Shown one piece after another: positions 1-54,912 of a stretch of DNA of 54,912 nt (position 1 is the first letter of the stretch; each line of letters opens with the position of its first letter). A model generated the notes under the pieces. It was not told the DNA's origin. It ran no database searches and saw nothing but the letters and a program-made list of their open reading frames with translations. The position numbers and the translations under genes were made by a program. Source of the stretch: an uncultured Anaerolineae bacterium (GTDB lineage: Bacteria > Chloroflexota > Anaerolineae > Anaerolineales > Villigracilaceae); NCBI GenBank assembly GCA_903846015.1, contig CAIMZS010000534.1, positions 1 to 54,912 on the forward strand, read 5' to 3'.

Positions 1-115
1 ACGCAAAAGAAACTCCCATCAACTCAGCCAAACGCCTCTGTGTCAGGTTGAACTGCTGTCGGAGTACCTTGATTCTTCCCGGGTAATCGGATGGTATGAT
101 AGTTTTCAAGGACAC
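1..115 (-). CDS. N-terminus of an HTH (XRE-like) protein, cut by the window edge
   Basis: On the minus strand a GTG codon at 115-113 opens a frame that stays open to the window edge (38 codons). It is the first start codon after an in-frame stop at 142-140. The peptide begins VSLKTIIPSD and continues with an arginine-rich helix and the pattern LTQRRLAELMGVSFA, the typical first two helices of a Cro/C1-type helix-turn-helix. No strong ribosome-binding site is visible. The rest of the protein lies outside the window. N-terminal HTH modules of this kind can stand alone or precede a large enzyme, so only DNA binding is supported. Confidence 0.6.
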   Translation of the reverse strand, partial: MSLKTIIPSDYPGRIKVLRQQFNLTQRRLAELMGVSFA

Positions 116-248
116 CCCTATGGGAATATGTGTGTACGATTATTAGTTTATAATCATTTTTCCAGAAAGTCAAGCGATTAATATAACAGATGCTATATTA
201 CCAAATTGCACGGTTTCTTGCATCACAGCCCAGCCACGTAAATTATTC

Positions 249-277
249 TTGACAACTTACTAGAACATTTGTATACT
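249..277 (+). promoter_or_regulatory. Sigma70-type promoter upstream of the LysM gene
   Basis: TTGACA at 249-254 and TATACT at 272-277 are separated by 17 bp, which is close to the housekeeping consensus. The first large gene downstream is the LysM protein at 530, which would have a leader of about 245 nt. A 60-codon open frame lies in that leader, but it has no ribosome-binding site and nothing protein-like in it. Confidence 0.55.
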
Positions 278-529
278 GATAATATGACCCTGCGCTTAAC
301 CACCAACTATCATTCTTCAACTCTCGCGGAAACCGCAGCTCAAACAACCGGGGGCGAAGGCTTAGACGCCGAAACTGTGACCCAGTGTTACCCAGTGTTA
401 CCCAATGTGACCGCATGGTACGACCATGATTTCGGGCAAATCAGCCGTTAAAACGATTTTTCAGGTAGAATACTATAAAAGGACAGGGTAACTTCCCTGC
501 CTGCCCGCAAAAAATGAAAGGCAAAGGTT

Positions 530-1348
530 ATGACTGAAAATATTCCATCCACCCCGCCCGAAAACAAACCCAAGGTGAAGCTAAAATCCACGGCGCCCCC
601 ACCGACCGCCAAACCGCCGGCCGCATTGATCTCGGACTACCGCAAGCGCCAGCAGATGGGTCCCTTTATCATCTGGGGATTGGTCGTTGTCTTGGTTTTC
701 GTTGGCATCATCCTGCTGGTTGTCTGGCTTACCAGCAGCAGTGGCCCCAAATTCACCCTGTTCGCCACCAATACACCCACGGTGACGATTACGCCTACAC
801 CCACCTTCACCGCCACCTTCACCGCCACTTCCACATTAACCAATACCCCAACCATCACACCGACATCCACGCCGGATAAGCCCTTTGAATATACCGTGCT
901 TGAAGGCGATAACCTGACGGTTATTTCTGAAAAATTCAACCTGGGTGATTTCGGCGTCCAATTACTGCTCGAGATCAACCCAACCATCGACCCGATCAAC
1001 CCGAACCTCACCATTGGACAGAAAATCACGATCCCGGAACCAGGCCGGAAACTGAATACCGCCACACCCCTGCCCGATAATCTGGCGCCTGGCACCAAGA
1101 TCACGTACATCGTCAAACCGGGTGATACCATTGCCGGAATTGCTTCGATGTTCAACAGTACTTTTGAAGCCATTCTGAAAGAGAACAAGATTGCCGCCGC
1201 AGATGCCAACAAGATTCTCATCGGGCAGAAGCTGATCATTCCCGCCAATATTGTCACGCCCACGCCGCTGCCCAAACCCACCATCACACCCACCATTCCT
1301 GGGCAGCCGTCACCCACGCCACCATCACCGTTTACGCCGACACCGTAA
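530..1348 (+). CDS. Membrane-anchored protein with two LysM domains
   Basis: Predicted peptidoglycan- or chitin-type glycan-binding surface protein of 272 aa. The first 43 residues are polar and Pro/Lys-rich. A single hydrophobic helix spans about residues 44-67 and probably anchors the protein with the C-terminus outside. Residues 78-118 form a Thr/Pro linker. LysM 1 covers about 119-170 (YTVLEGDNL to GQKITIP) and LysM 2 about 193-237 (YIVKPGDTI to GQKLIIP). The tail is again Pro/Thr-rich. No catalytic domain is present, so it is a binding or anchoring protein and not a hydrolase by itself. It precedes rpsT, which has its own promoter. Confidence 0.85.
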   Translation: MTENIPSTPPENKPKVKLKSTAPPPTAKPPAALISDYRKRQQMGPFIIWGLVVVLVFVGIILLVVWLTSSSGPKFTLFATNTPTVTITPTPTFTATFTATSTLTNTPTITPTSTPDKPFEYTVLEGDNLTVISEKFNLGDFGVQLLLEINPTIDPINPNLTIGQKITIPEPGRKLNTATPLPDNLAPGTKITYIVKPGDTIAGIASMFNSTFEAILKENKIAAADANKILIGQKLIIPANIVTPTPLPKPTITPTIPGQPSPTPPSPFTPTP

Positions 1349-1390
1349 ACATAGGTCTGAAAAACAAGCGAATTTTAATCTCAATTTGGC

Positions 1391-1419
1391 TGGACAAAAC
1401 ACGGCCTCTCGTGTAGAAT
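1391..1419 (+). promoter_or_regulatory. Promoter of rpsT
   Basis: TGGACA at 1391-1396 and TAGAAT at 1414-1419 are 17 bp apart. Transcription would begin near 1426, about 34 nt before the rpsT start codon. Confidence 0.55.
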
Positions 1420-1459
1420 TCAGCCCCGCTGTACTGGAATCATTTTCGGAGGAAATACT

Positions 1460-1732
1460 TTGGCAAACATTAAATCACAGATCAAGCGTAACCGGCAGAA
1501 CGAAAAACGCCGCCTTCGCAACCGCACTTTCCGTGGCGCTGCCCGCGCAGCCGTCCGTGAGGCGCGCGCAACACTCGCCACCGGCACGCCCGATAAGGCT
1601 ACCGTGATCGCCGCCATCAGCCGCCTGGATAAGGCTGCTGAAAAAGGCGTTATCCACAAGAATAATGCCGCGCGCCGCAAGAGCCGCCTGATGAAGGCCC
1701 TCGCCGCAGCCGAAGCTGCTCCAAAAGCCTAG
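1460..1732 (+). CDS. rpsT: 30S ribosomal protein S20
   Basis: Small-subunit ribosomal protein S20, which binds 16S rRNA early in 30S assembly. The product has 90 aa, the family's usual length, and starts MANIKSQIKRNRQNEKRR, the characteristic basic N-terminal helix. Lys, Arg and Ala are strongly enriched throughout. Translation starts at TTG (1460-1462), directed by a strong Shine-Dalgarno CGGAGGA at 1447-1453. A non-ATG start is plausible here because S20 expression is kept low in other bacteria by a UUG start. Confidence 0.95.
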   Translation: MANIKSQIKRNRQNEKRRLRNRTFRGAARAAVREARATLATGTPDKATVIAAISRLDKAAEKGVIHKNNAARRKSRLMKALAAAEAAPKA

Positions 1733-1774
1733 CGCCTGGCCTGAAGCAAATCTAAACCTTATTGCGTCATATTT

Positions 1775-1803
1775 GGCGGGAGTGTCCCTTGCTCTCGCCT
1801 TTA
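1775..1803 (+). terminator. Possible terminator of rpsT
   Basis: GGCGGGAG (1775-1782) pairs with CTCTCGCC (1792-1799) with one G-U pair and a 9-nt loop. Only three Ts interrupt the following sequence, so termination would be weak. Confidence 0.4.
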
Positions 1804-1934
1804 TGATTCCATTGTCTGGTCAATATTCATGATGTTTGTCATATAACAATTGTGACCAATGCCTGTGCCATAAAGCGCAGGTTGTGTTTTAATTGAGTTG
1901 GATAAATTTGATAATATTTCACAAGGAGCACTAC

Positions 1935-2432
1935 ATGTCAAAAACAACCGATAATCTTCAAGCCGCATTTGCGGGAGAATCCCAAGCCAACCGCAAGTAT
2001 CTGGCCTTTGCCAAAAAAGCCGAGCAAGAAGGCTATACCCAGATTGCCAAACTCTTCCGCGCCGCCGCCGCCGCGGAAACCATCCATGCCCACAATCATT
2101 TTAATGCCCTGGGCGGCGTCCAATCCACCGAAGAGAATCTCAAAGCAGCCATTGCCGGTGAGAATTACGAAGTCGTCACCATGTACCCTGCCATGATCGC
2201 CGATGCAGAACAAGAAGGCGAAAAGAAGCCGCTCACCAGCTTCAAATGGGCCTACGAAGTCGAAAAAGTCCACGAAGCGCTTTATCGCTACGCCCTGGAA
2301 CACATGGACCCGAATGCCCCAGTGGTCGATTTCTACGTCTGCCCGTTCTGCGGTTATACGCACGAAGGCAAATTCGAAGGCAAATGCCCGGTTTGCAACA
2401 CTCCCGCCGAAAAGTTTGTAAAGGTCGAATAA
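1935..2432 (+). CDS. Rubrerythrin
   Basis: Non-haem di-iron peroxidase that reduces hydrogen peroxide in the cytoplasm of anaerobes and microaerophiles. The 165-aa product has an N-terminal ferritin-like four-helix domain with carboxylate and E..H iron-ligand signatures (ESQANRKYLAF, ETIHAHNHF) and a C-terminal rubredoxin-like knuckle with cysteines 136/139 and 151/154. The ATG at 1935 is chosen over an upstream in-frame codon at 1893 because AAGGAG at 1923-1928 lies just before it. The gene is monocistronic and has a strong terminator. Its presence suggests oxygen or peroxide stress in an otherwise anaerobic lifestyle. Confidence 0.93.
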   Translation: MSKTTDNLQAAFAGESQANRKYLAFAKKAEQEGYTQIAKLFRAAAAAETIHAHNHFNALGGVQSTEENLKAAIAGENYEVVTMYPAMIADAEQEGEKKPLTSFKWAYEVEKVHEALYRYALEHMDPNAPVVDFYVCPFCGYTHEGKFEGKCPVCNTPAEKFVKVE

Positions 2433-2449
2433 TCTCTTCTCCACACCAG

Positions 2450-2482
2450 GCCCCGAAGAGCCACACCTTCGGGGCTTTTTTT
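2450..2482 (+). terminator. Rho-independent terminator of rubrerythrin
   Basis: GCCCCGAAG (2450-2458) pairs perfectly with CTTCGGGGC (2467-2475) across an 8-nt loop and is followed by seven Ts. Confidence 0.9.
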
Positions 2483-2731
2483 ATTACAGCACATCCTGCC
2501 CGGCAGGCCTGACAAAATGGATTCGTGCGGATGCCGAAAAAAGCTCTGCTTTACGACCATTGCTACTCTGCGCGAGACCGGATTTGTGCATGCCCACCTG
2601 TTTTGCCGCGCTCACCCACATCCAAAAGCTTTTATATCACGGAAATTTCCAGAGAACCCGGATCGGGAGCATGCCCGCAACCGTTATGGGATGTTATAAT
2701 CTCAGTTCGAAACCAATCGTAAAGGTGAATC

Positions 2732-4555
2732 ATGTTTGAACGAGAACAGCAGGACATCCAGGCCAGGATCAAGACTATTTGTGCCGAAAATGACATTCCA
2801 GAAACCGAATTAAAATGGAACTCGATTCCTTTTAGCGGGGAATGGGGAATTTCCATATCCTTCTTCCAGATGGCGGCCAACGAAGCCAAGGCTGGCAAAG
2901 GCAAGGGCCTGGCTGTACCGCAGCGCGCCGCGCAAATCGCGGAACTGGTAAAAGCCTCCATCGGAAGCATGCCCGGTATCAGCCATATCGAAGCATCCAA
3001 AGCCTACCTGAACCTGTATTTTTCAACCCCCGAATATGCCTCCCGGGTGGTCAATACAGTCCTGGAAGCTGGGCCACGCTTTGGCGCCGGAACACCCAAG
3101 AGTGAGAGGGTCATGGTTGAATATGCCCAACCCAATACCCACCATTCATTTCACATCGGCCATGCCCGAAATACCATCCTGGGCGAGGCGCTGGCGCGTA
3201 TCGTCCAGTTCGCCGGTTTCGACACCATCCGGGCCTCCTACCCCGGCGATATTGGTCTGGGCGTCATCACAGTCATCTGGGCTTATGATAAGTTTTACCG
3301 CGGACAGGAGCCATCCGGAATTCATGAACGTGGTCAGTGGCTGGCCGGTATCTATGTCGAAGCCACCCGCCTGCTCGAACCAAAGCAAAACGAAACGCCC
3401 GAAGAAAAAACCCGCCGCGAAGGCTTTGAGGCCGAACGGCGCGAGGTCTACCGAAAATGGGATGCTGGCGACCCGGAAGTGCGCCGGCTGTGGCTGGAAA
3501 CACGCGAATGGAGTTTGCAGGAACTGCGTGACATTCTGGACATGCTCGAAGCGCGTATCGACGTATGGTTTTTTGAAAGCGAAGTGGATGAGCCATCCAA
3601 GGCCATCGTTGATGAACTCATCGCGCGGGATATCGCCACCGATGAACGTCCCAACGGCGGCGCGGTGATCGTTAAAATTGACGAGAAGCTGGGTCTGACC
3701 AAAGAGAAATACCGCACCAATGTGATCCTGCGCTCCGATGGCACCACCCTGTACCTGACAAAGGACCTGGCACTTGCCAGGGATAAGTTTGAAAAATATC
3801 ATGTCGATCGCTCAATCTATGTGATCGACATGCGCCAGGCCTTGCACATGCAGCAAACCTTTGCCATTCTCAAGCTGTGGGGCTTCCCTCAAGCCGAAAA
3901 ATGTTACCACCTTTCTTATGGCCAGGTCTCGCTGCCCGAAGGCGCCATGTCGGCGCGGCGCGGGCGGGTTGTGCTTTTTAAAGATGTCTACGACGAAGCC
4001 ATCCAGCGCGTGCTGGCGGTAATCGCGGAAAAGAACCCCTCCATGCCAGCCAATGAACGGGAGGGTGTGGCTCGAAAAATCGGTCTGGGTGCGCTGAACT
4101 ATTCCATGCTGGCTGTCGATAATAACAGGGACATTGTCTTTGATGTCAATGAAGCCCTCAGCTTTGATGGTCGCACCGGACCTTACATTCAGAATGCCTT
4201 TGTGCGCGCCAATTCCATCATCAAGAAAGCCAGCGCAGAGAATGCGCACCTCGACATGACAGCGCCTGCCCAATATGATTATCCCCTCAGCAACCACGAA
4301 GTGGAATTGATTGAACAGATCACCCGCTTCCCTGCCCTGGTGCAGCAGGCCGCCAGCGAATACCGTCCGCTGGTGATCGCCGCATACGCATATGAACTGG
4401 CGAACAGCTTTCACAGCTTCTACCATGCCGTACCCGTTTTACAATCCTCCGAAGAAACGGTTCGCTTTGCCCGCCTGCGGCTTGTTGCCGCCGCGAAGCA
4501 AACCATTGCCAATGCCTTGGCGCTTTTGGGCATCACAGCCCCAGAAGTGATGTGA
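2732..4555 (+). CDS. argS: Arginyl-tRNA synthetase
   Basis: Class I aminoacyl-tRNA synthetase that charges tRNA-Arg in the cytoplasm. The 607-aa protein has an N-terminal tRNA D-loop-recognition domain (about 1-110), the catalytic Rossmann fold with HIGH signature HIGHARN from residue 141, a degenerate KMSKS loop (GAMSARRG, about 404-411), and a C-terminal DALR anticodon-binding helical domain ending in ALALLGI. The lysine of the KMSKS loop is replaced by Ala; deviation here is known in several ArgRS lineages. A long charged insertion at about residues 210-260 follows the HIGH region. No operon partner lies close on either side. Confidence 0.93.
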   Translation: MFEREQQDIQARIKTICAENDIPETELKWNSIPFSGEWGISISFFQMAANEAKAGKGKGLAVPQRAAQIAELVKASIGSMPGISHIEASKAYLNLYFSTPEYASRVVNTVLEAGPRFGAGTPKSERVMVEYAQPNTHHSFHIGHARNTILGEALARIVQFAGFDTIRASYPGDIGLGVITVIWAYDKFYRGQEPSGIHERGQWLAGIYVEATRLLEPKQNETPEEKTRREGFEAERREVYRKWDAGDPEVRRLWLETREWSLQELRDILDMLEARIDVWFFESEVDEPSKAIVDELIARDIATDERPNGGAVIVKIDEKLGLTKEKYRTNVILRSDGTTLYLTKDLALARDKFEKYHVDRSIYVIDMRQALHMQQTFAILKLWGFPQAEKCYHLSYGQVSLPEGAMSARRGRVVLFKDVYDEAIQRVLAVIAEKNPSMPANEREGVARKIGLGALNYSMLAVDNNRDIVFDVNEALSFDGRTGPYIQNAFVRANSIIKKASAENAHLDMTAPAQYDYPLSNHEVELIEQITRFPALVQQAASEYRPLVIAAYAYELANSFHSFYHAVPVLQSSEETVRFARLRLVAAAKQTIANALALLGITAPEVM

Positions 4556-4773
4556 CGTAGCAGGCGAAGCCTGTTGCGATAATCAGCAAAATCCTGCATT
4601 GCCACAGGATTCTGAAGACCCCTGGCAGTTTGCCCGGGGCAGGTGCTCCTTAATAGCGCGGGGGTATCCTGGTTGTTTGTGTTTTAAACATCAGATGTGG
4701 CTGCATGGCATGATCCCGGTTTCTGAACGGGAAATTTTGTTGAAATTCATCTTTTCTGTCAAGGAGAACCTGC

Positions 4774-6099
4774 ATGTCCCCTATCAAAACCCTTATCATG
4801 GGAGCCGCCGGACGCGACTTCCACAACTTCAACACCTTTTTCCGCGGGAACAAGGATTATGAAGTCGTGGCCTTTACCGCCACGCAGATCCCCGATATTG
4901 ACGGCCGTCAGTATCCTAAAGAACTGGCCGGCGACCTGTACCCGGCTGGCATTCCGATCTTTGCCGAAGCAGACCTGCCCGAACTGATCAAGAAATACAA
5001 TGTCGATCTGGTTGTGTTTGCCTACTCCGACCTGCCGCATGAATATGTAATGCACAAGGCTTCGCAAGTCAACGCCCTCGGCCCTGATTTCCGCATCATG
5101 GGTACCAAATATACCCAGGTCAAGTCAACCAAACCGGTCATCTCCGTTTGCGCCGTGCGCACAGGTGCCGGTAAATCACAGACCACTCGCCGCGTTTCGC
5201 TGATCCTGCGTGAAATGGGTTATCGAGTGGCTGCCATCCGCCACCCCATGCCGTATGGCAACCTGGTGCGTCAGGAAGTACAGCGTTTTGCTGATTATGG
5301 CGATCTTGACGAACATGAGTGCACCATCGAAGAACGCGAGGAATACGAACCCCATATCGATAATGGTGTCATCGTCTACGCCGGCGTCGATTACGAAAAG
5401 ATCCTGCGCCAGGCAGAGAAAGAAGTCGATATCATTCTATGGGATGGCGGCAACAATGACTTCTCCTTTTACGTCTCCGACTACCAGATCGTGGTTGCAG
5501 ACCCGCATCGCGCCGGTCATGAAAGCAGCTATTACCCCGGCGAGACCAACGTCCGCATGGCTGATGTCTTCGTGATCAACAAAGTTGATACCGCCGACCC
5601 GGAAAAAATAATCCAGGTGCGCGAGAACTTGCGCCGCCTTAACCCCGGCGCAGTTGTCATCGAAGGTGCTTCCCCGCTCTTCGTCGATGATCCTGCCGCC
5701 ATCCAGGGCAAGCGCGTGCTGGTGGTGGAAGACGGTCCAACACTTACCCATGGTGAAATGGCCTACGGCGCTGGTTACATCGCCGCCCGCCGTTTCGGAG
5801 CCGCCGAAATTGTTGATCCTCGACCCTTCGCCGTGAAGTCTATCGCTGCCACCTATGTCAAATATCCAAAGACCGGACCGATCCTGCCGGCAATGGGTTA
5901 TGGCGATGCCCAGATGCGTGACCTGGAAGCGACCATCGAAAAGGCGGATGTCGACCTGGTGATCATCGGCACCCCCATCGATCTGACCCGAGTGATCAAG
6001 ATTAACAAACCTTACCAGCGTGTGCGCTATGAACTGCAGGAGATTGGTCAACCCACACTGAAGGACTTGCTCATGCAGAAGTTCGGCATCAGAAAATAA
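4774..6099 (+). CDS. Cyclic 2,3-diphosphoglycerate synthetase-like P-loop NTPase
   Basis: The 441-aa protein has an N-terminal Rossmann-like part (LIMGAAGRDFHNF at the start), a central P-loop RTGAGKSQTTRR at about residues 129-140, a GTPase-like NKVD (INKVDTADPEK) near 270, and a C-terminal region with IIGTPIDL. This architecture matches the family that includes archaeal cyclic 2,3-diphosphoglycerate synthetase; bacterial members are usually annotated only as GTPases. The start is well supported by AAGGAGA about 8 nt upstream. Enzymatic identity is inferred from the family; a signalling or metabolic nucleotide role is equally possible. The gene stands alone and ends just before a perfect hairpin. 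Confidence 0.7.
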   Translation: MSPIKTLIMGAAGRDFHNFNTFFRGNKDYEVVAFTATQIPDIDGRQYPKELAGDLYPAGIPIFAEADLPELIKKYNVDLVVFAYSDLPHEYVMHKASQVNALGPDFRIMGTKYTQVKSTKPVISVCAVRTGAGKSQTTRRVSLILREMGYRVAAIRHPMPYGNLVRQEVQRFADYGDLDEHECTIEEREEYEPHIDNGVIVYAGVDYEKILRQAEKEVDIILWDGGNNDFSFYVSDYQIVVADPHRAGHESSYYPGETNVRMADVFVINKVDTADPEKIIQVRENLRRLNPGAVVIEGASPLFVDDPAAIQGKRVLVVEDGPTLTHGEMAYGAGYIAARRFGAAEIVDPRPFAVKSIAATYVKYPKTGPILPAMGYGDAQMRDLEATIEKADVDLVIIGTPIDLTRVIKINKPYQRVRYELQEIGQPTLKDLLMQKFGIRK

Positions 6100-6145
6100 C
6101 CCACTTGCAGATTGTCTGAACCAGCCCGCGCAAAGACCGGGGTAA

Positions 6146-6187
6146 AAATCAAGTATGGGGACGGTCATCCGTCCCCATACTTGATTT
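6146..6187. terminator. Perfect 19-bp hairpin between convergent genes
   Basis: Bases 6146-6164 pair perfectly with 6169-6187 around a TCAT loop. The stem has an A/T-rich base and a GGGGACGG core. It lies between two convergent genes, so it can end transcription from both sides. The unusual perfection also fits a small mobile palindromic element. Confidence 0.65.
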
Positions 6188-6250
6188 AATTCAAAACATA
6201 TTGTCTTTCCCGTACAGAGGCCCTACATAAACCGGGGCCGTCAGGCTGGC

Positions 6251-9200
6251 TTACGGCCCGACGATGCGCCCTTCAACGACTGGGCCCACGGGTGAGTGGG
6301 CAGTAACATATTCGATCACAACTTGCAGCAAATCGTCACCCGGTTGAAGCACATTCGTCCCCAGGGTAAAGGCGGTGTAACCATCTCCACCCGTGTACAT
6401 GAAATCATTGGTTACAAACCGCACTGTATCAGCAGGACCAATAGGCGTAAGAACACCACCCACACCGTTTGGCGCTTTCCACATACCTGTGATCACCGGA
6501 GTGGTTCCAGTACAGGTAAAGGTTACCTTCAGTCCAGAAATCTGCGGGAAACGTCCCGTGGCTACCGCAGGATTACACTTCGGTGAGATACCATTTAGGA
6601 AGCCCTGCTCCAACTGTGCCCCCGTCAGCGTTTCGATGACCGTGCGGTTCCCGAAGGGCAGTACGCTAAACATTTCGCCCCAGGTAATCTCACAAGGCTG
6701 TTCTCCGGCGCTGGCAGGACTACAGTTAACATCTGCCCGCAGACCACCAGAGTTGGTATAGGCTGCATCCACGCCAGGATATTTCAACCGCATGGCATCA
6801 GCCACCATATTGCCCATAGCCGATTCGAACAAGCGAGTGGGGGCGCGTTTGATGTCAATAGATTGGGTACCGATAACCTGGTTGCGCAGCACAGCCGTCT
6901 GGGCATTGGCATCATCCACGATGGCCTGAACATCCGCCCGGCTGGATACGCCAATATTCTTGGCAACGCGCGAGGCCACACCGACCCATGCCACATCGTT
7001 CCCTTGCACAACCAATTGCGCCACTGAATAACTACCCCCAGCGTTCAAACCTTCACCCACCATGATGTGACCAACCTTCAGATTCGAGATACGGTGAGTA
7101 TGACCCGCCAAAATAAGATCCACGCTTGTAGTCTGGATGCCTTCAGCGATGGTCATGATCGGGCCTTCCCAGGCCGTGGCGGCTGTGCCACCAACCGCAT
7201 TACTGCCCAGGGCACTGCCTTCATGGATCAATACAATCTGAATAAGAATACCTTGCGCGGTCAACTTAGCCGATTCAGCATTAATCGTTTGAATGGCGGG
7301 CAAAAACGCCAGACCCGCTGTAGCACCGACACTAACCAATTCAGGCGTGGTCTCAAGGGCTATGCCAATCACGCCGATCTTCAGATCACCGTAATCAAAA
7401 ACGTGCGTTCCCTGCACCCAGTCCGGATTTTCCAGTGTGGTTTCATCGATAATATTGGCTCCCAGGAAGGGGAAGTCGGCGCGTGCCTGATGCTGTTGCA
7501 GGCGAGCAATACCATAATCAAACTCGTGATTGCCGTAGGATGTGGCCTTTAATCCCCAAGCATTTTCGACATCGATGGCGGGGCGGTCTTCCAAAAGACC
7601 TGAACTGGCCGGGGATGCGCCCACATTATCACCCGAAGCAAACAAAAGCGCTGGCCCAGGGAATTGAGCTTCTTCCTGGTCAAACATTGTTGCAAGTTTA
7701 GGTGCTCCACCGACCGGGACTGTGAGCCCATCCATGGTAAAGCTGGTTGGGTCAAGCTGCCCGTGGAAATCGGTCAAGCCAATAATAGGAACCAATGTGC
7801 GCCCCTTTTGGCTTTTAAGCAGATCTAATCGAACCACACCCTGAGACTGTTGTGGTTCAGGTACACCTAAAAGATAGGCAATCGTAGGTGCCAGATCGAT
7901 GGTGCGCAGACCAGTCACCCTCTTGTTAAAAGCAAGCGTGTCTCCTGCAGCGATGAAAGCAGCGTGCATGTTGACACCGGTGTAAGTCAGGTCCATTAGA
8001 TCTGGAGCATACCCATGCTGACCAAAAAATCCCGAGCGGGCCACCAGGGTGCCGGGAGTTTCACCGTCAAATTGATATGGGGGGTAAGCAAACACAACCA
8101 GATCGCCAGTACGAGTGGGATGGGCCATATCGGCGGTGCTGTTGGGTCCGTTTGGAATATAGCGGGCTTCTGCCTTGGTAAATGCCCGGTCGATCATCTG
8201 ATAGCCTTCAGGAAGGGTGTCCCCGGTCCAATCGTTGGGATCGCTCAATGCCAGGAATGCGCCCTTGATCTGCGCCACCGTGGCAGCTTCCTGTGCGGCT
8301 AGAACCTGCGTAAACCCACTGCCCGCCGGGTCGCGTCCGGCCAGATTAAGATAAATTTGTACCGTTCCACCTGCCCAACAGGCCTTGGCCTTTCCGATAG
8401 TTTCGCCAACAGCCGGGCGACAGTTGGAAGTCTGAGGCGTGGAGAGCAGACCGAGATCCACCAGCACCTTGCTGGCATCAATCGCCAGGAATTGCGACGC
8501 GAAGCCATGATCTGAGGCGACAAAAATCGGACTCTTATCGGGCATCAGCGATTTTACCAGGGCCAGGGTCACATCGGCGCCTCGGTACGCGCGCTTGATA
8601 AAATTCTCGCGTTGGGTAACACGACCATCCAGAATACCATTCCCGTCCATATCATCGTAGGCCGGGTTTCCAATAATCGGAGTGGTCAACCCCAGGAATT
8701 GGTGCTGGAAATCATCCGTGAGCGGGTATCCGATCATGGCCAGATCTGGCTTATATTTCTTTAAAACATATTTAATAATTGGCTTGTAAGCAGTTTCCCA
8801 AAAAAGACCTTGCTGAACATAAGTCTCTTCACTGACAATCCCAGATTCCAGGACGGCATAGTCTGCTGACATGGATGTGGGGAATTTTTGAGCGATATAT
8901 TCTTCAAAATCACCGGAAAAACCGGCTTCGCCAGGCCAGGTGGGCCAGGTGGCGAGCGCACGACTCACAGAAGAGTGGTACAGGCGCACCATCGACAGGT
9001 CCGCGGATAAGGTCTCCACTTTGAGGAGCATACCGGCGGTCTTGCCATCCAGCGCACCGCCCACAATCTTCACCTTTACATCCGCCCATTGACCAGCTTT
9101 TAATTTTGCGACGGCGCTGGCACCATCCCGGTTGGGGGAGAACAAAACCTGGTCATAGTTAACCCTGTGATCGTTGCTGGAATCATAAATATAAGCATTG

Positions 9201-9985
9201 AGCCCATATTTATCCGTGCCAGAATCGAGCACACGCAGCCGCATTTCCTTGGGCTGGCTGTAAGTACGGGGCGTGTTGACCCAACCCACGGCATCGCTAA
9301 CATCGGCTCCTGGGAAGGGGTCCTGCCCGGCGAACCCTATCGGATAATCAAATTGAACCCCCATGGATGCCAAGAAAGCAGCATTTTCCTTTCCACTAAT
9401 ATAATTGGTGACAACACCGCGCCCAGAGAAGAATGAACGGAAATCCAGGGTTGGGCCATTGATGGTAGCGTTGCGCCCGCCTGACCATTCAATCTGGACC
9501 ACCTTCTTGCCGCCGCGCTCGGCAGACTGAGCAAGAGTTTCGGCTTGCAGCGCACCAGAATCAAAAGCGCCGCTACGGCTTGCAAAGCTGGCCCCGTTAA
9601 TTGCAAAGGTATTATTGGTAGAGCCATTCACGCCAGACCATGCTCCTGTCGTCAGGCTGTACCAGCCTGCGCCAGTATTGGTCGGAGCCTGGGTGAGCAA
9701 ACCGCCGTTGGCAGCCCGCGCACCGGTATCAAGCAGGCGTTTGAATGTCGGCATCAGCCCCGTGCTTGCATACGTCTCTGCCATATCCTGGCGCATCCCA
9801 TCCGCGACAAAAAATACCACGCTGCGGTTTTGGGATGAATTGCCTGCCATTACGGTGGGTAATGATGAGGCAAACACTTGCGCTGGTGAAATGAACAGCG
9901 CAAGGATCAAAACCACTGAAACGAATCGGGCCAAATGAACACCTGGGATTAATCTTCCCAGTTGAAATAATGATTTGCTTAACAT
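6251..9985 (-). CDS. Secreted fusion of an alkaline-phosphatase-superfamily phosphodiesterase and a 5'-nucleotidase
   Basis: The start at 9985 is preferred over frames beginning at 10030 or 9991 because AGGAG lies 6 nt upstream; this gives 1244 aa with an N-terminal signal peptide (hydrophobic residues about 14-35, then QVFAS). Residues about 48-730 form a type I phosphodiesterase/nucleotide-pyrophosphatase-like domain ([22 protein letters not shown]). Residues about 735-1244 are a UshA/NT5E-like enzyme with metallophosphoesterase motifs ([20 protein letters not shown]) and a 5'-nucleotidase C-terminal domain ([18 protein letters not shown]). The pair suggests stepwise extracellular breakdown of nucleotides or nucleotide diesters to nucleoside and phosphate. 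The order of action is inferred. The gene is isolated and convergent with its neighbour. Confidence 0.85.
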
Positions 9986-10030
9986 CGTCATCTCCTGGAA
10001 GTTAGGTTTATTAAAGAGCGTCTGCAGCAC

Positions 10031-11185
10031 GGGTTAATGCGCAGTATCAGACTGTCAAAGAAAGAATAGAATATGCACCCACCACCGCCTTTTTATTCAT
10101 GCCTGTGAAAGGAACACCAAATAACCAAACATATGCATGTCAATTGACTACCTAATTTTACCAAATTTCAAACGTTCCGGAACAATAATTTGGGAATATA
10201 TACAAGCCCGTTATCTTGAAAGACATCGAAGAAACCCCGACCAGCCCCGACGCTCCGCTCCAGCCTGTCCAGCCACTCCCGTCTCGTGCACATTTAGATT
10301 CTCATAACCACCTACGCCTGTGCCTTACGTTTTAAATTCCATGAACATGTTCCCTGTGATCTCTTTCACCGTTGGCAATTTCTCATCACCGGTGGCGACA
10401 ACCCATTGCAAATAGGAGGTCAAGCTGTCATTGATCGAATCCCATTTGCCGATCAGGCATATGTCGCAAGGGGCCTCGGAGAATGCGGTGCTGCTGATTG
10501 TTATATGCTTACAGAAAAGGGCGCGGTCGTGACCGGATATATAACGTACTCCAGCGCGCCGCACCCACCCACGCAGACCGCCAGCGCCGCGCACTTTCTC
10601 AACCGCGACGCGCAGTCTGCGCGCCAGAAACAGGCCGAGGCGGATGGGTAATTAATGAAATTTGTAATAGTCAGCGATTGGTTGGACAAAGGAGTGACTT
10701 CTTATGTCATTAGACCGAGCGTTCCCCGGTGAGGGTGGCAATCTTCGACTAAATGGCGGCGTTTTATGTTGAGATTCACCCTTTTGATAAGTGGATCGCC
10801 ATGTCGCGGAGAGCAAGCTCCTCCGATGACATGGGATGGAGGAGTGGTTGCATGAATAAAATTGCCAACTTTTCCCTGACAATACAAAAATCCTTAATGA
10901 ACCGCGGAAATCCGCTCAATCAGATCTAATCCGCTTTCTATTTCAAGAGAAACGTAATGAGCCCGGGCAGTAACTCTCCAGCCTATACTCGCCTGGTTTT
11001 ATCAAAAGAGAAATTATTGTAGGTTTTCAAGGTCAGTCGTGTTTCGCCGTTTTTTGGTGGCCAAATTTTGAGGTAGCCCCCCGTCCTTGTGGGGTTGGCG
11101 AAAAAAACACCACAATAAACTCATTTCCATTGGTGACACATCATGCCCACTAACGCTAATCCCAAGAACCACTTGGTTTTCAAGC
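10031..11185. other. Gene-poor stretch with possible coding remnant
   Basis: No convincing gene was found in about 1.15 kb. On the minus strand a frame ending at 10325 has a protein-like tail of about 50 residues (CDICLIGKWDSIND onward) but an arginine-rich, unnatural N-terminal part and no ribosome-binding site, so it may be the end of a decayed gene. A copy of a dispersed repeat lies at 10793-10835. Near 11040-11110 a G/C-rich segment with short inverted repeats shows no recognisable RNA family. Confidence 0.4.
10793..10835 (-). repeat. Dispersed GAGGAGC-type intergenic repeat, copy 1
   Basis: In reverse orientation this matches the units at 42346-42392 and 46452-46493 (core GTCATNGNGAGGAGC, then TGCTCTCCGCGACATGG). 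It lies in a gene-free region. Confidence 0.6.
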
Positions 11186-11243
11186 AAAAAGCCTCCAGAC
11201 TTGTATCAGATGGCAGGTGCATCACTGAGTGCAAGCTGGAGGC
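11186..11243 (-). terminator. Terminator of the cupredoxin gene
   Basis: Read on the minus strand, GCCTCCAGCTTG (11243-11232) pairs with CAAGTCTGGAGGC (11203-11191) with a single bulge and is followed by five Ts (11190-11186). It sits 12 bp after the stop codon of the leftward gene. Confidence 0.75.
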
Positions 11244-11255
11244 GGCAGGTTCGTT

Positions 11256-11669
11256 TTAGGAATTCGGTTCTTGCTTTACAACTGTCAACTTGGCACCCAT
11301 GCCTGCCATGAAGTGCCCCGGTGTACCACAGACCACCTGATAAACACCGGGTTCTGTCGGAGCAGTGAAAGTGACCTGCTTGGTTTCACCGGGTTTTGCT
11401 TCCACTTCCCAGTAGATATTCTCTTCATCTTCCGGCCCAAAGTCATCACCAACGGTCATTCCGGGTTTCATGATGACAAATTCATGCTCAACCTTACCAT
11501 CATTGGTAATATTTAACGTGATTTCTTTCCCGGCAAGTATGCTCACATCTTTGGGCGTATAGCTGAAATCAGTCATTTTCACGCTAATATTGGTGGACGA
11601 TGTTGTGCTGCAGGCAGATAGGACTAGAATCAAAATAAAGAACAGGCCGATCAAAAAAGGTTTTCGCAT
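11256..11669 (-). CDS. Cupredoxin-type copper lipoprotein
   Basis: A 137-aa exported protein with a lipoprotein signal peptide (hydrophobic residues 4-18, lipobox LSAC with Cys20). The mature part is a single plastocyanin/azurin-like beta-sandwich. Type 1 copper ligands are visible: His in VEHEF, then Cys, His and Met in VVCGTPGHFMAGM. It probably acts as an electron carrier or copper-binding protein on the outer face of the membrane. No redox partner is adjacent. The related domain is also found in nitrosocyanin- and oxidase-subunit-like proteins, so the specific partner is unknown. Confidence 0.85.
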   Translation of the reverse strand: MRKPFLIGLFFILILVLSACSTTSSTNISVKMTDFSYTPKDVSILAGKEITLNITNDGKVEHEFVIMKPGMTVGDDFGPEDEENIYWEVEAKPGETKQVTFTAPTEPGVYQVVCGTPGHFMAGMGAKLTVVKQEPNS

Positions 11670-11820
11670 TTTTTTCCTCTTTCATTTATAAGTTTTTGTT
11701 GGCGTGACTGCCTCGATCTCAATCCCTGATCGGTGAAAGGGTTCGCAGGCTGCAAAGAATAAAGAATGATTTGGCATGAAAAAACGGCTCATATTCACTG
11801 AATATTCATAGGCTTGGCTC

Positions 11821-12756
11821 CTAAACCTGAACCTGGGCAATGATCTGTTGGGCCTCAAGAATTTTCCCGGTTTCGATGGTCACAATCATAAGAATTTGGC
11901 CTTGCTGCATACTCTGGGTGGTTTTATAGGCATCCTGTTCATAAATACTGGCGCCAATCACAAAACCCAGGAACATTCCAACCAAAGCCCCGCCCGCAAT
12001 CCCTGCCAGGGCAACGTAGGCCCATAACCCGACCGGCTGCGTGGAGGCGATGGGGCCAGCAGATGCCGCATATTCGGTGCTCAGACCAGCGACGGTTCCA
12101 ATGACACAGCCCCATAATCCGCCGCCAACCGCTCCCGAAATGGCCGTTTCATGCACAGAATTTCCACGAACCAGCGTATGATCGACCAAGTTTTGGATAT
12201 CGATCTGCTCAACCCTGATCGGACGGGAACCCGATTCTTCCAGCAACTTCAAAGCGCGGGTTGCATCCAACTTCCGGTCGAACAGCTGGACAAGCAAATG
12301 TTTCCCTCGAAAACCACGCATCGATTGGATTTTCTCCAACACAATTCGCACCCGTTCGCGCTGCCCGGAGACAAATTGATTGGGAAACACTGGCAGTTTG
12401 GTTCTCAATATCCGGTCATAGGCGCGCAAAGCGGCCTTTTCTCCCAGGATAATTTCACCGAGGATAACGCTTTCCCTTTCCTGCCTCCCGCTTGCCAAAG
12501 TGGCAAAGATGTCAAGACGGCCCCGGTGGATGATCCCGAGAATACTGCTGCCAAAATGTGGGCTGCCGCCATCCAGGCGCTTGATTTCGTCAAGGATTTC
12601 GGTTTTGAATTGGGTGCGTTGTTGGGAGAAGGATTTGAACAGAATTTTCAACCCCGGGTTATCAATGTTGGCTGCACATACCGCATAACCTTTTTCGCCA
12701 GCATCCGCAATTTTGTAGAGAAAACCCAGGGCCTGCAATGTTTTTTTGTCGCTCAT
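11821..12756 (-). CDS. DUF2383 (PA2169-like) four-helix protein with glycine-zipper membrane domain
   Basis: The 311-aa product starts at ATG 12756; AAAGGA lies upstream, whereas the frame extension to 12792 lacks one. Residues about 1-145 resemble the DUF2383/PA2169 ferritin-like four-helix bundle (SQQRTQF, GEKAALRAYDRIL). Residues about 146-200 are a charged linking segment, and 205-275 hold two glycine-rich hydrophobic stretches (GAVGGGLWGCVIGTVAG and ALAGIAGGALVGMFLGFVIG) typical of glycine-zipper membrane domains. The final 40 residues look like a small alpha/beta domain. Function is unknown; stress-related roles are proposed for the family. Confidence 0.6.
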   Translation of the reverse strand: MSDKKTLQALGFLYKIADAGEKGYAVCAANIDNPGLKILFKSFSQQRTQFKTEILDEIKRLDGGSPHFGSSILGIIHRGRLDIFATLASGRQERESVILGEIILGEKAALRAYDRILRTKLPVFPNQFVSGQRERVRIVLEKIQSMRGFRGKHLLVQLFDRKLDATRALKLLEESGSRPIRVEQIDIQNLVDHTLVRGNSVHETAISGAVGGGLWGCVIGTVAGLSTEYAASAGPIASTQPVGLWAYVALAGIAGGALVGMFLGFVIGASIYEQDAYKTTQSMQQGQILMIVTIETGKILEAQQIIAQVQV

Positions 12757-13338
12757 CTTTTTACATCCTTTTGAGTTGCGGATCATTACCAAGCGTGATC
12801 GATTGCCAGATATTGTCTGTGGGCACGAATAATACTTAGATAAATTCTATCATTATTGTCGTATTACAAGCAAGCAGGCATGTGTTCCCTGCGGCAGAAC
12901 TTACCCGAAAAGTGTTAACACCTGGAGGTAAAAGTGATATTTTGAAGTTTTATTGGGTCAATTTCTGTGGAAAAAATACTTTTTACCGTGCTGCCTACCC
13001 CCACAACTAATAAAAATATATTACACTTTCGGCTAAAAAATTGATCAGGGGTTAAATAAATGCCATTTTTGGCTGTTCCGCCTGAAAAAAAGAGACCAGT
13101 TTCTCCCTAATAGTTACCTTGACCGTACAGAAACCGGAGCCATCAAATGATTGGGGTATAATTCGATTCCTTCCTTGAACAGGTTGATAATGCAGGATTG
13201 CCGCGTCGTCCAGCTCCCCTTATAGAGGAACCGAACTATCAGCAAGTTCAAGTACAATGACAGTCATCCCGTGCCCAGACCGGGACCTTTTTCCTTCCAA
13301 AATCAGAATTAATTCAGATTAGCGAGTAGCGTAAGACA
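12757..13338. other. Divergent intergenic region without a gene
   Basis: About 580 bp separate the leftward DUF2383 gene from obg. Nothing protein-like was found. TATAAT at 13157-13162 is a good -10 box for obg, but no clear -35 sits 16-18 bp upstream. The A/T-rich tract 12840-13080 could contain the promoter of the leftward gene. Confidence 0.35.
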
Positions 13339-14604
13339 ATGTTCATTGACCAAGCAGAAATTTACGTAAGATCCGGCAACGGTGGTAACGGCATGGTGCA
13401 CTTCCACCGTGAAAAATTTGTATCTCGCGGCGGCCCGGATGGCGGCGACGGCGGCAAAGGCGGCGATGTGATCATCGAAGTCCGGCACACCATGAACACC
13501 CTGGCCGAATACCGTCACAAAATGCGCTTCCTGGCCCCTGATGGCAAAAACGGTGGCCCCAATAACATGTCCGGGCGCAGCTCCGAGAACCTTATCATCC
13601 CGGTTCCACCGGGCACCGTGATATTTGACGCCCTGACCGGTGATTTGCTCGGCGACTTGACAGAACCCGGTATGCGCCTGCTGGTTTGCAAAGGCGGCCG
13701 CGGCGGGCGAGGAAACCAGCACTTTGCCACGCCCACCCACCAGGCTCCGCGAACAGGTGAAAAGGGCGAACCTTGCGAAGAAAAGCAGCTGCGCCTGGAG
13801 TTAAAACTCATCGCCGATATCGGCATCATTGGCGTACCCAATGCCGGTAAATCCACATTATTATCCGTTCTTACCAATGCCAAACCCCGGATTGCCGACT
13901 ATCCCTTCACCACCATCGAACCCAACCTGGGCGTGGCCCGTATTGACCAGGATACCACCGTCGTTTTGGCAGACATCCCCGGACTGATCGAAGGCGCCAG
14001 CCAGGGTGCCGGGCTTGGACACGACTTTCTGCGCCACATCCAACGCACCCGCGTCCTCATTCACTTATTGGACGGGCTTTCCAGCGACCCGCTCGCGGAT
14101 TTTAGCCAGACCAACGGTGAGCTTTCGCTCTTTGACCCTCACCTTTCTGAAAAACCCCAGATCATCGCCTTGAACAAAATGGACCAGCCTGAAGTCCAGG
14201 AAATCTATCCAGACCTCAAGAAGGAATTCAAAAAACGCGGCCATGACCTGCTCCCGGTTTCTGCCATGGCCCGCACCGATATCCAGGATTTATTATTCAA
14301 GGCTTTCAACAAGTTGGCCGATACTCCCGGATTGGCCGATACCGAAATCCCCCTGCCCGTCTACCGCCCCAAGGAAGACCCCAAGCAGTTCGTCATCACC
14401 CGCGAAGGCTCCAATGACTGGCGCGTCGCGGGCGCCGGCATCGAACGCTCGGCCAAAATGACCTATTTTGAACATGCCGGTTCACTTCGACGCTTCCAAA
14501 AAATGATGGAAATGCTCGGCATCGAAGCCGCCCTGCGCGAAGCCGGTGTCAAGGATGGCGACACCGTCTCCATTGGCGACTACGAATTGGAATGGCAGGA
14601 TTGA
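13339..14604 (+). CDS. obgE: Obg/CgtA GTPase
   Basis: Essential ribosome-associated GTPase linked to 50S maturation and the stringent response. The 421-aa protein has the glycine-rich N-terminal Obg fold (residues 1-158; NGGNGMVHFHREKF, GGPDGGDGGKGGDV), a G domain from about 159 with P-loop GVPNAGKST, switch II DIPGLIEGA and NKMD, and a C-terminal OCT domain (about 340-420) ending in EWQD. The start is fixed by the conserved MFIDQA beginning. It faces ftsZ and shares a bidirectional terminator with it. Confidence 0.95.
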   Translation: MFIDQAEIYVRSGNGGNGMVHFHREKFVSRGGPDGGDGGKGGDVIIEVRHTMNTLAEYRHKMRFLAPDGKNGGPNNMSGRSSENLIIPVPPGTVIFDALTGDLLGDLTEPGMRLLVCKGGRGGRGNQHFATPTHQAPRTGEKGEPCEEKQLRLELKLIADIGIIGVPNAGKSTLLSVLTNAKPRIADYPFTTIEPNLGVARIDQDTTVVLADIPGLIEGASQGAGLGHDFLRHIQRTRVLIHLLDGLSSDPLADFSQTNGELSLFDPHLSEKPQIIALNKMDQPEVQEIYPDLKKEFKKRGHDLLPVSAMARTDIQDLLFKAFNKLADTPGLADTEIPLPVYRPKEDPKQFVITREGSNDWRVAGAGIERSAKMTYFEHAGSLRRFQKMMEMLGIEAALREAGVKDGDTVSIGDYELEWQD

Positions 14605-14690
14605 TCCCTGCCTTTTGGGTTTTTGACCCCAGCCAGTCTAAAACCAACCCTTCCCCGGCTTAACGCAACTTTCCGCAGCTTACACACACA

Positions 14691-14720
14691 AAACAAGGCC
14701 TCTTTTCAGAGGCCTTGTTT
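14691..14720. terminator. Bidirectional terminator between obg and ftsZ
   Basis: A perfect 13-bp stem (14691-14703 with 14708-14720, loop TTTC) has AAA at one end and TTT at the other. It lies between convergent obg and ftsZ and can serve both. Confidence 0.85.
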
Positions 14721-14779
14721 GATGATATTCATGAATGAACCTTGCGGCCCGCTTGCGCGCACCGCCCTGACCAGACCAT

Positions 14780-16054
14780 CTACCGCCGGTTGCGCAGGAA
14801 GGTTGGGATATCCAGGTCTTCCTGGTAGGATGGCTGTGCCTTAAATTCCGGCGCATTGATGCTCACGTTCGGCGTCGCTGGGGCCGCGCTCACACCAACC
14901 GACTCGCCCGACCGTTCCACCCCCATCCCCTGGGAGGGACGCTGCTGTTCCTGTGGCCGTACCGAATTATTCATCGGGCGCTGCTGCTCCTGCTGCCGTG
15001 GCAAACTACTAGCCGGGCGCTGCTGCTCCTGCTGCCGCGGGTAGCCCCCCTGCTGCTGGGGACTATTGGTCGTCGGGCGCTGCTGCTCGATCCGCCGTGG
15101 CATCGCCGCCCGCTCGAAACCCGTCGCGATCACTGTGATGCGGATTTCTTCACCCATGTTCGGGTCGATCACCGCTCCAAAGATCATGTTCACATCCGGG
15201 TGCGCTGTCTCACGGATGATCGCCGCCGCCTGGTTCACCTCGAACAACGTCATGTTCGGGCCGCCCGTCACATTGAACAATACACCTCGCGCGCCATCGA
15301 TCGTGATGTCCAGCAGCTGGCTCGAAATCGCCTGTTCAGCCGCCAGCCTGGCCCGGTCATCACCCTCAGCGTGCCCAACCGCCATCAAGGCCGCCCCACC
15401 CTCAGACATGATCGCCTTCACGTCCGCAAAGTCCAGGTTGATCAAACCCGGCACCGTGATCAACTCTGAGATCCCCTGGATGCCCTGCCTCAACACATCA
15501 TCCGCCATCCGGAACGCATCGCTCAGTGTCGCCTTCTTATCCACGATCTGCAGCAGCCGGTCATTCGGGATCACAATCAACGTATCCGCGTGCTCCTTCA
15601 ACATCTCCATTCCGGACTCAGCCGACTGCATCCGCCGCCCACCCTCAAACGTAAACGGCCGCGTCACCACACCGATGGTCAACGCCCCGCACTCCTTCGC
15701 GATCTGTGCCACGATCGGCGCGGCCCCGGTCCCGGTTCCACCGCCCAGACCCGCCGTCACAAACACCATGTCAGCCCCCTTCAGGGCCGCATACAATTCT
15801 TCCGCCGTCTCCTCCGCCGACTTCCGCCCAATCTCCGGGTTACCGCCCGCACCAAGCCCGCGTGTCAGCTTATCGCCAATCCGCACCTTCACCGGCGCCT
15901 TCGCCAGCAGCAAGGCCTGGGCGTCTGTATTGACAGCCACAAACTCAACGCCTTGAATGCCTTCCAGGATCATACGATTAACGGCATTGCAACCACCGCC
16001 ACCCACACCCACCACCTTAATACGGGCAAAAGATTCCACTGGTTTGATATCCAT
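14780..16054 (-). CDS. ftsZ: Cell-division GTPase FtsZ
   Basis: Tubulin-like GTPase that polymerises into the Z-ring. The 424-aa protein has the GTP-binding domain with tubulin signature [10 protein letters not shown] near residue 107 and the T7 loop [11 protein letters not shown]. Residues about 320-410 are a low-complexity linker with repeated QQRP blocks. The conserved C-terminal peptide ([12 protein letters not shown]) is present, the expected docking site for FtsA. AGGAGG lies 7 nt before the ATG. It is the last gene of the leftward dcw operon. Confidence 0.97.
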
Positions 16055-16140
16055 ATTGTCCTCCTAAGACAAGTATTTTGAATAAGAATTGATAACGATG
16101 AAAGCTGAGCGACTGAATTCGCTTCTAACCGGATATATTT

Positions 16141-17379
16141 TTACGGGAGCAGGCGTTTGAACAAGTTTTTGACGGTATTCCAATTTTCGCCATCTCCTTT
16201 TTGAACTTTTAGCACCCTGCCGTGATTTCCAACCACCGGCAGAGATTGCAGCGCCGCCGCCCAGGTCAGCAAGCCCACACTGGTCGAATAAGCCGGGGAG
16301 TTCAATTTGTCCGCCAACCCCATCAGCTTATCCGGCTGTGCGGTGCGAACAGGCATACCAAGCACCTTGCTCGCCAACTGACGGATACCCGGGAGCAAAC
16401 TCGTACCACCCGTCAGGATCATCCCGGCCGGTAACAGCCCATCATACCCGGACCTTTTAATCTCCTGCAAAGCCAGATCAAAGATCTCCTCCACCCGCGC
16501 CTCGATGATCAACGCCAGATCGCGCCGATTCATTCGCACCGGTGTTTCCTCGCCAAACGGCTGGATGGAAAACGTCTCATCCATTCCCACATCGGCCCGC
16601 ACGGCCTGGCCCTGCTGCTTCTTCACTTCCTCAGCCACCTTCAACGGCAAACGCAGCCCATGCGCGATATCCTGAGAAATATGATTCCCACCCACCGCCA
16701 GCACCATGGTATGCCACACATCACCGTTTACATAAATCGCCAGGTCAGTCGTGCCCCCGCCGATATCGCACACCACCGCCCCCATATTCCGCTCAGTATC
16801 CGACAACACCACCTCCGCCGACGCCAGCGGGTTCAGCACAAATTGCGCCACATTCACGCCCGCCGCTCCCACGGCCTGACGTAAATTCTCCGCCGTCGCC
16901 GTCGCCGCCGTGATCACATGCGCTTCCACCTCCAGACGATACCCGTGCATTCCCACCGGCTGGTGTATCCCATCCTGCCCATCCAACGAAAAACCTCGCT
17001 GGATTACATGGATCACCTCCCGGCTGTTCGGAATCGCAACACCGCGCGCCGAATCCATCGCCCGCTCAATATCGCCCTCATCCACCGTATGCCCGGCCAC
17101 AGCCACCACCCCGCGGCTGTTGATCGAGGCCACATGCGCCCCTGCCAGACTCACCAGCGCCGAATCGATCTTCAATCCGGACGTCTGTTCCGCCTGCGCG
17201 ATCGATCGCCCGATCGCTTGCGAGGCCGCCGTCAGGTCTACAATCACTCCCTTGCGGATCCCATCGGAGGGCTCTATCCCTACTCCCATGATCCGCAAGG
17301 TATCATCCTGCTCCACTCGCGCTACCAATGTGCACACCTTGGTGGTGCCTACATCTATTCCTACGACGATATCATTCAT
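16141..17379 (-). CDS. ftsA: Cell-division protein FtsA
   Basis: Actin-like ATPase that tethers FtsZ filaments to the membrane. The 412-aa product opens with the phosphate-1 motif VGIDVGTTKVCTLVA, has the SHS2 1C subdomain in the first third, the phosphate-2 motif DIGGGTTDLAIY near 205 and the adenosine motif MILTGGTSLLPG near 330. The C-terminus ends in a short basic/hydrophobic helix (VKNLFKRLLP), the membrane-targeting sequence. It starts two bases after the ftsQ stop codon, indicating translational coupling. Confidence 0.96.
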   Translation of the reverse strand: MNDIVVGIDVGTTKVCTLVARVEQDDTLRIMGVGIEPSDGIRKGVIVDLTAASQAIGRSIAQAEQTSGLKIDSALVSLAGAHVASINSRGVVAVAGHTVDEGDIERAMDSARGVAIPNSREVIHVIQRGFSLDGQDGIHQPVGMHGYRLEVEAHVITAATATAENLRQAVGAAGVNVAQFVLNPLASAEVVLSDTERNMGAVVCDIGGGTTDLAIYVNGDVWHTMVLAVGGNHISQDIAHGLRLPLKVAEEVKKQQGQAVRADVGMDETFSIQPFGEETPVRMNRRDLALIIEARVEEIFDLALQEIKRSGYDGLLPAGMILTGGTSLLPGIRQLASKVLGMPVRTAQPDKLMGLADKLNSPAYSTSVGLLTWAAALQSLPVVGNHGRVLKVQKGDGENWNTVKNLFKRLLP

Positions 17380-17381
17380 GC

Positions 17382-18479
17382 TTATTGCTCCAGCCGATAG
17401 AATGGCGCGTTCGGAAACTCAACGTTGATCAATACGGGTTGCAGATTATTACTGCTGAAATATTCGATCATCGACTGGTACACCCTGATTTTCAAATCAG
17501 CGTCTCCATTCGAATAGCCAAAATACACATCCCATCCCTTCGGGTCACTCCAGCCCAACCCATACTCCGGGTCGAACACCAGCACAGTTCCCTGCGGCAC
17601 ATACGCTGACAGCGTCTTGATCGCATTCGTCAGTTCGCTGTCCATAAACAACCTCGCTCCGATCACGGGCGCTGGTGTCGCGACGGCCTGACCCTCCACC
17701 GCGCCTGGCACTGCTGGGTCACTTTTCGCCTTGATCGTTACCAGCCCTGCCACCTCGCCGCGCGGCTGGAAACCATAGCCCTGTGCGTCCACCCACGTGA
17801 TTTTTTCACCATTTACCCATGCAGCCACCGGTTTGCGCTCGCTCACCGTCACAAAAACGCTGCCGGGCAAACCCACATCCACCTGCACATTTTCAATGTC
17901 CGGAAACGCCACCCGGATATTGTGCTCAAGCTGAAGCGGGTTGATAAACGCCGCAGGCTGGTCTATCGCCCCCGAAGCGCTGACGATTTCTTCAATGCTG
18001 ACGCGCTCATTCCCTGCGACTTGTTCTTTCCGTACCACGAACGGATCCATGCTGAACATCACATACATATCCAGCGCGCAAAATATCACCAGGAAGAATG
18101 AAAACAATCGCGGCCCGGGGTGCAGTTTCGGCAGATTGATCGACAACTTCCGCCCGGCTCCCTTTGGCTGAACGGTGCTGCGCCCTCGCCCGATCGGCGT
18201 ACTCATGGCAATATCATACCGGTTCCGCAAACGGCTGCCCGTCCCGCTCCCGCTTGTACCCTGCCCGCGTGTGCTGCCCAAAACAGACCGCCGCGTCTTA
18301 ACCGACGGTTTGCTGACCGCTTCGCGCGGCTCTTCTGCTCTGCTTCCGGAAGTCTGCGTGCTGACGCTCCTGGGTTTCGAGCCGCCCCTGTGTGCGCCTC
18401 TTTCACTTTTCTTCTGGTCATCTACTTTGCGACGCCGGAGTGCCTCGGCGCGGGTTGTGGTGGTGCGATCGGGGCTCAT
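17382..18479 (-). CDS. ftsQ: Cell-division protein FtsQ/DivIB
   Basis: Bitopic divisome protein of 365 aa that links early and late division proteins. Residues 1-120 are an unusually long, basic Ser/Arg-rich cytoplasmic tail. One transmembrane helix follows (about 123-145, LFSFFLVIFCALDMYVMFS), then a POTRA domain (FVVRKEQVAGNERVSIEEIV) and the FtsQ beta domain (VFVTVSERKPVAAWV). The ATG overlaps the ddl stop codon by four bases (ATGA). Position between ddl and ftsA agrees with the assignment. Confidence 0.9.
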   Translation of the reverse strand: MSPDRTTTTRAEALRRRKVDDQKKSERGAHRGGSKPRSVSTQTSGSRAEEPREAVSKPSVKTRRSVLGSTRGQGTSGSGTGSRLRNRYDIAMSTPIGRGRSTVQPKGAGRKLSINLPKLHPGPRLFSFFLVIFCALDMYVMFSMDPFVVRKEQVAGNERVSIEEIVSASGAIDQPAAFINPLQLEHNIRVAFPDIENVQVDVGLPGSVFVTVSERKPVAAWVNGEKITWVDAQGYGFQPRGEVAGLVTIKAKSDPAVPGAVEGQAVATPAPVIGARLFMDSELTNAIKTLSAYVPQGTVLVFDPEYGLGWSDPKGWDVYFGYSNGDADLKIRVYQSMIEYFSSNNLQPVLINVEFPNAPFYRLEQ

Positions 18480-19648
18480 ACTTCCCTCCGGAATTCTCTA
18501 ACACTGCGATCTCGTTCGGCTTTGCGTTCTATCGCCAGTTCTATCAGCCGGTCTATCAACGCCGTATACGTTAGACCGCTCGCTTCCCACAACTTCGGGT
18601 ACATACTGATACGCGTGAAACCTGGAATTGTGTTGATCTCATTCAAAAATATTTCTCCGCTTTCCGGGTCCAGCAGAAAATCAGCCCGCGCCATCCCGCA
18701 GCAGTCCACCGCTCTAAAAGCCCGTATCGCCATTTCACGTATTTGGGCAGCCTGCTCTTCGCTCAACTCTGCCGGGATGCACAGCTTTGAATTGTCCAAA
18801 ACGTACTTGGCCTCGTAGGAATAAAAATCTGCTCCCGGGATGATTTCACCCGCCACCGATGCCTCCGGCGTCTCGTTGCCCAACACCGCAATCTCAATCT
18901 CGCGCGGATTTCGTACCCCGCGTTCAATCAGCACCCGCCGGTCATACTGTGCCGCTTCCATCAATCCCTCGGCCACGTCCGCGCGGGTCCGGCATTTGGT
19001 CACACCCACTGAAGACCCCAGGTTGGCAGGCTTGATAAACAACGGGTAAGCGCCGACACTTTCGGCCCGCTTCACCACCGCTTCCACATCCTTCTCAATC
19101 TCAGACCGCAGCACCACAATCGATGCCACCACCGCAATCCCATTGGCTGCCATCACATCCTTAAACAACCCTTTTTCCATCCCAACCGCCGAACCAGCCA
19201 CTCCCGCGCCAGCATAGGCCACATCCGCCATCTCAAACAGTCCCTGGATCGCGCCATCCTCACCATAGGTTCCATGCAGCGCCGGAAAGTAAACATCCAC
19301 CGGGATGATGCTTCCGTTCCCGCTGCCCCTTCCGTCTTCGTCCGCAGAAAACACATACAGCCCCGCTCTTGTCCGGTCCGGTAATAGACTGGCGGCTTGC
19401 AAGTGCTCGGTTTTTCCCTGCTCAAATGCAGCCAACGCATTTTGCCCGGTTAACCACGCCCCGCTGTGCGTTATCCCAATCTCAATCACATCATAGCGGC
19501 TCCGGTCAAGCACAGCCAGCACCGAGCGCGCCGACATCAACGAGACCTCATGTTCGCCGGATCGACCGCCGAACAATACAGCCACTGTGAGTTTGCGCGC
19601 TTCTGCGCCTGGTTCTGTGGGGTGTTGCGCCATTTTTGTCATTCCCAT
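18476..19648 (-). CDS. ddl: D-alanine--D-alanine ligase
   Basis: ATP-grasp ligase that makes the D-Ala-D-Ala dipeptide for peptidoglycan. The 390-aa protein has the N-terminal signature VAVLFGGRSGEHEVSL, the ATP-grasp lid region with KPANLGSSVGVTK, and the C-terminal metal-binding motif FLNEINTIPGFT. Three near-adjacent ATGs (19648, 19642, 19633) are possible starts; the one at 19642 would give the common ATGA overlap with murB. About 60 residues longer than minimal Ddl, because of loops in the central part. Confidence 0.95.
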   Translation of the reverse strand: MGMTKMAQHPTEPGAEARKLTVAVLFGGRSGEHEVSLMSARSVLAVLDRSRYDVIEIGITHSGAWLTGQNALAAFEQGKTEHLQAASLLPDRTRAGLYVFSADEDGRGSGNGSIIPVDVYFPALHGTYGEDGAIQGLFEMADVAYAGAGVAGSAVGMEKGLFKDVMAANGIAVVASIVVLRSEIEKDVEAVVKRAESVGAYPLFIKPANLGSSVGVTKCRTRADVAEGLMEAAQYDRRVLIERGVRNPREIEIAVLGNETPEASVAGEIIPGADFYSYEAKYVLDNSKLCIPAELSEEQAAQIREMAIRAFRAVDCCGMARADFLLDPESGEIFLNEINTIPGFTRISMYPKLWEASGLTYTALIDRLIELAIERKAERDRSVREFRREV

Positions 19649-20553
19649 TCACCAACCAATTCCACTTCCAGCTCCAACTCGACGTTAAATTTTCCCTGTA
19701 CGGTATCCCGGGCCAGGTTGATCAATGCTTCTACATCCGCGGCGAGTGTTTCGCCCTTGTTTACAATGAAATTCCCATGCACTGTGCTAATCTCAGCATT
19801 GCCCATCCGCGCGCCTTTCAGCCCGGCTGCTTCTATCAAACGCCCGGCGAAATCGCCCGGAGGATTCTTAAACATCGATCCCATGCTGGCGCCCACCGGC
19901 TGGTTTTTTTTTCTCAGGCTCGACAACTGCTCAATTTTTTCCTTAATTTCCTCGGTTTTGCCCGGCATTAACCTGAATTCCGCAGCCAGAACGACCGCCT
20001 TGAGTGCTCCGCGTTTCAGGATGCTGCTACGGTAAGTATATTCCATTTTTTCCGCACTTATCCAGGTTTTGCCATTTTCAGTTAACAATTCTGTTGATAG
20101 CAGGTCGTGACCGGTCTCGCCGCCAAAGGCTCCCGCATTGCCATAAACTGCCCCGCCCACCGTGCCGGGTACCGTCGCAGCCCATTCCAGCCCGGTAAAA
20201 CCCTGGGCCCCACACCGGTGTGCCAGATTCGAGAACACAACGCCTGATTCTGCCCATACCACTGGCTGCGGCCCAGGTCTAAATTCAGTCGCCCGGGCCC
20301 GATTCAGAATCACCATTCCACGGATGCCCTTGTCACTGATCAACAGATTTGATCCGCCGCCCAACAAGGTGAAGCTTTCGCCCGCATTCCAGCACGCCTC
20401 CGCTGCTCGAGCAAGTTCGTCCCGATTCCGGGCTGTAATCAGCACATCCGCCGGGCCGCCAATCCGCGCAGAGCTATACGGCGCCAGGATCACATTCTCC
20501 TGCACCTGCTCTCCAAACTGCCTGCGTAAATCAGCGCTTACTGCCATTCTCAT
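19639..20553 (-). CDS. murB: UDP-N-acetylenolpyruvoylglucosamine reductase
   Basis: FAD-dependent reductase that forms UDP-N-acetylmuramate. The 304-aa protein has the FAD-binding 4 fold with GGGSNLLISDKGIRG near residue 62 and WAATVPGTVGGAVYGNAGAFGG near 125, and the C-terminal substrate domain with SMGSMFKNP, which includes the catalytic serine region. Its compact length fits type II MurB. It overlaps the start of ddl by a few bases. Confidence 0.95.
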   Translation of the reverse strand: MRMAVSADLRRQFGEQVQENVILAPYSSARIGGPADVLITARNRDELARAAEACWNAGESFTLLGGGSNLLISDKGIRGMVILNRARATEFRPGPQPVVWAESGVVFSNLAHRCGAQGFTGLEWAATVPGTVGGAVYGNAGAFGGETGHDLLSTELLTENGKTWISAEKMEYTYRSSILKRGALKAVVLAAEFRLMPGKTEEIKEKIEQLSSLRKKNQPVGASMGSMFKNPPGDFAGRLIEAAGLKGARMGNAEISTVHGNFIVNKGETLAADVEALINLARDTVQGKFNVELELEVELVGEWE

Positions 20554-20580
20554 CGTTCGTCTTCCTGCCTGTCAACTTGT

Positions 20581-20787
20581 TTAACAATTCGTCGGGTCGC
20601 TGTTCTTGAGATGCCCAATCAACCGCGTCAGCATATTCTTGGCATCCGCTTCAGTCTTGTCCTCGCCAAAGGGTTGCGCCGGGCGACGTTTCCCTTTGGG
20701 ATCCGGGTCAGGCACTTCACCCAATAACATTTTGATCGGCGGCAGAGCCATAATTTCTGACTGGTAGGTAAGTTTCTTTTCTGTCAT
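20581..20787 (-). CDS. Small hypothetical protein in the dcw operon
   Basis: A 68-aa polar protein of unknown function (starts MTEKKLTYQSEIMALPPIKM). It has a strong ribosome-binding site, AAAGGAG about 9 nt before the ATG, and lies in the same direction between murC and murB with short gaps on both sides. No membrane segment, signal peptide or known motif is seen; the centre is rich in Pro, Asp and Lys and the C-terminal third could form one helix. Confidence 0.65.
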   Translation of the reverse strand: MTEKKLTYQSEIMALPPIKMLLGEVPDPDPKGKRRPAQPFGEDKTEADAKNMLTRLIGHLKNSDPTNC

Positions 20788-20837
20788 GTTTCACATCTCC
20801 TTTGCCTTATCCTGGATGGATTGCCAAAACCGCAAAC

Positions 20838-22232
20838 CTAAAATCGCCTTGCCAACACTTCCGCGCTTATCTGGTCCGCATCTCCGGCTGACATTACGAT
20901 GACAACATCGCCCGATTTCAAATGAGCAACCAGATAATCGCTGATCTCAGCCAGCGTTGGAATAAAACGCGCTGCCGGATGCGCCATCGCCTTGACAACT
21001 TTCTCTGCCGAAAATTCTTGCTTCGCCTCGCGCGATGCGTATATTTCACTGACAATGACTTCATCCGCCTCGCCAAACGAATTGGCGAAGTCATCGAACA
21101 GGCTTTGTATTCGTGAATACGTGTGCGGCTGCCACACTGCCCAGATGCGACTGGCTGGGTAACGGGCCCGCGCCGCGTCCAGCGTGGTGCGGATTGCCGT
21201 TGGGTGGTGGGCATAATCGTCAATCACGGTTACCCCGTTCGCCACGCCCTTGATCTCAAACCGTCGGGCGGTTCCGCTAAACTCTCCCAGCGCATTCGCC
21301 GCCTGTTTCAGGTCATATCCCATCAAACCAGCAATCCCCAGCGCCGCGAGCGCATTGCGCACATTGTGCAACCCTGGCACACGCAGTTGTATCCCGGATA
21401 TATACCCCGGACCAGTTTGCAGCCGGACGATGACATTAAACGAAAAACCACCCAGGTTATTCGCCGCCACATTCTGCGCCAGGATCCATTCACCGGTCTC
21501 GGTCTTTTGATTCTCCGCGATGCGGTAACCCACCACTCTTTTTCCATTACGGCGCGCTTCTTCGGCCAGTTGAGCCGCGCCCATGTCTTCCCCGCACACG
21601 ATCAATGCGCCGTTCTGGGGTACCAACCGCGCAAACTGTGCGAAAGCAGCCTGAAATTCCGCGGGCGTCGGGTAAATATCCGGGTGGTCGTGTTCAACAT
21701 TTGTTACCACTGCGTAGCGCGGCCTCAGTCCCAAAAACATTCGGTCGTATTCATCAGCTTCGATCACAAAGGCGCGTCCCTTGCCTGCGTGCGCATTCAC
21801 TCCAAAATTCTGCGCTACTCCGCCAATAATAAAGGATGGGTCTGCGCCCAGTTGGCTCAACATCCACGCCACCATGGCGGTCGTCGTAGTTTTTCCGTGC
21901 GTTCCTGCAATCGCGATGCCATCTTTCTCTGGCGGCGCCATCAACTGCCCCAGGAAGTCGGAACGTTTATACACCGGGATTCCCGCTGCCTGTGCGGCGA
22001 CAACTTCCACATTGTCATCCGGGATGGCAGATGAACGCACTACCCAATCTGCTCCGGCAACATTGGCGCTCGCGTGCCCCACACTCACCGTCACGCCTTC
22101 TTTTTGCAATTCTGCCGCCAGAGCTGAGAGCGCGCGATCAGAGCCGCTCACCCGGTAACCCTGCTCTAGCAGCAGCCGCGCGATGGCCGAAAGTCCACTA
22201 CCGCCAATCCCAATAAAGTGTACGTGTGTCAT
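20838..22232 (-). CDS. murC: UDP-N-acetylmuramate--L-alanine ligase
   Basis: Mur ligase adding the first amino acid of the stem peptide. From ATG 22232 the product is 464 aa and begins MTHVHFIGIGGSGLSAIARL, the typical Rossmann start. The central ATP-binding motif is GTHGKTTTTAM, followed by EADEYDRMFL, and the C-terminal Mur domain has DDYAHHPTAIRTTL. The start at 22232 is preferred to the upstream frame extension because it forms a TAATG junction with the CvpA-like gene. Confidence 0.95.
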   Translation of the reverse strand: MTHVHFIGIGGSGLSAIARLLLEQGYRVSGSDRALSALAAELQKEGVTVSVGHASANVAGADWVVRSSAIPDDNVEVVAAQAAGIPVYKRSDFLGQLMAPPEKDGIAIAGTHGKTTTTAMVAWMLSQLGADPSFIIGGVAQNFGVNAHAGKGRAFVIEADEYDRMFLGLRPRYAVVTNVEHDHPDIYPTPAEFQAAFAQFARLVPQNGALIVCGEDMGAAQLAEEARRNGKRVVGYRIAENQKTETGEWILAQNVAANNLGGFSFNVIVRLQTGPGYISGIQLRVPGLHNVRNALAALGIAGLMGYDLKQAANALGEFSGTARRFEIKGVANGVTVIDDYAHHPTAIRTTLDAARARYPASRIWAVWQPHTYSRIQSLFDDFANSFGEADEVIVSEIYASREAKQEFSAEKVVKAMAHPAARFIPTLAEISDYLVAHLKSGDVVIVMSAGDADQISAEVLARRF

Positions 22233-22759
22233 TAGATAAACACCACCAGAACGAATACAAAGCACAACATGACCGCAAAATAGATGGTTGGCTCGCCCAA
22301 CAGCCGTGGAGCCAACAACGGGATCAATGCCAAAGCTGCATCACCTGCCGGCGTCCCTGCCACCGGAGCAGCGATAGTATCGAACGGGTATTTGGCTTCG
22401 TGCAGGTAGAACCACATACTCCCTATCACCAGAAACCCGTTCATCGCGCCCAGCACAAAACCAAGCAAGCTGTCCTGCAATTTTTCGCGGTTGGCCTTGG
22501 ATGCAAACCGCGGCAGTCCCACAGTTTGATATCCAAAAAAGACCAGGATCAGAAGAAGGATCAGCCGGATCCAAAAGAGAGGCGCGCCGTCAACGGGCAG
22601 CGTGTTAACCACCGGCACATACCGTTCCAGCAGGCGTTGAAGCGCCAACGATAGAATTACGCTGAATGAAACCAGCAGTTCCTTGGCCCATCCGCGCATC
22701 ATCCCTATCAGACCAAAGAAAACCACCATCATCCCAAACGTAAACACAAGACTAATCAT
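22232..22759 (-). CDS. CvpA-like integral membrane protein
   Basis: A 175-aa protein with about four hydrophobic helices (residues 2-22, 28-45, 60-80, 98-120) and a hydrophobic C-terminus. The first helix with GLIGMMRGWAKELL followed by a second membrane span is the pattern of the CvpA/colicin V production family. ATG 22759 has GGAG about 7 nt upstream and begins one base after the murG stop. Its stop overlaps the murC start by one base. The position suggests a role in envelope growth, but this is inference; the family's biochemical function is not settled. Confidence 0.6.
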   Translation of the reverse strand: MISLVFTFGMMVVFFGLIGMMRGWAKELLVSFSVILSLALQRLLERYVPVVNTLPVDGAPLFWIRLILLLILVFFGYQTVGLPRFASKANREKLQDSLLGFVLGAMNGFLVIGSMWFYLHEAKYPFDTIAAPVAGTPAGDAALALIPLLAPRLLGEPTIYFAVMLCFVFVLVVFI

Positions 22760-22760
22760 G

Positions 22761-23855
22761 CTATTCTCCAGCCAATTGATATAACTGCGCCGCGATTTTT
22801 TCAGCGGCATCCGGGCTGCGTTGAACCAGCATTGCCGCACGCATTTCTTCAAGCCTGTGCGGGTTTTCCAATAATTTCTCAATCGTCATCGTCAGACCAC
22901 TTTTCAGCCGCGCATCTTCTATCAGCAGGGCCGCACCGTTTTTTACCAGGTTCTCCGCGTTAACCTTCTGATAGCGCCAGGCATGTGGATATGGCACCAG
23001 GATGGCGGGCAGCCCAAACTGTGGAAATTCTCCCAGTGTGGACGCTCCCGCCCGTGATATCACCAGGTCCGCCGCTGATAGCGCCGCGCCCATATCCTCG
23101 TGAAGATATGCGTAGGCATGATACCGCCGCGCCTGTTCCGCGTTAAGTTTCTCTCCAACCTTTTCCACCACCGGCCAATCCAATTCTCCGCTGATGTGGA
23201 TCACTTCCACTCGTTCCAAGAGTCCCACGAGATTTTCGATCAGCGCCATATTGATCGAGTGCGCTCCCTTGCTGCCTCCAAAAACCAGCACAACCGGAAG
23301 CTCGCCTTCAATCCCCAGCCGCTGCCGGGCGGATTGCTTGTTCCAGGCTGTTAGCTCCTCGCGCACCGGATAGCCTGTCACCACCACCTTCGCGTCTTGC
23401 GAAAAATACTGGCGCGATTGCTCGACAGTGACGGTGATACATTTAGCGAAAGCTGCCAACGCCTTAAGTGCCATACCCGGTTCAATATCGGGTACGTACA
23501 ATAAGGATGGTATCTTTCGTCCGGCTAACGCCATCGGTACAGCCACAAAACCTCCGGTAAAAAACATGACATCAGGTTCAAATTTCTTCAGGATGCGGCT
23601 TGCCGCCTGCGTTCCGCGCCAGATCGCTGCCAGGTTGCGCGGATACTGCCGCAAATCCACACCGTGCAGACCTGCCGCTGGGATGACCTTGAAGTCAATT
23701 CCAGCCCGCTGCACCAGACCGGCTTCCATGCCGCCTTCACCACCCACCCACAAAGTCTCAACGCCGGGATGGGCTCTTTTCAAGGCGCTATGAACCGCCA
23801 AGGCGGGATATACTCCGCCGCCGGTTCCGCCCGCGCAGATCAATACTCGAGCCAA
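22761..23855 (-). CDS. murG: UDP-GlcNAc:lipid I N-acetylglucosaminyltransferase
   Basis: GT-B glycosyltransferase that converts lipid I to lipid II at the inner face of the membrane. The 364-aa protein starts at TTG (23855) with GGAG upstream and has the N-terminal motif ICAGGTGGGVYPALAV, VVLVFGGSKGAHSIN in the middle, and the donor-binding region ISRAGASTLGEFPQFGLPAILVPYP. The first 68 bases overlap the end of ftsW in another frame. Confidence 0.95.
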   Translation of the reverse strand: MARVLICAGGTGGGVYPALAVHSALKRAHPGVETLWVGGEGGMEAGLVQRAGIDFKVIPAAGLHGVDLRQYPRNLAAIWRGTQAASRILKKFEPDVMFFTGGFVAVPMALAGRKIPSLLYVPDIEPGMALKALAAFAKCITVTVEQSRQYFSQDAKVVVTGYPVREELTAWNKQSARQRLGIEGELPVVLVFGGSKGAHSINMALIENLVGLLERVEVIHISGELDWPVVEKVGEKLNAEQARRYHAYAYLHEDMGAALSAADLVISRAGASTLGEFPQFGLPAILVPYPHAWRYQKVNAENLVKNGAALLIEDARLKSGLTMTIEKLLENPHRLEEMRAAMLVQRSPDAAEKIAAQLYQLAGE

Positions 23856-25041
23856 AGTTTCTCCATTCTTCTGTTCCGGCCTCCGGCTCCATCTGCCGCG
23901 AGACGCCCATCAATATTCCAATCGCCAAAAACGACGTGACCAGGTTCGACCCGCCCGAGCTGATAAAAGGCAGGGCGTTCCCTGCGATGGGCATTAAGCC
24001 CACCATCACCAACATGTTTATGATGGCATCCGTCGCGATCCAGAACGTCACCCCAGAAGCCAGCAAACTCCCGAGCATATCCGGGGCCCGGTTCGCAATT
24101 CTCAGCCCGCGCCACACCAGCATCCCATACAATGACAGTGTTCCGATGACGCCCAGCACCCCCAACTCCTCCACCATCACCGCAAAAATACTGTCGGTCG
24201 GTGCCAGCGGCAAACCTGTCAACTTGGTGCTGGCCTGTCCAAGCCCAACCCCGATCCATTCGCCTTTGACAATCGCCTCATAAGAGCGCAGCATGTGATA
24301 TGACGATTGTGTCGGGTCATTCAGTCCTGCCAGGTATTCGTTAATACGCTTCTGCCCGGTGTTGCTGACCAATACCACCAAACAACCCACCAGCACGGTT
24401 CCTAACAATAAATAGATGATCTGCTTGCGGTGACCCCCGCCCAGGAAGAACATCATGCCTCCCAGCATTATCACCGTGGCGGTTGCCGATAAATCCGGCT
24501 GCACAACGATCAGACCACCCACAATTCCCAAAATGAACATCAGCGGGATCAAGCCCCACTGCAGATCAAGGATTTGTTCGCGCTTTGAGTCCATCCACAC
24601 GGCCAGATAGATCACCATGACCACTTTTGCCAGCTCCGACGGCCGGATTGATCCATCCAGCAACGCGCGCACCGACCCCAGCCGCAGCTCATTCACCAAT
24701 AACACCAGCGTCAACAGTCCAATCGTAAACCCCATCGCCAGCACTGCCAGGTAGCGCCAGCGGTGATAGTCAATCCGCGACACCAAAAAGGCCATCGCAA
24801 TCCCTCCCGCCATCCATAGCAGCTGCCGGTTAAAAAGGTACGTCGGATCTTCCAACAATATCTTTTGTGAGTAATCATAAGAAGCTGAGAATAACATCAC
24901 CAACCCAAATACCATTAGTAATGCCATCACCAGCATGAGCGGAATATCAATCGAACCGCCTACTTTGCGGACCGATTGACCCGGCAGGCCGGTGGTCTGG
25001 GTGGGGGCTAGCGCAGCGCTTCTGAAAATTCGAGTACCCAT
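23788..25041 (-). CDS. ftsW: Lipid II polymerase FtsW (SEDS family)
   Basis: SEDS-family peptidoglycan glycosyltransferase of the divisome, 417 aa with about ten transmembrane helices. Recognisable features are FSASYDYS in the first helix region, LLDGSIRPSELAKVVMVIYLA, the large extracytoplasmic loop with GEWIGVGLGQA and LPLAPTDSIFAVMVEELG, and the C-terminal GNALPFISSGGSNLV. The N-terminus overlaps murD by 34 bases and the cytoplasmic C-terminal tail overlaps murG by 68 bases. RodA is a paralogue; the dcw position favours FtsW. Confidence 0.93.
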   Translation of the reverse strand: MGTRIFRSAALAPTQTTGLPGQSVRKVGGSIDIPLMLVMALLMVFGLVMLFSASYDYSQKILLEDPTYLFNRQLLWMAGGIAMAFLVSRIDYHRWRYLAVLAMGFTIGLLTLVLLVNELRLGSVRALLDGSIRPSELAKVVMVIYLAVWMDSKREQILDLQWGLIPLMFILGIVGGLIVVQPDLSATATVIMLGGMMFFLGGGHRKQIIYLLLGTVLVGCLVVLVSNTGQKRINEYLAGLNDPTQSSYHMLRSYEAIVKGEWIGVGLGQASTKLTGLPLAPTDSIFAVMVEELGVLGVIGTLSLYGMLVWRGLRIANRAPDMLGSLLASGVTFWIATDAIINMLVMVGLMPIAGNALPFISSGGSNLVTSFLAIGILMGVSRQMEPEAGTEEWRNFGSSIDLRGRNRRRSISRLGGS

Positions 25042-26453
25042 TGTTTGTACCTCTCTCCACGTTCTTCAAAATCCTTGAATTCATCGAAGCTCGTTCCACC
25101 GGGCGAAAACAAAACCACCAAACCCGGACGAGCCAACCGAGACGCTGCCACAACGGCATCCTGACACTTTTCCACCACAGTCACGCTAAACAAGTCCGCT
25201 GCGATCCGCTTCTCATCCAGCGCGAATGTTTCCGCGCCTACCGCCGCCTGAATTTTTTGACCTGCCTCGCCAAAGATGACGACGTGCACACATTGCCCTT
25301 CTATAACCACCCGCTCGCGAATCAGCCTGCCCAAATCTTCCCACGGCAGGTTCTTATCACGCCCACCGAGCAGCAAGATCAGCCCCCCGCCAAATGAGCG
25401 GATAGCCGCAATCGTGCGTTCCGGCGCGGTCGCGATCGAGTCGTTATACCAATCCGCCCCGTGCCAGTTTCGCACAAACTCCAACCGGTGCGGCACACCC
25501 TGAAACCCTTCAATCCCTGCCAACATCGACTCAGGCCCAAACCCCGCGGTATACGCAATCGCGCAAGCAGCCAGCGCATTCAACTTGTTGTGATCACCGC
25601 GCAGTCCAATATGCTCCTCAACCGCCAGCCGTGTAACCAGTCCTGCGCGGCGAATATAAAACTTACCAGCCTCCACATACGCGCCATCCTGGCCCGTGGC
25701 GGGTTGGCTGAACCCAAACGAAAACACATGGCTGCGAACACTGCCCGCCAGCGCCCACGTATTCGGATCATCCCTGCCCAGAACCGCATAATCATCCGCT
25801 TTTTGGTACTCGATTACATTCCGCTTTGCCGCGATATAGTTTTCCATGTTTCCATGGCGGTCAAGATGGTTGGGAGTAATGTTCAGAATCGCCGCCACAT
25901 TTGGAGATGAGCGCATCAATTCTGACTGGAAACTCGAAATTTCAAGAATCGCCAGATCCGCCGGCTCCATCTCATCGACGTGGTTCAACAACGGATCACC
26001 CATATTCCCGCCGACCCACATTCGGCCAGCCTTCGCGCTCATTCCAGCTCGGGCCATTCGCCCCACCAGCGTCGTCGTTGTGGTTTTTCCTGCCGACCCT
26101 GTGATCCCAATCGTTTTGCATGGCGCCGCTTCCATAAATACCTGCGTATCATTGGAAACACACATACCATTCGCGCGGGCATAAACCACCAACGGATTTT
26201 CGAGCGGGATCCCGCCTGAGACGCACACCAGTTCTGGTCCTGGCTCCAAAATTTCGAGCGGGTGTCCGCCCAGCGCCCATTCGACCTCGTATTTTGACAG
26301 GCTCTCCATCTCTGCGCCAAGTTGGTCCGGCTTGCGGCGGTCATTCAAGATCACCCTTGCGCCGTGACGCGCAAAGTAGCGCGCCAGCGCAAGACCCTGC
26401 CGCGCCGCGCCAATGATGACAACCCGTTTGCCCTTCCAACTCTCCGTCTTCAT
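25008..26453 (-). CDS. murD: UDP-N-acetylmuramoylalanine--D-glutamate ligase
   Basis: Mur ligase adding D-glutamate. The 481-aa product has an N-terminal Rossmann domain (RVVIIGAARQGLALARY), the ATP motif GITGSAGKTTTTTLVG, the central motif LNITPNHLDRHGNMENY, and the C-terminal NDSIATAPERTIAAIRSF and LLLGGRDKNLPWEDL. The ends of these motifs are collinear with canonical MurD. It follows mraY with a 36-bp gap. Confidence 0.95.
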   Translation of the reverse strand: MKTESWKGKRVVIIGAARQGLALARYFARHGARVILNDRRKPDQLGAEMESLSKYEVEWALGGHPLEILEPGPELVCVSGGIPLENPLVVYARANGMCVSNDTQVFMEAAPCKTIGITGSAGKTTTTTLVGRMARAGMSAKAGRMWVGGNMGDPLLNHVDEMEPADLAILEISSFQSELMRSSPNVAAILNITPNHLDRHGNMENYIAAKRNVIEYQKADDYAVLGRDDPNTWALAGSVRSHVFSFGFSQPATGQDGAYVEAGKFYIRRAGLVTRLAVEEHIGLRGDHNKLNALAACAIAYTAGFGPESMLAGIEGFQGVPHRLEFVRNWHGADWYNDSIATAPERTIAAIRSFGGGLILLLGGRDKNLPWEDLGRLIRERVVIEGQCVHVVIFGEAGQKIQAAVGAETFALDEKRIAADLFSVTVVEKCQDAVVAASRLARPGLVVLFSPGGTSFDEFKDFEERGERYKQWVLEFSEALR

Positions 26454-26489
26454 AAAATCCTTCTCAGCCTCTTTAAAAATTCCAAAATC

Positions 26490-27482
26490 CTAAGACATCG
26501 CCAGCCCAACCGCGATCAACGCCGCCAACAAACTGATCAGCCAAAACCGCTGCACAATCTGAGTCTCGCTCCATCCAAGCAGTTCAAAATGCAAGTGAAT
26601 CGGCGCCATCTTGAAAAACCGCCGCCCCTTGGTCATCTTGAAATACGCCACCTGAATTACCACGCTCAACGTTTCACTCACCGGAATGACCGTAACCAAC
26701 GGCAGAATCGCCCATTGACCAGTCATCAATGCCACCACCGCCACCGTTGCGCCTAAAGCCAACGATCCGGTATCTCCCATAAACAACTGCGCGGGATGAA
26801 CGTTAAACCACAGAAAACCAAACAACGCACCCACCAAGGTAAACGAAAACTGCGCAAGAAAATTCTGACCCTGGCTGAGAGCTATCACACCATAAGCCGC
26901 GAAAATCGTCGCGGAAATCAGTCCCGCAAGCCCGTCCAGCCCATCCGTAAAATTGATTGCATTCGATTCCGCCACGATAATAAAAGCGGCTATCGGGATA
27001 TACCACCAGCCAAAATTAATCTCCGTCTGCACTCCCGGGATATACAGGTTTGGAGCATCCAGCACATATTTTAAGGTCCATGCCGCCACACCCGCGAACA
27101 GCCATTGCGCCACAAACTTGGTGCGCGCGCGCATTCCATCACCCTTACGGACGCCACGGATCCCTTCCCAATCATCCAGCGCGCCCAGAATACCAAAAGC
27201 CACCATCGTTGCCAGTGGCACAAATACCGACTTACCACTCACCTTGAAACCAATCAAAGCCGCCGCGTTCAAAAGCACAGTCAACATCACCACCGGCAAA
27301 ATAATCAACGCCCCTCCCATCGTAGGCGTTCCCATCTTCACCATATGCTTGCCAGGCTCCTCCACACGGATCACCTTGCCAATCTTGAAATGCCGCAAAA
27401 CCCGCAGCAGCGGCCCGCCCCAAATCACCGTCATCATAAAGCTCAAGCCCGCCAGGCTCACTGCCAGCGTGGTGTTATTCAC
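26490..27482 (-). CDS. mraY: Phospho-N-acetylmuramoyl-pentapeptide transferase
   Basis: Integral membrane enzyme that makes lipid I on undecaprenyl phosphate. The 330-aa protein has about ten transmembrane helices and the family motifs TPTMGGALII, ALDDWEGI (aspartates of the DD motif) and NAINFTDGLDGLAG, plus a C-terminal PIHLHFELLGWSE. It begins at GTG, which overlaps the murF TGA stop by four bases (GTGA). Confidence 0.95.
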   Translation of the reverse strand: MNNTTLAVSLAGLSFMMTVIWGGPLLRVLRHFKIGKVIRVEEPGKHMVKMGTPTMGGALIILPVVMLTVLLNAAALIGFKVSGKSVFVPLATMVAFGILGALDDWEGIRGVRKGDGMRARTKFVAQWLFAGVAAWTLKYVLDAPNLYIPGVQTEINFGWWYIPIAAFIIVAESNAINFTDGLDGLAGLISATIFAAYGVIALSQGQNFLAQFSFTLVGALFGFLWFNVHPAQLFMGDTGSLALGATVAVVALMTGQWAILPLVTVIPVSETLSVVIQVAYFKMTKGRRFFKMAPIHLHFELLGWSETQIVQRFWLISLLAALIAVGLAMS

Positions 27483-28915
27483 TGATCCACCTCCAGCGCA
27501 GCCACAATCCGCTCCATCCTCAACCCGTGCGATCCCTTGATCAGCACCGCATCATTCGAAGTCAGTTGATTCCTCAACCAGTCCACAATCACGCCAATTT
27601 GATCACATTCAAGGATGGCAGTTTTTTTCATCCCGGCCCTACGAGCCGCCTGCGCAATCACATGCGCCCGTTCACCGAAAGTAATCAACACATCCGCAAC
27701 CTGGGCAGCCCGAATACCCACCTTCTCATGGCCTTCCTTTTCGTACTGACCCAGTTCCAGCATATCCCCAAGCACAGCGATCCTGCGCCCGCGCAGCTCC
27801 TCCAGCAAGTTCAAAGCCGCAAACATTGATTCCGGCGAGGCATTGTAAGTATCATCAATCAGCAGCGCCCCGCTTTCGGTCCGCACAGCCGCGAGACGCA
27901 ATTGAGCCTGGCTCTCCTGCAACCCCCGCACAATCTCATCCCAACTCAACCCTTCCACCAACCCCACCGCGGCAGCCCGCAGCACAGTTTCCGCCGAATG
28001 TCGTCCAATCATCGGAACACGCACATGCAAAGTCTCGCTCTTATAATGTATCCGTAACCTTATCCCTTCCAGGCCCATCCCATCGATCTCATCAGCCCAA
28101 AGATCCGCCGCCGAAGTTAGTCCGTAATAAAACACCCGCGCCTGCGTGTGCGCCTTCATCCCGCGCACAAAAGCATCATCATGATTCAAAATCGCGATCC
28201 CCACCGGCGCGGGCGGCAGCGCCTCGACCAATTCGGCCTTTCCCCGCGCAATCATCTCCTGCGAACCTGCCCGTTCCGCGTGCACCGTCCCGATATTCGT
28301 CAACACCCCCACCTGCGGAACTGCGATATCGCACAACAACTTAATCTCACCCGGCACATAAAAACCCATCTCTAGCACAGCCCGCTGATAACCCGCCGTC
28401 ATTTTCAACACATTCAACGGCAGTCCTATTTCATTGTTAAGGTTCGCCGCGCTCTTCAACGTCACATACCGCTGACTCAGCACCTGCGCAATCGCTTCCT
28501 TCGTCGTCGACTTCCCAACACTTCCGGTTACCCCAATCACCCGGATATCCAGCTTCCTACGCCAAAAAGCCGCCACCTGCTGGAGAGCACCGACCGTGTT
28601 ATTCACCAGCAAACACACCGGCGCTGTATTCAACCCGACCAACTCATCCGGCCCGCAGGCACCCAACCCCCGCAGGTCCACCACTCCACAGCCGTCCCCG
28701 ACCTCCAGCTCGTGCTCGATCAAAGCAGCCACCGCTCCAAGCTGGAACGCCTGTCCCACAAAAGCGTGCCCATCCACCTTTTCGCCACGGATCGCTACGA
28801 ATAACCCGCCCGGTATCACCTGGCGCGAATCAATCGCCGCCTCAGAGATGAAGATCGGCTTCACCTCTGGGCGGAAACCCGTAACTGCCTCGATCACATC
28901 CGCAAGCGTCAACAC
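27479..28915 (-). CDS. murF: UDP-N-acetylmuramoyl-tripeptide--D-Ala-D-Ala ligase
   Basis: Mur ligase adding the D-Ala-D-Ala dipeptide made by Ddl. The 478-aa protein starts at GTG 28915, five bases after the PBP stop. It has the MurE/MurF N-terminal domain (IDSRQVIPGGLFVAIRG), the ATP motif GVTGSVGKSTTKEAI, and the C-terminal DDTYNASPESMFAAL and GDMLELG. The NAS and TYN patterns separate MurF from MurE, which is not found in this cluster. Confidence 0.95.
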   Translation of the reverse strand: MLTLADVIEAVTGFRPEVKPIFISEAAIDSRQVIPGGLFVAIRGEKVDGHAFVGQAFQLGAVAALIEHELEVGDGCGVVDLRGLGACGPDELVGLNTAPVCLLVNNTVGALQQVAAFWRRKLDIRVIGVTGSVGKSTTKEAIAQVLSQRYVTLKSAANLNNEIGLPLNVLKMTAGYQRAVLEMGFYVPGEIKLLCDIAVPQVGVLTNIGTVHAERAGSQEMIARGKAELVEALPPAPVGIAILNHDDAFVRGMKAHTQARVFYYGLTSAADLWADEIDGMGLEGIRLRIHYKSETLHVRVPMIGRHSAETVLRAAAVGLVEGLSWDEIVRGLQESQAQLRLAAVRTESGALLIDDTYNASPESMFAALNLLEELRGRRIAVLGDMLELGQYEKEGHEKVGIRAAQVADVLITFGERAHVIAQAARRAGMKKTAILECDQIGVIVDWLRNQLTSNDAVLIKGSHGLRMERIVAALEVDQ

Positions 28916-28920
28916 TCAGA

Positions 28921-30675
28921 TCATTGTCCTATTAACTTCTGTCGGAACTCATCCTTCGGAATACCCATCAACACCACCAACTTCTCCACCAGGCTGTGAA
29001 AAATCGGCGAAGCCACATACGAGGCCCAATCCGATTTCTGTGGTCGCTCAAGCCAGACATACACCATAAACTTGGGGTCATCCACCGGACCCCAACCGAT
29101 AAATGTGGCATTGGTCAATTTCGGATCATACTGCCCATTCGGGCCCGGTATTTGCGCAGTACCGGTCTTGCCTGCAATCCGATAGCCATCCACATTCGCC
29201 ACCGATTTACCATCCTGCATCGCCGTCGCCATCATATCGCTCACGGTCCGCGCCGTCTGAGCCGATATCGGCGACCCAATCGTATGGATCGCAGTATTAT
29301 TCTGGATCCCATTCGACACCATCCCATACAACACATGCGGGGCAACCATCTTGCCATCATTCGCCAGCGCCGAAGCTGCCGTCATCATCTGGATGGGGCT
29401 TACCGCCACACCCTGACCAAACGAATTTGTCCCCAAATCCACCTTATACCAATCATCATCCCCGGGGATTTTCAAACGTCCCCTGAATTCCGCCGCCAGA
29501 TCAATTCCTGTTGGCTGCCCGATCCCAAACCGCTGCATATACGTATAAAACGTCTTTTCACCCATCAAATCAGCCAGCCGCGCCATGCAAACATTCAGCG
29601 AATGTTCAAGACACCCGATCATGTCCTGCGGCCCCCAGGCCCCATTATCCCAGTTATAAACGTACGCCCCGCCAATTTCATAAAATCCCGTATCCAGATA
29701 AGTAGTCTGCGGAGTCACCAAACCGCTGTCAATCGCAGCCGCCATTGTCAAAATCTTAAAAACCGACCCTGGTTCATACTGGGTCGATACTGCCCGGTTA
29801 AACTCCCCAGCGCTCTTATAAATACTGCCTGCATTCAAAAAATCATTCAAATCCATCTGCGGAGTCGAAGCCATCGCCAGGATTTCACCCGTCTGCGGGT
29901 TCATCACTACGATCGTCCCAGCTGCAGACCCGGTATCTGTCAAACCTTTATTTAATTCACCTTCAACCATCGACTGAATCTCCCGGTCGATGGTTAGTAT
30001 CAGATCGACACCTACCGGCGTCTTCGGCATTTCATCCGCCCGGTTCGGATCCAGTGGCACCCATACCGTAATCGGTTCCCCAGCCAGCAAATCGTTATAC
30101 TTCTCTTCCACACCGTTATAACCATGATTATTCAACGTCACATACCCCAGCACATTCGAAGCCAGCGAGTTCTCCGGGTACGACCGCATCGTATGAGGAT
30201 TAAACACCAGCCCCGCCAGGCTTGCATCACCCAACTTCGCATACTGATCCGCATAATCCAGCTTTAATTGCTTCAGCCGCTTTACCTGATCAACCGGAAC
30301 AAACTGATTCAATACCTGGTAAACCCTATTCGCCGGAGCATCAGTCGTAAGGGCATTCAAAGTGGTTTGATAATCCATCCCGGCCACATCCTGCAATGCC
30401 TGCGCAATCGACTTCGCATTCCTCATATCCGAAAGCGTCACGCCAACCTCGTAAACAGTCTTATTTCCCGCCAGCAAATGCCCATTCCGGTCATAAATCT
30501 GACCGCGCTGTGGAAACAAAGTCTGAAATTGTCCTTCAAACTCATCACCCCGCATCCGAAACTGCTCAGCCTCCTTACTCGTCTGGATAACAATAATCCG
30601 TAGCACAATCAACACAGACAAGAAAAACAGCAGCCCAGCAAACGTCAGCGCGCGAACTTGATATTGTTTTTTCAC
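28921..30675 (-). CDS. ftsI: Penicillin-binding protein 2 / FtsI-type transpeptidase
   Basis: Class B penicillin-binding protein that cross-links septal peptidoglycan. The 584-aa product has one N-terminal membrane anchor (about 8-27), the pedestal/dimerisation domain (FPQRGQIYDRNGHLLA) and the transpeptidase domain with SxxK in EPGSVFKIL (near 307), SxN in HSLNVCMA and KTG in AGKTGTAQIP. Translation starts at GTG 30675, with AAGGAG about 8 nt upstream. Both PBP2 (MrdA) and FtsI share this layout; the dcw location favours FtsI. Confidence 0.92.
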   Translation of the reverse strand: MKKQYQVRALTFAGLLFFLSVLIVLRIIVIQTSKEAEQFRMRGDEFEGQFQTLFPQRGQIYDRNGHLLAGNKTVYEVGVTLSDMRNAKSIAQALQDVAGMDYQTTLNALTTDAPANRVYQVLNQFVPVDQVKRLKQLKLDYADQYAKLGDASLAGLVFNPHTMRSYPENSLASNVLGYVTLNNHGYNGVEEKYNDLLAGEPITVWVPLDPNRADEMPKTPVGVDLILTIDREIQSMVEGELNKGLTDTGSAAGTIVVMNPQTGEILAMASTPQMDLNDFLNAGSIYKSAGEFNRAVSTQYEPGSVFKILTMAAAIDSGLVTPQTTYLDTGFYEIGGAYVYNWDNGAWGPQDMIGCLEHSLNVCMARLADLMGEKTFYTYMQRFGIGQPTGIDLAAEFRGRLKIPGDDDWYKVDLGTNSFGQGVAVSPIQMMTAASALANDGKMVAPHVLYGMVSNGIQNNTAIHTIGSPISAQTARTVSDMMATAMQDGKSVANVDGYRIAGKTGTAQIPGPNGQYDPKLTNATFIGWGPVDDPKFMVYVWLERPQKSDWASYVASPIFHSLVEKLVVLMGIPKDEFRQKLIGQ

Positions 30676-30731
30676 CGTAAAACTCCTTCTCTTGCACTAA
30701 TCCCAACACACACCGGTCACCACACCACCAC

Positions 30732-30772
30732 TGTCATTGCAAGCGGCGCTCTCCCGTGCGGCAACCTCATCT
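30732..30772 (+). repeat. Dispersed GAGGAGC-type repeat, degenerate copy 2
   Basis: TGTCATTGCAAGCGGCGCTC followed by TCCCGTGCGGCAACCTCATCTG aligns with the repeat at 46452-46493. It lies in the 113-bp gap between the ftsL-like gene and the PBP gene, so it is transcribed within the operon. Confidence 0.5.
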
Positions 30773-30788
30773 GACTCTCACCTCATCA

Positions 30789-31472
30789 TCACTGCGCACC
30801 AGCCAAAGGCAAAGAACCCATCTCCAACTGACGCGCAATCCACATAAACAAAGACTCCGAATACTCCGCCGGCATATCGTCCACAGGCCTACCCAAAGAC
30901 AGATCCTCCGACGCCAAATTAACCGCCTGCTTCGGGAAATAACCCGGCACAACCAGATAAACAATATCCGCTCCCTCAACCAGCGCAAACCCACCCGCCA
31001 CCGCCCGCGCCTCCAAAGCGCTGCTCGAAAGCAGCCCCGCCAACTCCGTCTCCAAATCCGCATTCACCCGCTGATTCGTATCAATATCCAACTGCAGCCG
31101 CTGAATCTCCCGGCCCGTAAAAGCCCTGCGTGACGCAATAGTCAAAGACAACCCCGACACAATCACAATCGAAACCAGCACCGCCAGGAAAGCAGCCACC
31201 AACTGGCGCCCCACCACAATGCCATCCCGCAACGATCTCGACCTCGAGCGGACCTGCCCAACCACACCCACACTCCCATCCGAACTACCCTCACCAATCG
31301 AGCCCGTGCGGCGTGAAGCTGGCCTGACCGCACCCGCCACCCGCCCGAAAACATTCACAAACGCCTTCACCCACCCATTCCAGCCTGCCAATACCACATT
31401 CACCTTCCCATCCATCTTTTGGCTGGGCGCAGGCCGGGAACCAGGCTTCATCAATTTTCCGATAATCGTCAT
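30789..31472 (-). CDS. FtsL-like bitopic division protein
   Basis: The 227-aa protein has a long basic cytoplasmic N-terminus (1-90), one transmembrane helix at about 91-113 (LVAAFLAVLVSIVIVSG) and an extracytoplasmic coiled-coil-like segment (REIQRLQLDIDTNQRVNADLETE) followed by a short domain with VYLVVPGYF. This topology and the place between rsmH and the PBP gene match FtsL/FtsB-type septum formation proteins, whose sequences are poorly conserved. It is longer than typical FtsL at both ends. The role is therefore supported by topology and position, not by clear sequence identity. Confidence 0.7.
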   Translation of the reverse strand: MTIIGKLMKPGSRPAPSQKMDGKVNVVLAGWNGWVKAFVNVFGRVAGAVRPASRRTGSIGEGSSDGSVGVVGQVRSRSRSLRDGIVVGRQLVAAFLAVLVSIVIVSGLSLTIASRRAFTGREIQRLQLDIDTNQRVNADLETELAGLLSSSALEARAVAGGFALVEGADIVYLVVPGYFPKQAVNLASEDLSLGRPVDDMPAEYSESLFMWIARQLEMGSLPLAGAQ

Positions 31473-31492
31473 GGATTCATCCTCAACCTTGC

Positions 31493-32419
31493 TTAAACTA
31501 ACTTCTCTGCCACTCGCAGCTTCGCGCTTCTGGAGCGAGAATTCAATTCCTTCTCTGCCTCATCAGCCTCCACCGGCTTATGCCCATACACTTCCAACAA
31601 ACTCGCCCGATGACTGCACGTACACACCGGCTGCCGCCCCGGACAAATACAATCCACACTCTCCCGCCGGAAATACTCCTTCACCAGCCGATCCTCCAGC
31701 GAATGAAAAGAAATCACCGCCAACCGCCCGCCGGCCTTCAACAAACCCATCGCCACCGGCAGCACCGCCTCCACTGACTCCAACTCACCATTCACCGCAA
31801 TCCGCAAAGCCTGAAACGTACGCGTAGCCGGATGAATACGTTCCCTCCTCCCCACTGCCCGAAGGATCACATCCGCCAACCCCCGCGTACTCTCAAAAGG
31901 CCGGTTATTCACAATCGCACGCGCAATCCTGCGCCCCAACCTGTCCTCGCCATAACGGAAAATAATCTCCGCCAACTCAGACTCATCCGAAAAATTCACC
32001 ACATCAGCAGCCGTCCGCCCCGTCCGGGTTGCAAAGCGCATATCCAAAGGCCCATCCTGCAAAAACGAAAAACCCCGCCCCGCCCCATCCAGCTGCATCG
32101 ACGAAACCCCCAGATCCAGCAAGATGCCATCCACCACATCCCATCCCAGCCGCCCCGCCTCCGCCCGCATACCCGTATACGAACCTTCCACCACATGCGC
32201 CCGCGCGCCAAACCGCGCCAACCGCGCACTCGCTAGCCCCACCGCCTCCCCATCCAGATCCAGCCCCAGCACCTCTCCATCCGGGCCACTCGCCTCCAAC
32301 AACCCGGCCGCATGCCCGCCAGCCCCTACCGTACCATCTATATACCGCCCGCCGCTTATCGGCTGTAATGCGGTTATAATTGTTTTGAGAAGGACAGGCA
32401 GATGTGGCTCGGCACCCAT
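31493..32419 (-). CDS. rsmH: 16S rRNA (cytosine1402-N4)-methyltransferase
   Basis: SAM-dependent methyltransferase (MraW) modifying C1402 of 16S rRNA. The 308-aa protein has the opening HLPVLLKTIITALQP, SAM motif IDGTVGAGGHAAGLLE, ILLDLGVSSMQLD, and the C-terminal AVISFHSLEDRLVKEYFRR. The ATG at 32419 is used: it lies one base after the mraZ stop, while the four-codon upstream extension begins with TTG and would overlap mraZ. Confidence 0.95.
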   Translation of the reverse strand: MGAEPHLPVLLKTIITALQPISGGRYIDGTVGAGGHAAGLLEASGPDGEVLGLDLDGEAVGLASARLARFGARAHVVEGSYTGMRAEAGRLGWDVVDGILLDLGVSSMQLDGAGRGFSFLQDGPLDMRFATRTGRTAADVVNFSDESELAEIIFRYGEDRLGRRIARAIVNNRPFESTRGLADVILRAVGRRERIHPATRTFQALRIAVNGELESVEAVLPVAMGLLKAGGRLAVISFHSLEDRLVKEYFRRESVDCICPGRQPVCTCSHRASLLEVYGHKPVEADEAEKELNSRSRSAKLRVAEKLV

Positions 32420-32420
32420 G

Positions 32421-32888
32421 CTATTTACCAACTAGCCCTGCGCCATTACCGTTAAAAAGGGAAAGGTCCAGCAGTGCAAAACGCTGAGCATTTGCTTCTG
32501 TATCCTGCAGGGCTTGCTTCTGGATCTCCCAATCCACGGGTTTCCATATCTCGAAGTATTCACCCTGGCCAATCAACATAACTTCGGCCTTGAGTTCAAG
32601 AAACTGACGCGAGTTCGGTGGCACAAGGATGCGCCCAGCCTTATCCAATTCAACCTTGTAAGCATTGGACAGCAGCAAACGCCTCAGCAAGCGCGTCATC
32701 GGATCAGTGATACTCATTGCGCTGACTCGATCATACACAGATTTGAAATAACCCGCGGTCATAACCATCAGGTTACGATCAAAACCCTGTGAAATAGTAG
32801 CGCCCTCACCCAACACATCACGGAACGCTGCCGGAATTGTCAGTCGTCCCTTATCATCAAGATTGTGTTGGTACTGGCCTAAGAACAT
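32421..32888 (-). CDS. mraZ: Transcriptional regulator MraZ
   Basis: DNA-binding regulator that represses the dcw cluster from its own promoter in E. coli. From ATG 32888 the product is 155 aa and begins MFLGQYQHNLDDKGRLTIP, the first of the two SpoVT-AbrB-like repeats; the second has YKVELDKAGRILVPP. AAAGGAG lies about 11 nt upstream. The 22-residue extension to 32954 lacks similarity. The C-terminal 20 residues are longer than usual. A matching operator lies directly upstream. Confidence 0.95.
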   Translation of the reverse strand: MFLGQYQHNLDDKGRLTIPAAFRDVLGEGATISQGFDRNLMVMTAGYFKSVYDRVSAMSITDPMTRLLRRLLLSNAYKVELDKAGRILVPPNSRQFLELKAEVMLIGQGEYFEIWKPVDWEIQKQALQDTEANAQRFALLDLSLFNGNGAGLVGK

Positions 32889-32938
32889 ATGTTCTAACTC
32901 TCCTTTAATGCATGGAACGCCGGACAGGCTGCCCGACG

Positions 32939-32964
32939 TTCCACTTCGACCCACTTTCTCCCAC
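32939..32964 (-). promoter_or_regulatory. MraZ operator (three 10-bp-spaced boxes)
   Basis: On the minus strand GTGGGA, GTGGGT and GTGGAA begin at 32964, 32954 and 32944, exactly 10 bp apart. This is the TGGGN direct-repeat pattern recognised by MraZ. The boxes lie just after the predicted transcription start, a location that fits autorepression of the dcw operon. Confidence 0.8.
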
Positions 32965-32974
32965 TTACACTACT

Positions 32975-33003
32975 ATTTTACACCTCAAATAGTGGGATTT
33001 CAA
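32975..33003 (-). promoter_or_regulatory. Promoter of the dcw operon
   Basis: On the minus strand TTGAAA (33003-32998) and TAAAAT (32980-32975) are 17 bp apart. Transcription would begin near 32968, immediately before the MraZ boxes. Confidence 0.7.
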
Positions 33004-33140
33004 GTAGGAACTTTTTCCTATTTCTGGTCAGTAATCGAAGCCCTATTTCAGCCTGTTTTCATACAGAATTTTGCGTTTTTTATCGAAATTTCGCCTTTTT
33101 TTCACACTTTTCTTGTACAGTCCCAAAATTGCGCCTATTT

Positions 33141-33169
33141 TTGAAAGGTATTTGTAAAGTCCATATTTA
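33141..33169 (+). promoter_or_regulatory. Promoter of the methyltransferase gene
   Basis: TTGAAA at 33141-33146 and TATTTA at 33164-33169 are 17 bp apart. The predicted start of transcription (about 33176) falls on or just before the first possible start codon, so the mRNA may be leaderless. Confidence 0.5.
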
Positions 33170-33175
33170 CAGAAA

Positions 33176-34081
33176 GTGAATCAAATGCATTTGACCCTGC
33201 TCGAATCACCTGATTGGAAGGATTATGAACTCATTGATAGCGGCGATGGGCTCAAACTCGAACGCTTCGGACCTTACCGCTTCGTCCGCCCGGAGGCCCA
33301 GGCTATTTGGAAACGCGCCCTGCCCGAGCCCACCTGGCGCGCGGTCGATGCCGTCTTCCAGCCCACCGGCGAAGAAAGCGGTGGACATTGGGCCTTTACC
33401 AACCCTTCCGCCACCCAAAAACCCCTCCAGGAAAAATGGGCCATGGCCTATGCCCCCATTAAATTCTGGGCCATGACCACCCCAGGCCGCCACCTCGGCG
33501 TTTTCCCTGAACTCGCCGCCCATTGGGATTGGTATGCCGGCCTCATCTCGCAGGCCAATCGTCCCATCAAGGTGCTCAACCTGTTTGGCTATACCGGCCT
33601 GGCCTCCCTTATCGCCGCCCATGCCGGCGCCACCGTTACCCATCTCGATGCCTCCAAAAAATCGGTCGCCTGGGCACATGAAAACCAGCTGCTCTCTGGC
33701 CTTCAAAACAAACCCATCCGTTGGATCGTCGATGACGCCCTCAAATTCGTCGAGCGCGAAGCCCGACGCGGCGCGTTTTACGATGGCATCATCCTCGACC
33801 CACCCAAATTCGGCCGCGGCCCCAAAGGTGAAATTTGGGAAGTCTACCCCTCGCTCCCCAACCTCCTGACCGCCTGTCGCTCCATCCTTTCCCCCTCGCC
33901 CCTCTTCCTGGCCCTCACCATGTACGCCGTCCGCGCCTCCGGAGTCCACCTCCATCAAACCATCACCGAAATGATGCAGCCCTACCACGGCCAAACCGAT
34001 GCCGGAGAACTCGTCATGCGTGAAAAAAGCGCCGGTCGCCTCCTTTCCCATGCCGTTTACGCTCGCTGGCAGCCAGCCTGA
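33176..34081 (+). CDS. Class I SAM-dependent methyltransferase, RlmI-like
   Basis: The 301-aa protein has an N-terminal part with several beta strands and a C-terminal Rossmann methyltransferase fold. Visible motifs are SAM motif I VLNLFGYTGLASLIAA near 138, the acidic DDALKFV, and catalytic-region ILDPPKFGRGPKGE near 205, the pattern found in the 23S rRNA cytosine methyltransferase RlmI and its relatives. The PUA domain of true RlmI is not obvious, so the substrate is uncertain. Two starts are possible, GTG 33176 (leaderless) or ATG 33185. Confidence 0.8.
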   Translation: MNQMHLTLLESPDWKDYELIDSGDGLKLERFGPYRFVRPEAQAIWKRALPEPTWRAVDAVFQPTGEESGGHWAFTNPSATQKPLQEKWAMAYAPIKFWAMTTPGRHLGVFPELAAHWDWYAGLISQANRPIKVLNLFGYTGLASLIAAHAGATVTHLDASKKSVAWAHENQLLSGLQNKPIRWIVDDALKFVEREARRGAFYDGIILDPPKFGRGPKGEIWEVYPSLPNLLTACRSILSPSPLFLALTMYAVRASGVHLHQTITEMMQPYHGQTDAGELVMREKSAGRLLSHAVYARWQPA

Positions 34082-34144
34082 CCGCTTATAAAGCCGTCAC
34101 CCGCCCCCATCCCCCCCCAACCGCCATCCGAAGGCCAATTCCTC

Positions 34145-35182
34145 ATGTCATTGCACACCGAGATATTCGAACAGCCCGACCGCCTGCGCCACCTGCTCCA
34201 AGCTCAACGCCAAACCGCCCTCACCATCGCCGCCGCCATCCGCAGCCGCCATGTCAAATACGTCTTTCTCGCCGCCCGCGGCACATCCGACAATGCCGGA
34301 CGCTATGCCAATTATCTCTGGGGCGCCCATAACCGCTTACCCCTCGCCCTTGCCACCCCCTCCCTCTTCACTTATTACCAGCAGCCCCCCAACCTGGAGG
34401 ATGCGCTGGTTGTCGCCATCTCCCAATCCGGCCAATCCCCGGATGTCGTCACCGTCGTCTCCGAGGCCGCCCGCCAGGGCAGCCTGACCCTGGCCCTCAC
34501 CAATGCCCCGGATTCCCCGCTTGCCCTTGCCGCCGATCTCGTCTTCGACATCCAGGCCGGCCCGGAAAAAGCTGTCGCCGCCACCAAAACCTTCACCGCC
34601 GAGCTGCTTGGCCTCGCCATGCTCTCCGCTGCCCTTGCCGCCGATGACCAGGCCTGGCGCGACCTTGAAAATGTCCCCGCCTGGATCGAACAAGTCTTGC
34701 AGCAGGATCAGGCCATCGCCCGCTCAGCCGAACGTTTCCGCTACATGAACCACTGCGTCATCCTCGGTCGTGGTTACAACTACGCCACTGCTTTTGAATG
34801 GGCTCTCAAACTGAAAGAACTCACCTACGTGGTGGCTGAACCATACTCATCCGCCGATTTCCAACACGGCCCTATCGCCATGGTCGCCGGGGGTTTCCCC
34901 GTCATGGCCGTCACCCCCTCCGGCATGGTCTTTGACAGCATGTTGGAAATGCTCACCCGCCTGCGCCACCAGCACGCCGCCGAACTCGTCGTCATCTCTG
35001 ACGACCCTCGCGCCCTTGCCCTGGCGCAATCGCCCATCCCCCTGCCGGCCGGAATCCCCGAATGGCTCACCCCCCTGATTGCCATCGTCCCCGCCCAGCT
35101 CTTCGCCTGTCACCTTACCCTGCTTAAAGGTTTAGACCCAGAAAAACCCCGCACCATCACAAAAATTACCGAAACCCATTAA
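34145..35182 (+). CDS. SIS-domain sugar-phosphate isomerase/deaminase-like protein
   Basis: The 345-aa protein consists of two SIS domains (about 27-165 and 195-330) like the isomerase half of GlmS, without the glutaminase half. Signature stretches are FLAARGTSDNAGRYANYL, VVAISQSGQSPDVV and AATKTFTAELLGLA; the second domain has LGRGYNYATAFEWALKLKE and ADFQHGP. Such proteins deaminate or isomerise amino-sugar phosphates. It starts 63 bp after the methyltransferase and may be cotranscribed with it. The substrate cannot be told from the sequence. Confidence 0.85.
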   Translation: MSLHTEIFEQPDRLRHLLQAQRQTALTIAAAIRSRHVKYVFLAARGTSDNAGRYANYLWGAHNRLPLALATPSLFTYYQQPPNLEDALVVAISQSGQSPDVVTVVSEAARQGSLTLALTNAPDSPLALAADLVFDIQAGPEKAVAATKTFTAELLGLAMLSAALAADDQAWRDLENVPAWIEQVLQQDQAIARSAERFRYMNHCVILGRGYNYATAFEWALKLKELTYVVAEPYSSADFQHGPIAMVAGGFPVMAVTPSGMVFDSMLEMLTRLRHQHAAELVVISDDPRALALAQSPIPLPAGIPEWLTPLIAIVPAQLFACHLTLLKGLDPEKPRTITKITETH

Positions 35183-35288
35183 CCCATCCTCTTGATTGAT
35201 TGCCCCAAAAAAGCCACTTCATTTATATTAACCAGTCAGGCCATCCACTTTTTTAACCACCCACCCCTGACGCACACACTCGCCCACA

Positions 35289-36941
35289 TTGCTTTTATCG
35301 CCATCTCGTTATAGAATACAAAAAGGATCTTCATTCAGTTTCGAGAAACACACCACAACACACGGCGGTAAATCGCCGTGCTATCTTCAAACCACGGACC
35401 GTTTTTTTTTGACAAATCAACGTTCATCCATCTTTTCCAAAAAACACATCCTCTACCCCAGCCTGCGCACCAAGGTCGCGTTGGTCTTCATCATCCCTGT
35501 ACTCATCCTCGCTGGCACCCTCTCTTACGACCACTACACCCGCGACCGGGATACGCTTCAAGGACAGGTCCAGCAAAGCACAGTCCAGCTCGGCAAAGTC
35601 GTGCTGGGAGGGTTGAGACAAATGATGCTTGTCAACGACCGCCGCACCATCGCCGCCATCCTCTCCGACATTGGCAGCCAGGATGGTATCACCCGTGTCT
35701 GGATCATCGACCTGAACAACGTCATCAAACAGAGCAGCACCGCCCAAAATACCGGTCTGGCCCGCGACCCCCTCGGCAGAATCAGCTTCGATACCCCTGG
35801 CTGTATTGAATGTCACAAATTCCCCCCTGGCACCCGGCCCCTCGTCACCGCCACCGACCAGGCCCCCGACAACCTGCGCATTGCCGCCCCCATCAACAAC
35901 CTGCCCGAATGTCAAACCTGTCACCCAGCCACAGACCGCCACCTTGGCGTACTCCTGATCGATGCCTCCATCGCCGGATTGCAGACCCGCCTGCAGGATG
36001 ACATTAACCGCAGCGCCCTCCTTTCGATCGCCATCGTCACTTTCGGCCTGCTCAGCGCCCTGGCCCTGGTCAACTGGCTCTTCATCCGTCGCGTCACCAC
36101 CATCCACCGCGCCCTCTCCGCCTTTGAAGATGGTGATTTTTCAGCCCGCATCACAAAGACCTGGAACACCCAGGACGAGCTTACCCAGCTCGCAGACTCA
36201 TTCAACGGCATGGCCGATGCCATTGTTGACCACGAGACCAAACTTCACCAGCTTACCACCGTTCGCCAACAAGCCATCATCGAAGAACGCGAGCGCATCG
36301 CTCGTGAGCTGCATGATGGCGTCGCCCAGTTTATCGGCTACGTCAACATCAAGATAAGCGCCGCCCGCCTGCTCCTTCAAAAGGGCCAACCCACCAAAGC
36401 CGACGAAAACCTTGCTCAGATCGAAAAAGAAGTCCAGAACCAGGCCCTCGACGTGCGCGCCTCCATCCTTGGGCTCAGGATCGCCAGCCAGAGCGGCGCC
36501 GGGCTGGCCGTCAACCTGCGTGACTACGTCGAACAATGCAACCGCATGAGCGATTTTGTCATCGACCTGGAAATCCACCCCCAGCTTGCCACCCTTCTCC
36601 TCGCCGCAGAGACCGAACTGCAACTCATGCGCATTGTCCAGGAAGCCCTCAGCAACGTACGCAAGCATGCCTCAGCCATTCGTGCCCAGGTGCGCCTCAC
36701 ACTTGTTCCCCAGGCACCTGAACTCCCTGTAAATATCTCAAATGCTGATCAAATCATGATCAGCATTCACGACAATGGCGTTGGCTTCAACCCCTGGAAC
36801 TGGCCCGGAGATCAGCAAGCCCATTTTGGCTTGCAAACCATGCGCGAACGTGCCGAAATGATCGGCGCTCAGCTCTCCATAGTGTCCGAACCGGGCCGTG
36901 GCACTACCGTTACAGTTCGGCTGAGTTATCAGAACCACTGA
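35289..36941 (+). CDS. Haem-binding NarX-type sensor histidine kinase
   Basis: Membrane histidine kinase of up to 550 aa. A first transmembrane helix (about 62-80) and a second (about 240-262) enclose an extracytoplasmic sensor domain with two c-type haem attachment sites, CIECH (172-176) and CQTCH (208-212). A HAMP domain follows, then a HisKA_3 dimerisation helix with phosphoacceptor His342 in ARELHDGVAQ, and a HATPase domain (EALSNVRKHA, HDNGVGF, GRGTTVTV). It likely senses redox state or a haem ligand such as NO or oxygen and phosphorylates the adjacent NarL-type regulator. The start is unclear: TTG 35289 gives an odd N-terminus that includes a palindromic repeat; a TTG near 35408 is an alternative. 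Confidence 0.88.
   Translation: MLLSPSRYRIQKGSSFSFEKHTTTHGGKSPCYLQTTDRFFLTNQRSSIFSKKHILYPSLRTKVALVFIIPVLILAGTLSYDHYTRDRDTLQGQVQQSTVQLGKVVLGGLRQMMLVNDRRTIAAILSDIGSQDGITRVWIIDLNNVIKQSSTAQNTGLARDPLGRISFDTPGCIECHKFPPGTRPLVTATDQAPDNLRIAAPINNLPECQTCHPATDRHLGVLLIDASIAGLQTRLQDDINRSALLSIAIVTFGLLSALALVNWLFIRRVTTIHRALSAFEDGDFSARITKTWNTQDELTQLADSFNGMADAIVDHETKLHQLTTVRQQAIIEERERIARELHDGVAQFIGYVNIKISAARLLLQKGQPTKADENLAQIEKEVQNQALDVRASILGLRIASQSGAGLAVNLRDYVEQCNRMSDFVIDLEIHPQLATLLLAAETELQLMRIVQEALSNVRKHASAIRAQVRLTLVPQAPELPVNISNADQIMISIHDNGVGFNPWNWPGDQQAHFGLQTMRERAEMIGAQLSIVSEPGRGTTVTVRLSYQNH
35361..35385 (+). repeat. Palindromic repeat, hairpin type
   Basis: CACGGCG and CGCCGTG flank GTAAAT and are followed by CTATC. 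It is one of the short repeats scattered over the right third of the window. It lies in the doubtful N-terminal part of the sensor kinase frame. Confidence 0.55.
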
Positions 36942-36957
36942 TGTTTAATAACACAGG

Positions 36958-37067
36958 CATGGTACCCGGTTCTGCGCTAGTGCCCGTTCTAGCAGGGCCG
37001 GTTCAGACTAGCGACAGTGCCAGTTAATTTAATGTTCATCCTGCAATAGTGCCGGTTCTAGCACGGC
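36958..37067 (+). repeat. Cluster of CCGGTTCTAGCAC-type repeats
   Basis: At least four related units fill the gap between kinase and regulator: ACCCGGTTCTGCGC, AGTGCCCGTTCTAGCAGG, GCCGGTTCAGACTAGC and ATAGTGCCGGTTCTAGCAC. The last ends 11 bp before the regulator start and may contribute to its leader. Confidence 0.65.
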
Positions 37068-37077
37068 TGGAGGCCTC

Positions 37078-37719
37078 ATGCGTGTCCTGGTTGTTGATGA
37101 TCACTCTCTTTTTCGAGACGGAATTGTAAGCTTGCTGGAGGCTGCCGGGTTTACCGTGGTAGGCCAGGCTGGCGATGGCAAAACTGCGGTTGAACGCGCC
37201 CTCAGCCTGCGCCCAGAGCTTGTTCTGCTTGATATTCACATGCCGGAGATGAACGGATTGGAAGCCTTGAAATTTATCAAGGCCAGTCTGCCGAATACAA
37301 AAGTTGTCATGTTAACCGTTTCGGAAGATGAAACCTACCTGGTCGATGCGATTACATCGGGCGCCGATGGCTACCTGCTCAAACACCTCAGCGGCCCGGA
37401 ATTTATCGCCATGCTCGAAGGTCTCGAGCGTGGCGAAGCTGCCATCACCCGTAAAACCGCCTCATTCCTGATGAAGCGCATGTCACAGCCTGGACCCAGT
37501 CAGGCAGAACCGCCCTCCAATATGCTTTCAGATCGAGAAAAAGACATCCTGCAACTGGTTGCCATCGGGCTATCCAACAGAGCCATTTCCGACCAACTCT
37601 CACTCAGCGAGAGCACCATTAAATATCATCTAAGAAATATCCTCCAAAAATTTAACGTCCAGAACCGCACCGAAGCCGTCATGTATGCTTTGCGAAACAA
37701 AATTATCGAAAAAAACTGA
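37078..37719 (+). CDS. NarL/FixJ-family response regulator
   Basis: A 213-aa regulator with an N-terminal receiver (VLVVDDHSLF, phosphoacceptor Asp52 in LLDIHMPE, TV and LKH positions for the Thr and Lys) and a C-terminal LuxR-type helix-turn-helix at about 148-208 (SDREKDILQLVAIGLSNRAIS, STIKYHLRNILQKF). It lies directly after the haem-binding kinase and is its probable partner. The output is presumably control of the cytochrome genes downstream. The ATG is preceded by GGAGG. Confidence 0.95.
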   Translation: MRVLVVDDHSLFRDGIVSLLEAAGFTVVGQAGDGKTAVERALSLRPELVLLDIHMPEMNGLEALKFIKASLPNTKVVMLTVSEDETYLVDAITSGADGYLLKHLSGPEFIAMLEGLERGEAAITRKTASFLMKRMSQPGPSQAEPPSNMLSDREKDILQLVAIGLSNRAISDQLSLSESTIKYHLRNILQKFNVQNRTEAVMYALRNKIIEKN

Positions 37720-37742
37720 CCTATCCAACAAAATCAGCACTT

Positions 37743-37784
37743 CACAGCTTCCACTATCCTTTCGGATAGTGGAAGCTGTGTTTA
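37743..37784 (+). terminator. Terminator after the response regulator
   Basis: A perfect 17-bp stem (37743-37759 with 37764-37780, loop TTTC) is followed by TTTAT. It separates the regulator from the downstream genes. Confidence 0.8.
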
Positions 37785-37809
37785 TACTACCCAATAGGAT
37801 AGTAACGGT

Positions 37810-37839
37810 TTGAATTAACTACCCCTATTATTAGTAGAA
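37810..37839 (+). promoter_or_regulatory. Candidate promoter of the cytochrome cluster
   Basis: TTGAAT (37810-37815) and TAGAAT (37834-37839) are 18 bp apart. The spacer holds TACCCCT followed, three bases later, by ATTAGTA, an imperfect inverted pair resembling NarL heptamers. The gap 37785-38009 holds no gene. Confidence 0.45.
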
Positions 37840-37973
37840 TATTAATCGTGTGGGCGTTGCGCTGAAACTCTTTGACCCTTATACTTTGTGCCATTGTTCA
37901 CAAAATAGGTGTATTTTGGGTTTTTGTTGGGATCAGGCAAGATGCCTTTACCTGCCCTGCAGAAACCAGGATA

Positions 37974-37988
37974 CGGCGATAAATCGCC
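37974..37988 (+). repeat. Palindromic repeat, GGCGATAAATCGCC type
   Basis: A short perfect-armed hairpin (GGCGAT and ATCGCC around AA) identical in core to the copies at 35361 and 52238. It precedes the start of the degenerate receiver gene. Confidence 0.5.
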
Positions 37989-38009
37989 CTTCCATCGTTG
38001 GAGAGTTTT

Positions 38010-38414
38010 ATGAATGCGAAAGTAGTTATTCTGGCCGGGCGTTCCTTATTCACTGAAGGTGTGATCAGCAAACTGCGCTGTTCGCCGCCTCAGCGAGTCT
38101 TTGAAGTCATTGACATGTGCCAACCGGAACCGCTTCAGGCCATCGAAGCAGCCTGTCCGGATGTCATCGTTGTCGATGGCAATGATCCCGAGTACATCGC
38201 CAAAATAAAAGGCAGCACCTTCCCCAACCTTTCACAACTTAAGATCATCTTCATCAATTCAAAAACCAGCCGCACCCGGGTTCTGCAGTGGGAAGAACAC
38301 GACACCACCCAGATCACCGACCTGCTTGATGAAATTAACGCCACCGAAGAATCCAAGGATTCGAAGCCAACGATGCGGAACAGCGCCGCATCACAACCCG
38401 TTTCCCGGCTGTAA
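38010..38414 (+). CDS. Degenerate receiver-domain protein
   Basis: A 134-aa protein that aligns by eye with the first half of the neighbouring NarL-type regulator: VVILAGRSLFTEGVISKL matches VLVVDDHSLFRDGIVSLL, and VIVVDGND matches the phosphoacceptor strand. The paired acidic residues of the active site are replaced by Ala-Gly, the conserved Lys is not evident, and no DNA-binding domain follows. It may be a non-phosphorylated adaptor or decoy. ATG 38010 has TTGGAGAG upstream. It may head the cytochrome operon. Confidence 0.6.
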   Translation: MNAKVVILAGRSLFTEGVISKLRCSPPQRVFEVIDMCQPEPLQAIEAACPDVIVVDGNDPEYIAKIKGSTFPNLSQLKIIFINSKTSRTRVLQWEEHDTTQITDLLDEINATEESKDSKPTMRNSAASQPVSRL

Positions 38415-38428
38415 GGCCATCCCGACAC

Positions 38429-38517
38429 GACGATACATCGTTGTGCTATCGTCGTCAGGAAAATTATTGTGATGGTACCCGGTTCTGCACGGGTATGGTA
38501 CCCGGCCCTGCACGGGC
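38429..38517 (+). repeat. Hairpin plus tandem 23-bp repeat
   Basis: A hairpin CACGACGATACATCGTTGTG at 38429-38448 is followed by two tandem copies of a 23-bp unit (38472-38494 and 38495-38517; core ATGGTACCCGG, then CTGCACGGG). They sit just before the decahaem cytochrome gene and belong to the same repeat family as 36958-37067. Confidence 0.65.
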
Positions 38518-38530
38518 AAAGGATGATTAG

Positions 38531-39841
38531 ATGAAGTTAACACGTATTTTCGCAATCACAATCATAACTCTTCTCAGCATGACCGTCATCACGGGTGTTT
38601 CCAGGGCCGCCGGCCAGGGCACATCTTCAGTAGCGCAGGCCGCCACCGCAACCCCTGTCAGCACGCCTGAGCCTGCCGCCACTCCAACAGACCTGACCAA
38701 TATCCATGCCACTGGCGGGGCAGATAGCTGCATGATGTGCCACGGCCACAAACAACTTCAGGGCGTTACCGCCAACCTGGATCACATCGAATTGTCGATG
38801 TCACCAACCGATTTTCAAACCTCCGTCCACGCTAAAGCCGGGCTGAGCTGTACATCCTGCCACGCCAACAAGGAACAGTACCCGCACAGCGATCGCGTCC
38901 AGGTAACATGCACTGAATGTCACCCGGCCATAAATTCTTCCGGCGAGAAAAACGCCCCCGCCATCAATATCGACAACCTGCCAGCCGTTTCGGTCAAGGT
39001 TCCCTTCGAAAGCAAGCGCAAGATGGTCATCAAGCTGAATGACGCCTGCCGCTCCTGCCATGAACAGGAGTTCGCGGTCGCTTCCGACAGCGCCCACATG
39101 CGCGTGCTCGCCAGCGGAAACGAAGAAGCCCCCCTGTGTGTGGATTGTCACGGCAGCCACAACGTCCAGCCACCAGCTCAGCCGCGCTCCAAGATCGCCA
39201 AAACCTGCGCAACCTGCCACGAAGCGGTTTACTCATCCTACAAATCCAGTGTGCACGGCGCAGAACTGGCAGATGGCAACCAGGATGTGCCAACCTGCGT
39301 GGACTGCCACGGAGTTCACAGCGTCCGCGGACCGCGTGATACCAATTTCCGCAATGACAGTATTGTCATGTGCGGCAACTGTCACGGCAACAAAGCCCTC
39401 ATGAGCAAATATGGCATTTCGGCAGACGTGTTCAACACCTATGTCGATGACTTCCACGGGCGCACCGTCAACCTGTTCCGTGAACAAGATCGCGGCATCT
39501 CCAGCACCAAAGCAGTATGTTTTGACTGCCACGGCATCCACAACATCCGCAAACCATCCGATCCGCTTTCATCCGTCAACCCGGCCAATCTGATGAAGAC
39601 CTGTCAGCAGTGCCACCCAGACGCGAATGAGCGCTTCTCTGGCGCCTGGCTGGGGCACTACACCCCCGATATCAAGAATATGCCCGTCCTGTATGGTGTC
39701 AATCTGTTTTACCAGATCGTCATCCCTGGCACGCTGGGCTTTTTCGCAATCTACATCGCCCTGGATGCGCGCAAACGCTGGGCTGAAAAACGTGAATTGG
39801 TGCTCAAGTCTCTTGAAGAGGAAGACGATGACAATGAATAA
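38531..39841 (+). CDS. Membrane-anchored decahaem c-type cytochrome
   Basis: The 436-aa protein has an N-terminal signal or anchor helix (6-26), a Thr/Pro linker, and ten CxxCH haem sites: CMMCH, CTSCH, CTECH, CRSCH, CVDCH, CATCH, CVDCH, CGNCH, CFDCH, CQQCH. The later sites carry CHG-xx-H patterns that can provide distal histidines. A C-terminal transmembrane helix (about 383-405) and an acidic tail follow. It probably passes electrons across the outer face of the membrane, paired with the cytochrome b encoded next, whose start overlaps its end. No catalytic residues of known nitrite or hydroxylamine enzymes were recognised. Confidence 0.88.
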   Translation: MKLTRIFAITIITLLSMTVITGVSRAAGQGTSSVAQAATATPVSTPEPAATPTDLTNIHATGGADSCMMCHGHKQLQGVTANLDHIELSMSPTDFQTSVHAKAGLSCTSCHANKEQYPHSDRVQVTCTECHPAINSSGEKNAPAINIDNLPAVSVKVPFESKRKMVIKLNDACRSCHEQEFAVASDSAHMRVLASGNEEAPLCVDCHGSHNVQPPAQPRSKIAKTCATCHEAVYSSYKSSVHGAELADGNQDVPTCVDCHGVHSVRGPRDTNFRNDSIVMCGNCHGNKALMSKYGISADVFNTYVDDFHGRTVNLFREQDRGISSTKAVCFDCHGIHNIRKPSDPLSSVNPANLMKTCQQCHPDANERFSGAWLGHYTPDIKNMPVLYGVNLFYQIVIPGTLGFFAIYIALDARKRWAEKRELVLKSLEEEDDDNE

Positions 39842-40733
39842 TCCCTCCGCCCCCGCCCCCATCCGATCGAAGGCTGCCGACGAACAAATCGAACGAATGA
39901 AGAAGCACACCCGCGCTGTTCGGATGCGCAGCGCGCTGGAACTGGCCGATCGGCTGCGCATCATGCCGGATGGCACGCGCATGTTTGCACGGTTCAACCG
40001 CGCTGAGATTATTGAGCATTGGGTTTTGCTGGTTTCCTTCAGCACCCTGGGCTTGACAGGCCTGCTCCAACGCTATGCGGGCGTCTATATCATTAGCCTG
40101 TTGATTAATATCGTCTTTGGCGGTATTGAGACTCTGCGCGTCATTCATCACCTGGCCGCGATTATCTTCATTTTGCAGAGCATTTATCACGGCTTCAAGA
40201 TCCTGTACTTCTGGTTTGTGAAGCGTGAAATGGGATCCATGTTCCCAATGTTCAAAGATCTGACCGATATGATTGGCATGATTAAATACAATGCCGGTCT
40301 GTCAAAACAGAGGCCGCAGTTTGACCGTTACACCGTCGAAGAGAAGCTCGAATATTGGGCTTTGATCTGGGGTACGCTGGTGATGGGGTTGACTGGTTTG
40401 ATGCAGTGGTTTCCCACCATTACCACCCAGTACCTACCCGGCTCGGCCATCCCGATTGCGCGCGTGGCTCACAGCCTGGAAGCAGTGCTGGCGGTGGCAG
40501 CGATAGCCATGTGGCATATGTATCATTCGGTTGTCAAGGAAAAAAATCAAAGCATTTTCAGCGGATTTATGAGTGAACATGAGATGCATGAAAATCACCC
40601 CCTTGAATATCAGCGCATCCTGGCTGCCTATGACCACATCCAGAAAGTTAAAAGTGGCGCAGAAGCCCGGCATCATGCGGCGCCTGCTGTAAATATACCT
40701 GAACAGCCTGTGTCTGAACCAACACGGCCCTAG
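39828..40733 (+). CDS. Di-haem cytochrome b, b561/formate-dehydrogenase-gamma type
   Basis: Integral membrane cytochrome b of 301 aa with four hydrophobic helices (about 66-86, 108-128, 185-205, 218-240). Histidines suitable as haem b ligands are in EHWVLL, VIHHLAA, IYHGFK, AHSLEA and WHMYHS. This layout is typical of quinone-linked membrane subunits that donate to or accept from periplasmic cytochromes. The start at 39828 overlaps the decahaem gene by 14 bases and has GAGGA upstream; ATG 39834 is also possible. The upstream extension of the frame to 39627 is a shadow of the decahaem gene. Confidence 0.85.
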   Translation: MTMNNPSAPAPIRSKAADEQIERMKKHTRAVRMRSALELADRLRIMPDGTRMFARFNRAEIIEHWVLLVSFSTLGLTGLLQRYAGVYIISLLINIVFGGIETLRVIHHLAAIIFILQSIYHGFKILYFWFVKREMGSMFPMFKDLTDMIGMIKYNAGLSKQRPQFDRYTVEEKLEYWALIWGTLVMGLTGLMQWFPTITTQYLPGSAIPIARVAHSLEAVLAVAAIAMWHMYHSVVKEKNQSIFSGFMSEHEMHENHPLEYQRILAAYDHIQKVKSGAEARHHAAPAVNIPEQPVSEPTRP

Positions 40734-40750
40734 CACATCAATTTACGGAA

Positions 40751-40838
40751 GTCCCGGTTCCCGCACGAGACCGCCGTAAAACGGAGCATCATGAAATCAC
40801 CTCAACCAACCAACGATAGTGCCGGATCTAGCACTGCC
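40751..40838 (+). repeat. Two repeat copies flanking the start of the NapC-like gene
   Basis: GTCCCGGTTCCCGCACGAG (40751-40769) lies before the gene and GATAGTGCCGGATCTAGCAC (from 40815) lies inside its first codons, where it encodes DSAGSST. Both are variants of the CCGGTTCTAGCAC family. Confidence 0.6.
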
Positions 40839-42326
40839 ACTGCCACTGCCACGGCCACCGTCAAAAAACATCGCCGCTGGCCAAAACTTACGATTGATCT
40901 GGGCAAATCCAAGCATCGTCTGAACTTGCTGCTGGCTGTTCTGACACTTTTTGTGGTTGGGATTGGGTTGGCGGCTGGCGGTATCAAGGGCTATGAATAC
41001 ACTGAGAGCCGTGAATTTTGCGGTACCACCTGCCATTCGATGGATCCGCAATGGATACGCTACCAGATCTCTCCGCATGTTAATGTGCCATGCGCTGCCT
41101 GTCATGTTGGTTCAGGCGCCCAACACTTTGTTCAATCCAAGATCGATGGTTCGCGCCAGTTGGTAGCCACCATTTTCAATAATTTCAGCCGCCCAATCAA
41201 GAGCCCGGTCAAGAACCTGCGCCCGGCCCGCGATGTTTGCGAATCCTGTCATACCCCCACCAGCTTCAAAGACAACATCGTCCGCAACATCCTGCATTAC
41301 GATAATGACCAGGCCAATACCCCCATCATGACATCTTTGATCCTGAAGATGGGCGGCGTGCAGGAAACCACCGGGCACAGCCTGGGTATTCATTGGCACA
41401 TCAGCGGCAAGGTTTTTTACATCGCCTCCGATGATCAGCGCCAGGTAATGTTATGGGTTGGGGTCCAGCAGCCGGATGGCTCGCTCAAGGAATATTTTGC
41501 CCGCGATTTAATTGGGATGGGCCAGATGACCTTTGTGGAAAAGGCCCGTCAGGAAGGCAGAGTGCGTGAGATGGACTGCATCGACTGCCATAACCGCATT
41601 GCCCACAATATTCCTTCCCCAGAGCAATCGGTTGATAAAGCCATCGAAGACGGGCTTATTTCCCAAAGCGTCCCGTTCGTGCGCGCAAAAGCGGTCGCAG
41701 CACTGAAGGCCAAATATACCAGCAAGGCCGAGGCTTACAATGCTTTCGATAAGCTCACCGAAAGCCTGCAAAGCAGCACCAGCATGGTGGATAGTTCCCA
41801 GGCCAGCAAAGCTGTCCAGGAAATCAAGAAGATTTACGATGTGACCGTCTTCCCGGAAATGAATCTGGATTGGGAGACCAACCCGAATAATTCACGCCAC
41901 AGCCCTTCACTCGGCTGCTTCCGCTGCCATGATGGCAATCACATTCTATCCACACCAACATCCAGCAATGCCAGCCAGGTGATCAGCGTAAAATGCAATC
42001 TGTGCCACACGGTGCCGATCATCGGCCGCGGCAGTGAAATGCTGGTCGAAGCGCCCGTCATCGTCGGCGCCCCGCCGGCCACGCACAACGATTTCCGCTG
42101 GACCATCGAACATCGCACGACTACTGATGCCCAGCGTGTGGTTTGCTTGAACTGCCATGGCAGTGGTTTCTGTAACAACGGCGCCTGCCACAACCTGTCA
42201 CACCCTTCCAATATGGCCTTTACACATCCAAAGGAAATTGCAAAAACAGGTGATCAGGTTTGTTACACCTGCCACCAAAACGTGACGTGTACCCGTTGTC
42301 ACCCAGGCGGCGTAGTCAAGAACTAA
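40791..42326 (+). CDS. NapC/NirT-like multihaem c-type cytochrome
   Basis: The 511-aa protein has a Ser/Thr-rich cytoplasmic start, one transmembrane helix (about 45-66) and a NapC/NirT-like haem domain starting with CGTTCH-SMDP and CAACH-VGSG. Nine CxxCH sites are visible (CGTTCH, CAACH, CESCH, CIDCH, CFRCH, CNLCH, CLNCH, CYTCH, CTRCH), where the first is CGTTCH read as C-GT-TCH spacing, and one CNNGACH (CX4CH) lies at 42171-42191. It is probably a quinol dehydrogenase or relay that feeds the other cytochromes. The ATG has CGGAGC upstream. Confidence 0.85.
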   Translation: MKSPQPTNDSAGSSTATATATATVKKHRRWPKLTIDLGKSKHRLNLLLAVLTLFVVGIGLAAGGIKGYEYTESREFCGTTCHSMDPQWIRYQISPHVNVPCAACHVGSGAQHFVQSKIDGSRQLVATIFNNFSRPIKSPVKNLRPARDVCESCHTPTSFKDNIVRNILHYDNDQANTPIMTSLILKMGGVQETTGHSLGIHWHISGKVFYIASDDQRQVMLWVGVQQPDGSLKEYFARDLIGMGQMTFVEKARQEGRVREMDCIDCHNRIAHNIPSPEQSVDKAIEDGLISQSVPFVRAKAVAALKAKYTSKAEAYNAFDKLTESLQSSTSMVDSSQASKAVQEIKKIYDVTVFPEMNLDWETNPNNSRHSPSLGCFRCHDGNHILSTPTSSNASQVISVKCNLCHTVPIIGRGSEMLVEAPVIVGAPPATHNDFRWTIEHRTTTDAQRVVCLNCHGSGFCNNGACHNLSHPSNMAFTHPKEIAKTGDQVCYTCHQNVTCTRCHPGGVVKN

Positions 42327-42330
42327 CCCG

Positions 42331-42392
42331 CGACGTGGCAATCTGCCCGCTGTCATTGCGAGGAGCGTGCTTTCCGCGACATGGCAATCTGA
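42331..42392 (+). repeat. Dispersed GAGGAGC-type repeat, copy 3
   Basis: A partial unit (GCGACGTGGCAATCTG) is followed by a full unit (TGTCATTGCGAGGAGCGTGC, then TTTCCGCGACATGGCAATCTGA). It fills most of the gap between the NapC-like and TPR genes. Confidence 0.7.
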
Positions 42393-42443
42393 ACTAAGGA
42401 TTTCGCGGATTAGTGCAAGATCAAGAGCAAGTAGGAGCTTGGA

Positions 42444-43385
42444 ATGAAGTGGAATTTGAAAGATATTCTTAATGATACGCACCAATTGACTCGCATCACC
42501 ATCCTGACCGGGGTAGTGTTGGTACTGGCTGTGCTTAGTTTTGGTGGATATTACTATTATGATCGCTATTACTCAACTCAACCCGCCCAAGAGAAAATGA
42601 CACTGGCTGAGGCTGAGCAAGCCGTCCGGGATGATCCACAAAATGTGGAAAAGCGCTTAGTGCTGGCTGAAAACTATATGATTAACAGCCGTTTTCAAGA
42701 AGCGGTTTCACAGGCAGATCAAGTACTTGCGAGCCAGACAGAAAACCAGCATGCTTGGCTGATCATCGGGGTCTCGAATAACATGCTCGGAAAACCGGCT
42801 GATGCAATTGAGCCTCTCACCAAGTTTATTTCAGCGCGTCAGGATGAAGATAACGCCGGGCTGGACCAGCAGCTGGTCAGCGCAGCTTATTATCTGGGTG
42901 ATAGTTATTTGCAAATGGGCAAATCGCAGGAAGCCATCGCACCGCTGCAGATGTCGGTTCAATGGAGCAAAACGGATGCCGATGCCATGTACAAACTCGG
43001 GCTGGCTTATTCAGGCATCAAGGATTACACCAACGCTGTCAATATGTTTCACGGTGCTACCACCTTTGTGCCCGATTTCCTGGAAGTCTACCAGGCCATG
43101 GCCCAGGCCTATGACGCCTTGCAAAAACCGGTCCTGGCCAGCTATGCGCGCGGCATGATCAATTACTCAGAAAAAAACTATGCCGGTGCGCTGCCAATCT
43201 TGCTCAAGGCGGCGGAAGGCGACCCGGGCTTTGCGCCCACATTTGTCGGGCTGGGGCGCACGTATGAGGCCCTTAATGATCTGCAAAACGCCAAGAGCGC
43301 CTACGAAGCCGCTTTTAAACTCGATCCAAACAATTTTACTGCTTCCAACGGCATTGACCGTGTAACTGCCGCTTTGAAGAAATAG
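42444..43385 (+). CDS. Membrane-anchored TPR protein
   Basis: A 313-aa protein with one N-terminal transmembrane helix (about 15-35) and a series of tetratricopeptide repeats over about 50-310 (VEKRLVLAENYMINSRFQEAV, DADAMYKLGLAYSGIKDYTNAV, APTFVGLGRTYEALNDLQNAKSAY-type units). It probably serves as an assembly or docking factor for the surrounding exported cytochromes, similar in topology to CcmH/NrfG-like TPR proteins, though it lacks a haem-ligation domain. AGGAG is 6 nt before the ATG. Confidence 0.82.
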   Translation: MKWNLKDILNDTHQLTRITILTGVVLVLAVLSFGGYYYYDRYYSTQPAQEKMTLAEAEQAVRDDPQNVEKRLVLAENYMINSRFQEAVSQADQVLASQTENQHAWLIIGVSNNMLGKPADAIEPLTKFISARQDEDNAGLDQQLVSAAYYLGDSYLQMGKSQEAIAPLQMSVQWSKTDADAMYKLGLAYSGIKDYTNAVNMFHGATTFVPDFLEVYQAMAQAYDALQKPVLASYARGMINYSEKNYAGALPILLKAAEGDPGFAPTFVGLGRTYEALNDLQNAKSAYEAAFKLDPNNFTASNGIDRVTAALKK

Positions 43386-43394
43386 GTGAATAAG

Positions 43395-44612
43395 ATGACT
43401 GTTCCGGAAAACCAAGAACCCGTATCCCCATCGGCACTACCTGAGCAAGAACTGAACCTGGAAAAAGAAGAACGCAAGCGCCGCACCATTTTGTTGATCC
43501 TGCTTGTGCTGCTATCCCTGCTGTGCTGTGTCGGCTATTTCATCGTCCGTTACATGGTAAAACCGCAGCCCATCACTCAGATCATGCCAATCATCAACCA
43601 GGCGGTCTCATACCCCCCTACTTATAAATTTGCCATTCTGGGTGTTGACAAACCATTGGGGGTGGCGCTTTCACCCGATGGGCAGCGCATCTACGTCACT
43701 GAATCAGGTGGTGAACGCTTGATCAAGATGTTTGACCGCCAGGGCAAACTGCTCAACAGTTTTGCGCCTCCCGGAACCAACAAATCAAACCGCAGTCCCA
43801 CCTATATCGCGATAGATTCCGGCGGGCGCGTGTTTGTCACCGATTTGTATAACGGGATCATCGATATATTTGACGCGGATGGCAATTCGCTGGATGCCAT
43901 CATCGATCAGGATATGACCCTCAGCAAGTTTGTCAGCTCCCAGATCAATGCACCCCTGCCAGCCAGTCTGACCTATTTCTATGACAATATCCGCCGCCAG
44001 GTGTTTTATCAACCGCTCGGCCAGGCAACCCAGTCCTTTCCCGCCCCGGAACGCAAAGAATGGGCTCCCTTGGGCGTGCGCTTTGCCAAAAATGGCGACC
44101 TGCTGGTCACTAACCTGGTAGCTGGCAAGCACGGCGTTTTGATTTTCCCGGCAGCCGACATTCAGACTCCCATGGATAAATTCAATCCGCAGGTGCGGCA
44201 GTTTGGCGCGGAAGGCCAGGGCAGCGGGCAGTTGTCGTTTCCAAACAGCGCCGTGACCGACAGCAAAGGTAATTACTTTGTGGCGGATGGCAACAACGCC
44301 CGGGTCTCTTTCTGGACTGCGGATTTGATGTATCGCTCGTTCTTCGGTTTTGGCTCTGCCGAAAGTGCGCTGAATCTACCGCGCGGCATGTGGATGGATC
44401 CGAGGAATCATCTGCATGTGGCGGATGCGGTTGGGTCGGTCGTGCGTGTTTACGATGTCTCGGTGCCAGAACCAGCCTTTTTATATGATTTTGGCCTGAT
44501 CGGCAACTCTGATGGACAGTTTAGCTACCCCAATGATGTTTGCGTCGATAACTTTGGGACTGTCTACATCGCCGACCGGGAAAACAACCGTATTTCCATT
44601 TGGTCTTACTAG
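43395..44612 (+). CDS. Membrane-anchored NHL-repeat beta-propeller protein
   Basis: A 405-aa protein with a charged start, a transmembrane helix (about 29-52) and an extracytoplasmic beta-propeller made of NHL-type repeats (PLGVALSPDGQRIYV, PTYIAIDSGGRVFVTDLYN, FSYPNDVCVDNFGTVYIADRENNRI). NHL proteins of this kind frequently accompany multihaem cytochrome clusters; a scaffold or docking function is inferred. ATG 43395 is preferred over the GTG at 43386 because AGGTG precedes it at good spacing. Confidence 0.85.
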   Translation: MTVPENQEPVSPSALPEQELNLEKEERKRRTILLILLVLLSLLCCVGYFIVRYMVKPQPITQIMPIINQAVSYPPTYKFAILGVDKPLGVALSPDGQRIYVTESGGERLIKMFDRQGKLLNSFAPPGTNKSNRSPTYIAIDSGGRVFVTDLYNGIIDIFDADGNSLDAIIDQDMTLSKFVSSQINAPLPASLTYFYDNIRRQVFYQPLGQATQSFPAPERKEWAPLGVRFAKNGDLLVTNLVAGKHGVLIFPAADIQTPMDKFNPQVRQFGAEGQGSGQLSFPNSAVTDSKGNYFVADGNNARVSFWTADLMYRSFFGFGSAESALNLPRGMWMDPRNHLHVADAVGSVVRVYDVSVPEPAFLYDFGLIGNSDGQFSYPNDVCVDNFGTVYIADRENNRISIWSY

Positions 44613-44615
44613 TGA

Positions 44616-44694
44616 CCGGCTGCAAAAAGCAGTCGGCGCTGTTTGATGGGACACAGCAACAGGGCCATTTCGTCCCGGCATTACCTGTTACAGG
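44616..44694 (+). ncRNA. Candidate structured leader RNA
   Basis: Between the NHL gene and the hexahaem cytochrome, a hairpin CCGGCTGC/GCAGTCGG (44616-44636) is followed by interleaved pairs: GCTGT 44638-44642 with ACAGC 44653-44657, GGGAC 44648-44652 with GTCCC 44672-44676, and AACAGG 44658-44663 with CCTGTT 44684-44689. The crossing pattern suggests a pseudoknot. No known riboswitch was recognised. Confidence 0.3.
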
Positions 44695-44781
44695 AGGTGA
44701 GTTTTTAACAAAGTAGCTCCATGCAATACCGGACCCAGACCCAAACTGATTCTGCTATAAAAATACAAGGAGAATGACGTT

Positions 44782-46161
44782 ATGAAGAAACTTTTAATCG
44801 CACTGGTTTTGGGGCTGCTGTTGGTGGCAGCCCTGGCGACAGTGGCCTCAGCCGACAACGGCCCGCACGGCGGCTTCACCGCATCCACGGATGCCTGCGC
44901 CGGTTGTCACCGCCTGCACTCCGCCAAATTCGGCAGCAATTCACTGCTCAAACAGGCCGATGTTGAAGCGCTGTGCTTGAGCTGCCACGGCGGCTCCGGC
45001 GCCGGCACCAACGTTAAGGACGGCGTCTACACTACTGGCGCTGAAGGCACTGCGGGCGCCTCGCTCATGGGCGGCGGCTTCGATAATGCCCTTATGGCAA
45101 CTGCCTGGAGCGGCAAAGCAACTTTCGATGGCACCTACAGCGCTTCATCCAAAGCCACCACATCGCACCACACCCTCGGCCAGGATACCGCCACCATTTG
45201 GGGATCGGGCGCCAACGGTACAGTCAGCGGCACCATGGTTCTGGAATGCACCTCCTGCCATGATCCGCACGGCAATGCCGGTATTTCGATCACCGCTGGT
45301 GTCTCCACCCGCGTGGCTTCTTATCGCCTGCTGCGCTGGCAACCCCAGGGTTCAAGTGGCTTCACCGCCCCGACCGCCCCGACCGCCACGGTCAACTGGT
45401 CCGGCGGCGCTTTCCCAACTTCCACCTTCGCTTCCGGGAACACGAGCGGTTGGTTGGTGCCCGATAACTTCGCATCCAAGGGCACCGAATGGTACACCAT
45501 CGGCACCACCAGCTCTTTCGCGGCGGGTGACTACAATGCCAATAACGCCAACAACGTCTACAACCCCAAGATTAATGCTGCTGGAACCACCAAAAGCTAC
45601 ATTTCCGATGGCATCAATGTGGCCTATTTCTGCGCGCAGTGCCATGACCGCTATTTCAACAACAGCAAATTGCGCAGCTCCACCGATGCAAGCACCCGCT
45701 GCGGTACGCCGGTGCTTGCCAGCGCCTCTGCCACCCTGCCCTACGTAGCAGCCGTTGGCGGCGTTCATCCAACCTATCCGGATTGCCAGCGTGTCACAGA
45801 TGCCACAACTGGCCTGCTGACTGGTTGGGGCGATAACGGACCCAGCGGCGATGCTACCTACATGTTCCGCCATACCTCCGGCGACATCCGCCTCTCCGTG
45901 GACGGAACCAGCGCCGCTGGTGCAGGCACTTCCCTCAGCCGAAGCTGCGTGGCCTGCCACGTAGCCCATGGCACCTCTGCTGCAGCCAATGTCGTCGATG
46001 ATCCCGCCAACCCCGGCACAGATTTTAATGCCGGCGTCGCTGACTCTGGCTCAGTATCCGGCGGTTCTTTGGCCGGCGGCAGCGTCCTGCTGCGTATGGA
46101 TGGCCGCACAATCTGCTTGCGCTGCCATGCCAGCAATGTCAACTTCACAGTTGGCCCGTAA
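44782..46161 (+). CDS. Secreted hexahaem c-type cytochrome with doubled-CXXCH motifs
   Basis: The 459-aa protein has a signal peptide (hydrophobic 5-19, cleavage after ASA near 24) and six CxxCH sites: CAGCH and CLSCH near the N-terminus, CTSCH, CAQCH, CVACH and CLRCH. The pairs CxxCH-xx-HSAK and CxxCHGGSG-GTN match the doubled-CXXCH family. Long Gly/Ser/Thr-rich stretches separate the sites. There is no membrane anchor at the C-terminus, so it is probably released or part of the cell surface. AAGGAG lies 9 nt before the ATG. Confidence 0.85.
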   Translation: MKKLLIALVLGLLLVAALATVASADNGPHGGFTASTDACAGCHRLHSAKFGSNSLLKQADVEALCLSCHGGSGAGTNVKDGVYTTGAEGTAGASLMGGGFDNALMATAWSGKATFDGTYSASSKATTSHHTLGQDTATIWGSGANGTVSGTMVLECTSCHDPHGNAGISITAGVSTRVASYRLLRWQPQGSSGFTAPTAPTATVNWSGGAFPTSTFASGNTSGWLVPDNFASKGTEWYTIGTTSSFAAGDYNANNANNVYNPKINAAGTTKSYISDGINVAYFCAQCHDRYFNNSKLRSSTDASTRCGTPVLASASATLPYVAAVGGVHPTYPDCQRVTDATTGLLTGWGDNGPSGDATYMFRHTSGDIRLSVDGTSAAGAGTSLSRSCVACHVAHGTSAAANVVDDPANPGTDFNAGVADSGSVSGGSLAGGSVLLRMDGRTICLRCHASNVNFTVGP

Positions 46162-46713
46162 TCGCTTTTTAGAACACCAACACGGAGGGGAGGACGCGGC
46201 CCAACGTCTTCCCCTCCAGCACCACAAGTAGCACCCGTGATAAGCGCTCACCTCCGGTTTTGAAAGTCTCAGCATGCCCCCTGTCGCTCCGGGTCCGAGC
46301 ACAGTCTGGCATGCAGCTTTCACGGTAAATAACCTGCAACAGCAGGGACATGGCAGTACCATCGCCGCTTCATCGCCGCCACTGTCATGTCCCTGCGGGA
46401 AATCCTGTTCTTGTAGTGTGCCTGAACCACCTCGCGATAGTCCCGGTTCCCATTGTCATTGCGAGGAGCGTGCTCTCCGCGACGTGGCAATCTGGTTTAC
46501 CCGCGGGTATTAACCCGGTGTCCTGCGGGAATGACAACGAACTTCCTTCGTGCTCTTTGCGATAGTCCCGGTTCCAGCACGAGGTGTCCTTCGTGGTAAA
46601 AAGTTTATTCTCTAATCAACGACCTGGGCGTAACTTACAGGTCCGAAACAATCTAAAATCTGCAATCGTTATTAATACCTGCCATTCAATTCTGTAGTAA
46701 ATGTGAGCTGCTT
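46162..46713 (+). other. Intergenic region with hairpins and repeats
   Basis: About 550 bp with no gene. A 13-bp hairpin at 46184-46217 follows the cytochrome stop codon and may terminate transcription, although it lacks a T tract. A second, 16-bp imperfect hairpin lies at 46342-46396. Copies of both dispersed repeat families occur at 46434-46450, 46452-46493 and 46557-46584. Confidence 0.6.
46452..46493 (+). repeat. Dispersed GAGGAGC-type repeat, copy 4
   Basis: ATTGTCATTGCGAGGAGCGT, then GCTCTCCGCGACGTGGCAATCT. Best-preserved copy in the window. Confidence 0.7.
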
Positions 46714-49700
46714 ATGAAATTGATGAAACCTCCATTCCGCCGTAATTTTCGTGCAACAGCGCGCCTTGCGCTGGCTGGTGTGCTGCTTTTAAGCCTCATC
46801 CTCCTGCCAGTCAGTGCGCAAGCTGGCCTCAATGCTGCGGGCAAAGATCCACTGTGGGGCGCCAGCCTGAAGGATGTTCCGGGATGGTTGGTGATGGCTA
46901 ACAACCCGTCCAAAATTTACAGCGAATATGATCTGGCAGAATTGGCATCACGGCTGATTATCTACCGCCAGGTGGATGCCAGCGGCTGCCCCAGTGGTGG
47001 CTTGAAGAAAAACGGCTCCGCAAATACATGCGGTATGCAGCGCGCCCAGTCGGCTGTCTTTGAATGGCAGAACCGCTTCAATGCAGGTATCATCGAAACA
47101 TCCAACCAGACTGGCATCCCACCCATTCTGCTTAAAAACATCTTTGCCTGGGAAAGCCAATTCTGGCCTCAAACCATCTACGTGAATACCTTTGAATATG
47201 GTTTGGGTCATATCACCGAAATGGGCGCAGATTCGGCCTTGCGCTGGAATGCACCGTTTTACGATCAAATTTGCGCCGCAAGTCTTTCCAGGGTAACCTG
47301 CAAGAAGGCCTATGTCGACCAACCCGATTCGATCCGCGCCAATCTGCGCGGTGTTGTGCTCCAACAGGTCAGAGCAGACTGCAGTGGATGTCAATTCGGC
47401 CTGGATATGCCGATGGCTGGCCGCAGTATTCCCGTTTTTGCCCAAACCCTTCTCGCCAATGCCACTTTTGTTAAAGGATATATCTCCGGATTAACCGGTC
47501 ATCCGGCCGCTCAATCGGTCGGTTACGAAGATTTGTGGAAATTTACCCTCACCAGTTATAACGCCGGGCCAGGCTGTTTTATGACGGCTTTTTCTCGTAC
47601 GCTCGGCAGCGGATTAACCCTGACATGGAATAATCTTTCTGCGCAGCTAGATCCGGGCTGCGCGGGTTCCCGCACTTACGTCGAATTTATCAGCCAGAAA
47701 AATCATTACAATCCCGCCCATGATCCTGGCTTGCTCGTCCCCACTCCCACGACTGCCGCTCCGACAGCCAGCGCTACGGCGCTGCCCCCAAGCAGTGAAA
47801 CTCCATCGCCCACCGCTACCCTGAGTTCAACAGCGGATGTTTCTGCCACCGTGGAAAGCACCCAGGATCTCACTTCCACAGCCACGAGTACATCTCTGGA
47901 TGGAACAGCCACCCTGCCAGGCGTCCCAACTGATCTTTCCACTCCGCTGGCAAGCGCAACTCCATCAGACCCCGGCACCGAAACTGCGACTGCGACCGCA
48001 ACTCCAACCCTGTCTGGGAGCGAAACCCCAACACAGACGGTCACCGCCACAGAAACGGCCACGGCTACAGCCACCGAGACAAACACCGCCACTGCGCAGC
48101 CAACGGCCACTCCCGAAAGCCTGGCCAACCAACTACAGCAGCCGCACGTCACCAATGAAGTAGTATTAAAGATCAACTCAAACAACCGCCAGGCAGCGCT
48201 TGATACTCTTAACAACCTGGGAATCAGCCTGAGCCAGGACAGCAGCACGATTGAATCACTCGACACCCTGATCATTCAGGTTGAGCCAGCCCAGCTGGAA
48301 GGTGTATTGGCGGCCTTACAGGCCAGCGGTGGTGTGGAATTTGCCGAGCCCAATTACCTGGCAGCCCTGGCAAGCACGCCCAATGACCCGGAATACCCGC
48401 GCCAGGGCAACCTGGAATCCATCCAGGTTCCGCAAACCTGGGATGCCCTGCCCTCCATGCAGGAAGTGTTGGTGGCCGTTATTGATACCGGTGTGGACAG
48501 CAAACACCCCGATCTGGCCAACAGCATGTGGCAAAACGCCGGTGAAATTGGACTGGATATTAACGGGAACGATAAGAAAAGCAACGGCATCGATGATGAC
48601 AACAATGGTTACATCGATGACTGGCAGGGCTGGAACTTTGTGGACGGGAACAATAACCCCGCCGATGACCAGGCGCACGGCACCCATCTGACGGGTATCA
48701 TTGCCGCGGGTGTAAACAATGGCTTCGGCATTGCTGGCATCGCCCCCAATGCGCGCATCCTGCCGGTAAAAGTACTCGATAAAACCGGCTACGGCAGCTA
48801 CGACCAGGTAGCAGAAGGTATCGTCTACGCGACCGATATGGGCGCGCGTGTGATCAACCTGGGGTTTGGCGGCACCGGTTCAAGCGAACTGCTGCAAAAC
48901 GCCGTCGATTACGCCCTGGCCCATAATGTGCTGGTAGTTGCCTCGGCTGGCAATGATGGCAAAGCCACCACCTATTATCCGGGCGGCTACCCAGGCGTAT
49001 TAGCCGTCAGCGCCGTGGATAATAACGGTTATTGGGCCAACTTCTCTTCCAGCGGCGATCACATCAGCCTGGCCGCCCCCGGTTTGGGCATCTACTCCAC
49101 CACGCCCGGTGGTTTCTACCGCAGCATGTCCGGAACTTCGATGGCTGCCGCGCAAGTCTCCGGTGTGGCCGCCCTGCTGGCCAGCCAGCCGCAGTTTGCG
49201 GACGCCAATACACTGCGCTCTGCTCTGATCGGCGGAGCGCTCGACCGCGGCAATCCCGGCAAAGACGCCTTCTTTGGATACGGGGTTGTACAGGCCTTTG
49301 GGGCGCTGGGCTATGCCGGGCCGGTACAGCCCACAGCAACACCCTGGATTGTGCCCACATCCACCCCGGGCGGCACTGCTGGGGTAAACGCTATGGACAT
49401 TGTAAACCTGTGGGGACGCACACAAACTTCTTCGTTTGCGCTTATCGATCCGGGCAACATCGATCCGGGTATCAACAGCATCGACAGCGCGTTCAACGAC
49501 CTGTTGACTTCCAGCACAGGCGGTTGGGGCAGCTCCACCCGCGCCTGGACTTTTACCAGTTTTGACCATACAACCTTTACTTCGGTTGCCACCGTTAATA
49601 TTGATCTGCGCTACTATGCAACCGGTTGGGTAAACGATACCTACTACGTCCAGGTATACGAACCGACCAGCACTGACACGGCCTGTACGACCAACCTGGG

Positions 49701-51204
49701 TTGGTGCACCCGCTACACCCTGAAATTCGCGGTGACCCTGGCGAACGAATCTCGACCCGCTGCAACCTTGAGCACGATCACCTTTGATGTATCCAACTTG
49801 CTGGATACACCCGCCAAAATCAATAATGCCCAGGTGCGCATCGTCGGGGCCAGTCTGACTTATGGTTCCACCGACAATGTCACATTTTATATTGATGAAG
49901 TCCAAATGCGTGTCCTGGATGTGCTGCCTCCTACCGCCACACCCACCAGCACACCGGTCTTTATCCCCACATCCACCTTGCCGCCAGCCCGCGCCATCAC
50001 CGCAACCCCACAGTCTGGCGAGCCACATAACCACTTCTCCCTGGCCAACACGGACCAATGCGCCGTTTGTCATCGCGGCCACTCTGCCAAATCCATGCAG
50101 ATGCGCGTCAAGACCGGAGAAGAACAGGTCTGCTTTAACTGCCATACCAGCGGCGGGACAGGTACTAATGTACAGCCAGCTTTCACGCTGCTGTCCAACA
50201 GCCTGACACGCTTCTTCTCTCACCCAATCAGCAACACGGTCAATATCCACAATATCGACGAGAATGGGGGCGGTAGTTTTGGCGGTGGTAACCGGCACGT
50301 CGAATGCGAAGATTGTCACCAGCCTCACAGCAGTTCACGGACAATCTCCGGTGGCAGCAATCCGGCCCCAATGATCCAGCAGGAAATGGCTGGTTCAACC
50401 GGTGTCGAACCAAACTGGACTGTCGCTGGCCCAGCCAGCTCATTCACCTGGCTGCAAAAAGCGGATAAAGAGTTCCAGTTGTGCTTCAAGTGTCACTCCG
50501 CCTTCGCTGTCAGCCTGCCCACCTATGTCCCGGATGGTTATGGCTGGGATGTGACCACCTCCACCTACGGCTATATTTCAAATGGGCTGCCCAAACTTGG
50601 CAACAGCAGCGGCAATCAGGTCGCCGACAGCCGCGACCTGGCAAAAGAATTTAACTCCTTCCAGGTCAGCTTCCACCCTGTTGCAGCCCTTGGACGCAAT
50701 CGCCAGATACCCGACGGCAGCTTTGTGAGCGGCTGGTCGATGGATTCGATCATATCCTGCGGTGATTGTCACACCAACAATGCCCCCAGCCTGGGCGCAA
50801 ATGGGCCGCATGGCTCTGCACTGGTGCACATCCTGGATGGCAGCTCCAACTACATCACCACCACTGACCCGGGTTCTCAAGACCCGATCCACAACACCGG
50901 CGAATTGTGCTTCAAGTGTCACCAATACAATACCTATGCCGCAGATGTTAATCCTGCCACCACCACGCGCTTCAAGAATGGTGCCACAAACCTGCATGCC
51001 TTCCACAACTTTGCAGCCTGCTACACCTGCCATGACACCCACGGCAGTGAACAGGATCGCCTGATCAACTTCGATACATCCGAAGTGGGCGTTCTCGGGA
51101 ACAGCCAGAACGCCTGGCAGTTCGACCCAACCATCAATACCGGCACCTGCGCCATAGCCTGTCATGGCGCCGATCATGGCCAGTCCTTCCAATATCACCC
51201 ATAA
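46714..51204 (+). CDS. Secreted fusion: lytic-transglycosylase-like domain, subtilisin-type protease and multihaem cytochrome domain
   Basis: A 1496-aa exported protein with a signal peptide (to about 37). Residues about 90-330 resemble an SLT-type lytic transglycosylase (Glu147 in FAWESQFWP, YGLGHITEMG). A Thr/Pro/Ser-rich linker covers 335-475. Residues 478-560 look like a subtilisin propeptide and 585-850 form an S8 peptidase with Asp591 (DTGVDSKHPD), His655 (HGTHLTG) and Ser809 (SGTSMAAAQ). A beta-rich domain spans about 885-1070. The C-terminal 390 residues have seven CxxCH sites from Cys1116 (CAVCH, CFNCH, CEDCH, CFKCH, CGDCH, CFKCH, CYTCH) and one CX3CH at 1479-1484. It may open or remodel the wall for, or mature, the neighbouring cytochromes; this is inference. 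Confidence 0.85.
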   Translation: MKLMKPPFRRNFRATARLALAGVLLLSLILLPVSAQAGLNAAGKDPLWGASLKDVPGWLVMANNPSKIYSEYDLAELASRLIIYRQVDASGCPSGGLKKNGSANTCGMQRAQSAVFEWQNRFNAGIIETSNQTGIPPILLKNIFAWESQFWPQTIYVNTFEYGLGHITEMGADSALRWNAPFYDQICAASLSRVTCKKAYVDQPDSIRANLRGVVLQQVRADCSGCQFGLDMPMAGRSIPVFAQTLLANATFVKGYISGLTGHPAAQSVGYEDLWKFTLTSYNAGPGCFMTAFSRTLGSGLTLTWNNLSAQLDPGCAGSRTYVEFISQKNHYNPAHDPGLLVPTPTTAAPTASATALPPSSETPSPTATLSSTADVSATVESTQDLTSTATSTSLDGTATLPGVPTDLSTPLASATPSDPGTETATATATPTLSGSETPTQTVTATETATATATETNTATAQPTATPESLANQLQQPHVTNEVVLKINSNNRQAALDTLNNLGISLSQDSSTIESLDTLIIQVEPAQLEGVLAALQASGGVEFAEPNYLAALASTPNDPEYPRQGNLESIQVPQTWDALPSMQEVLVAVIDTGVDSKHPDLANSMWQNAGEIGLDINGNDKKSNGIDDDNNGYIDDWQGWNFVDGNNNPADDQAHGTHLTGIIAAGVNNGFGIAGIAPNARILPVKVLDKTGYGSYDQVAEGIVYATDMGARVINLGFGGTGSSELLQNAVDYALAHNVLVVASAGNDGKATTYYPGGYPGVLAVSAVDNNGYWANFSSSGDHISLAAPGLGIYSTTPGGFYRSMSGTSMAAAQVSGVAALLASQPQFADANTLRSALIGGALDRGNPGKDAFFGYGVVQAFGALGYAGPVQPTATPWIVPTSTPGGTAGVNAMDIVNLWGRTQTSSFALIDPGNIDPGINSIDSAFNDLLTSSTGGWGSSTRAWTFTSFDHTTFTSVATVNIDLRYYATGWVNDTYYVQVYEPTSTDTACTTNLGWCTRYTLKFAVTLANESRPAATLSTITFDVSNLLDTPAKINNAQVRIVGASLTYGSTDNVTFYIDEVQMRVLDVLPPTATPTSTPVFIPTSTLPPARAITATPQSGEPHNHFSLANTDQCAVCHRGHSAKSMQMRVKTGEEQVCFNCHTSGGTGTNVQPAFTLLSNSLTRFFSHPISNTVNIHNIDENGGGSFGGGNRHVECEDCHQPHSSSRTISGGSNPAPMIQQEMAGSTGVEPNWTVAGPASSFTWLQKADKEFQLCFKCHSAFAVSLPTYVPDGYGWDVTTSTYGYISNGLPKLGNSSGNQVADSRDLAKEFNSFQVSFHPVAALGRNRQIPDGSFVSGWSMDSIISCGDCHTNNAPSLGANGPHGSALVHILDGSSNYITTTDPGSQDPIHNTGELCFKCHQYNTYAADVNPATTTRFKNGATNLHAFHNFAACYTCHDTHGSEQDRLINFDTSEVGVLGNSQNAWQFDPTINTGTCAIACHGADHGQSFQYHP

Positions 51205-51213
51205 GGTCTAACC

Positions 51214-51298
51214 TGGAACGGTGGGAGAACCACCGTTCCAGAATATTCTCTGAGGGAAGAGCCAAATACTGAGGGCTGCCGGGCCGGCAGTCCTCAGT
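51214..51298 (+). terminator. Two hairpins after the fusion gene
   Basis: A perfect 11-bp stem (51214-51224 with 51230-51240, loop GAGAA) is followed by a second near-perfect stem at 51268-51298 with one G-U pair and then TTGGTTTTA. The second is the better terminator. Confidence 0.65.
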
Positions 51299-51340
51299 TG
51301 GTTTTAGATTGTCTGAAGCGCAGATTTCGACGATTACGGC

Positions 51341-51419
51341 GGCCGTGCTAGAACCGGCACTATCGCAGATTAGAGCAAGTGCGAGAGCTAGAACCGGGAC
51401 ACGGCGATTGTTGATCGCC
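51341..51419 (-). repeat. Inverted copies of the CCGGTTCTAGCAC family
   Basis: GTGCTAGAACCGGCACTATCG (51345-51365) and GAGCTAGAACCGGGACACGG (from 51385) are reverse-orientation copies, followed by a GGCGATTGTTGATCGCC hairpin at 51403-51419. Confidence 0.65.
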
Positions 51420-51487
51420 AATCGATGCAAGAATTATTCTGGATGCCTATACTCCAAAATCTGAAATAGACGCCGTGGAGGTAATTT

Positions 51488-54400
51488 TTGGATAAGATAA
51501 GTAAATACTGCGATGCGCTGATGGAATCAGCCTGGCTTTTGGCCCTGATCGTCACACCGTTGTTTTTTATGGTTGAGGCCTTCCGCGTTTCCGATGGCAG
51601 TAAAATTTTTGTCTTCCGCTCATTCGTCTGGCTTGCGCTGGCTGCCTGGCTGATAAAGGGGCTTGCGCTGGCCGGTCCCGGTTTCCAAAATATTCAGTGG
51701 CGGCGCAGCGCCAACCGAATAAATATCCTCAAGCTATTTCGTGATCAGCCCGTCCTTATTCCAACCGCAGGACTGCTATTCGTCTACCTGATCTCGACTA
51801 TGTTCTCGATCTCCCCCCGCACCAGCCTGATGGGCTCCTACACCCGTTTGGAAGGTGTGGTCACCCTGGTCACTTACCTTATCTTTTTTGTTCTACTGGT
51901 TTTCAACCTACGCACCCGTGAACAAATCGACCGGATGGCGGCAGTCCTGGCGACAGTATGTTTCAGTATCGATGGTTATGCGCTGCTGCAACATTTTCAC
52001 ATGGACCCGTTTTACTGGCCGGAAGTCGAAGCAAGCTCGCGTGTCATGTCTACGCTTGGCCACCCCATCTTTGCGGGGGCTTTTCTGAGTATGGCTACTT
52101 TTATCATCCTGCCGCGGGCAATCCTGGCCATTCAAGCCTTCCTGCTCTCTAGCCAACCGGACCCACGCTCTGCAAAAGGACTTCCCACCCGGCGCACTGC
52201 CGATTCTCGCACGGCGATAGTGCCGGTTCTAGCACGGCCGATAAATCGCCGTGTACCCGGATTAAACGATTTGATCCAGGCGCTGGTTTACAGCCTGGTA
52301 TGCATCTTAAATCTTGCATCGATCTGGCTCACCATCAGCCGGGGCCCGCTGCTGGGTTTATTCAGCGGCATGGCATGTTTTCTGGTACTCTTCCTGCTGA
52401 AATGGCGCTTAAAACGGATTCTGCATATCACACTGGCAACTGGAGCAGTTCTTTTTACGCTGCTGGTCGTTTTAAACATCCCATCTGGCCCGCTGCAAAG
52501 TTTGCGCGACAAGCCGGGCATTGGTCCACTCGGCCATCTTCTTGATGCCGAGACAGGTACCGGACAGGCGCGCATCCTGATCTGGCAGGGTATGGCGCAG
52601 CTGACCGGTCCGCACGCGCCATTGTCGTTCCCCGATCAGACAATTGACAGCATGAACCCCATCCGCTGGTTGGTAGGGTACGGCCCGGATGTGCTCAATA
52701 TGGCTTACGAAGGTTTTTACAACCCTGAATCGTATGTACTCGAAGCGCCTAATATCCTTTACGACCGTTCGCACAATCAATTTTGGGACATTTTAAGCTT
52801 TTATGGCCTTCTGGGGCTGCTAGCCGAATACGGCCTTTTTCTAAGCTTGTTCTACGTTGCCTTGCAGCAGCTGGTTTTAATCAATACCGGACAGGAACAG
52901 AAACTTTATTGGTTATTATCCATTGGGGGCGGCCTTTTGGGGTTCCTGCTGCCGCTGCTGATCTCCAAACCAGCATATATCGGTATTTCTGCACATCTCG
53001 GATTACTGGCCGGCCTGGTTGGAATAATGATCCGCGCCATCTTCCAACCACGCGACTCCATACCGGCAAGCCACCATCCTGCTCTTATCATCATCATAGG
53101 CCTGCTTGCCGCCCTGATCTCAAATTATGTTGAGCTATCAACAGGGATTATGACAGTTACATCCAGCCTGCTGTTCTGGGTCTGCTCGGCCACCCTGCTG
53201 AGTATTGGCCAAAACAAAATTCAAGAACTGGAAGCAACGACCGGCAGCTCCAATGCGCAGCTTTCAATCCAAAATGAATTGAGGCAGGTTGGAATAAATT
53301 CAACCATTCTTTGCCTCTTGCTGGTAACCATTGGAACAAGATTTATTGAAAATTTTCAAAACAGCGGTGATGCTGGAACGGTCTTAACCGATGCCCTGAC
53401 AACCATCTCAAATCCCACGCGCCAATCCTCTCTTGGAATACTGGCGCTGTTGATCGGCAGCCTGTTCGTTGGAGCGTTATTGCTACAGACCGGAACACCC
53501 AGGGGGCAGGCACCAAACTGGAAAAACATGCTCGCCTCCTCGGGCTTCGCCCTGATTGTCTCTGTAATCATTTTGCTGATTCGCGCCAGCCAGTTCGCTG
53601 GTCTCGGTCAAGCCAATTCCAACGGCGGCGATACGCTCGCGTTAATAAGCGAATGGAATGGACTTACGGCAACTGTGTTCTTTGCGCTGATCCTGTTTCT
53701 CGTGTTGATGGCCTACTTCCTGGCATTTACCCAATTCACGGCGATAAATCGGCGCGCTATTGCTCTGGGTCGAACCAATTCGTGGGCTCTGTTCTCCTGG
53801 GCTGTCCTGGCTCTGTTTTGCGCATGTGCAGCAATACTGTCGGTGGTCACATTAAACTTGCGTCCTTTGCAAGCTGACATCCTGTATGCAAAGACATGGT
53901 CAAAAACCAATGCCCGCGATTTTGGCGCCGCGGCGTTGATTTTTGACCAACTAATAGTGATGGCGCCAACCGAGCCGGATTACCAACGCTTTGCAGACAA
54001 GCTGTACATTGGCATGATCTCGAATACTGCCAATGACAATGAAAAAGAACGTTATTACACGGCCGGGATCGAACATGTAAAAACAGCGAATGCGCTTGAA
54101 CCCTTGCTGGTATCCAATACGATGGCCCTGGCTGAATTTTACCGGCTGGGCGGAGAAATAACGCGCGATCCAGCCTTAAGGGATGTTCGTTTCTTATTAG
54201 CCAATACGTATTATGCCGCCGCCCTAAAGATCAAACCCAGCCGCGTGGATTACTGGCTGGGATGGGCAAGTTTATGCGCTTCAAAAGGGGATATTGCCTG
54301 CGCAACCGATAAAATCGACTCAGCCCTGGCAGCGAACAGCAAAGCTGAATCAATTTACCAGTTTACGGGCGATTTATTTTCTGTTTACGCCAGCAGCATT

Positions 54401-54760
54401 ACCGAGCCAGGCGCCCGCACACAGGCCTTCACCACGGCCCTGAAAGCATATCAAACCGAGGCGGATCTACTGACCAACAAAAACGCCAATCCAGTTTTGG
54501 CATTTCTCGGCATGGGCAATGTGTACGAAAATTTAAAACAGGTTGACCAGGCGCGGGCAGCTTACCTCCAGGCAGTCCAATTCGGGAATGATTCACCCAA
54601 CTCGCCAATCAGTTGGCAGGTATACCAGCGCATCGCCGTGTTATCATCCGAATTAAAGGACCCGCTCATGCAGCGTGAATACCTGCAAAAAGCGATTGCC
54701 TCGGCACCCGATGATCAAAAAGCGGCCCTGAATGACCAGCTCAACAAACTGACCCCCTGA
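51488..54760 (+). CDS. O-antigen-ligase-like polytopic membrane protein with C-terminal TPRs
   Basis: A 1090-aa protein starting at TTG 51488 with GGAGGT just upstream. About fourteen or more hydrophobic helices fill residues 10-800; the region near 395-450 (GYGPDVLN, DRSHNQFWDILSFYGLLGL) resembles the Wzy_C/O-antigen ligase signature. Residues about 810-1085 form tetratricopeptide-like helices. Such proteins join or export surface glycans or glycosylate exported proteins. Two palindromic repeats are read through in frame (residues near 239-256 and 752-762), in a cytoplasmic or loop region. The link to the preceding cytochrome genes is only by position. Confidence 0.75.
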   Translation: MDKISKYCDALMESAWLLALIVTPLFFMVEAFRVSDGSKIFVFRSFVWLALAAWLIKGLALAGPGFQNIQWRRSANRINILKLFRDQPVLIPTAGLLFVYLISTMFSISPRTSLMGSYTRLEGVVTLVTYLIFFVLLVFNLRTREQIDRMAAVLATVCFSIDGYALLQHFHMDPFYWPEVEASSRVMSTLGHPIFAGAFLSMATFIILPRAILAIQAFLLSSQPDPRSAKGLPTRRTADSRTAIVPVLARPINRRVPGLNDLIQALVYSLVCILNLASIWLTISRGPLLGLFSGMACFLVLFLLKWRLKRILHITLATGAVLFTLLVVLNIPSGPLQSLRDKPGIGPLGHLLDAETGTGQARILIWQGMAQLTGPHAPLSFPDQTIDSMNPIRWLVGYGPDVLNMAYEGFYNPESYVLEAPNILYDRSHNQFWDILSFYGLLGLLAEYGLFLSLFYVALQQLVLINTGQEQKLYWLLSIGGGLLGFLLPLLISKPAYIGISAHLGLLAGLVGIMIRAIFQPRDSIPASHHPALIIIIGLLAALISNYVELSTGIMTVTSSLLFWVCSATLLSIGQNKIQELEATTGSSNAQLSIQNELRQVGINSTILCLLLVTIGTRFIENFQNSGDAGTVLTDALTTISNPTRQSSLGILALLIGSLFVGALLLQTGTPRGQAPNWKNMLASSGFALIVSVIILLIRASQFAGLGQANSNGGDTLALISEWNGLTATVFFALILFLVLMAYFLAFTQFTAINRRAIALGRTNSWALFSWAVLALFCACAAILSVVTLNLRPLQADILYAKTWSKTNARDFGAAALIFDQLIVMAPTEPDYQRFADKLYIGMISNTANDNEKERYYTAGIEHVKTANALEPLLVSNTMALAEFYRLGGEITRDPALRDVRFLLANTYYAAALKIKPSRVDYWLGWASLCASKGDIACATDKIDSALAANSKAESIYQFTGDLFSVYASSITEPGARTQAFTTALKAYQTEADLLTNKNANPVLAFLGMGNVYENLKQVDQARAAYLQAVQFGNDSPNSPISWQVYQRIAVLSSELKDPLMQREYLQKAIASAPDDQKAALNDQLNKLTP
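52205..52252 (+). repeat. Compound palindromic repeat inside coding sequence
   Basis: CACGGCGATAGTGCCGGTTC, TAGCACGGCC and GATAAATCGCCGTG are joined in one unit. It encodes the run RTAIVPVLARPINRRVPG of the ligase-like protein and keeps the frame open. Confidence 0.7.
53738..53762 (+). repeat. Second in-frame palindromic repeat in the same gene
   Basis: CACGGCGATAAATCGGCGCG followed by CTATT. It encodes TAINRRAIA, similar to PINRRV at the first site. Confidence 0.6.
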
Positions 54761-54786
54761 AAATATGAAAAGATTGATATTCTTGA

Positions 54787-54849
54787 ATTTCCTTCGTGTA
54801 TTCGTGGTTAAAAGGTTTTTGCGATAGTCCCGGTTCTAGCATGAGGCGG
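54787..54849 (+). repeat. Compound intergenic repeat near the right edge
   Basis: TTCCTTCGTG and GCGATAGTCCCGGTTCTAGC with GAGG after it repeat the arrangement at 46548-46584. Confidence 0.6.
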
Positions 54850-54879
54850 ACGAGTCGATACTTGATTACGATCAATCGC

Positions 54880-54912
54880 ATGGAACTGCGACATTTCCGG
54901 TATTTCGTGGCG
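54880..54912 (+). CDS. N-terminus of a LysR-type transcriptional regulator, cut by the window edge
   Basis: ATG 54880 opens a frame encoding MELRHFRYFVA, the highly characteristic first helix of LysR-family regulators. Only 11 codons are inside the window. No ribosome-binding site stands out, so the start rests on the family pattern. Confidence 0.6.
   Translation, partial: MELRHFRYFVA

Follow-up and report, generated by a model that had tools for sequence, protein, structure and literature searches.

Why would a bacterium build a putative wall-cutting enzyme, a protease and a multihaem cytochrome into a single protein? How bacteria that lack an outer membrane move electrons across peptidoglycan is little understood. 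The gene considered here, which joins these domains, belongs to a member of the Chloroflexota that is probably single-membraned. The window, that is, the whole stretch of DNA analysed, is a contig of 54,912 nucleotides from an uncultured Anaerolineae bacterium (CAIMZS010000534.1). The initial annotation proposed that a transglycosylase-like domain, a subtilisin protease and a cytochrome lie in one uninterrupted frame; the translation of 46714-51204 on the forward strand indeed contains no stop and yields a protein of 1496 aa in which all three parts can be recognised. The layout of the gene is as follows.

46714..51204, + strand: fusion protein, 1496 aa; from the N-terminus: signal peptide, SLT-like domain, propeptide, S8 protease, 'mid' domain (apparently beta-rich), octahaem cytochrome
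46714..46824, + strand: signal peptide, residues about 1-37, delimited by eye; the six most hydrophobic 19-residue stretches begin at residues 14-19
46879..47697, + strand: GH23/SLT-like domain, residues 56-328, with Glu147 at 47152-47154, assigned from the family alignment and Pfam
47716..48117, + strand: Thr/Pro/Ser/Ala-rich linker, residues 335-468, in which these four residues make up 72%
48118..48393, + strand: fervidolysin-like protease propeptide, residues 469-560, with predicted autocleavage near 553/554 (about 48372/48373)
48439..49314, + strand: Peptidase S8, thermitase-like, residues 576-867, with D591, H655, N747 and S809
49378..49926, + strand: 'mid' domain, residues 889-1071, beta-rich according to a very low-confidence model only, and present also in relatives that lack S8
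50029..51201, + strand: octahaem cytochrome domain, residues 1106-1496, with seven CXXCH motifs and one CX3CH

The GC content of these parts is 52-62% (54% for the window). Read in frame 1, the strand opposite to 46714-51204 contains stops; a second antisense frame, at 49000-50328, is open for 442 codons and was not judged to be a gene.

The hallmarks of GH23/SLT enzymes are a catalytic glutamate in an ES motif and GLxQ-like and YNAG-like motifs. The window's own match to Pfam SLT (14.1 bits in the full protein, 19.3 for the domain alone) stays below the curated cut-off of 21.3, and it is the family that carries the assignment. In an alignment of 27 rows (the window and 26 of the 35 loci with this N-terminal domain; L010, with an internal stop, and 8 others were omitted), the residue singled out initially, Glu147, is Glu in 27/27 rows, GLGxxT-like and YNAG-like stretches are conserved with some substitutions, and a Pfam SLT match at E<=0.1 is found in 26 of the 27, the strongest with E 3e-7. 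The predicted structure of the domain (pLDDT 71) has lytic transglycosylases as its best 29 Foldseek matches, all weak (E>=0.068, TMq 0.31-0.37).

The protease is readily identified, with a Pfam Peptidase_S8 match at residues 584-857 (E 1.5e-59; 202 bits against a cut-off of 21.8). The Asp591/His655/Ser809 triad named in the initial annotation is intact in 17/17 S8-bearing fusions, and the oxyanion Asn, Asn747 in the window, is kept in 15 of the 17 S8 domains and absent from two. The fervidolysin propeptide (Pfam, residues 470-547, E 2e-6) also has a match in all 17 fusions and residue 2 of thermitase aligns with residue 555, so that self-cleavage with a cut near 553/554 is plausible from the alignments; such a cut would therefore part the SLT half from the S8-cytochrome half.

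The eight haem-type motifs previously counted after residue 1115 proved to be seven CXXCH (residues 1116, 1140, 1198, 1257, 1349, 1399 and 1436) and one CX3CH (1479). In 2000 shuffles of the protein, CXXCH occurred 0.01 times on average and at most once; Pfam doubled CXXCH matches the fusion at E 1.6e-10, and the eight haem sites are kept in 11/11 aligned octahaem rows. The structure model of the mid domain and cytochrome, built from 4 sequences, reaches a pLDDT of 30. A relation of the octahaem domain to OmcZ or OmcS was considered and found unsupported: a profile of 11 such domains searched against PDB gave 7 matches up to E 1, including photosynthetic reaction centre cytochromes (E 0.011) and the cytochrome 7tfs (E 0.013), and this search recognised no known wire cytochrome as a relative.

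The surroundings of the fusion gene are rich in cytochromes as well.

38531..39841, + strand: decahaem cytochrome, 10 CXXCH
39627..40733, + strand: cytochrome b561-type membrane protein; its true start is probably further downstream because the frame overlaps the preceding gene
40791..42326, + strand: NapC/NirT-type cytochrome, 8 CXXCH, predicted to be a likely quinol dehydrogenase
42444..43385, + strand: TPR protein
43386..44612, + strand: NHL-repeat protein
44782..46161, + strand: hexahaem cytochrome, 6 CXXCH, whose family may be related to OmcS
51213..51241, + strand: terminator-like hairpin with a 12-pair stem, directly 3' of the fusion gene
51268..51298, + strand: second terminator-like hairpin, with a 14-pair stem

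These two hairpins have the longest stems among the 22 sites found in a scan of 38000-51600 (14.2 +/- 4.1 in shuffles). The upstream gene set recurs in other genomes in unchanged order. A hexahaem-like gene precedes the fusion in each of the 15 S8-bearing loci whose upstream sequence is available, among them G001, which is spread over two contigs; hexa- or heptahaem genes there number one to three per locus. The cluster may be co-transcribed, but the hexahaem gene and the fusion lie some 550 bases apart in the window (77-592 across six loci). No prolyl isomerase gene was found among the 10 ORFs searched in 34145-54760. GSU2505, considered as a possible NHL gene beside omcS, was dropped as a parallel because it is described only as a hypothetical protein. 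A search of the host genome found no Omp85, the control search having detected Omp85 in 7 of 14 named genomes; this is consistent with a monoderm cell, in which electrons have to traverse a peptidoglycan wall.

OmcS, which forms wires in Geobacter, is possibly a distant relation of the hexahaem family. It is the best PDB match of the family profile, with a whole-sequence E of 5.3e-11 from two stretches (1.8e-7 for the best stretch alone), followed by the octahaem nitrite reductases at E 1.3e-6. The matching stretches are short and rich in CXXCH, the bias correction is large (21 bits), and a search with the single hexahaem protein brought up no related cytochrome below E 0.6. The initial suggestion that the fusion places a haem wire at the surface thus gains some support, inasmuch as the adjoining gene is possibly OmcS-related.

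The same fusion was found beside multihaem genes in other Chloroflexota. Altogether, there are 11 three-part frames in 10 genomes, the window's included, so the fusion is not an assembly join, and the domains are not always separate genes in its relatives. Among 152 genomes of the host's family, the cytochrome domain matched strongly (E below 1e-68) at 16 places. Ten of these have SLT, S8 and cytochrome in one frame; in G001, the three are split over two contigs whose ends share sequence; two have S8 and cytochrome with the N-terminus beyond the contig edge; two are contig-end pieces; and in G092, SLT and cytochrome are present but S8 is missing. Outside the host's family, the octahaem domain occurs without either enzyme in 7 of 10 informative frames and behind S8 only in the other 3; complete frames without SLT or S8 come from G201, G336, G443, G895, G805, G1044 and G1090. 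G833 (three stops in the match) and weak partial matches were left out. In the S8-less relatives, S8 might have been encoded by an adjacent gene instead; the 8 loci inspected (G443 with <200 bases upstream) contain no separate S8 frame. As judged from these loci, the protease is not always needed, which speaks against a strict requirement for it; of the original interpretation, one exported three-part protein beside multihaem genes holds.

The modules have apparently evolved along different paths. The identity of the window to G136, G127 and G163 is 37-39% in the SLT part, 70-72% in S8 and 46-48% in the cytochrome. AU tests on 14 rows, including 7 of the 8 fifteen-haem rows, found the protease and cytochrome histories in conflict (p 2e-5 and 0.004); therefore, modules were swapped. 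On the cytochrome tree, in which rows ending at a contig edge were not scored for a missing trait and G004 was left out, S8 requires at least 7 changes and SLT at least 6.

Starting from the domain order, the catalytic residues, the recurring gene cluster, the distinct grouping of the fused domains and the failure to find Omp85, we tentatively interpret the fusion, at somewhat less than an even chance, as the part of an extracellular electron transfer cluster that lies at the surface, crosses the wall and brings along its own wall and maturation enzymes. It may be a self-maturing device that carries electrons out through the cell wall. Under this scheme, electrons would flow from the quinone pool via the b561/NapC-type pair to the decahaem cytochrome, on to the hexahaem cytochromes and finally to the octahaem fusion protein. 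The SLT part would loosen peptidoglycan locally such that the haem chain could pass; the S8 part would cut itself free at the predicted site, leaving the SLT half behind, and might then trim linkers or hexahaem subunits. The protein would thereby repeat the OzpA-OmcZ principle in cis, within a single polypeptide. In an extended version, which we consider rather unlikely, this one gene would encode an exit port that builds itself and lets electron wires leave single-membrane bacteria: it would bore through peptidoglycan, autoproteolyse, mature OmcS-like wire subunits and stay as a surface haem contact, and its protease chassis would have been recombined with two or more types of cytochrome, 8-haem and 15-haem among them.

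Alternatively, although on balance we doubt it, the octahaem domain itself could do the main work, acting at the cell surface as a terminal reductase like OcwA, with SLT and S8 only helping it to reach the surface or stay clear there and no wire being matured. The octahaem domain is the constant element, and the N-terminal parts are present in some relatives and missing from others, as traced on the cytochrome tree; this is in line with such a role, as is the lack of any other terminal reductase domain in the 10 neighbouring ORFs searched. However, the protease is likewise conserved as a unit, since eight-haem and fifteen-haem fusions have closely similar S8 domains (72% identity between the window and G136, compared to 48% for the cytochrome). 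It is improbable that the protein is a surface-tethered digestive or lytic enzyme, whose SLT and S8 parts would attack foreign walls, proteins or debris while the cytochrome serves as an anchor or passes electrons on: the catalytic residues are intact in both hydrolases, and many of these genomes also encode S8 and N-SLT proteins individually, but the SLT and S8 domains of the fusions form groups distinct from their stand-alone counterparts and a hexahaem-like gene lies upstream of every S8-bearing locus where this can be seen. Still less probable is that both enzymes serve to assemble the hexahaem cytochrome next door into a wire, with the octahaem domain as a mere base plug; the hexa- or heptahaem genes upstream and the OmcS match of their family would agree with such a role, but no more than four haem motifs line up in order with those of OmcS, within the one stretch of E 1.8e-7, polymerisation is not readable from sequence, and the relatives without S8 or SLT retain hexahaem genes. 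Finally, an assembly or frameshift artefact, conceivable in a fragmented genome bin (662 contigs, 5.85% contamination), is refuted by the three-part frames of 10 genomes, several of them deep inside long contigs (168 kb in G136, 72 kb in G127 and 185 kb in G163).

The combination of a putative wall enzyme, a propeptide-bearing subtilase and a cytochrome in one chain makes both steps, wall passage and protease-dependent maturation, testable in a single protein. For electron transfer in uncultured Chloroflexota, the fusion also supplies a marker gene along with a defined gene cluster; its relatives offer a natural series of variants, with each enzyme present or absent, for comparison.

We are not aware of a described counterpart: in line with the initial annotation, no protein of this composition is described among the open-access literature matches listed (titles and abstract starts). 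The individual parts can all be compared with known systems. The SLT-like domain has the catalytic Glu and SLT-like motifs in common with the GH23 lytic transglycosylases MltF, MltE and MltC; unlike these, it contains several invariant cysteines and is joined to a protease and a cytochrome, and the Foldseek E-values are weak. The S8 part matches thermitase at E 1e-54 and shares its N-terminal TPNDP region, but differs from thermitase-type subtilases in being flanked by an SLT-like domain and a cytochrome. The likeness to OmcS belongs to the neighbouring gene (44782-46161), not to the fusion, and would be a remote relation, with the four ordered haem motifs and a CHDPHGK stretch in common.

Bioanode Anaerolineales have been described with large multihaem Chloroflexi cytochromes of variable haem number and no porin-cytochrome complexes (PMC7399161); words beginning with protease, subtil or peptidase are absent from the main text of that paper, and its cytochromes possibly overlap with the fusion. 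OcwA of Thermincola, a Gram-positive metal reducer, faces the same task of moving electrons through a peptidoglycan wall; the abstract starts mention no enzyme fusion, and the parallel lies in the task (PMC6703420, PMC7911101). The closest parallel is OmcZ and OzpA of Geobacter sulfurreducens, an octahaem extracellular cytochrome paired with a subtilisin-like protease, with reported proteolytic maturation and homologous operons in archaea and Borgs (PMC9473688, PMC11208441, PMC10874420); in the literature covered, this is the one worked example of protease-dependent release or maturation of a wire cytochrome. The fusion cluster differs in that OmcZ is absent from the 7 PDB matches of the octahaem profile, in that it has, in the ORFs searched, no counterpart of the prolyl isomerase gene that serves as a criterion for the OmcZ-OzpA system, and in its SLT-like domain, a feature that the available descriptions of OmcZ-OzpA do not mention. 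Common to both systems is a subtilase joined with an octahaem cytochrome, in Geobacter as separate genes, with a cut that takes off a C-terminal part, and in the fusion as one chain, with the protease N-terminal.

The initial annotation described a secreted protein joining a transglycosylase-like domain, a subtilisin protease and a multihaem cytochrome in one frame, and this arrangement holds. Translation of 46714-51204 (+) yields 1496 codons without a stop (the stop-to-stop frame begins at 46657 and spans 1515 codons), and the ATG at 46714, taken as the start, gives a typical export signal at the N-terminus, where the most hydrophobic 19-residue stretches begin at residues 14-19. Its Pfam matches are to the S8 protease (E = 1.5e-59), to doubled CXXCH (1.6e-10) and to a propeptide of the fervidolysin type (2e-6). 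The lytic transglycosylase-type (SLT) part, taken by itself, falls under the Pfam cut-off and is assigned through the family alignment and the Pfam matches of relatives: Glu147 and SLT-like motifs are common to 27 aligned domains (12 fused, 15 taken as stand-alone), 26 of which match SLT at E<=0.1. The 29 top matches of the SLT-domain model in PDB are all lytic transglycosylases, with weak E-values. The count of eight haem-type motifs is likewise borne out; the eighth is a CX3CH site at residue 1479, kept in all 11 rows of the octahaem alignment and missing, in the wider set, from G085, G086, G588, G004 and the cut-off G887 (G-numbers denote related genomes, G000 being that of the window). The C-terminus carries a conserved short tail, His ... 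Tyr-x-Pro (window 51160-51201; Tyr in 11/11 and the final Pro in at least 90% of rows, alignment A2). Structure prediction yielded no fold for the octahaem cytochrome domain.

We searched 61 related genomes with the whole protein; 152 genomes of the family, 400 of the order and 400 of the phylum, in overlapping draws, with the cytochrome part; and 396 genomes of the class, overlapping with those draws, with a cytochrome profile. Strong cytochrome matches in the family (E below 1e-68) occupy 16 places in 15 genomes of five genera, and 10 of these carry the three-part frame with its propeptide. G004, with five CXXCH and a diverged cytochrome, is an eleventh one-frame fusion. In G001, the SLT, S8 and cytochrome parts are spread over two contigs whose ends share sequence; in G085 and G086, the contig runs out before the N-terminus, leaving S8 and cytochrome; G166 and G137 have only pieces at contig ends; and G092 combines SLT and cytochrome without S8. 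The fusion exists in two main forms, one with 8 haems (window, G083, G017, G088, G001) and one with 15 CXXCH (G136, G127, G149, G135, G163, G085, G086 and a second copy in the window's genome, on contig C360). This second copy (locus L091, 10097-16495, 2133 codons, 15 CXXCH) has a hexahaem gene upstream. Public records include three of the loci as contigs of Chloroflexota or Chloroflexi bacteria (JAADGN010000038.1, JACRMH010000061.1, JACRBH010000062.1).

The domains of these fusions differ in their histories. In the SLT tree, fused domains separate from stand-alone ones (support 98/95); L039, the single apparent exception, belongs to the G001 fusion as its front half. In the S8 tree, all 17 fused domains lie on one side of a branch and 21 stand-alone domains on the other (support 64/95, a modest bootstrap). 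The cytochrome tree implies at least seven changes for S8 and at least six for SLT. Approximately unbiased (AU) tests set the data of each domain against a group defined on the tree of the other: the S8 grouping of the window, G001, G136, G127 and G163 is rejected by the cytochrome data (p = 2.1e-5), as is the 15-haem grouping by the S8 data (p = 0.004). The window protein is 70-72% identical to those of G136, G127 and G163 in S8 and 46-48% in the cytochrome. Together, the two-way rejections and these identities indicate that modules have been exchanged between fusions. SLT-like proteins that form a stand-alone family are also encoded in many genomes of the bacterial family (L007-L030, for example, L008:694-2322); they span about 550 codons, have an additional half at the N-terminus and lack haem motifs.

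The check proposed in the initial annotation places the fusion beside multihaem genes in other Chloroflexota, in a conserved cluster. The window order, namely, decahaem, b561, NapC-type octahaem, TPR, NHL, hexahaem and then the fusion, is repeated in full in G083, G149, G163 (where the first gene is cut) and G001, the fusion there being preceded by one to three genes that each have 6-7 CXXCH, and is the same as far as the stretch extends in G017, G088, G136, G127 and G004; among the frames listed for G135, there is no NapC frame. Of the eight loci from other families whose upstream sequence is long enough, seven have TPR, NHL and hexahaem genes ahead of the octahaem gene (G336, G895, G805, G1051, G1044, G1090, G610), the exception being G201. 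The G201 cluster (L093 9767-12461) is reduced to a NapC frame with only 2 CXXCH, a TPR frame and, overlapping the latter, a lone octahaem frame. Some class-wide clusters contain frames of very high haem density (15-16 CXXCH, 431-527 codons):

L129 7986-9566, 15-16 CXXCH frame
L130 6370-7662, 15-16 CXXCH frame
L131 5408-6700, 15-16 CXXCH frame
L136 7292-8767, 15-16 CXXCH frame

We assume that the cluster genes are co-transcribed with the fusion; a gap of about 550 bases precedes it in the window, with no plus-strand promoter-like site among those listed there. The cytochrome cluster is preceded by genes for a NarX/NarQ-like sensor kinase and a LuxR-type regulator (35289-37719), and two terminator-like hairpins lie 3' of the fusion stop codon. 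No multihaem frame was found downstream of the fusion in the window. Elsewhere, the fusion, or a piece of it, is sometimes not the last gene, with frames of 9-13 CXXCH following in G083, G136, G127, G166 and G137:

L079 16243-17259, downstream multihaem frame
L083 15278-16393, downstream multihaem frame
L084 4088-5281, downstream multihaem frame
L078 2503-4527, downstream multihaem frame
L085 779-2866, downstream multihaem frame

Beyond the hairpins, the window encodes a protein that resembles O-antigen ligases (Wzy_C) and carries a TPR tail (51488-54760). Elsewhere in the window, a single frame (6251-10030, -) combines a type I phosphodiesterase/nucleotide pyrophosphatase domain, a metallophosphatase and the C-terminal domain of a 5'-nucleotidase.

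Outside the family, we examined 13 strong cytochrome matches, leaving out a fourteenth, G833. Propeptide and S8 are present in three (G610, G1051, G887), SLT in none of the 13; seven frames uncut by a contig end have neither enzyme (G201, G336, G443, G895, G805, G1044, G1090), and those of G800, G948 and G1067 are cut off. Nine more distant octahaem proteins also come without SLT or S8 (G895b, G805b, G1066, G928, G842, G959, G635, G588, G437), eight of them within similar clusters and the ninth, G588, cut off. Given these enzyme-less proteins, the octahaem protein is the part that is shared widely, to which S8 and SLT seem to have been added, the other possibility being that both enzymes were lost repeatedly. 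Furthermore, because the seven uncut relatives lack both enzymes, G092 lacks S8, and no separate S8 frame is present at any of these loci, the protease is an option for the octahaem protein and not a requirement; the same relatives count against the reading of the fusion as a wall-crossing component of extracellular electron transfer.

Subtilases are synthesised with a propeptide that is removed by their own cleavage. Thermitase residue 2 aligns with fusion residue 555, so that autocleavage is predicted near 553/554, which would split the SLT half from the S8-cytochrome half; the Thr/Pro-rich linkers (residues 335-468, 868-890 and 1072-1106) are further candidate sites. From this cleavage onward, the steps are what we infer. 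A search for Omp85 found none in the window's genome and was positive in 7 of 14 control genomes, and the available portions of a study of Anaerolineales report no porin-cytochrome complexes and point to the absence of a Gram-negative envelope (PMC7399161). A single-membrane cell would have to move electrons across the peptidoglycan, which would give a reason for the SLT part.

Each part of the protein is of a known kind; what is new, as far as we have seen, is how they are combined, the gene cluster and the modular variation. The initial statement that no such described protein was known stands insofar as the open-access literature matches listed include no description of an SLT-S8-multihaem fusion, and is tempered by Figure 5 of PMC7399161, which aligns large cytochromes of Anaerolineales and, from the portions of the paper available, could show related proteins. 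The best PDB match of the octahaem profile is at 0.011. For the hexahaem-type profile (17 proteins), the top PDB match is OmcS, the hexahaem wire cytochrome of Geobacter (whole-sequence E = 5.3e-11), followed by octahaem nitrite reductases (1.3e-6), a level of about 1e-6 being attainable with this profile by general multihaem likeness. The OmcS score combines two stretches overlapping in the profile, the better of which alone reaches 1.8e-7 and carries a large bias correction. A single-sequence search with the hexahaem neighbour gave no useful match; the remote relationship to OmcS is thus likely, yet not proved. In the better stretch, four haem motifs align in order and CHDPHGK is shared with OmcS. 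For the protease, the comparison is with OzpA-OmcZ of Geobacter, in which, according to the available part of the published account, a subtilase is able to mature a wire cytochrome.
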